Source: a virus
Virus record (IMG/VR): IMGVR_UViG_3300047994_000626
Coordinates: 1-27,786 of that record
Length of the DNA: 27,786 nt
Strand: one strand, 5' to 3'
The stretch's first letter is position 1. Each line of letters begins with the position of its first letter. The notes under the pieces were generated by a model. That model did no database searches. It was given only the letters and a program-made list of their open reading frames with translations, and was not told the DNA's origin. Below, piece by piece: positions 1-27,786 of this stretch. The translations under genes and the position numbers were made by a program.

Positions 1-531
1 TTACGGAGTCTTGGTCCCGGGCGACATCAGCGCCGTCAGCTGCTCCGTCTTCGCCTCGCTGCCGCGGCTTGAGCCGAATTCGAAGCCGTAGACGTCCTTC
101 ACGATGGCAACGAGAGCGCCGGACAAAATCAACAGGATGTCGCGGGCCGGTCCCTCGGCGATGGTGTGGACGAGGAGGACCCAGATCAGGCTGATCAGGC
201 CGCCGATGGCGGCATAGGCCAGGATGTCGGCGCGGATGTTGCGGCGGCCGGCCTGGGTGATGGCGGTGTCGCGGGACCGGGCGCTGGCGCGGTCGGCGAT
301 ATAGGCTTTTTCCAGGTCTTCGGTCTGGGCCGCCATGGCTTGTTGAAAGGCCAGCTGCTGGGCGGCGTCGGCGTGGATCGCATCGACAGCGGCCTGGCCG
401 GTTTTGCCGGTGATGGATTGGGCGGTATCGACGACTTTCTGCGCGACATCGCCGGCCTGATCGCCGCCCAGCCAGCGCACGATCGAGGGGACATATTGCG
501 AGAGGCCAAGCGCGATCGAAATCGGGTCCAT
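1..531 (-). CDS. Holin, 3-TM GTA type
   Basis: This 176-aa protein resembles the holin family of gene transfer agents (GTA_holin_3TM), which makes the inner-membrane lesions that release particles. The start is the ATG at 531 (MDPISIALG). A longer reading frame runs to 840, but it only shadows the endolysin gene. The N-terminal half is soluble and amphipathic (residues 1-110). It is followed by an Arg/Asp-rich stretch ending RRNIRAD and two clear hydrophobic segments near residues 118-136 and 143-160. The C-terminus is polar. It is the last gene of the lysis cassette and starts 4 nt after the endolysin stop. The family match rests on size, topology and the SAR-R-D pattern before the first membrane helix, so the class is likely and the exact number of helices uncertain. 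Confidence 0.75.
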   Translation of the reverse strand: MDPISIALGLSQYVPSIVRWLGGDQAGDVAQKVVDTAQSITGKTGQAAVDAIHADAAQQLAFQQAMAAQTEDLEKAYIADRASARSRDTAITQAGRRNIRADILAYAAIGGLISLIWVLLVHTIAEGPARDILLILSGALVAIVKDVYGFEFGSSRGSEAKTEQLTALMSPGTKTP

Positions 532-535
532 GGGA

Positions 536-985
536 TCAGTCCTTTTCGAGATTGAAGAATGCGTGCCGGCCGATGGTGACCAGCGGCAGGCGGGGATGGC
601 CCCAGGCATAGGGCCAGGGCAGCGACGCGACTTTGTAGGAGGTGGCGCCGAAGGTCGGGTCGTCGATGCGGCCGGCGACGGCATCGGCGGCGACGGCGAG
701 CGCCAAGCGGAACGCCTCGTCGCTGTCGTCGACAGACAGCAATTTCTCGCGGTTGGGATCGCCCGGGTTCCAGCAGGAAAACTGCGCCTGCGCCCGGCAG
801 ACGGAAATGATATCCCGGCCCCACCAGTATCGGCCGCCATGGTCGCGGCTGGTTTTGATGCGGTTCAGCACGACGGCGGCGACCGCGATCATACCGGCCT
901 CGCCCTCGCCGCGCGCTTCGCCCCACAGGGTGCGGGCCAGGACATCGATCTGATCGGCGACGGGATTTTGCGGAGCGTCGATCAT
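536..985 (-). CDS. Endolysin, SleB-type cell wall hydrolase
   Basis: This 149-aa protein matches the Hydrolase_2/SleB family of peptidoglycan-cleaving enzymes, known from spore-cortex lytic enzymes and common as lysis enzymes in alphaproteobacterial phages. The N-terminal motif LARTLWGEARGEG places the expected catalytic glutamate at Glu23. It is followed by the usual helix (IAVAAVVLNRI), a tryptophan- and cysteine-containing middle (residues 52-72) and a C-terminal substrate-groove region with TSYKV and WGHPR. There is no signal peptide or membrane helix, so export needs the holin. Its ATG overlaps the stop of the upstream small membrane gene (ATGA, 982-985), and the holin follows after 4 nt, forming a compact lysis cassette. 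Confidence 0.85.
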   Translation of the reverse strand: MIDAPQNPVADQIDVLARTLWGEARGEGEAGMIAVAAVVLNRIKTSRDHGGRYWWGRDIISVCRAQAQFSCWNPGDPNREKLLSVDDSDEAFRLALAVAADAVAGRIDDPTFGATSYKVASLPWPYAWGHPRLPLVTIGRHAFFNLEKD

Positions 986-1185
986 GCGCGGTTACTCCGG
1001 CGCAGCAGACGCCAGACGCCGGTGACGCCCAGGATCGCGCCGCAAATGGCGGCGATGGCGCCGGCGACGATGTTCACCGTGGTTAGGAAATCGGCCCAGA
1101 AGGGCGTCGTGACCAGCACGACGCCGGTCATGGTTTGGACGGCGGCGGCGCTTCCCGCGCCCCCGGTAATCGCAGGGTCAGGCAT
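982..1185 (-). CDS. Small membrane protein of the lysis cassette
   Basis: This 67-aa protein starts MPDPAITGG. I chose the ATG at 1185 because a clear Shine-Dalgarno (AGAGGA) lies 4 nt upstream. The longer frame reaching 1242 would run through a transcription terminator (1211-1231) and has no such site. Residues 12-30 and 35-58 are hydrophobic, and the protein ends in a basic tail (WRLLRRSNRA), so it is probably inserted in the inner membrane with the C-terminus inside. It is coupled to the SleB endolysin by an ATGA overlap. It could be a second holin, an antiholin or a spanin-like factor. I cannot assign a family, and the role in lysis is inferred only from position and topology. Confidence 0.6.
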   Translation of the reverse strand: MPDPAITGGAGSAAAVQTMTGVVLVTTPFWADFLTTVNIVAGAIAAICGAILGVTGVWRLLRRSNRA

Positions 1186-1210
1186 ATGGTCCTCTTGGAT
1201 TTTGGGCATG

Positions 1211-1231
1211 AAAAAGCCGCCCGAAGGCGGC
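1211..1231 (-). terminator. Intrinsic terminator before the lysis cassette
   Basis: On the minus strand a 6-bp GC stem (GCCGCC/GGCGGC) closes a stable TTCG tetraloop and is followed by five T residues. It lies after the chaperone-like gene ending at 1311 and about 25 nt before the start of the lysis cassette at 1185. Lysis gene expression would therefore need read-through or antitermination unless a promoter lies very close. Confidence 0.75.
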
Positions 1232-1310
1232 GATTGCGTCACATCGGGATCGTTAGGCGGCCGTCACGGTATTGGTCGCTGACGTTGCTGTCGGATATTT
1301 CCTAGAGCGC

Positions 1311-1736
1311 TCATAGACCCGGCGGCTTTTGCGGCGGGATCGGCAAGGGGAGCGTTGGATCGCCTGTCGCGGCGCGCAGGATCACGCGCAACGCCGCGCG
1401 ATATGTTTTCCAGTCGGCCGGGACGGGAATGCCTGCTTCGGCGCAACGCGTGACGATGATATCGCCGGCCTCGATCAACACGCGGGCTTGATTTTGAGTG
1501 GCGCGCCAGGCCGGCCCGATGGGCGCGGGCTGCGACGCCGGACGCGGGATGACCTTGGGGTTCTCCGGGTCCGACAGATCGATGATGTTGGCGGTGCGAT
1601 CGGTGTTTCGCGGGGCGACGACCAGTGTCCGACCTTGCGCCTTCAGAAACGCCGTGATCGCGGCGAGATTGGCGTCGTTGCTGGTGCCGTCGCCGACAAT
1701 CTCGCCCGTCGAATCGCAATCGATATAGTCAGCCAT
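1311..1736 (-). CDS. Probable phage tail assembly chaperone-like protein
   Basis: This is a 141-aa soluble protein. The N-terminal half (residues 1-70) is a short mixed domain starting MADYIDCDS. The C-terminal half has the layout of the Phage_tail_APC-type domains found beside tail fibres: a helix rich in Arg/Ala/Glu, then PADWKTYRAALR (near residues 106-117), then a proline-rich end (LPLPIPPQKPPG). It directly follows the giant tail-tip gene with a 2-nt gap, which suits an assembly helper or small fibre-associated protein. The family assignment rests on the DW-YR-ALR pattern plus the proline-rich tail and is moderate. It is the last gene before an intrinsic terminator. Confidence 0.5.
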   Translation of the reverse strand: MADYIDCDSTGEIVGDGTSNDANLAAITAFLKAQGRTLVVAPRNTDRTANIIDLSDPENPKVIPRPASQPAPIGPAWRATQNQARVLIEAGDIIVTRCAEAGIPVPADWKTYRAALRVILRAATGDPTLPLPIPPQKPPGL

Positions 1737-1738
1737 CG

Positions 1739-4700
1739 CTACCTCTTGAACACGTTGGCGACGATGCTCATGGACGTCACACCGACGAGGGCTTGCTTCA
1801 GCGGCGTGGTCGGGCCGGATGGCACGGTTAAGACGAACTCAAGTTGATAGACGTGGTAGCCTGCCGAGGTTGTCGCGGTCGTATCGGTGAACACCAATGT
1901 GACCGAACCGTCCGCGGCGGTGCTGCTGCCGGAGCGCAGCACGGTCCAGCCGGTGTCGGCGCCGTCGCGCGTCACGATCATATAGGCGTCGCCGCCATAG
2001 AGACCCGCCGCCAGGAAACCCTGTATGGTGATGATGATCTGGAGCGAGCCGCCGGCGACGAGCGTCTCGCCCACAGCGGCCAAAGCGGCATATTGCGTCG
2101 TTCCGGCGGGGAAATGATTGACGCCGTCCCCGGGGGTATTGTTGTCGATCGTCCTCGCGTAAGACCCGTATGTGCCGGTGTTCGTTTCGGTGGCCGCGTT
2201 GGCGGCTATGTTCGACGTTCCCACGACATTGACGCCGAGATCGCTCGCGCTGAGGATTTCGACGCCGGACGAATTCCAGACGAAGAGGCCATATTGGCTG
2301 CCCCACTGGCCGGCGACGAAGCGCGTTGCGCCCGACGCATCGCAGGCCCGGATATATGGCCCGTAATTCAGACCGCCAGACGTGCCTACGCCGCCGTAAA
2401 GCTGCACCAGGTCGGACCCGCTGCCGGAGGTCGCGGTAAAACTGTAGCCCTGAAAGAAATTGCCGGTAATCTTGTCGCCGGTGATCGTGCCGGCGCTAAT
2501 ATTCGCCGCTGTAATCGTCAATGCGGCGATGTTGCTGCCGGTGATTGTGCCGCCTGCGATATTGGTACCGGTAATCCCACCGGCGGCGATCTGAGCCGCC
2601 GTTAGCGTGCCTGTCGCGATTTGGCTGGCAGTAATTGTCCCCGCGGCGATCTGAGCCGCCGTGACCGCATTGGCTGCAATCTTGCCTGTCGTGATCGCGC
2701 CATCCGCGATCAACGTACCGGTGGTGACCCGCTCGAAGCGCGGGTTGCCCATTTCCCAATAGCCGGAACCGGCGGTTGAGAGCGGTGTAGGTCCGTCGTT
2801 GGTAACAAAAAACAAGCAAATTACGTACGCAGCGTTGGCCGGGGAGGTCGATATCCACTCCGCCGAACAGCCGCTCGCGGCAGTGACCGATACGCCATAA
2901 GGATCGACGTAGGAAGAAGGATCAAATGACTGGGCTGTTGCGGTTATGTACGTTTGCGTGTTGTCGTAGTATCCGGTCCATAGGTAAAAGTTTTTATTGG
3001 CGCCAAACGATCGAATAAGCGCCCGTTGACGATATTGGGTATTCCCATCACAGCTGATGAGGACTGATTGTATTGTGTAGTTAAAATGGGTGACCGTAGA
3101 AAATTGTGAGAGAGACCAAACGACCCCCTTAATGAGACCCATCTGGGCTTCGGTAGAAATGCCGCTCTGATAACCCGGAGTCGTCGTCCCGTTGGTCGTT
3201 ATAGTCCAAACGGTAGGATCGGCGAAATTAGGATCGAGAATGAGACTGGTCGTGTCACCGACATAGAGCTTGCTGGCGGTCACAGCTCCGGCCGCGATCT
3301 GACTGGCGTTCACCGCGCCGGCGGCGATCGACCCGGTGGTGATCGAGTTCGCAAGAATGTCAGCGCCGTCCGTGGCAACCGTCCAGGCGCCCGCGTGATA
3401 ACGGTAGAGCTTGCCGTTCGTCGTCAGGACGGCGGTGTCGCCCTCCGTCGCAGTGCCGGGAAGGCTCGATACGATCCGAACCGGCGCTATGCCGGACGCG
3501 AATTTCGTGATGTCGAGCGAGGCGGCGGGAATGTCCGCTGCGGAAATCGAGGATATCCACGCGCTACCGTTCCATCGGTACAGCGTCCCCGTGCTGCTTT
3601 CGTAAGCGACGTTGCCGGTCGCGGAACTTGCCGAACCGATGCTGGTGACGACTTGAACAAGGTTAAGTCCGCTGATCAGGTTGGCGGCGGTGATCGAGTT
3701 GGCGGCGATCTGCGCTTCGACGATCTGGCCGGTGATGTCGGAGGATTCGACGCCCAGCGTGGTTGCCTCTCCCGGCCCCAGCGCCGTGGCGCTGAAATTG
3801 CCGCTGGTATCGACCGTCTTGACCCAGACGTAATAGAGCGTGTTCAGCGCCAAGTTCGGGATGGTGACGCTGAGCGTGCCCTGACCGCCGACGGCGGCGG
3901 TCGCGAGATTGTTGACCGTGTTATAATAGACGACATAGAAGGCGATGTCGGATTCACTGGTGACCGGCGTCCATGACACCGTCACCTGGCGATAGCCGCC
4001 CGCGACATTCAGGCCGGTCGGCGCCGGCGGCGGTGTCGTTTTAAACACCGTCAACACGTTCAAATCCTGCGCCCAGGCGGAGAAGAACGGCCCGGTATTG
4101 CTCGTGCTTCTGACGGCCCGCACTTGGGCATCGAACGCGGTGACCGGCGCGACCGGCGCGATGGTGAGCGACGTCGTATTCGCGGCAACGAATTGATCCA
4201 GCCAAGGGCCGGGGCCGGTATGGGTGCGCCACTGCACCTCATATCGGTCGAACACCGGATCGGGACTGGCGTCCCAAGAAATCTGCATGAACGGCTGCAC
4301 CGTGCCGTCGGGCTGCTCGGCGATGCCGCTGCTGATCGTCACGCCGCTCGGCGGAGCGACAAAAGCCGCGATTCCTGTCGGGTCGTAGATATAGGGCGCA
4401 ACATCGGCCGCGGTTTCAGCCCCTTCGCCGTAGATATTGATCGAAAGGAACTTGAGATAGAGCGTCTTGCCGACATAGGAGACGGGCGCGATCGGCAGGT
4501 CGAAGGTGAAGACGTTGTCGTCGAGCAGGCAGAATTGCGAGCCGATCGCGTGGCCGGCGATCGGTGTCGAATAGACGCCGCGACGCAGGCGGCCGGCCGT
4601 GCCGCCGGACTTTCCAAGGGCGTAATTATAAGGCGCGGTCAGCGTTGCCTGCTCGAACGAAATCAACTCCGCGTCGCTGCCATCGGCGTTCTGCACGACC

Positions 4701-6610
4701 GCAAGGCAGGCGGGAATGAAATTATCGCTGTTGAGCTGGCTGACGCTGGAAAGCGCGCCGAAACTCTGTGTCAAATCCACGGACAGGGTATTGACGGTGT
4801 CGGGGTCCGACCCTGTCGCCAGCGTGGCGGTCAGCACACCCTGGGTGGCGGCGCGATCGATGTTTCCAAGCGGCTGATAATCGACATTGTCGAGCGAAAT
4901 CAGAACCTGACAGCCGCCCCAATTCGGGTTGGCGCCGGAGACGCCGATCACGATCTGCGGCGTGGCTTCCGAATTCGCCGACAGATAGGCCGGGCCGGGT
5001 TCGAAGATGACCGGCATGTTGACGGACCCCGGCGAAACCCGGTAATCCGCGATGTAACCCGTGCCTTGATTCAGGTTATATTCCGCCGTCGATCCCAGGC
5101 TGACCGGGTATTCCTCGGCGATGACGGTGATCGTGCCGTCGTCGTTCTCGGTGGTTTCCAGAATGCGGATAGCCTGCGACGACAGGCCGAGTCCGGAATC
5201 CGTTAGCGTATCGAGGTCCATCGGATCGAACAGGCAGTACCGGCCATCGAGCCCGAAGGTGTAGGTGTTGAGGATATATTCCTTTTGCAGCAGCAGCTGC
5301 GCCGAGGTATTCGCCGCGTTCCCGTCGCAGAAGAGATGCGCCTGCCTGCTCGGATCGGCCCGCCGCCCATAAACGTCGATCAGGCCCTGATCGCTGACCT
5401 CGGCGATCGAGGGCGCGTATTGGTTGGAGCGGTCGAGATATTCGAGTTTAATGTCGTTGATCTGGTCGGAAATGCGTGTGCGCTTCAGCAGGACCGGATC
5501 GTCGTTCGACGATCCGCCGGCATAGCCCGACACGAAATCGTCATCGCCGAGATTGAACCCGGCTTGCGAGGGCGGCGTATAGCTGTAACCGTTGCCGCTG
5601 ACGGCGACGCTGCCGCGCGGCACCATCGTCAGGATGCCGCAGGACCAGACCACCTCGGAATAGGTATAGGTCGCAATATCGTCGATCAGCGACGATGTCT
5701 GGGTCTGCTCTGCATAGACCGGCGAAATCCACAGTCCCGATGCCAGACAGAAGTTCTGATAGTTCGAGAGAGTGCCGGTCGAGACGTAGTTGATTTGAAC
5801 GAACGCGCCTGAATCAGCAGCATTGAAGGTGTAGACGCCGGTCGCGGCGTTGAAGGCATATTGCGACGGCCCCGGCGCACCGGAAACGCAGGTAAACGGA
5901 ACGCCCGAGCTGTCCTCGACATCGAGGTTGTAATTGAACGCGGCGTGGTTACCGACAGTGATCGTGTGGGGCGAATCCGGGATCGTATAGTCTTCGCTGT
6001 TGTTGACGACGCTGCCGATCCGCGCCGCCGGGAAGCCCGCCCCGTATTGCGGATTCGACAGCAGATCGACCACGACCTGGCTGGGATCGGCGTCGGCGCC
6101 GTTGGGCGCGGTGGCGTAGAGCCGGCCGTAAATCTCGAAATTGTAGCTCGGCACCGTCGCCGAGCTGGAGAGGTTCATCAGACCGAATGCGGCATAACAG
6201 ATGCCGCTATAGGGCGCGGCCTGATCAGGATGATTGGCGGTCAGATACGACCAGGGCGACTGGCCCAGCACGCCGGTGAAGAACGAAAAGCCGGCGGTTG
6301 AAGACGGCTGCGCGGTCTGATTGACCCAGGTCGTGCTGGTGTTGACGATCGGCCCTTCGCAAATCGCGCCCGCGACGGCGGCGGTGTAGGTGTAGGTGTA
6401 AGATCCGCCACCTCCCGCTTTGCCGCTTTTGCCACCGTTCGACGACGATTTGATCGCCTTGAAATCGGTGTAATAGGTCAGGTTCATAGCGATGCGCGCC
6501 GCGCCGTACAGGATCGGCACCGGCAGCCCGTAGCTCGACGTCTGAACCTGGATCCCGGCCAGCGCGACCGGCTGTGTCGTCTTTGCGCCACCCCCCAGCA
6601 TTCCGCTCAT
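1739..6610 (-). CDS. Tail tip / host-specificity protein (GTA gp15-like)
   Basis: This 1623-aa protein corresponds in position and layout to the GTA gp15 megatron and lambda gpJ-like central tail-tip proteins. The N-terminus (MSGMLGGG) and the following VPILYG segment lead into a Gly/Ser-Tyr-Thr-rich stretch (residues 59-77) and a baseplate-hub region (about 80-560) with a DPMDL-T-D motif typical of the phage tail protein 3 domain. Two fibronectin III-like domains follow (about 785-975). Next come two LYR-GAW modules, a decapeptide-repeat shaft and a C-terminal beta-rich domain that probably contacts the host. The ATG has a good ribosome site (GAGGTG). The gene lies downstream of the NlpC/P60 gene as in GTAs but is separated from it by a toxin-antitoxin-like pair. 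Confidence 0.9.
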   Translation of the reverse strand: MSGMLGGGAKTTQPVALAGIQVQTSSYGLPVPILYGAARIAMNLTYYTDFKAIKSSSNGGKSGKAGGGGSYTYTYTAAVAGAICEGPIVNTSTTWVNQTAQPSSTAGFSFFTGVLGQSPWSYLTANHPDQAAPYSGICYAAFGLMNLSSSATVPSYNFEIYGRLYATAPNGADADPSQVVVDLLSNPQYGAGFPAARIGSVVNNSEDYTIPDSPHTITVGNHAAFNYNLDVEDSSGVPFTCVSGAPGPSQYAFNAATGVYTFNAADSGAFVQINYVSTGTLSNYQNFCLASGLWISPVYAEQTQTSSLIDDIATYTYSEVVWSCGILTMVPRGSVAVSGNGYSYTPPSQAGFNLGDDDFVSGYAGGSSNDDPVLLKRTRISDQINDIKLEYLDRSNQYAPSIAEVSDQGLIDVYGRRADPSRQAHLFCDGNAANTSAQLLLQKEYILNTYTFGLDGRYCLFDPMDLDTLTDSGLGLSSQAIRILETTENDDGTITVIAEEYPVSLGSTAEYNLNQGTGYIADYRVSPGSVNMPVIFEPGPAYLSANSEATPQIVIGVSGANPNWGGCQVLISLDNVDYQPLGNIDRAATQGVLTATLATGSDPDTVNTLSVDLTQSFGALSSVSQLNSDNFIPACLAVVQNADGSDAELISFEQATLTAPYNYALGKSGGTAGRLRRGVYSTPIAGHAIGSQFCLLDDNVFTFDLPIAPVSYVGKTLYLKFLSINIYGEGAETAADVAPYIYDPTGIAAFVAPPSGVTISSGIAEQPDGTVQPFMQISWDASPDPVFDRYEVQWRTHTGPGPWLDQFVAANTTSLTIAPVAPVTAFDAQVRAVRSTSNTGPFFSAWAQDLNVLTVFKTTPPPAPTGLNVAGGYRQVTVSWTPVTSESDIAFYVVYYNTVNNLATAAVGGQGTLSVTIPNLALNTLYYVWVKTVDTSGNFSATALGPGEATTLGVESSDITGQIVEAQIAANSITAANLISGLNLVQVVTSIGSASSATGNVAYESSTGTLYRWNGSAWISSISAADIPAASLDITKFASGIAPVRIVSSLPGTATEGDTAVLTTNGKLYRYHAGAWTVATDGADILANSITTGSIAAGAVNASQIAAGAVTASKLYVGDTTSLILDPNFADPTVWTITTNGTTTPGYQSGISTEAQMGLIKGVVWSLSQFSTVTHFNYTIQSVLISCDGNTQYRQRALIRSFGANKNFYLWTGYYDNTQTYITATAQSFDPSSYVDPYGVSVTAASGCSAEWISTSPANAAYVICLFFVTNDGPTPLSTAGSGYWEMGNPRFERVTTGTLIADGAITTGKIAANAVTAAQIAAGTITASQIATGTLTAAQIAAGGITGTNIAGGTITGSNIAALTITAANISAGTITGDKITGNFFQGYSFTATSGSGSDLVQLYGGVGTSGGLNYGPYIRACDASGATRFVAGQWGSQYGLFVWNSSGVEILSASDLGVNVVGTSNIAANAATETNTGTYGSYARTIDNNTPGDGVNHFPAGTTQYAALAAVGETLVAGGSLQIIITIQGFLAAGLYGGDAYMIVTRDGADTGWTVLRSGSSTAADGSVTLVFTDTTATTSAGYHVYQLEFVLTVPSGPTTPLKQALVGVTSMSIVANVFKR
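2459..2698 (-). repeat. Eight tandem 30-bp repeats encoding a decapeptide shaft
   Basis: Inside the tail-tip gene eight consecutive 10-residue units follow the pattern (A/T)-(I/V/L)-T-x-x-x-I-x-x-(G/N), for example AVTAAQIAAG and TLTAAQIAAG. Related units recur at about 3260-3350. Such repeats form extended shafts in phage tip proteins. They are a coding repeat, not a CRISPR array. Confidence 0.85.
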
Positions 6611-6683
6611 GGTTCACCTCGGCGCAAGGAAAATGGCTGTTCGATCGGCGGCGTCGGCCGTTAACGATCGAGCTCGAATGAAG

Positions 6684-6722
6684 GACGTAACAACGTCGCT
6701 GTTTCGCAAGACCGCAAACAGC
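6684..6722. promoter_or_regulatory. Two palindromes between HicA terminator and tail-tip gene
   Basis: GACGT-AACA-ACGTC (6684-6697) and GCTGTTT-N11-AAACAGC (6698-6722) are perfect, adjacent inverted repeats. They lie between the terminator of the HicBA-like pair and the tail-tip start at 6610. They could be operator half-sites or mRNA structures. No convincing -10/-35 pair was recognised. Confidence 0.35.
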
Positions 6723-6744
6723 AAAAACCCCGCCGAAGCGGGGC
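6723..6744 (-). terminator. Intrinsic terminator after the HicBA-like pair
   Basis: On the minus strand a 6-bp stem CCCCGC/GCGGGG closes a TTCG loop and is followed by TTTTT. It lies 23 nt past the HicA-like stop and insulates the pair from the tail-tip gene. Confidence 0.8.
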
Positions 6745-6766
6745 TGATGGGCATGGGTGGGAAATA

Positions 6767-7003
6767 TTAGCGTCTTTTGCCGTCATGTCGGTATTGAGCG
6801 ACGAATTTCTCAATAAGCTCCGGCTCCATACCCGCCTGCATAAGGATCACCTTTGCATAATCATCATCATGGTCGGTATGTTTTCTAACGACTACACGCT
6901 TAGTCGAACCTTTCTGCTTATAGATGCAGACCCGGTCGGCCATCCGCTTGTATTCGAAATTGAGCGATCGAAGCGCATTAATGAGGGCGGTATTCGGGAC
7001 CAC
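6767..7003 (-). CDS. HicA-like protein (putative mRNA interferase toxin)
   Basis: This is a 78-aa basic protein. I prefer the GTG start at 7003 (VPNTALINALRSL) because the ATG frame from 7063 lies wholly within the HicB-like gene and adds an unrelated leader. The overall shape fits HicA, which cleaves mRNA: an N-terminal helix (ALINALRSLNF), beta strands (RVCIYKQKG, KRVVVRKH) and a C-terminal helix (AKVILMQAGM). However, the GSH motif that carries the catalytic histidine in classical HicA is not present where expected. It may be a divergent or inactive member. It overlaps the HicB-like gene by 26 nt, implying coupled expression, and is followed by an intrinsic terminator. Confidence 0.5.
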   Translation of the reverse strand: MVPNTALINALRSLNFEYKRMADRVCIYKQKGSTKRVVVRKHTDHDDDYAKVILMQAGMEPELIEKFVAQYRHDGKRR

Positions 7004-7310
7004 GGCTGCTTTCGGCGACCAGCAGCTCCAAAGGCACATCGAATTCAACATCGCCAGTGACATCGCAACGCGGCATGTTAAGGGCCGTCCAGCCCCGATC
7101 CCTCAAGAATTGGTCAAGTTCGTTATCCTGCAGCAAATCGATAAGCAACAGGTGTATAGATTCTTTAATGACTTCACTCAGCTCGTCGAGCGAGTTGGCT
7201 TCCATTGCAAGATTCATCGGCTGGCAAACGCCAATCCAGCGACCGGAAGTAGCGCTGCGCGCTACTTGCCATTGCACCTTGCTTTCAATTGAAACGATTG
7301 TTTTTTTCAT
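6978..7310 (-). CDS. HicB-like antitoxin
   Basis: This 110-aa protein has the RNase H-like layout of HicB antitoxins. A W-A-S-GRWIGVC strand pair (residues 14-29) is followed by PMNLAMEANSLDELSEVI, which is the usual helix after a GVC-P-L-A-GD segment, then a C-terminal part with QFLRDRGW. No DNA-binding C-terminal domain is obvious. The ATG has AGGA 7 nt upstream. It is first in a two-gene unit with the HicA-like gene, and the order antitoxin then toxin is common in hicBA loci. Partial HicB or DUF1902-like proteins are alternatives. Insertion between the NlpC/P60 and tail-tip genes marks it as cargo, not virion structure. Confidence 0.6.
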   Translation of the reverse strand: MKKTIVSIESKVQWQVARSATSGRWIGVCQPMNLAMEANSLDELSEVIKESIHLLLIDLLQDNELDQFLRDRGWTALNMPRCDVTGDVEFDVPLELLVAESSRGPEYRPH

Positions 7311-7386
7311 AGCCTATCCTGCCTATGCTAACGCCAAAATGGCCTGCGGCGCAGGTTTCATCGATGAAACACGACAACATGAACGT

Positions 7387-7415
7387 TATATGGCGCGATC
7401 AGCGATTGATTGCAA
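7387..7415 (-). promoter_or_regulatory. Candidate promoter for the HicBA-like pair
   Basis: TTGCAA and CATATA are separated by 17 bp on the minus strand, about 76 nt before the HicB-like ATG. The surrounding 7311-7547 stretch is AT-richer than its neighbours and contains no gene I can support, which fits a regulatory region for the inserted pair. Confidence 0.35.
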
Positions 7416-7547
7416 ATATTTCCTTACAGTGCTGCCATGTGCTGCATGATACGTCATCAAATCAATTCGAACGCAGGCGGTTCCGAATTACCGCAATTGC
7501 AATCAATTCAATAACTCTCGGGGCTATTATCCGTCGCAACGCGCAGC

Positions 7548-8015
7548 TTAGATAGACCACCGCTTCAAAGTGAAAAACTTCACCGGCCTCGGCCGGCCGC
7601 AGCCCGCAACAACTTCGCCGATCGTCGTCAGGCGGAAATTCCGGGATGCGTCGTCCTCCTGCACCGGCTGGTTGGTAAATGCGTGGAGGATGAGGGGCCA
7701 GTCGATGATCAGCGCCGCGTGGCTGAAACAGCGGCCGAATTTGAACAGCGCGAAATCGGCCGGCTGCGGCGTTTGGGTCTCGACGGCATGATCGGCGATG
7801 CCGCCGAGGTAGATTTCGTCATGTCCGTGCAGGAAGAACCGCGCCGGATAATCGGGCCGCAGATCGGGGATCAGCCCGGCGGCGTGGTAGCTCGCGATCA
7901 GCAAGTGCAGGCAATCGACGCCGGCGCCCTTGACCCGGGCGCGGTCGTGGAAGGGTGTCCCGATCCAGGTCCGCGCCTCGGCGATGACGGCTTGGCGTTC
8001 ATCAAGTTGCATCAT
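7548..8015 (-). CDS. NlpC/P60 cell wall peptidase (GTA gp14-like)
   Basis: This 155-aa papain-fold peptidase opens peptidoglycan crosslinks during DNA entry in GTA-type tails. The catalytic triad is visible as Cys35 (GVDCLHLL), His99 (FSHAALIID) and His111 (LHAF). The N-terminal helix ends TWIGTPFHD, the usual lead-in to the active site. The start is the double ATG at 8015/8012. The longer reading frame to 8264 is an arginine-rich shadow of the DUF2163 gene. It follows the DUF2163 hub gene after a 91-nt gap, an order known from GTA gp13-gp14. A GC-rich hairpin ends 8 nt before the start codon and may limit translation. Confidence 0.85.
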   Translation of the reverse strand: MMQLDERQAVIAEARTWIGTPFHDRARVKGAGVDCLHLLIASYHAAGLIPDLRPDYPARFFLHGHDEIYLGGIADHAVETQTPQPADFALFKFGRCFSHAALIIDWPLILHAFTNQPVQEDDASRNFRLTTIGEVVAGCGRPRPVKFFTLKRWSI

Positions 8016-8023
8016 CTTAAACA

Positions 8024-8039
8024 GCCCGCGACGGCGGGC
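8024..8039 (-). promoter_or_regulatory. Hairpin just upstream of the NlpC/P60 start
   Basis: GCCCGC-CGTC-GCGGGC on the minus strand is a 6-bp GC stem ending 8 nt before the start codon and followed only by TGTTT. It is too weak in T residues to be a confident terminator, but it covers the place where a Shine-Dalgarno should be. Confidence 0.35.
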
Positions 8040-8106
8040 CGCGCGGATCGCGCGTGAGCCAAGGGAGCGGACGCGACCGCCCGGCATCTGAGGGAACAAG
8101 AAAACC

Positions 8107-9009
8107 TCATACCGCCGTCGTCGGCTGCGGGATGAAGGGAAAGCCGCGATAGCGGGCGGTATTGGAGAATTTCGGGCAACCGTTCGCGCCCGCCCAGCTT
8201 TTGTCGCAGCCCGGCGAAATGACGAATGTGTCGCCCGCCGCCGGCGCGGTGGAGAAAGGCGCAATGACCGTGATGCTGGCCGAGCTCGAGGAGTTGTAGA
8301 CCGATGCCTTGATCATGCGCTGTTGGCCGGCAAGCGCACCGGATGTGAAGCGGATCTTGCCGAGATTGTAATTGCCGTCCGGCATCCCGGTTGTGGTGAT
8401 GTTGAGGTTCATATCGGACGTGCCGGAGCCGCCGCCGATCGTACCCGTCGGCGAGCCGGAGAGGTCGACGCCGCACTGGGCGTCGCCAAGGGTATTAAGG
8501 CAGCCCGGCTGGTAAAGATTGCGCGGCATCTGCAAGTTCAACAGCTCGAGATGGCTGTTGACCATGAAGGTCGCGATCGTCCGGCTGGCGTCGATCTCGA
8601 CCACGCGGCCGACGAACAGGCGCACCGCGCCCGCCCGGGTGTCGCCATAGGTCGGCATGAACAGCCGCTCGAAGATCAGTTCCGACCCGTCGAACACGCC
8701 GCTATGCACCGCCGACAGGAACGGCGCGCCGAGGATTTGCGCCGCGCCGGGGATCACGTCGAATTGCAATGTATCGACGGCGGTCCCGACTTTTTGATGC
8801 ACCTTGGCCTTATTGTCCTGCCGATCGAAATACGGCCCGGTCGAACCGCCGCACGGATACAGCGCGCCGTTATAGGTGAGGTCTTGGTCGCCGCCGCAGT
8901 AACGCAGCACGTTCGACCCCAGATTGCCGCCGGAGAAGGTGTAGACATCGACCTGAAACCACTGGCGCGATTCCAGAATTTTGCGCAGCGCGGGCGATGT
9001 CGGCTTCAT
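8107..9009 (-). CDS. Tail hub protein, DUF2163/BR0599 (GTA gp13-like)
   Basis: This 300-aa protein has two recognisable parts: an N-terminal DUF2163-type region (residues 1-160, with YTFSGG and RYCGGDQDLTYNG) and a C-terminal BR0599-type region from about 165. Four cysteines (170, 179, 268, 278) cluster around MPRNLYQPGC, QCGVDL and the terminal SPGC and NGCPKF motifs. Related hub proteins, including lambda gpL, carry an iron-sulfur cluster, so these four residues are the obvious ligands here. That is inference. The protein ends in the family signature YRGFPFIPQ. Its ATG overlaps the previous small gene by ATGA, and it precedes NlpC/P60 as in GTAs. Confidence 0.85.
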   Translation of the reverse strand: MKPTSPALRKILESRQWFQVDVYTFSGGNLGSNVLRYCGGDQDLTYNGALYPCGGSTGPYFDRQDNKAKVHQKVGTAVDTLQFDVIPGAAQILGAPFLSAVHSGVFDGSELIFERLFMPTYGDTRAGAVRLFVGRVVEIDASRTIATFMVNSHLELLNLQMPRNLYQPGCLNTLGDAQCGVDLSGSPTGTIGGGSGTSDMNLNITTTGMPDGNYNLGKIRFTSGALAGQQRMIKASVYNSSSSASITVIAPFSTAPAAGDTFVISPGCDKSWAGANGCPKFSNTARYRGFPFIPQPTTAV

Positions 9010-9221
9010 CGCGGAGTCACGCCGATGACGGCGGCCTCGGCATCGATATTGCCCGCGAATTGGATGATTACGCCCTCGGCATAGGGGTCGCCATAGACCG
9101 CTTCGCCGGCAGCGTCCTCGATATCCAACAGGATCCGCGCTTGGGCCTTGTCGGGCGCGGCCACGCGGGCGCTCGCCAGACGATGCGCGGGGCGCGTCCA
9201 GATGACAGACCAGAGTTTCAT
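9006..9221 (-). CDS. Small protein between DUF2460 and DUF2163 genes
   Basis: This is a 71-aa hypothetical protein starting MKLWSVIWTRPAH at the ATG at 9221, which has AGGA spaced 6 nt away. A longer frame up to 9836 only shadows the DUF2460 gene. The protein has a short N-terminal strand and a segment DIEDAAGEAVYGDPYAEGVIIQF with the look of a small beta domain. It has no membrane helix. It is coupled to both neighbours: 20 nt after the DUF2460 stop and an ATGA overlap with the DUF2163 start. The position suggests a minor tail or assembly factor, but I do not recognise a family. Confidence 0.65.
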   Translation of the reverse strand: MKLWSVIWTRPAHRLASARVAAPDKAQARILLDIEDAAGEAVYGDPYAEGVIIQFAGNIDAEAAVIGVTPR

Positions 9222-9241
9222 GATTGTCCTGTTGGGCGGGA

Positions 9242-9874
9242 TTACTTGATCTGGATGAACGAGACTTTTTTGTTCTCGAACAGCGATTGCATGAAGTTCG
9301 AAAAGGTCATCGCGTCGTCGGTGAAACGCACCGGGAAATAGTAGGAGAAGGTGGCGACGATGGGCTGCCCCACACCCGGCGCGCCGGTAAAGAAATTGAT
9401 CGTGCCGGGGGGCGTTACGCCATTTTCCCAAGCGCCGACGCCGAAATCCGTCCCGTTGACCTTGGCGCCCCCGCCGACCGTCAGGCTCGTGACGTTTTGG
9501 GGGGCCAAAATTGGCTCCACCGCGCCGCCATAGGCGCGGATCAATTGAAACTGGATGGTCGATCCGTCGCCGACGCCGATAGTCTGATTGACGACAGCAT
9601 TGTCGTTGGGATCGGAATAGAGGAACGAGTCCAGCATTCCGGTACGGTTGTTGAAGAAGCCCTCGAACTGCGCCTGTTCGGTGTAATTCGCACCTTGGAA
9701 TGCGCCCTGCCGCAGTACACTGTAGGACGATGTCCAGGTGCGGCGCGGGGTCGATTGGCGACCCACCCGGATTTCCTTGCCGCTGTAATTGGTAACGATG
9801 GTCGTGGCGAAGGAAGGGGCGCGATCGACCGGCCATTCGAGGCCGGGAAAAGACGGGAAAACCGATGTGCTCAT
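9242..9874 (-). CDS. Distal tail protein, DUF2460 (GTA gp12-like)
   Basis: This 210-aa protein matches the DUF2460 family (GTA gp12), which forms the distal tail ring joining tube and hub. Typical features are the opening VFPSFPGLEWPVDRAPSF, the TNYSGKEIRVG strand, the Arg-Arg-Trp-Thr-like segment RRTWTSSY (residues 44-51), FFNNRTGMLDSFLYSDPND (residues 73-91) and the C-terminal FPVRFTDDAM. The whole protein is beta-rich with no membrane helix. It begins 3 nt after the tape measure stop and is followed closely by the small gene and the hub gene. Assignment is strong because both sequence signature and gene order agree. Confidence 0.9.
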   Translation of the reverse strand: MSTSVFPSFPGLEWPVDRAPSFATTIVTNYSGKEIRVGRQSTPRRTWTSSYSVLRQGAFQGANYTEQAQFEGFFNNRTGMLDSFLYSDPNDNAVVNQTIGVGDGSTIQFQLIRAYGGAVEPILAPQNVTSLTVGGGAKVNGTDFGVGAWENGVTPPGTINFFTGAPGVGQPIVATFSYYFPVRFTDDAMTFSNFMQSLFENKKVSFIQIK

Positions 9875-9877
9875 GGA

Positions 9878-11029
9878 TCAGCCCGGTACGTTGAGAAGGC
9901 GCATCTGGCCCGACAGCGCCTTCACCAGCGCCCCGCCATTGTTCATGAACAGGCGCTGGACGCTTTGGGCATCGACCGCTTGCACATTGACGTTGATGTG
10001 AGTGTCGCCGCCGGCGGTCCCCCCAGTCGAACCCGCGGCGCCGCCGTTTTGGAAGAAATCGCGCATCGGCGCGGCAATCGCAGCGGGTAGGATCGATTCC
10101 TTGGCATGGGCCTGGACCAGCATGTCGGTCGGCAGGTTCCAGACGCCGCCCGCAGCGGAGAGCCCGGGAATGAAACTGAGCACGGTCAGTTCGGCAGTCT
10201 CGCCCGCAGGAACCGCCGCGGGTCCGATTTCCGGCGCCATGAAGGCCGCGACGCCGGCGCCCGTCTCGGCCGCCGATACCGTGATCGACTTGATCGCGTT
10301 AGCCAGCATATCGAGAATGCCGGACGAGCCGGCCGCGGCATCGGAGGCCGAGCGGATCGCATTGCCGGCCTCGGTCGCCTCGGTCATCGTCAGTTCGGAC
10401 GCGATCCAGTTGGTGGCGCGTTTAACCGCCATGCCGACGAAATCGGAAATCACCGCCTGCCCTATCTTGGCCGTGGCCTGGCGCAAAGTTTCTTTGCCGC
10501 GAATGATGCCGTTCAGCGACGATTGGAACGCGTTGCCGATCGGGGACAGGATCGACATCCAAGACGCCTCGGATTCCTTAACCCGCTGCTGCTCAAGCGC
10601 GCGCATCTTGGCATCGTGCTTGACCTCTTCGGCATCGGCCTTGTTCTGCAATTGCTGGCGAACCTGCGCGCTGGCGCTCTGGGCCTGATTCTCTTCGTTC
10701 AACTCGCTCCGGATAGCGGCGTAGCGCGCCTCCTCAATACGAATTTGCTGGCTGATCGCCTCGTCAGCAGACTCTTTATAGCTGTCCTTCAGGATCGCTA
10801 TTTCCGCCGTTTGCTGGGCGAAGCGGTCATCGATCTCTTTCAAACTCCCTTTTTCGTCGGCAAGAGTTTTCAAGGATTGGCCGGCGCCGACAGCGGCGGT
10901 CCCGATGCCGGCCAAGTTTTCCTGGATTTCCTGCGCCACCTGCGCGACCTGTTGCGACGAATCGGCTAGTCCGCTTTGCAGCGCGGCGTTATCGACCTCG
11001 AAACCGATCTGAATCTGATTGTCGGCCAT
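9878..11029 (-). CDS. Short tape measure / minor tail protein
   Basis: This 383-aa protein has the usual build of a tape measure protein, which sets tail length and helps DNA entry. It opens with QIQIGFEVDNAALQSGL. A long charged coiled coil covers about residues 60-155 (rich in Glu, Gln, Lys, Ala). A hydrophobic glycine/alanine region follows (about 230-310), then a Gly-Thr-rich linker and a C-terminal INVNVQAVDAQSVQRLF module seen in many such proteins. If fully helical it would span about 57 nm, a short siphovirus tail comparable in type to GTA tails. An intrinsic terminator lies only 12 nt upstream of its ATG. Confidence 0.8.
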   Translation of the reverse strand: MADNQIQIGFEVDNAALQSGLADSSQQVAQVAQEIQENLAGIGTAAVGAGQSLKTLADEKGSLKEIDDRFAQQTAEIAILKDSYKESADEAISQQIRIEEARYAAIRSELNEENQAQSASAQVRQQLQNKADAEEVKHDAKMRALEQQRVKESEASWMSILSPIGNAFQSSLNGIIRGKETLRQATAKIGQAVISDFVGMAVKRATNWIASELTMTEATEAGNAIRSASDAAAGSSGILDMLANAIKSITVSAAETGAGVAAFMAPEIGPAAVPAGETAELTVLSFIPGLSAAGGVWNLPTDMLVQAHAKESILPAAIAAPMRDFFQNGGAAGSTGGTAGGDTHINVNVQAVDAQSVQRLFMNNGGALVKALSGQMRLLNVPG

Positions 11030-11040
11030 GGCTCACCCAT

Positions 11041-11066
11041 AAAAAAAAGCGCCCGCGAGGGGCGCT
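11041..11066 (-). terminator. Intrinsic terminator after the lipoprotein gene
   Basis: On the minus strand a 7-bp stem AGCGCCC/GGGCGCT with a 5-nt loop runs into eight T residues. It follows the lipoprotein stop by 22 nt and ends just before the tape measure ribosome site. Tape measure transcription must therefore pass through it. Confidence 0.85.
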
Positions 11067-11088
11067 TTCGAGATACAGAACAAACGCG

Positions 11089-11700
11089 TTAGTTCGTGGA
11101 CGTTTTTATCGCGGTCACAAAACCGTCCTCGAAATAGAGAACATTGTTGTCGGGATAACTCCATTTCTCGCGTGTGCTGTTTTTTGTTTTGAGTGTTTCG
11201 ATCTTATTGGGGTCACCCCAGGCCGTTCCCAAAACACTTTTCTGCGACATTCCGACGACCACCCCCGGGAGTTGCTGCCGCCTTTCGAACTCCGGCTTAT
11301 CGAGATGGCGGAGAAAGGTCGGATAGGCGCCGATAACTTTTGGAGCAATCGGCGGCGGATGGTCGATCAGCGCGGCGCGAAAACTCTGGATCGGAATCTC
11401 CACGAAACCTTGAGAACCGTTATCGAGAGCGACCTTAAACCAAGTCTGTAGCTCTGGGGACTCGTAGAACCCGAGGACCGTTATTTTCCCTGGCGCGACT
11501 ACGGAATTCGACGCGTAATTAGGCTGCGAATACAACAAAAGCGTACTGCCGTTTTTGGTGTAGTAGGTGTGACCGATATAGGGTGCGGCGACGGCGCTGT
11601 CTTGCGCTTGAAACTTGTCCTGGATCGTCGTGCATGCGACGAGCGCCGCGCCGCAAATTCCGAAAACAAAACCCTTCCATATCCATTCAGCGTTTCGCAA
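11089..11700 (-). CDS. Lipoprotein with SH3-like and BamE-like segments
   Basis: This is a 203-aa probable outer-membrane or periplasmic lipoprotein. The TTG at 11700 is the best start because GGAGGGG lies directly upstream. The ATG at 11712 has no ribosome site and would add an acidic leader (then 207 aa). A basic N-terminus and hydrophobic core end in the lipobox LVAC, with the lipidated Cys at residue 23. Residues about 45-110 look like a bacterial SH3 domain (LYSQPN, WFKVALDNGSQGFVEI). The C-terminal part, GMSQKSVLGTAWGDPNKI then EKWSYPDN and YFEDGFVTAI, matches the SmpA/BamE-like pattern. It interrupts the tail operon, has its own terminator, and is not a known tail protein. Envelope modification or superinfection exclusion is a guess. 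Confidence 0.65.
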   Translation of the reverse strand: MRNAEWIWKGFVFGICGAALVACTTIQDKFQAQDSAVAAPYIGHTYYTKNGSTLLLYSQPNYASNSVVAPGKITVLGFYESPELQTWFKVALDNGSQGFVEIPIQSFRAALIDHPPPIAPKVIGAYPTFLRHLDKPEFERRQQLPGVVVGMSQKSVLGTAWGDPNKIETLKTKNSTREKWSYPDNNVLYFEDGFVTAIKTSTN

Positions 11701-11944
11701 ACACCCCTCCATCGCCCGTTTCGGAGAGCAGTTCTCCGAGTCCGGTTGTTCCGGTTTCGTGCCGTTTATAGCCGATCATTCGACGTAGGAGTAGATGAGA
11801 TGGCGGAAATTTAAGCCAGTAGGCGGCGAGTTCCTGATATTGACCGAGCGTCATGCCGTCGATCTCGGCCCATGTATAGCCGCAGGCCGTGGCGATCAGA
11901 GCGTAGATATCGCCCCAGCCGGGGAATTCGCCGCCGGGGCTTCC
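11687..11944 (-). CDS. Tail assembly chaperone extension in the -1 frame
   Basis: An 85-codon open frame, one base back from the upstream chaperone gene, encodes FPGWGDIYALIATACGYTW, then EIDGMTLGQYQELAAYWL and RRMIGYK, ending at TGA 11687-11689. The W-EI-MT-Y pattern looks like the downstream half of phage tail assembly chaperones (compare lambda gpT and the small GTA chaperone). The frame has no ATG, GTG or TTG before the conserved region. The first ATG (11854) would remove about half of it. Expression is therefore most easily explained by a -1 ribosomal frameshift from the 11896-12228 gene, giving a fusion of about 180 aa. Independent initiation at an unusual codon is the alternative. Confidence 0.6.
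   Translation of the reverse strand, partial: GSPGGEFPGWGDIYALIATACGYTWAEIDGMTLGQYQELAAYWLKFPPSHLLLRRMIGYKRHETGTTGLGELLSETGDGGVFAKR
11765..11793 (-). promoter_or_regulatory. Weak candidate promoter for the lipoprotein gene
   Basis: TATAAA on the minus strand has TACTCC 17 bp upstream, inside the chaperone extension and about 65 nt before the preferred lipoprotein start. The -10 matches well and the -35 poorly. It is listed because the gene has its own terminator. Confidence 0.25.
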
Positions 11945-12228
11945 CCCGGCGATGCGGCCCGGCGCTCGAGACCCGAGAGGATCGCGACGGTTGAAACGGC
12001 GGCTTGCAGCTCCACAATGCTGGGCGACAGGTCGTCGAACCGGGCGCGGGTGAAATCGGGATCGGCCGAGGTTATCGCGGCGGCAATGATCTCGCCCTGC
12101 GCGTCGATCTTGGCCTCGCTGTCGATGCCGAGCTGGAGGAACAGCGGCAATATCCGCTTCAGATCGCGGAATTTCAGCGGCGCGACCGGGTAGGCCTGCC
12201 CGCCCAGGGTAATGGTTTCGCCGGCCAT
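11896..12228 (-). CDS. Tail assembly chaperone, upstream frame
   Basis: This 110-aa protein starts MAGETITLGGQAYPVAPL, the typical opening of short phage tail assembly chaperones (Phage_TAC families, GTA gp10-like). Residues 18-60 are helical with LKRILPLFLQLG. Its place between the tail tube and tape measure genes is the position where tailed phages keep the chaperone pair that guides tube protein around the tape measure. The zero-frame C-terminus after GGGGGAA at 11947-11941 is a low-complexity tail (SPAGAISTL) and looks unselected. The -1 frame there carries the conserved continuation. The ATG is 1 nt beyond the tube gene stop. Confidence 0.7.
   Translation of the reverse strand: MAGETITLGGQAYPVAPLKFRDLKRILPLFLQLGIDSEAKIDAQGEIIAAAITSADPDFTRARFDDLSPSIVELQAAVSTVAILSGLERRAASPGEAPAANSPAGAISTL
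11941..11947 (-). other. Putative -1 frameshift slippery site
   Basis: In the chaperone frame the codons read CCG-GGG-GAA, so G GGG GAA can slip one base back to GGG-GGA. A GC-rich stretch that can fold (GCCCC pairing with GGGGC) follows at once. It is related to, but not identical with, the lambda GGGAAAG site. The A-site re-pairing is imperfect, so the exact slip position is uncertain. Confidence 0.45.
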
Positions 12229-12229
12229 G

Positions 12230-12964
12230 TTATTCGCTCAACCAAACATTGCCGATATTGCCGGCAGCGTCGGCCGCGGCCTGGAAATCGAATTCGGGAA
12301 TCATGAAATCCTCGTTCTTGAAAGCGAGCGAGAGCTTCGGCGCGATGACAGAATTGAGTTGAAGGTTCAAAAGCTTGCCCTGATACTGTTCGTTCAGCAC
12401 CAGCTTGAAGGTCGGTTGCGCGCCCATCAACAGATTGGTCAACGCCAGGCTGGTCCCGGCCGTCGTGGTATAGCTGTAGGTGATCAGCACATTGGCGTTG
12501 GCGTCGCCCGATCCGAATGTGTAAACACCGCCGCTGACCGAATATTGCCCGATCGCCGGTGCGCTGGGCACCGGCGTCAGCATCGCGCCGGTCGCGGCAT
12601 AGGCGACGCCGAGATCGGCGACGAAGGTCGCGTGGTTTGCGACCGTCACCGTATAGGCCGAACTGGCCGGCACGGTTCCGGCTTCACCCAGCTGGGTCAA
12701 GGTGTTGCCGCTGCCCAGGGTCTGGCCGAAGAAGATGTTATTGAAATTGGCGGCGGTGATGCGCGCCGCCTTGGCCTTGCCGGTGATCTTGAGCGCGCCG
12801 CGCGCCAGCGCCGCCGGGGCCTGGAACTGCCCCATCAGTTCCTTGACGGTGAAGCTGATATCGAGCTGGACCTCCTGCAAAGTGCCGAACTGCGCGGGGG
12901 CGGGATTGGCGATATCGGTGCGCAGCGCGATAAGCGCGCCGACGCCGAAGGCATATTGGGTCAT
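12230..12964 (-). CDS. Major tail tube protein
   Basis: This is a 244-aa beta-rich protein. The start MTQYAFGVGALIALRTD and the segment VQLDISFTVKELMGQFQAP (residues 32-50) resemble alphaproteobacterial phage tube subunits, which state a reference set and then a contrast of strand-helix elements (LARGALKITGKAKAARI). A central Ser/Thr/Ala-rich part (about 84-170) with AYTVTVANHATF and GGVYTFGSGDANANVLITYSY looks like an added domain. The C-terminal LVLNEQYQGKLLNLQLN and EDFMIPEFDFQAAAD complete the fold. It lies between the terminator-like and chaperone genes, exactly where the tube gene is expected. I see no catalytic features. Confidence 0.75.
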   Translation of the reverse strand: MTQYAFGVGALIALRTDIANPAPAQFGTLQEVQLDISFTVKELMGQFQAPAALARGALKITGKAKAARITAANFNNIFFGQTLGSGNTLTQLGEAGTVPASSAYTVTVANHATFVADLGVAYAATGAMLTPVPSAPAIGQYSVSGGVYTFGSGDANANVLITYSYTTTAGTSLALTNLLMGAQPTFKLVLNEQYQGKLLNLQLNSVIAPKLSLAFKNEDFMIPEFDFQAAADAAGNIGNVWLSE

Positions 12965-12967
12965 GGA

Positions 12968-13177
12968 TCAGATCTCCTGTTCAAAAAACTGGTCGATTTC
13001 GGTTTTGAGATGACCCAGCACCGCGCGCAGATGGTTGTAGGCCTCGACCGAACGGGCGACCGGCGAGCCGGGAATATGGGCGTTGAACCAGCGATCGATC
13101 GCGGACCGCGCCGGGCTGGTCGCGGGCGGGCCTTCGGCGGCCGGCTCGACCGGCGCCGTGTCGGAAATGTCGGACAT
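12968..13177 (-). CDS. Small hypothetical protein before tail tube
   Basis: This 69-aa protein has a disordered, proline- and alanine-rich N-terminus (residues 1-25) and a helical C-terminal half (SAIDRWFNAHIPGSPV then EAYNHLRAVLGHLKTEIDQFFEQEI). There is no membrane segment. It fits tightly between the tail-terminator-like gene (10-nt gap) and the tube gene (3-nt gap), so it is co-transcribed with structural genes. GTA-type and related phages often keep a small helical gene here, but I cannot name a family. An assembly factor is plausible and no function is proposed. Confidence 0.6.
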   Translation of the reverse strand: MSDISDTAPVEPAAEGPPATSPARSAIDRWFNAHIPGSPVARSVEAYNHLRAVLGHLKTEIDQFFEQEI

Positions 13178-13187
13178 AGGGAGTCTC

Positions 13188-13622
13188 CTAGGGGGTCAGG
13201 ATTTCGATCGGGACGATGGCAAAGGCGTATTCGCCGAGCAGGCCTTCATCGGTGTCGATCCGGCCGTTGATCGTGACGCGGCGGGCGAGGCCGCCGAGTG
13301 TCTGCACGACCGCCGCGTCGTCGGCGCCGAAAGCGTGTTCGACGGCGTCGAGCAGCGGATTCAGCAAAGATGAGGTCGGAAAGCTTTTGTCGCCCGAATG
13401 GGCGTAGAGCACGAGGTCGAGATGCATGATCCGCTTCAGCGGCTGCATCCCGGTCCATTCCACGGTCTCGCCGCGATAGATCAGGAACAAAGCCGGGCAG
13501 TTTCCCGGCCCGACATCCTGCGGCGATTTCAGCCGCCGGCTGGCGAGGCGGATACCGGGGACGGCGGCGTTGCCGACCGTCAACAGATCGAACAAGGCGG
13601 CCTGGATGGCTTCACGGCTCAT
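13188..13622 (-). CDS. Tail terminator / completion protein
   Basis: This 144-aa protein matches the general layout of phage tail terminators (gpU or DUF3168-like). It has an N-terminal helix MSREAIQAALFDLL, a hexameric-ring alpha/beta core with PALFLIYRGETVEW and RIMHLDLVLYAHSGD, a helix LLNPLLDAVEHAFG, and closing strands RRVTINGRIDTDEG and YAFAIVPIEI. Such proteins cap the tube and join it to the head. The ATG overlaps the gp10-like gene by 4 nt (13619-13622). Gene order neck, terminator, tube supports the call. The exact family was not confirmed. Confidence 0.7.
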   Translation of the reverse strand: MSREAIQAALFDLLTVGNAAVPGIRLASRRLKSPQDVGPGNCPALFLIYRGETVEWTGMQPLKRIMHLDLVLYAHSGDKSFPTSSLLNPLLDAVEHAFGADDAAVVQTLGGLARRVTINGRIDTDEGLLGEYAFAIVPIEILTP

Positions 13623-14095
13623 GGCTTGGAGACCTCCGCCAAGGCATCGGCGAGAATGCCCGGAATGGCGGGCGCGATTTCCGCAAGCGCGGCGCGCAGA
13701 AAGGAGTGCGCCGGATAATCGACGCGGCGGGTATGCGCCCGCACCGGGACATCGACCGGTTTGATCGGCCGACCGAAGGCCATGGTCTGTCGCCGGACGA
13801 AGGGGGCGATATTTTCGACGCCGCTGAAACCGTATTCCTGGAAAGCGGCATAGGGCGTGTCGGCTGTTACGGTTGCGGCGATGCCATTTCCGGTCGCGCT
13901 GACTTGCGCGGCCAGCGAGGCGCGAAGCGTGCCGGTGCGGGCTTTCAGCACACCGCCGGACAGATTGCGCGATGCGGCGGCGAGTATCTGGGCGGCGATG
14001 AGGTTACTCGCCCGTGAGATTGCCGCCTCGGCGGCGGCCGGATAGGCGTTCAGCCAATCCTCGACCGGCTGGGTGTTCAAGGTCGCGCCGATCAT
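13619..14095 (-). CDS. HK97 gp10-like neck / tail protein
   Basis: This 158-aa protein has the HK97 gp10 pattern: an N-terminal helix with many alanines (AAEAAISRASNLIAAQI), then LKARTGTLRASLAAQV (residues 50-65), the strand-loop TPYAAFQEYGF (residues 79-89) and a C-terminal PAHSFLRAALAEIAP segment. These elements are typical of head closure and neck proteins that bind the tail terminator. It overlaps both neighbours by 4 nt (14092-14095 and 13619-13622), so translation of the connector, this gene and the terminator is coupled. Confidence 0.8.
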   Translation of the reverse strand: MIGATLNTQPVEDWLNAYPAAAEAAISRASNLIAAQILAAASRNLSGGVLKARTGTLRASLAAQVSATGNGIAATVTADTPYAAFQEYGFSGVENIAPFVRRQTMAFGRPIKPVDVPVRAHTRRVDYPAHSFLRAALAEIAPAIPGILADALAEVSKP

Positions 14096-14652
14096 GCCAG
14101 ATTGGCCCTTGAGTAGTTCCGGATAACGCTGGCGATGAACGGGCTGACGTCCTTTTGCGCATAGGCGGTGGTGGCGATACCACCCATGCTTTCGGAGGTT
14201 TTGCCGAGCCTGTCCTTACCGCGATAGCGCAAACCCACCAGTTCCATCACCGCCTCGACGACATCGGCGGGCGGCGCGGCATAACCGGCGGTGTAGGTCA
14301 CCGCGATATTGGCCAGGCCGCGCGTGAAACCATAACCGAACAGCGAGATGACATTGGCGTTCAGCACCCATCCCAGGCTGCGCTCCGCAATCAGAGGCGG
14401 GATGGCGAGGCCATCGACCGTCAGCGCGGTGACCGCAGTGACCGGCGTATGCCGTAAATGCAAACGCCGATTGCCCTTGCCGTCATAGAGCTCGCTGTAA
14501 GTTGTCTGCACGATCGGCTGGGCGCAGGCGGTGGCGAAAAAGGCGCTGGCCGCGGAGATCAGCCGTGACAGCACGCCATCGTCGTTGGATTGCAGATCGC
14601 CGCCGAGATAGGCTTTGACATCCGCCAAGGTGACCAGATCGCCCTGAGCCAT
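14092..14652 (-). CDS. Head-tail connector (gp6-like adaptor)
   Basis: This 186-aa protein follows the gp6/YqbG-like connector pattern. It begins LVTLADVKAYLGGDLQSNDD, then SRLISAASAFFATAC (residues 29-43), the strand segments YSELYDGKGNRRLHLRHTPV and VTALTVDG, then NIAVTYTAGYAAPPADVVEAVMELVGLRYRGKDR (about 116-149). The AGY-PP-D and A-EL pattern is characteristic. Connectors attach to the portal from below. It is the first gene after the capsid gene but sits behind a strong intrinsic hairpin (14681-14706). Confidence 0.85.
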   Translation of the reverse strand: MAQGDLVTLADVKAYLGGDLQSNDDGVLSRLISAASAFFATACAQPIVQTTYSELYDGKGNRRLHLRHTPVTAVTALTVDGLAIPPLIAERSLGWVLNANVISLFGYGFTRGLANIAVTYTAGYAAPPADVVEAVMELVGLRYRGKDRLGKTSESMGGIATTAYAQKDVSPFIASVIRNYSRANLA

Positions 14653-14671
14653 GGCGCGCCTCCGTCATCAA

Positions 14672-14706
14672 GAAAAGGGAGGACCGGCCCCTGAAGGAGC
14701 CGGTCC
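14672..14706 (-). terminator. Intrinsic terminator-like hairpin after major capsid gene
   Basis: A stem of ten pairs with one mismatch (GGACCGGCTCC and GGGGCCGGTCC, loop TTCA on the minus strand) is followed by TCCCTTTTC. It lies 24 nt past the capsid stop and 28 nt before the connector gene. It probably reduces downstream transcription relative to the highly expressed capsid gene. Confidence 0.65.
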
Positions 14707-14730
14707 GGGTCGGCGCTTCGCCGTTAGCGA

Positions 14731-16224
14731 TCAGCCGTTGGCGATATTGGCGATAACGCCCATCGCGAACGGCGCGTAGATCGCCAGGACTTCCTCGGCA
14801 TAGACCCCGAATTCGTAGGAACGGGTCCGCATCGGCCAATCCATCCGGTAATAGTCGCGGCGGGTTTTGACCTCGGCGACGTTCGGGACATTGCTGGACT
14901 GGTACTGCGCCGGCAGGTTCTCCGACCAGCCGACGATGGTGCCCGGCGGCACGAAGGGGTGGATCTTGACCGGGATCTTGTAGCCGCCGTCGAGCGCGAA
15001 GGGGTTGTAGTAGTACTCGACGACGCCGTTCGCGATGATGGCGAAGGGATCCTGGCCGTCGCTGGTGTAGCGGAGCAGCGGCCCGGAGGCGCTGGAAAGC
15101 ACCTTGTTGGTGATCGATCGCTGTTCCTGGCTGTTGACGTACAGGACGGTCGGGCTGACCTCGTACTGATCCCACATCTTCTGCAGCATCAGGTCGATCT
15201 CGTTGACCGAACCGCGGCCCGACGCGGTCAGCGGCGTGCCGGTTCCGGCGGTGCCGGTGGCGAGATAGTTCACATAGGCGCCGGAGCCGGCCTTAAGCGC
15301 CGCCGTCAGCAGCCCGTCATAGGCAAGACCCGGATTGGCCGAGTTGTCGGCGGTGATCGCGGTCGCGGCCTGGCTGCCGGTGGCGAGCGGCGCGGAGAAG
15401 GCGACGCTGTTGATCGTGGTGATCGCCTGCAGCTTTTCCGCACCCGCGATGCCGACATACCAGGCGTAGCCGACGGCGCCGACGACAGCCGTCACCGAGG
15501 CGGACAGACTCTGGCCCAACGTTACGGCCTGGCTCGCGTTGGCCGAGGCCGCGGAGGAGCCGCCGCTGAGGCTGAAGCTGGCGCCGTCGGCGCCGGTGAT
15601 CGACTTCGAGGTCGCCACGCCGCCCGCCAGGCTGGAGTTGCGGTAACCTTCATAAGTCAACGCCACGACGATCACCGAATAGGTCGCGGCCGGGAGGGTG
15701 GCGCCGGTTCCGGCGGCGGACAGCGACGGGGTCGTCGGCGTGCCGAGCTGCATAGAGCCGTTGCCGCCGAGGAAGGCGTTTTCTTCCTTCAGCATCATCT
15801 TTTGCAGCAGCCGCATGGTCGCGGTGGCCTGGATATCCTCGAAGCCCTGGGCGGCGGAGACGGCTTCGAAAGTCACCGAATCCTCCTCGCCGATCGTGGC
15901 GAAGGAGGCCGAGCGGGTCGAGGTGTTATAGCTCATCCTGCCGGAGCGCTGGCCTTCCGGCACCCAGCCCATCGCATCCCAGCCGGAACCGATGATGGCG
16001 TTGACCTGCCGCCAGTTGGTGGCCGTGCCGGTGCCGCCGCCGACGCGCGGGAGCACGTTGCGGATCGGCGTGGCGGCGGGGTAGAGGTTCTTGGCCGAAG
16101 GCTGCAGGTCATAGGCGACCAGACCGGTCGAGGTGGTGATCGCCTTGGACAACACTTCGGGGGTGGCGTGAGACAAGGCATCCTTGACCTGCGCCAAGGT
16201 ATCGGCGGTTACATTTCCATTCAT
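14731..16224 (-). CDS. Major capsid protein (HK97 fold) with an inserted domain
   Basis: This is a 497-aa capsid protein, long for a simple HK97 fold. The N-terminal part has typical arm and E-loop content (PSAKNLYPAATPIRNVLPRVGG then TNWRQVNAIIG, SGWDAMGWVPEGQRSGRMSY, residues 42-100) and a helix ATMRLLQKMMLKEENAFLGG (135-154). A Ser/Ala/Gly-rich stretch of about 130 residues (160-295) with ATYSVIVVALTYEGY and VGYAWYVGIAGAEKL looks like an Ig- or FN3-like domain within the capsid fold. The shell-forming fold resumes with DLMLQKMWDQYEVSPTVLYV and ends YEFGVYAEEVLAIYAP. It has no visible delta domain, so scaffolding may come from the protease gene product. Confidence 0.85.
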   Translation of the reverse strand: MNGNVTADTLAQVKDALSHATPEVLSKAITTSTGLVAYDLQPSAKNLYPAATPIRNVLPRVGGGTGTATNWRQVNAIIGSGWDAMGWVPEGQRSGRMSYNTSTRSASFATIGEEDSVTFEAVSAAQGFEDIQATATMRLLQKMMLKEENAFLGGNGSMQLGTPTTPSLSAAGTGATLPAATYSVIVVALTYEGYRNSSLAGGVATSKSITGADGASFSLSGGSSAASANASQAVTLGQSLSASVTAVVGAVGYAWYVGIAGAEKLQAITTINSVAFSAPLATGSQAATAITADNSANPGLAYDGLLTAALKAGSGAYVNYLATGTAGTGTPLTASGRGSVNEIDLMLQKMWDQYEVSPTVLYVNSQEQRSITNKVLSSASGPLLRYTSDGQDPFAIIANGVVEYYYNPFALDGGYKIPVKIHPFVPPGTIVGWSENLPAQYQSSNVPNVAEVKTRRDYYRMDWPMRTRSYEFGVYAEEVLAIYAPFAMGVIANIANG

Positions 16225-16250
16225 CGTTGAGAGGCTCCATCATCGGGACG

Positions 16251-16271
16251 GGACGCCGTCGCGGCGTTCCC
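16251..16271 (-). promoter_or_regulatory. Hairpin in the leader of the capsid gene
   Basis: GGGAACGCCG-CGA-CGGCGTCCC on the minus strand forms a GC stem with one bulge, 27 nt before the capsid ATG. No T run follows. The rest of 16225-16429 holds no gene I can support. Confidence 0.3.
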
Positions 16272-16429
16272 ACCGCCTTGCCCAAGGGCGAGTTGCAAAT
16301 TTCCGGTCGGCGGGCTTCACTGGCCGGAATGGGGAGAGATTTGGACAGGCCTATGCACTGCCAAAACAGAATCGGTAACCGGAACTGAGCGGAGTCGTTT
16401 AGGATAGTCTCCGGTTTAGGCGGATTGAC

Positions 16430-16918
16430 TTAGACGCGCCCTTTTTCCGCGCCGTTGGCCCATTTTTTGGCCATATACTCAAACTCGCAGAAAAATGTCG
16501 GCGTTTGCGATACGCGCCGGACTTCCATCACAAAAGGTTTTAGCGAAATCCAATCGGTTACCAACGTCGTCCGATATGAACGCTTGTAGAGCGGTCCATC
16601 CAAAGTGTTTTCGCGAATACCGACTGAAATAAATTCGTAAAAATTGAGCGTGGCGCGAATAGCGTGACGCTCGGGCGAATCGGGCAGATGCTCTCCAACC
16701 CAATCCAGTAACTTTTGCTCGTTGCGAATCTTTATAAAAAGTCGCCTGTCTTCGATTATGGTCGCGTTGGTGCGCTCCATCAGAAGCAAATCCAAGGTTG
16801 CGCGGCGACGCGCAATAGATCGATTTGTCTTGAGCGTGAAGAAAAGGCCCAGGGCAGATGCAATTATGGCCCCTCCTTGAAAGAAGAGGCCATAATTTTG
16901 AATCTCATAGGGCGTCAG
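16430..16918 (-). CDS. DUF4760-like membrane protein with disrupted start
   Basis: The open frame encodes up to 162 aa. After TPYEIQNYGLFFQGG comes one membrane helix (about 16888-16832, AIIASALGLFF), then the juxtamembrane KTNRSIARRRATLDLLL and a cytosolic helical domain with LNFYEFISVGIRENTLD, TLVTDWISLKP and EYMAKKW, matching the DUF4760 pattern. The preceding codon string in the same frame is an excellent Shine-Dalgarno plus ATG (16963), but an in-frame TAA at 16925-16927 interrupts it after 12 codons. Translation must start at CTG 16918 or TTG 16795, read through the stop, or fail. TTG 16795 would lose the membrane helix. I call it a possibly broken cargo gene. Its function is unknown. 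Confidence 0.55.
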   Translation of the reverse strand: MTPYEIQNYGLFFQGGAIIASALGLFFTLKTNRSIARRRATLDLLLMERTNATIIEDRRLFIKIRNEQKLLDWVGEHLPDSPERHAIRATLNFYEFISVGIRENTLDGPLYKRSYRTTLVTDWISLKPFVMEVRRVSQTPTFFCEFEYMAKKWANGAEKGRV

Positions 16919-16924
16919 AGCTAT

Positions 16925-16974
16925 TTAGCCGCCCCAACCTTCACGGAAAAAATGGTTTTCCATCTGTTCCTCCT
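16925..16974 (-). other. Strong start site followed by an in-frame stop
   Basis: AGGAGG (16969-16974), 5 nt spacing and ATG (16961-16963) open a 12-codon frame (MENHFFREGWGG) that ends at TAA 16925-16927, in exactly the frame of the DUF4760-like gene. It is either a nonsense mutation in a longer gene, a leader peptide, or a readthrough signal. Confidence 0.7.
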
Positions 16975-17006
16975 GACCTTCTAATAGGTTCGATTATTCA
17001 AAACAC

Positions 17007-17022
17007 GTCACTGAACTGTGAC
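17007..17022. promoter_or_regulatory. Palindrome in the divergent intergenic region
   Basis: GTCAC-TGAACT-GTGAC is a perfect inverted repeat between the divergent DUF4760-like and ferritin-like genes. An overlapping repeat, TGAAC-N8-GTTCA, shares it. Both look like operator sites for a dimeric regulator, which I did not find in the window. Confidence 0.4.
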
Positions 17023-17073
17023 AGGTTCAACATAGGCGCACAAGTGCCGGAACGGCTGAGAGTCTCTTAGTGC

Positions 17074-17085
17074 GATCGAACGATC
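17074..17085. promoter_or_regulatory. Palindrome just upstream of the ferritin-like gene
   Basis: GATCG-AA-CGATC is a perfect inverted repeat 24 nt before the ATG at 17109 and could be an operator. No convincing promoter pair was identified. Confidence 0.35.
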
Positions 17086-17108
17086 ACTGATATGTTGGCA
17101 TTACAAAT

Positions 17109-17870
17109 ATGAAGTCAATAAGATACCCATCTCACCTTATGACAGATAGCATGAATAGCTTGGCGATGCCGATCGACACCGGATTACTGGTTTCCGAATT
17201 CGAGATGAACAACGCGGCGATGGCGGTCGAGACATCGGCGGTCATGGCGCGGTTCATTGGCGACAGACCGCTGCATGCGCGGTTCCTGAATACGCTGTCG
17301 ATGCTGGAGCATCTGGGCAGTCATAAGATCATGGCGACCCAGCGCGGCAAGACCATCGACCAGCCGACTCTGAAACATCTGGCCGACGAAACCCGCCACG
17401 CATTCTTCTTCAAGCGCCACGCCGACCGCGAAGCCGGCCGTACGATGGATTACGAGCACGACGACATGGTCGCCGCGTCGTCGGCCCGCCATTACTTCCA
17501 CCGGCTGGAAGCCGAAATCGCGCGCGTATTCGACGCCAACGCGCATCCGCGCGCGGTGTACCTTACCATGTCGATGATCGTCGAGTTCCGCGCGGTGTGG
17601 GGCTATCGCCTCTACCAGGCGGCGCTCGAAAACGCCGATCACCGGGTTTCGCTCAAAAGCCTATTGGCGGAAGAGCGCGGACATCTGACCGATATGGCGG
17701 AGCGGCTGGCCGGACTTTCCGAGCTCGATCATGCCCGGGTCCGGGAGCTTTGCGCGATCGAGCAGCAGCTGTACCGGAAGCTGCTGTCGGCCTTCGCCGG
17801 CAGCGTGGCGACCTTGCCGTTGAGCATCGATAACGCGGTGACGACGGTGGCGGGAATGGTGGCGGGTTAG
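17109..17870 (+). CDS. Ferritin-like diiron protein, function unknown
   Basis: This 253-aa protein shows the ligand set of four-helix diiron carboxylate proteins: Glu67 (MLEHLG), Glu94-x-x-His97 (DETRH), Glu159 (IVEFRAVWGY) and Glu189-x-x-His192 (EERGH). Spacing between the helices is that expected for the ferritin-like superfamily, which includes oxygenases such as MiaE and AurF. I cannot name the substrate. It is the only convincing plus-strand gene here. It sits between capsid and protease genes, faces two palindromes upstream and has its own perfect terminator at 17873-17904. There is no strong Shine-Dalgarno. ATG 17109 is used, with ATGs at 17139 and 17151 as alternatives. The base composition is normal for the window. 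It probably came from a host chromosome. Confidence 0.75.
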   Translation: MKSIRYPSHLMTDSMNSLAMPIDTGLLVSEFEMNNAAMAVETSAVMARFIGDRPLHARFLNTLSMLEHLGSHKIMATQRGKTIDQPTLKHLADETRHAFFFKRHADREAGRTMDYEHDDMVAASSARHYFHRLEAEIARVFDANAHPRAVYLTMSMIVEFRAVWGYRLYQAALENADHRVSLKSLLAEERGHLTDMAERLAGLSELDHARVRELCAIEQQLYRKLLSAFAGSVATLPLSIDNAVTTVAGMVAG

Positions 17871-17872
17871 AC

Positions 17873-17904
17873 GCACGCTTAACGAAATTAAGCGTGCTTA
17901 TTTT
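17873..17904 (+). terminator. Intrinsic terminator of the ferritin-like gene
   Basis: GCACGCTTAA and TTAAGCGTGC form a perfect 10-bp stem around CGAAA, followed by TTATTTT on the plus strand. On the minus strand no T run follows. It overlaps the stop codon of the convergent membrane-protein gene by its T run. Confidence 0.85.
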
Positions 17905-18266
17905 ACCCCAAGAGCCTTGTGAGACGAACTTTCAAATGCCGGATCGGTTAGAACCTTACGAGCGGCGTTCTCAACTCTATCTCCAATAGCCCACCAAAAA
18001 AGAGCAATTACGGCTGATAAAATTACACCGGCCACAATACTACCGGTTTTCACCCTGTCGATGGTGAGGACGGCAGTATCGAGTTTGCTTCCGAACTTCT
18101 CCTGAACCGATATGAGATGATCGATCTTCGTATTTAGCTTGCCGATCTCAACCAAGACGAAGCGTATATCGGAAGTAGGATATAAATCTTGCGGCGGCGG
18201 GACGCTCGCTACTTCGGTTGGCGGCCCGGCAGCTACTGATGGAGGGTTCTGGTTAGCCAACCGCAC
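17898..18266 (-). CDS. Coiled-coil single-pass membrane protein
   Basis: This is a 122-aa hypothetical protein. Residues 8-30 are proline-rich and disordered. Residues 33-72 form a likely coiled coil (VLVEIGKLNTKIDHLISVQEKF) and residues 74-93 a strong membrane helix ending LFWWAIGD. The C-terminal 30 residues are polar. The pattern is a cytosolic multimerising stalk with one helix and an outer tail, or the reverse. Its start overlaps the preceding 96-aa gene by 14 nt, so the two are co-translated. I do not recognise the family. It does not look like a structural phage protein, and the pair sits in the capsid-protease gap behind a large inverted repeat. Confidence 0.6.
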   Translation of the reverse strand: MRLANQNPPSVAAGPPTEVASVPPPQDLYPTSDIRFVLVEIGKLNTKIDHLISVQEKFGSKLDTAVLTIDRVKTGSIVAGVILSAVIALFWWAIGDRVENAARKVLTDPAFESSSHKALGVK

Positions 18267-18543
18267 GACTTTCTAATTTTACCTTTAGCCAATCCCATAC
18301 TGTTTGCGGAGCGCGTCCAAAATATGATGACGTCGCGAAAATAATTGCATTCCCAAGAGTCGGCAGACCTGGGTTTTTGGGATCATAAACTCCCAATTTC
18401 GCACTTAACTCTACGGCGGTTAGCGAACTTGAAACCAGCCACTGAGTTCCGCTGACCATATAATGGTCGTTAGGAAATGCGGTCTGAATCTGCTCGGCAA
18501 TTTTCGGGGTGTCCGCTGGTAAGAGCACTGCAAAAATCGTCAT
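18253..18543 (-). CDS. Small hypothetical protein, first gene of a two-gene cassette
   Basis: This 96-aa soluble protein begins MTIFAVLLPADTPKIAEQIQ. A compact alpha/beta layout is visible: an N-terminal strand and helix, YMVSGTQWLVSS (residues 28-39), a helix AVELSAKLGV and a conserved-looking end FGRAPQTVWDWLKVKLE. It has no signal peptide, membrane helix or recognisable catalytic motif. It is followed with 14-nt overlap by the coiled-coil membrane gene and preceded by a 37-bp imperfect inverted repeat, a probable operator. A cytosolic sensor or effector working with the membrane partner is a speculative reading. Confidence 0.6.
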   Translation of the reverse strand: MTIFAVLLPADTPKIAEQIQTAFPNDHYMVSGTQWLVSSSLTAVELSAKLGVYDPKNPGLPTLGNAIIFATSSYFGRAPQTVWDWLKVKLESRAVG

Positions 18544-18569
18544 GCGCTAAATTTCCCGACGCGTCGTAG

Positions 18570-18606
18570 AGACACACTGTAACGCTTCCATCGTTAGAAT
18601 GTGTCT
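18570..18606. promoter_or_regulatory. 37-bp imperfect inverted repeat upstream of the two-gene cassette
   Basis: Arms AGACACACTGTAACG and CGTTAGAATGTGTCT pair at 13 of 15 positions around CTTCCAT. It lies 26 bp upstream of the 96-aa gene. It is probably an operator or an mRNA structure. The remaining stretch to 18719 has no gene I can support. Confidence 0.5.
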
Positions 18607-18719
18607 GATCGGCTTATATGATCCGTAAAAGAGCCTTTGCATATAGATTTCGGGACAGATTATCAGAATCATTTCAAATCTGCTCGCCCCGGTTCAACGA
18701 CTCCAGCCTGTCCAATGTC

Positions 18720-19535
18720 CTACCCATTCGCCACTTTCTCGATCTGCGCCAGGGTCATCGGGCGGCGTAGCGCGCGTTTGGCGAGTTCGACCGGGTCGCG
18801 GGAGATTTCTTCGCCGGGGTGGAGGCCGCCGAGGCGGTCGGCGGATTTTTCGATGGGGATGGCGCGCAGCGCGGCGCGGCGGTCGGCGGGCATGCGGGAT
18901 AGGGCTTTGCGAAGGGCGTCGCGTTCGGCGATGAGGCCGGCGATCTTGTCGGTCATGGCGTCGCCGCCGGCGCCGGTATCGTTATCGTCATCATCGTCGG
19001 GCGCGCAGCCGTCGCAGGTTGCGCCCAGCGCGACCGCCTGGTCATGGATCTCCTGGATCATCCGCAGGTCGGCGGCGGAGTTGCGCGCGCCCGCTTTACG
19101 GAAACCATCCTTGTCGTCGGCCTTATACATGGTGAACACCGCCTCGGGATTGGCGGGGCGATCGACGAGGCTGATTTCGGAGAGTTTGACGCCGGTGATG
19201 ACGTGTTTTTGGACATGGTCGCGCGACACGACGCGGCCGCCGATCGAGAAGCCTTTATAGACGCCCTGCACCACCTTTTCCCAGGCGGTCGGATCGACGA
19301 TCTTGGCGGCCAGATGCAGACCCGTCTCGTCCAGCCCGGCCTCGGTCGCGACGCCCACCGCCGAAGGCTGATGCATCTCGCGGATATTGCCGAAGCGCAT
19401 GTAGTCGGGCAGCGCCGCCTCGAGCGCTTCGCGCTTCACGATCTCGCCCTGGCTGTCGAGCGCCTCGGTCGAGGCATAGCCGAACACCATCTGTTCGGCC
19501 TCGTCGATCTTGGTGATTTTGGCGTAGAATTTCAT
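18720..19535 (-). CDS. Prohead protease (XkdF-like) with scaffold-like tail
   Basis: This 271-aa protein carries an XkdF/prohead protease domain (residues 1-140) that trims capsid precursors in the prohead. FGYASTEALDSQGEIV opens the fold. The catalytic candidates are His55 (REMHQPSAVG) and Ser97 (KGFSIGG). The segment LSEISLVDRPANPEA is the usual closing signature. The C-terminal 130 residues are helical and charged with a CDGC motif (174-177) and a run of aspartates (180-184), a layout typical of fused scaffolds. Its ATG overlaps the portal stop by ATGA. Unusually, the capsid gene is 2.5 kb downstream and not adjacent. Confidence 0.85.
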   Translation of the reverse strand: MKFYAKITKIDEAEQMVFGYASTEALDSQGEIVKREALEAALPDYMRFGNIREMHQPSAVGVATEAGLDETGLHLAAKIVDPTAWEKVVQGVYKGFSIGGRVVSRDHVQKHVITGVKLSEISLVDRPANPEAVFTMYKADDKDGFRKAGARNSAADLRMIQEIHDQAVALGATCDGCAPDDDDDNDTGAGGDAMTDKIAGLIAERDALRKALSRMPADRRAALRAIPIEKSADRLGGLHPGEEISRDPVELAKRALRRPMTLAQIEKVANG

Positions 19536-20968
19536 GGGTTGGTCTCCTGGAGTTGTGCGCGTGACGCCCCCTCACCCCCGCCCTCTCCCCGCTGGGGCGA
19601 GGGAGTCAGAACACTGGCCAGGGTCCCGGCGCCGGCGGCGGTGTAGATGAGTGGGGTGTCGCCGCCGGCGATGGGGTCTTCGCCGGATTCGGCGCGGGCT
19701 TCGTTGATGGTTTTCAGGCCGGATTTGAGTTTGATGTCGGTGATTTGGGCCTGTTTCAACGGGTCGGCGGATTTTTCGTCGATCCATTCGAATTCCAGGT
19801 CGCTGTAACCAAAGTCATCCTCGATCACCTGATCGACCAGGCATTTGATCCACAGCATGATCGGGCCGAGGCCCTCGCCCAGCGCCATTTCCTGGGCGTT
19901 GTCGGCGGTGGCGCGGTTCATCTGGCGGGTGAAGGGCGCGGGCGATGTCGAGAAGGCGTAGCACACCACCCGCGCCAGCCATTCGTCGAAATCGTCCTTC
20001 AGAGGCGGCTCGCGCATAGCCTGGTAACGGAAATCGGCCGGAACAAACCGGGCGTGGCGGCGCTCGGCCGTGTTGCCGGCCATGATAGTGTCCCAATATT
20101 CCTGGAACTGCGCGATCTGATCCATCGTCCAGCCCTGCGGCACCGAGAGGATCGCCTCAGGCATGTTCCCTTCGGTGAAATATTGCAGCTGCGCCAGCTG
20201 GCGGCGCAACGCGATGTTGACGGTGGTGATGATCTGTTCGACCGGCGAAAAGCCGTAGACCTTGGCGGTGCGCGGGTTGCGCGGCAAATAGAGCAGTTCG
20301 TCGCGGGCGAAATCGGCCTTCGGGATGCCATGCAGCACCTGCTGATAGGCGGGATCGGGCGGCAGAGGACTGCGTCCGTTATCGTCGATCAGCACCTTGA
20401 TCGTGGCGCCGTCCACCGGCTCCAGCGCCAGCAACGCGCCGCCGACGCTGCGCGCCTTGTAGAGCGTCGCGGCGTCGATCACGAACAAATCCTCCAGCAG
20501 CATGCGCAGCCAGCTGCCCCAGCGGTGCAGCCCGTCGGGCCTGCGGAAGAAGGCCTCGAGTCCCGCGACGCGCGGATCGGTCGCGGCCGTATAGGGGGCG
20601 GTGGGGCGGTGCGCGCCCGGGGGTAGGCCGGTTTTAGGGCGGATGTTCCAGCGCAGGCGCTCGACCTGATCCTTGCGGGTTTCGATCACCAGGCGCAGCA
20701 CGTCGTAGCCGTCGGCCAAAGCCCGCATCTGGGCGAAGGAGACGCCCTCCTCGCCGCGCGGCTGATACCGGATGTTGAGGCCGGACATGTAATCGAACCG
20801 GCGCGGTTCGGCGAAGGCCGGTGCGGCGGGTTCGATCGGCTGCAGCGGCCCGAACCAGTTGTCGGGCGAGACGCCGCGGATCGCATAGCGCAGACCCGCG
20901 GCCAAGCGGCCGATGAAGCCGGGCTGGCCCGCGGTCGTCAGCGGGGTCAGTTTACCATCAGGCGGCAT
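19532..20968 (-). CDS. Portal protein
   Basis: This 478-aa portal forms the dodecameric DNA gate at one head vertex. The start at 20968 (MPPDGKLTPL) is preferred. The longer frame to 21049 runs through the upstream gene. Portal features are clear: LRLVIETRKDQVERLRWNIRP, RRPDGLHRWGSWLRMLLEDLFVIDAATLYK, VLHGIPKADFARDELLYLPRNPR, GFSPVEQIITTVNIALRRQLAQLQYF, and the C-terminal LKSGLKTINEARAESGEDPI, typical of phage portal families. An odd tail (SPQRGEGGGEG) near the C-terminus comes from a palindromic repeat element at 19567-19605. It overlaps the upstream gene by 11 nt and the protease gene by ATGA. Confidence 0.9.
   Translation of the reverse strand: MPPDGKLTPLTTAGQPGFIGRLAAGLRYAIRGVSPDNWFGPLQPIEPAAPAFAEPRRFDYMSGLNIRYQPRGEEGVSFAQMRALADGYDVLRLVIETRKDQVERLRWNIRPKTGLPPGAHRPTAPYTAATDPRVAGLEAFFRRPDGLHRWGSWLRMLLEDLFVIDAATLYKARSVGGALLALEPVDGATIKVLIDDNGRSPLPPDPAYQQVLHGIPKADFARDELLYLPRNPRTAKVYGFSPVEQIITTVNIALRRQLAQLQYFTEGNMPEAILSVPQGWTMDQIAQFQEYWDTIMAGNTAERRHARFVPADFRYQAMREPPLKDDFDEWLARVVCYAFSTSPAPFTRQMNRATADNAQEMALGEGLGPIMLWIKCLVDQVIEDDFGYSDLEFEWIDEKSADPLKQAQITDIKLKSGLKTINEARAESGEDPIAGGDTPLIYTAAGAGTLASVLTPSPQRGEGGGEGASRAQLQETNP
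19567..19605. repeat. GC-rich palindromic repeat inside the portal gene
   Basis: The plus strand reads CCCTCACCCCCGCCCTCTCC then CCGCTGGGGCGAGGGAG. The inner arms CTCCCC/GGGGCGAG give a hairpin. It resembles dispersed short palindromic elements seen in many Gram-negative genomes, often translated as a SPQRGEGGGEG-type peptide. It keeps the portal frame open, so the C-terminal residues are likely added. Confidence 0.65.
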
Positions 20969-21416
20969 CGGGCAACCCCACGGCGTTGAAGAAGGAATGG
21001 ATCGCGATGCGCCGGCCGTTGGCGGTGCCGCAACTGAAGCCGAGCGCATACCGCCCGGCCGGAGCTTGTCCGATCGCCTGGGCGGCGACGGTGCCGATCA
21101 AAGCGGGCGCCCCGTCCAGCGCGGCAGCATAATCCGAAACCGGCGTATCGACCGGGAAGAACAGGACTTCCAAACTGCCGGGATCGAGGCTGTCGCCGGC
21201 ATCCAACGCCCAGCCGAGATCGATGCCGAATACATCGTCGGCCAAAACCGACAGCGACGGGAAATCGCGCCCGGCATAGCCCGAAATCGCGGCGGGGCGC
21301 AGGGTGCGGCGGAGATTGAGAGCCAGGGTACTCACAGCGCCCCCCGCCAAACCGTCGAGCAGAAAAGACACGGCCCCGCCCTGGCCCAACCCCAATGCGA
21401 TCGGCCAACCGGACAT
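20958..21416 (-). CDS. Hypothetical phage protein upstream of portal
   Basis: This 152-aa protein starts at the ATG at 21416 (MSGWPIALGL), where AGGAGA lies 7 nt upstream. The longer frame to 21467 lacks such a site. The sequence is alanine- and glycine-rich with short strands (GGAVSFLLDGLAG, GRDFPSLSVLADDVFGIDLG, LEVLFFPVDTPVSDYAAALDG). No membrane helix or signal peptide is evident. It is translationally linked to the portal by an 11-nt overlap. Location between the fibre-like genes and portal suggests a virion component, but I do not recognise a family. Confidence 0.6.
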   Translation of the reverse strand: MSGWPIALGLGQGGAVSFLLDGLAGGAVSTLALNLRRTLRPAAISGYAGRDFPSLSVLADDVFGIDLGWALDAGDSLDPGSLEVLFFPVDTPVSDYAAALDGAPALIGTVAAQAIGQAPAGRYALGFSCGTANGRRIAIHSFFNAVGLPDAA

Positions 21417-21481
21417 CGGCGGTCTCCTGAGTTTCGAGAGAGGATTTGAAGGGGATCGAACCGCCAAGACGCCGACGCTTG

Positions 21482-21560
21482 GAAAAGCTTTTCGTCTGCG
21501 ATGATCCGCGTAATCCGTGCATAAGATTCATCCGCAGATGGCGCGGATCGGCGCAGATGA
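21482..21560. repeat. Degenerate ATCCGCG-type repeat region with a palindrome
   Basis: GAAAAGCTTTTC (21482-21493) is a perfect 12-bp palindrome, followed by several variants of ATCCGCG/ATCTGCG in both orientations up to 21560. The pattern resembles a dispersed intergenic repeat. No gene is supported in 21417-21643. Confidence 0.4.
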
Positions 21561-21607
21561 GCGGTGTTTCTCGGGGCCCCGACGATTTACAGTTCAGTTC
21601 GCATCAC

Positions 21608-21637
21608 GTTGGAGACAGATTGCAGTTTGTCTCCAAC
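21608..21637. repeat. Perfect 10-bp hairpin after the 192-aa gene
   Basis: GTTGGAGACA and TGTCTCCAAC pair perfectly around a 10-nt loop, 6 nt past the stop of the minus-strand gene ending at 21644. No T run follows, so it may stabilise the message instead of ending it. Confidence 0.5.
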
Positions 21638-21643
21638 AGCGCA

Positions 21644-22222
21644 TTAAGCCGCGCGCTTGCGCGAGGTAGGGGCGACGGCGTCGTCGAGGGTGAAGCTCAT
21701 AGCGGCGGTCGTCGTGTCGAGCTTGCGCGCGGTCAGGGTGGTTCCCGATTGATCGACATTGGTCAGCACCGCCAGCATGCCGTAGAGCAGCTGCGCCAGG
21801 GTGCCGGGCTGTCCGTTGGCGGCATAGCTTTCGGTCAGGGTATTGACCAAAATACTCAGCGCGGCGCCCGCCGTTCCGGCCGCGGCATGGCCGGCCAGGC
21901 CGGCATCGAGCACATCGCCGGCGACCGCGGCGATGTCGGGCGCCTGCAATTGCAGCCCCAAAGTCGCGGTTCCGTCGATATAGCGATCGCCGGCGGCGCT
22001 CAGACCCGCCCCGGCATCGACCTGCCAGATCGCCTCGCCGCCGGCCGCGGGGTCGTAGGTGAATTTATAGGCGCCCTGCCCGACTTCCGAGATCGCCGGC
22101 GGCGTGACGTCGGAATTGTCGGAAAGCTTCTTGAAAATCACGAAGCCCGGCGTCAACCCGGTAACCCGAGCCCCGCCGGCCGTGCTGTCGCGCACCACAA
22201 AACTAAACGGAATAGCGGTCAT
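21644..22222 (-). CDS. Probable virion-associated fibre/decoration protein
   Basis: This 192-aa protein starts MTAIPFSFVVRDSTAG at the ATG at 22222, which has AAGGG upstream and overlaps the previous gene by ATGA. Residues 1-80 look like a small beta domain found at the base of phage fibres (VTGLTPGFVIFKKLSDNSDV, AYKFTYDPAAGGEAIWQVDAGAG, DRYIDG). The middle (about 90-150) is alanine- and glycine-rich. The C-terminus SFTLDDAVAPTSRKRAA matches the short fTLdda-PTsR end seen in related virion proteins. Coupling to the Ig/SGNH protein upstream suggests the two work together on the particle surface. The family was not confirmed. Confidence 0.6.
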   Translation of the reverse strand: MTAIPFSFVVRDSTAGGARVTGLTPGFVIFKKLSDNSDVTPPAISEVGQGAYKFTYDPAAGGEAIWQVDAGAGLSAAGDRYIDGTATLGLQLQAPDIAAVAGDVLDAGLAGHAAAGTAGAALSILVNTLTESYAANGQPGTLAQLLYGMLAVLTNVDQSGTTLTARKLDTTTAAMSFTLDDAVAPTSRKRAA

Positions 22223-24717
22223 GATCGCGCCCTTTTGAGTTGGTGGGATGGTGTGGTGGAGGTGATGGTGGTGGATATGAGCGCAAGAATGATCTGGATT
22301 GACCAATTACCTGCAGTGGCTTGGTCGCCCACATCAATAGGGTGCAGGTAATCCTGTGAGCGTTGCAGAAACGGCCTGCGCTGAAAATAATTATATGGTC
22401 CGAGTGGATTCTTATGGAAAATCGTCGTTCCGTTTGCAAGAGCGGTCATCGCCGCATCGTAGGCAATCAACCGTCCGGAATTCTGAACACTGTATGATCC
22501 CGAAGACTTACCTTGGAACATAGGCCCAACAAGGTGAATCGACTTGAGTGTCGGAATATTGGCGAACAAATAGCTAATGATCGTCTGATAGTTCGACTGG
22601 TAGGTTGACGGCGGCGTAGCAACGCCCGTCTGAGCGTCGTTCGCTCCAAGGTTGCTGACGATCCGCGTAACGCCCGCCGCCGCCCCTACTGTTGCCGCGT
22701 TTGCAAGATAGGACCCTGCCGGAAGCCAGTCGCTCGTTGCGGTTCCCGAGACGGCAAAGTCTAAGGAAAAACTAAGACCGCCTCCAGTCGCCGTCGTATT
22801 CGTTCCGCCGTACCACTCTTTCGAGGGCATCCCGAAATTAAGCTGGTCGATCATCGCCGCAAATGGGCTTTCGATGGTCGAGTACGATCCCGCTTCGATG
22901 GAATCACCGATACCAGCGACGATTTCGAGGTTTGTCGCCGCCATTGTGGTTATGGCGATTTGCGTCGAGTAGACGGTCGTACTCGACACCGTGTCGGTAT
23001 AAGCCTGAGTATAGAAATACCCGGTCCCCGGTGTCCGTCCGGTGTCGATATAGCTTTCCGCCGTCGCGCCACTGATCGCGGAGCCAAGCGACCCAGAGGT
23101 CGTTGACCGATACCATTGAAATGTGAAGCTGCCGCTACCGCCCGTCGCTTCTGTCGAAGAAAGCTGAACCGTCTGGGCGCCGACATAGGTCGCATAAGCG
23201 ATGCCCGCACCGCTTGCCGTATTGACGACACACGAAGCGTTATGGGAGGCGGAGAATGCGCCTGTACCTGTCGCCGTCAGCGTCTTCGTGGTGGCACCCG
23301 CGCCGCTCGCTGGGGTATAGGTGAACGTCTGAGGCGTCCCGGCATTCGCCGAGGTAAACGTCAATGAGCTTGGTGTAAACGCGCCGCCACCGCTCGCGTC
23401 GGAAAGCGTAATCGTCTCGTTGGTTGCCAGAGTACCGTTTATCGCGACGGTATAATTTCCGGTCACCACGTTGGGGACAGTCGTTTGCGACGAAGGACTC
23501 AACGTAAAGTTTGTAGCCGCCGTATTAGTTACTGCGCAGGAGGCGGTATGTGTCGCGCTAAAGCCGCCCGATGCCGTCGCGGTCAAGGTCAGCGTTTCGG
23601 TGGGATCGCTTGCCGAGGGCGTGTAAGTGAAGGTCTGCGGCGTCGCCGTAGTGAACGTCAGGCTTAACGGTATGAATGTGCCGCCATTGGCGCCATCCGA
23701 AAGAGCGATAGCGGTTGACGAGGATGGGACGCCGTTGGGTGTAATGGTGTAATTGCCGGTTGGAACGCCGACGTTCGTGCTTTGGCTTGATGGCGTGAAC
23801 GTGAAGTCTGTCGCGGAACCAGCCGAGGTCGTGAAAGAGAACTCGTTCGACCAGACGATCGCGCCTGTGCTATCTGTTGCGGTCTGGATATTGTAATAGG
23901 TCGTCGATGAAGCGAGGCCGGTATAATTGGCTGTCAACCCCGTTGCCCCACTCACAAGATTGGATGTCTGCGGAACGAAATTGACACTGTTCGCTCGGTA
24001 TAACTGATAGGTGTATGGGCCTGTGCCTCCGGAAGCGCCCGTGCTTGTAATAGTCGCGGAATTGCCGGTTATGCTCGACGCGCTGAGAGTGCCGGCCGCC
24101 AGACTCGAGTTTCCGAAAAGTTGTACGTTATCGACGGCATATCCGGTGCCGGTTCCGGCTTGGTAAAACCCAGCATAGCCGGCGGCAGTGACCGAAGAAT
24201 CAGTTTCGTTGACCTGATAAGACCCTGGCTCGGTCGTTCCTGCCGTCCAGACCTTCGCACTGATTGTGGTTCCGATCGCTGCGACTTTGATGCTGATCGC
24301 CACTCCAGCCAAATATGCATAACCCGAGTCTATAACGCCGCCAATAGTCGAGAGCGAGCCGCTTACGCATTTACATAGCTGAAACCGTACCGTTCCGCCT
24401 AAAGGCTCCAACAACCAAACGTAATAGTTTTGCGCGCCAGAGTCGCTTCGTAAAATCGGCTGTATGCCGTTAGGGTTTACAAGCGATTTCGTAACGTAGG
24501 TAAGCTCCATATCTGCGGTGGCGGGAATTGAAACTCCGCTGCCGCCCAACAAAAGGACCTTGCCGCCATCTGTTTGTGAGGGATTTTGAAAATCGTTCGG
24601 CGCCGAATAAGCCGAACCATCGGCGACAACGCCCCATGTTCCTGAAATCACTGAGAACCAGGCTGGCAGCGCGCCCGCTGTATCAGCGTCGAAATCATCG
24701 GCGAAGAATAAATTCAC
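22219..24717 (-). CDS. Ig-like repeat protein with C-terminal SGNH esterase domain
   Basis: This 832-aa protein probably binds and deacetylates a surface polysaccharide. The GTG start at 24717 has AAGGAG upstream. Residues 1-200 resemble a concanavalin-like domain (DNVQL end). An Ig/FN3-like domain follows (about 205-300), then two Ig-like copies (302-400, 401-500), an Ig/FN3 module (503-592), and an SGNH hydrolase domain (597-815) with block I GIGDSI (Ser606), block III GAND (691-694) and block V DYLHP (Asp789, His792). All catalytic residues are present. It has no membrane helix or signal peptide. It is downstream of an acyltransferase and coupled to the fibre-like gene (ATGA). A tail-fibre or spike enzyme is likely. 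A secreted lysogen enzyme is less so. Confidence 0.75.
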   Translation of the reverse strand: MNLFFADDFDADTAGALPAWFSVISGTWGVVADGSAYSAPNDFQNPSQTDGGKVLLLGGSGVSIPATADMELTYVTKSLVNPNGIQPILRSDSGAQNYYVWLLEPLGGTVRFQLCKCVSGSLSTIGGVIDSGYAYLAGVAISIKVAAIGTTISAKVWTAGTTEPGSYQVNETDSSVTAAGYAGFYQAGTGTGYAVDNVQLFGNSSLAAGTLSASSITGNSATITSTGASGGTGPYTYQLYRANSVNFVPQTSNLVSGATGLTANYTGLASSTTYYNIQTATDSTGAIVWSNEFSFTTSAGSATDFTFTPSSQSTNVGVPTGNYTITPNGVPSSSTAIALSDGANGGTFIPLSLTFTTATPQTFTYTPSASDPTETLTLTATASGGFSATHTASCAVTNTAATNFTLSPSSQTTVPNVVTGNYTVAINGTLATNETITLSDASGGGAFTPSSLTFTSANAGTPQTFTYTPASGAGATTKTLTATGTGAFSASHNASCVVNTASGAGIAYATYVGAQTVQLSSTEATGGSGSFTFQWYRSTTSGSLGSAISGATAESYIDTGRTPGTGYFYTQAYTDTVSSTTVYSTQIAITTMAATNLEIVAGIGDSIEAGSYSTIESPFAAMIDQLNFGMPSKEWYGGTNTTATGGGLSFSLDFAVSGTATSDWLPAGSYLANAATVGAAAGVTRIVSNLGANDAQTGVATPPSTYQSNYQTIISYLFANIPTLKSIHLVGPMFQGKSSGSYSVQNSGRLIAYDAAMTALANGTTIFHKNPLGPYNYFQRRPFLQRSQDYLHPIDVGDQATAGNWSIQIILALISTTITSTTPSHQLKRARS
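23218..23814 (-). repeat. Two tandem Ig-like repeats of about 99 codons
   Basis: Units encoding residues 302-400 and 401-500 of the SGNH protein share TDFTFTPSSQ/TNFTLSPSSQ, GNYT, ALSDGANGGTF/TLSDASGGGAF, PQTFTYTP and TASCAV/NASCVV. They are an internal duplication. Confidence 0.8.
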
Positions 24718-25018
24718 GATGTTCTCCTTGGGGCGCGAAATGCGTCAAACTCAGCGCTTAAGTCGATTTAGATCACTGAGACATAGCAAAAGGGCACGCA
24801 AATATCTTGGACAGATACGGTAATCGCCAATCATTGTTTAGTATTTTTTATCTGCTTTTATGGCGGCTTGATTACCATAGGAATTTGGCTGTTCTTTCAC
24901 AGACCATACAAACTTAGCGCGCGTGAGGCGATGTAGTGGGGTTTAATGACGTCGAAAGAGCGAAATCACTACGAAAATTGGACACACGAATGTTTGGTGA
25001 AGGTGTTCGTGCCAGTAC
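24718..25018. other. 301-bp gap between acyltransferase and SGNH genes
   Basis: No gene is supported here. The centre is AT-rich relative to its neighbours. It holds the ribosome site for the SGNH gene (AAGGAG) and the promoter candidate at 24801-24830. No intrinsic terminator was seen after the acyltransferase. Confidence 0.6.
24801..24830 (-). promoter_or_regulatory. Weak candidate promoter for the SGNH gene
   Basis: TTGGCG and GATATT on the minus strand are 18 bp apart, each matching four of six sigma-70 consensus positions, about 84 nt before the GTG start. Confidence 0.25.
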
Positions 25019-26038
25019 CTAAGCCACTCTAAAAAGTCGCCGCGACAATCTCACACCCGGTCGCTCGACGAATTTATAGGATGTCCAGGAAACCACTAGT
25101 ATAGCAGCGACCGAACCAAACCAATAAATTGGCAGCGGGTAAGCTGACTGCTCTGCAGCTTTTCTCGCGAGCAGTAAAACAGGGATCTGCACGAGATAGA
25201 CCGAATAGGACACCTTTCCCAGCCAGTGAAGCGGCGTAGCCGAAAGTATATGAGCGAAACGCCCACTGTTTTCTGAGAGCGATGCTATTAGACAAATCTG
25301 AACAGCGACTGACGCCAAGTCGCAATGCATTAAGACGGTAATCACCAGCACGATTGCCGACAGGAGAACCATCCGGTCTCGCGATAACCATTTGGGCAAC
25401 ACGCCGAACGCCAGTGAAACTCCAATCCCGAATTCGGCCAAACAGCGTGCCAGAGGAAGCCAACTATTTGCAAAAACGACATCCATCGACCATGCGTGTC
25501 GCCATGCCACTACAATTATCGCGCACCCGCAAACACAGGCCATTAAGGCTGCTGCTCTGCGCTTTCTTAGGCCGATAAATACGAACAACGGAAAGAGCAG
25601 ACTTGCAGCCCACTCAATACTAATTGACCAATCCGGTGGATTCAGAGTGGTCGATGATTCGTAAAATATGTTCCACCGGTGCAGCAGCGCTATTTCGCCG
25701 AAGATGTAGAACCACCATCGCAAAGGATCGCCCTCGCCTATCAAAATGGCAACACAACCAGCAAGCACAAACCAATGCAGAGGAAACAGACGTCCGACGC
25801 GCCGTCCAATGAAAACCAGATACACGCTAAAGTTGAAACAGCCTAAGAATTCCGGGCCATGTCTTCGACCCAAAATAAATCCGCTCAGTACGAAGAAGAA
25901 ATCTACCGCCAAATAGCCCCGGCTTATTACCGGAATTTGATCCCAACCTGACACCGGCGACCATTTGCCGAGGTGGAAGAGCAAAACCCACAGCGCGAAT
26001 ATCCCGCGCATCGCAGTCAGGGATTTGATTTCGGTCAT
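25019..26038 (-). CDS. Acyltransferase 3 family protein (OafA-like O-acetyltransferase)
   Basis: This 339-aa polytopic inner-membrane protein carries hallmark motifs of the Acyl_transf_3 family, which acetylates surface polysaccharides. The N-terminus ITSL-like SLTAMRGIFALWVLLFHL has the key Arg and His. It is followed by GYLAVDFFFVLSGFILGRR, RRVGRLFPLHWFVL and DWSISIEWAASLLFPLFV. About nine hydrophobic helices follow the usual spacing, and WLGKVSYSVYLVQIP near the C-terminus is also typical. The gene is AT-richer than neighbours, has no close coupling with TerL, and lies between packaging and portal genes, so it looks like acquired cargo. In phages such enzymes often change the O-antigen of the lysogen. 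That function is inferred here. Confidence 0.9.
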   Translation of the reverse strand: MTEIKSLTAMRGIFALWVLLFHLGKWSPVSGWDQIPVISRGYLAVDFFFVLSGFILGRRHGPEFLGCFNFSVYLVFIGRRVGRLFPLHWFVLAGCVAILIGEGDPLRWWFYIFGEIALLHRWNIFYESSTTLNPPDWSISIEWAASLLFPLFVFIGLRKRRAAALMACVCGCAIIVVAWRHAWSMDVVFANSWLPLARCLAEFGIGVSLAFGVLPKWLSRDRMVLLSAIVLVITVLMHCDLASVAVQICLIASLSENSGRFAHILSATPLHWLGKVSYSVYLVQIPVLLLARKAAEQSAYPLPIYWFGSVAAILVVSWTSYKFVERPGVRLSRRLFRVA

Positions 26039-26068
26039 TGGGGTGGATTAACATAGTGAATGGCGGGT

Positions 26069-26097
26069 CGATATCGCGGATTGGCGGGCGGTTTCAA
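26069..26097 (-). promoter_or_regulatory. Weak candidate promoter for the acyltransferase gene
   Basis: TTGAAA and ATATCG lie 17 bp apart on the minus strand, about 30 nt before the ATG at 26038. The -35 is good and the -10 poor. No terminator is visible after TerL. Confidence 0.25.
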
Positions 26098-26117
26098 GCG
26101 TTTTTTTATGATGGGTG

Positions 26118-27383
26118 TTACCCCATCCGTCCCGCGCGGTCGCGGTAGAAATCGAGCAGGCCGGTGTCGCTCGGTTGCAGTTGCAGTTCGGTCACGGCCC
26201 AGACCAGCGCATCGACGCGGTCGGGGGAGTTTTCGCCGGAGGTCGGGGACCAGTTGCACATCTGGTCCTCCAGGGTCGGGAAAGCGCCGGCATGTTTGAC
26301 GCGGTTTTGTTCGTAGAGGGCCGAGACGGGTTCGGCGCGGGTTCGCTTGCCTTTCGACGCGGTCACGCCCTTATAGGCGACGTTGGGATCGACGGTGCGC
26401 AGCATGATCTCGACCATATCGCCGCCGTTATTGGTCTCACCGACGATGCGGTCGGCCTTGTGATCGGCATAAAGATTGACGGCGCGGCGGCCCCATTCGT
26501 CCGGCGTGAAACGGCCCGAGGCGTCGGCCAGCACATAGACCAGCCCGTCGATGCCGAGGCCGGCGACCACAATGCCGGTTTCGTCCGAACCCGCGCCGGC
26601 GGTGACTGCGGGGTCGATGGCGACGACGACACGCCGCATCTCCGGCGCCCGCTCCGGGGCGACGCGGACGGATTCGATCCCGGCGCGGCTCCACAGCGCG
26701 CCGTCGGCCTGATCCAGCAGCTCGGCCTCAATCTCCTGCCGGCCGAGGCGGGTGCCTTCATATTTGGCGAGGATGACCGACATGAAGGACGGGGCGAGGT
26801 TTTCCTGGTTGGCGAAAGTCGAGCCGCGGGTCAGCACGGTGGTCGGCGCGGCCGCGAGATCGCGGATCAACCGCGTCGGCTTGGGCGTGGTGGTAACGAC
26901 CACGCGGGGGCGTTCGCCCAGGCGCAGACCGAACATCAGCATGTCCCAGGCATGGGAATACCGCCAGGACGACAGCTCGTCGCACCAGGCGAAATCATGC
27001 TGCGGCCCGCGCAAACGCTCGGGTTCGTCGGCGGAATAGCATTCGGCGACGGCGCCGTTGGGCCAGGTCAGCCGCCGCTTTGATGGCTCGTAGACCGGCT
27101 GGCACCAGGGCGGCGACACGGCCAGGATGCCGCTTTCGCCCTCAACCATCACGTTGCGCACATCGGCGGCGGTGGGCGCCACCAGGGCGATCCGCCGGGC
27201 GCGGCCGGCCTCAACCTCGCCGCCGACGGTTTGCGCGCCGGTGCGGGTTTTGCCGAAGCCGCGGCCGGCGAGCAACAGCCAGACCAGCCAGGTGTCGGAC
27301 TCGGGCGGCAACTGCTCGCGCCGGGCGCGCCATTTCGACCAGTTCCAGAACAGCCGCAGCTTGTCCTCATAAGTCGGGGCCAT
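26118..27383 (-). CDS. terL: Terminase large subunit
   Basis: This DNA-packaging motor is 421 aa from the preferred ATG at 27383 (MAPTYEDKLRLF). That start leaves only a 17-nt overlap with the upstream gene and coincides with the normal family start. ATGs at 27437 and 27467 would add up to 28 residues without a ribosome site. The ATPase part shows Walker A AGRGFGKT (Lys45), an adenine-binding Q-like EQLPPES, and Walker B FAWCDE (Asp135, Glu136). The C-terminal nuclease shows VVAIDPAVTAG, GETNNGGDM and SPDRVDAL, all RNase H-like metal ligands. It resembles the terminase 6 / GTA gp2 type. It is followed by inserted cargo, not by the portal. Confidence 0.95.
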   Translation of the reverse strand: MAPTYEDKLRLFWNWSKWRARREQLPPESDTWLVWLLLAGRGFGKTRTGAQTVGGEVEAGRARRIALVAPTAADVRNVMVEGESGILAVSPPWCQPVYEPSKRRLTWPNGAVAECYSADEPERLRGPQHDFAWCDELSSWRYSHAWDMLMFGLRLGERPRVVVTTTPKPTRLIRDLAAAPTTVLTRGSTFANQENLAPSFMSVILAKYEGTRLGRQEIEAELLDQADGALWSRAGIESVRVAPERAPEMRRVVVAIDPAVTAGAGSDETGIVVAGLGIDGLVYVLADASGRFTPDEWGRRAVNLYADHKADRIVGETNNGGDMVEIMLRTVDPNVAYKGVTASKGKRTRAEPVSALYEQNRVKHAGAFPTLEDQMCNWSPTSGENSPDRVDALVWAVTELQLQPSDTGLLDFYRDRAGRMG

Positions 27384-27786
27384 TCGGCGCACCGAGAGCA
27401 GGCGCTCGTTTTCGGGCTGCGATGCGATCAAGCTCATCGGTGATTCGACGTTCAAGTTCGGTCTCATCGGTGGGGCTATGGGCCATTGCGCCGGTCATGT
27501 CGAAATTTTTCCGCTCCCTGTCCATCAGCAGGCACACCACGCGGCAGACCGAGGCGAAACCGGCGATCAACCCGCCGGCGCCCAGAAGTCGGTCGAGGCT
27601 GTCGTCGTCCAGCGCGTCGATCATATCGCCCAGATGCCCGATCAGGCGCATGGCGGTGGCCCGCATGCCGGCGAGATCTTCAAGATGCACCGCGGCCAGG
27701 CCGTCGGCGCCGATCCAGCCGTGCTGTCGGCTCGACGCATCCGCTTGCGGCAGGACGGCGTGAGTCCGGTCGGTTGTGCCGCGCAT
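27367..27786 (-). CDS. Probable small terminase subunit, at window edge
   Basis: This is a 139-aa or longer protein whose reading frame reaches the window end, where an ATG happens to sit at 27786, so the true start may lie outside. Residues 28-100 are helical (LAAVHLEDLAGMRATAMRLIG, MIDALDDDSLDRLLGAGGLIAGF, SVCRVVCLLMDRERKNF). The C-terminal part is charged (ETELERRITDELDRIAAR), as expected for a small terminase oligomerisation and TerL-binding tail. It overlaps the TerL gene by 17 nt with the preferred TerL start. I do not see a clear DNA-binding motif. The assignment rests mainly on position upstream of TerL and helical composition. A packaging accessory protein is the alternative. Confidence 0.5.
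   Translation of the reverse strand: MRGTTDRTHAVLPQADASSRQHGWIGADGLAAVHLEDLAGMRATAMRLIGHLGDMIDALDDDSLDRLLGAGGLIAGFASVCRVVCLLMDRERKNFDMTGAMAHSPTDETELERRITDELDRIAARKRAPALGAPNGPDL

Follow-up and report, generated by a model that had tools for sequence, protein, structure and literature searches.

Why would a phage carry, side by side, one gene for an enzyme predicted to acetylate surface polysaccharide and another for an enzyme predicted to deacetylate it? The question is raised by a virus record of 27,786 bases, here called the window and analysed at its full length, whose structural genes are on the minus strand. The sequence-only reading had pointed to an acyltransferase gene (AT) beside a gene for a protein with an SGNH esterase triad, and both open reading frames are indeed intact, adjacent, on the same strand and located where it had put them. 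Our preferred reading, to which we give a probability of about 0.5, is that the phage is probably temperate and that the two genes form a cassette for receptor modification, which was inserted between the genes for the terminase large subunit (terL) and the portal.

The two genes and their products

The genes follow one another in the order small terminase-like ORF, terL, AT, SGNH protein, small protein, p152 and portal (Table 1), after which come the protease, the capsid, connector and tail genes, the hub (1623 aa) and a cell-wall hydrolase. The AT gene lies upstream of the SGNH gene with 300 bp between them, and no convincing sigma-70 promoter or terminator was found in this gap. The GC content is 0.51 in the AT gene (GC3 0.54) and 0.56 in the SGNH gene (GC3 0.61), against 0.66–0.67 (GC3 0.78–0.88) in the terL, portal, capsid, small protein and p152 genes of the window, with a GC3 of 0.83–0.88 in the first three of these. 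The low GC of the AT and SGNH genes would fit exchange of both.

Table 1. Features of the terL–portal interval in the window, listed in the order of the genes.
Feature	Position	Strand	Evidence or remarks
terL, terminase large subunit; border of the cassette	26118..27467	-	PF03237 E 6e-23, PF17289 E 2e-15
AT, AT3-only acyltransferase (Acyl_transf_3, OafA/Oac-like membrane part), 339 aa	25019..26038	-	PF01757, PHROG 3333
Intergenic gap between AT and SGNH genes	24718..25018	-	A+T-rich, GC 0.44
SGNH gene, 832 aa, start GTG	22219..24717	-	no N-terminal signal peptide or membrane segment
N-terminal ConA/CBM66-type carbohydrate-binding-like domain, residues 1–207	24097..24717	-	AlphaFold2, structure comparison
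Ig/FN3-like repeats, residues ~208–595	22933..24096	-	beta repeats in low-confidence model; orthologue profile matches
SGNH/GDSL esterase domain, residues ~596–815	22273..22932	-	PF13472, alignment A4
Basic C-terminal tail SHQLKRARS	22222..22248	-	occupies the place of the relatives' GYSRxRVxN tag
Small protein, from the SGNH stop codon	21644..22222	-	beta-sandwich N-terminus; C-terminus APTSRKRAA; alignment A5
p152, conserved 152-aa protein between cassette and portal	20958..21416	-	alignment A6
Portal; opposite border of the cassette	19532..20968	-	PF04860 E 6e-20; PHROG 2662 E 8e-82

The AT matches PF01757 over residues 5–320, that is over the whole domain (E 1e-18, 67.8 bits with a cut-off of 31), and PHROG 3333, 'O-acetyltransferase' (E 2e-37). 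The R-x10-H and RxxR motifs are both there, and a simple hydropathy count gives 9 hydrophobic segments, where about ten membrane helices are expected of the family. The description of this enzyme as OafA-type holds as regards the two family matches but not as regards its architecture, as the SGNH domain that is fused to the membrane part in OafA is absent and the protein is AT3-only. Sequence comparison supports an acyltransferase of the surface-polysaccharide kind, with acetyl transfer as its predicted activity.

In the neighbouring protein the catalytic blocks of an SGNH esterase are complete, as had been claimed, with S606 in GDSI, G658, N693 in GAND and the pair D789-x-x-H792. Across an alignment of 10 proteins (A4) the serine, aspartate and histidine are invariant, while N693 is replaced in L003 (GGAD). 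The domain scores 32.0 bits against PF13472 over residues 603–799, just below the cut-off of 32.9, which is passed by the orthologues L002 and L160 and by several relatives of class B (defined below). While a three-sequence profile found no match in the PDB, a ten-sequence profile gave a weak match to the acetyl esterase 5b5s/5b5l (E 1e-4). The window protein has neither a CE2_N module nor a PHROG match. Among 50,697 phage records there were no relatives of it, and none of the small protein or of p152.

The sequence-only reading had joined the esterase to Ig-like adhesion domains. This is broadly right for the central Ig/FN3-like repeats, where orthologues give Ig_3, SprB and Hoc-like profile matches, but the N-terminal ~207 residues appear to adopt a ConA/CBM66-type fold instead. 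The AlphaFold2 model has pLDDT values mostly of 70–90 in residues 1–207, and below 50 in places of the SGNH part. When residues 1–207 of the model were compared with known structures, the baseplate of mycobacteriophage Douge (8zdo_a) gave a VIA Z of 18.5 (rmsd 2.7, 183 aligned), followed by mouse galactocerebrosidase (Z 17.6), the receptor-binding domain of TM4 gp23 (9n6a, Z 17.5), the Douge central fibre (Z 17.4), CBM66 (Z 16) and legume lectins (Z about 14). The modelled domain would thus have the ConA-type fold that is common in carbohydrate-binding proteins, the fold alone being no proof of sugar binding. Taken as a whole, the SGNH protein resembles an esterase with a receptor-binding role, and deacetylation is its predicted activity.

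Elsewhere in the window, the hub gene (1739–6610, minus strand) encodes a 1623-aa tail-tip protein with Phage-tail_3, FN3 and Rcc01698_C domains and a C-terminal half with fibre-like repeats, which is related to its counterpart in the Rhodobacter gene transfer agent. On the opposite strand, within the head genes, lies a 253-aa gene (17109–17870, plus strand) without a Pfam or PHROG match. It is kept in several members of the clade of related records described below (96% in L002; 63–70% in L007, L009, L011, L013 and L156), and its Glu- and His-rich product has, by eye only, the look of a diiron or ferritin-like protein. Two small genes, the pair p96/p122 (96 and 122 aa), follow the protease gene in the window (17898–18543) and in L002, and in L009 (2595–3234) they stand between terL and the AT, so that the pair has moved within the head module.

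Conservation and turnover of the pair

The clade was sampled by a portal-protein search without selection for the gene pair, the portals of close relatives being 70–93% identical. The AT is beside the SGNH gene in all 10 clade records that reach upstream of the SGNH gene, namely the window, five found by the portal search (L007, L008, L009, L013 and L019) and four found through SGNH or AT proteins (L002, L003, L156 and L160); these are related metagenome fragments, not independent of one another. The records without an AT (L011, L014, L015 and shorter ones) end within or before the terL–portal interval. Among 29 more distant portal relatives (portal 46–57%) none has PF01757 or PF13472. At the outgroup loci terL and portal are within 300 bp of one another in 39 of 54 cases, the gap in the clade being 5.1–8.6 kb, and none of these loci has a window-like AT, SGNH protein, small protein or p152. 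Most simply, this would mean that an ancestor with adjacent terL and portal genes acquired the cassette between them and that its descendants have retained it. As all 10 testable clade records have the pair and none of the 29 distant ones does, a chance neighbourhood was rejected and the two genes can be treated as a conserved unit.

Both members of this unit are subject to turnover. The AT belongs to one group (AT1) in the window, L002, L003, L007, L008, L019 and L160, to a second (AT2) in L013, L156 and the second copy of L003, and to a third, AT3-like type in L009. AT1 is inverted in L019; among the AT2 genes, that of L013 is direct and those of L156 and L003 are inverted. In L156 a decayed remnant of an AT of another type lies on the opposite strand beside the intact AT. 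Mapped onto a tree built from terL, portal, protease and capsid, this distribution requires the AT to have been replaced or inverted no fewer than four times. The SGNH proteins fall into class A (window, L002, L003a, L156, L160 and L014) and class B (L007, L008, L009, L013, L019 and the second, separate SGNH gene of L003), and the catalytic domains of the two classes have been swapped, mostly behind a common N-terminal domain. In three of the six class B proteins (L007, L008 and L009) a CE2_N module, from carbohydrate esterase family 2, precedes the GDSL domain. Two AT genes and two SGNH genes are present in L003. Both kinds of gene have been exchanged and replaced without loss of either. No one-to-one matching of subtypes was seen, as AT1 occurs with classes A and B and so does AT2; this free combination means that no matched specificity is visible at that level.

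Two other gene arrangements were seen in these records. Upstream of the AT in L003 (1–1998) a small gene for a coiled-coil protein that ends in a membrane segment is present in at least four tandem copies, which have diverged, and no terL was found in this region. In L009 a pair that by eye looks like a toxin–antitoxin system (Phd/RelB-look, then RelE/ParE-like; 8539–9202) lies between the SGNH cassette and p152.

It could be argued that the terL–portal interval is a hot spot and nothing else, which has received a receptor-binding enzyme and an ordinary lysogenic-conversion moron with no linked function. Morons beside receptor-binding genes are common. One outgroup record, L047, has an O-antigen-ligase-like gene (3497–4816, plus strand; Wzy_C, 33 bits) in the same interval and no SGNH gene, which suggests that the site also takes up other surface-modification genes, and the ATs in either orientation and the mixed subtypes would suit such a site as well. 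Against this, a hot spot predicts clade members with one gene only, but all ten testable records have both despite several replacements of the AT, and unrelated phages also have AT and esterase genes side by side, at different places in their genomes. We therefore regard the hot spot as a somewhat unlikely account of the pair. A gene in the terL–portal interval of L053 had a tailspike-like look that neither Pfam nor PHROGs confirmed, and it was set aside.

The recurrence is clearest in the Arthrobacter temperate phages Hum25, Kukla and Faja, in which, as in the clade, an O-acetyltransferase is adjacent to esterases or hydrolases (one or two esterases), here at the end of the tail genes, between these and the integrase. 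Unlike the clade, these unrelated phages have a Gram-positive host, which for Hum25 and Kukla is Arthrobacter globiformis B-2979, and their AT and esterase genes are mostly convergent. A separate PF13472 match is present in five of 20 phage records that have an AT and lie outside the clade, and four of these (Hum25, Kukla, G833 and G834) have the SGNH gene adjoining the AT. A rough binomial estimate with 3 kb of ~45 kb as the neighbourhood puts this at ~1e-4, for a small sample that was gathered by AT similarity.

Location of the SGNH protein and life cycle

If the SGNH protein acts on the cell surface it has to get there. No signal peptide or N-terminal membrane segment was found in any SGNH orthologue of the clade, which argues against Sec export, so a lectin-esterase acting outside the cell would need delivery by the virion or by lysis. 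For the class B orthologue of L007 the match is to PHROG 7918, a family annotated 'neck passage structure protein' (E 5e-9), and lies in the CE2_N/SGNH part; for the class A orthologue of L003 it is to PHROG 25852, annotated 'virion structural protein' (E 1e-9), with further matches to Hoc-like head decorations. Most class A and class B proteins end in the tag GYSRxRVxN or something near it, the window, L002 and L156 ending in SHQLKRARS instead. The tag is kept in the stand-alone class B enzyme of L003, which has no N-terminal domain, and is absent from L008, where the C-terminus of the SGNH protein is fused to p152. The common tag and the L008 fusion point to attachment by the C-terminus near p152 and the portal, as a neck or head appendage. 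We infer that the protein is part of the virion, with the neck or head more likely than the tail tip. The claim that the virion carries the deacetylase thus gains indirect backing, from the missing signal peptide, the receptor-binding-domain fold, the virion PHROGs, the tag and the p152 fusion. The small protein encoded next to it was considered as BppU-like from its sequence; the resemblance to BppU N-terminal domains is weak and non-significant and no significant structure match was found, and this name was rejected as anything but a label.

These observations also bear on whether the SGNH protein might be a free enzyme, for example one released at lysis that strips acetyl groups and lets progeny escape debris or reach new cells. 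The position of its gene outside the tail module would agree with this, and in another phage, L172, the SGNH protein next to the AT starts with a signal-peptide-like sequence. The clade members, however, have no such signal, and the modelled phage receptor-binding-domain fold of the window protein, the matches of orthologues to virion families, the common C-terminal tag and the fusion to p152 all argue for a structural protein; we consider a free enzyme distinctly unlikely.

Highly improbable is a split O-acetyltransferase, in which the AT3 protein would pass acetyl through the membrane and the SGNH protein would transfer it, as in the fused OafA, OafB and OatA or in PatA/PatB: SGNH is the transfer part of AT3–SGNH enzymes and separate partners exist (PMC9558356), but the SGNH protein here has neither signal peptide nor membrane anchor to reach the periplasm, it contains Ig spacers as well as a CBM-like domain, the hydrolase module CE2_N occurs in some class B proteins, and AT3-only proteins such as Oac are, according to the same source, thought to be functional without an SGNH domain. 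The pair shares both kinds of domain with OafA, OafB and OatA, in which they are fused rather than separate, and unlike those acetyltransferases the window has an SGNH part without an export signal.

The sequence-only reading had placed the acyltransferase in a lysogen. An S24/HTH repressor lies beside terS in all four relatives whose record reaches there, which favours lysogeny indirectly, whereas no integrase (PF00589) was found in 12 fragmentary clade records; judged by these genes, a temperate life cycle is likely. The AT is co-directional with the late genes in most clade members, and in the window no separate promoter could be recognised for it. As to the host, portal relatives at ≤55% identity are found in genomes of Rhodospirillales and other proteobacteria. 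A clade-specific p152 profile, which recovers the known members, had no match in sets of 6, 395 and 385 genomes.

Possible function of the cassette

Several known systems share parts of this arrangement. Much as is predicted for the phage of the window, the temperate Shigella phage Sf6 combines an AT3-only O-antigen acetyltransferase with an O-antigen-active virion enzyme (PMC9558356, PMC8973906). Its Oac acetylates the O-antigen and excludes Sf6 (PMC9558356), the acetylation blocking superinfection (PMC9558356, PMC8973906). The virion enzyme of Sf6, its tailspike, however, is an endorhamnosidase and no esterase, which is hindered by the acetyl mark and does not remove it, and oac is placed beside the integrase gene by the title of a work cited in PMC8973906, whereas the AT of the window is between terL and portal. 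Closer to the predicted esterase are the SGNH tail fibres of Klebsiella prophages, which are active esterases (PMC13123978), and the receptor-binding esterases of G7C (gp63.1) and PP99 (gp55), which deacetylate their glycan (PMC13123978, PMC6989608). As would the window protein in its probable virion place, these act on an acetylated surface glycan; they differ in being tail fibres or spikes, and the available text of these sources describes no fixed neighbouring acetyltransferase gene. For the Klebsiella prophages an interplay of acetylation and deacetylation with prophage acetyltransferases was proposed in 2026 (PMC13123978). A neck location has a parallel in the collar whiskers of lactococcal 936 phages, a neck passage structure whose proteins combine collar domains of the BppU type with carbohydrate-binding modules that can be exchanged; some of these modules are similar to the carbohydrate esterase 2waa (PMC6669499). 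The match of the L007 orthologue to the neck-passage PHROG would link the clade to these proteins, though the window protein has no PHROG match, the 936 phages infect Gram-positive hosts and no acyltransferase partner is described in the available part of that account.

In the receptor-modification cassette that we favour, the SGNH protein would be a fibre attached to the neck or head and fixed by its C-terminus near p152 and the portal. Its CBM-like domain would bind surface polysaccharide and its SGNH domain would remove O-acetyl groups, so that the phage settles on an acetylated host. The AT, made in the infected or lysogenic cell, would move acetyl groups across the inner membrane onto the surface glycan and so change the receptor. 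A phage with a matching esterase could cope with the acetyl mark and rivals without an esterase could not. A more specific form of this proposal is that the AT writes a mark which the virion esterase erases, such that rivals are excluded while the phage's own progeny can still infect marked cells, and that an arms race between sister phages replaces both genes; this step we put forward tentatively, and on balance doubt.

Enzymatic receptor-binding proteins and O-acetylation by phages are already known, and a contest of acetylation and deacetylation has been proposed (PMC13123978). What appears new, and was not found in the searchable literature, is the constant side-by-side pairing, the replacement of both parts within one clade and the probable place at the neck or head. 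The physical linkage in every testable record, together with the replacement of each gene, makes the proposed interplay testable, and an AT3 gene next to an SGNH gene provides a simple genome signature for finding similar systems in other phages. The clade also suggests a neck or head position for a virion esterase in place of the tail tip. Should the two enzymes share a target position, only phages that lack the esterase would be stopped by the mark; should the positions differ, the AT would provide plain superinfection exclusion and the esterase would handle acetyl groups made by the host or by other prophages. The conserved pair suggests that the phages of this clade strip the coat of their host and also mark it anew.
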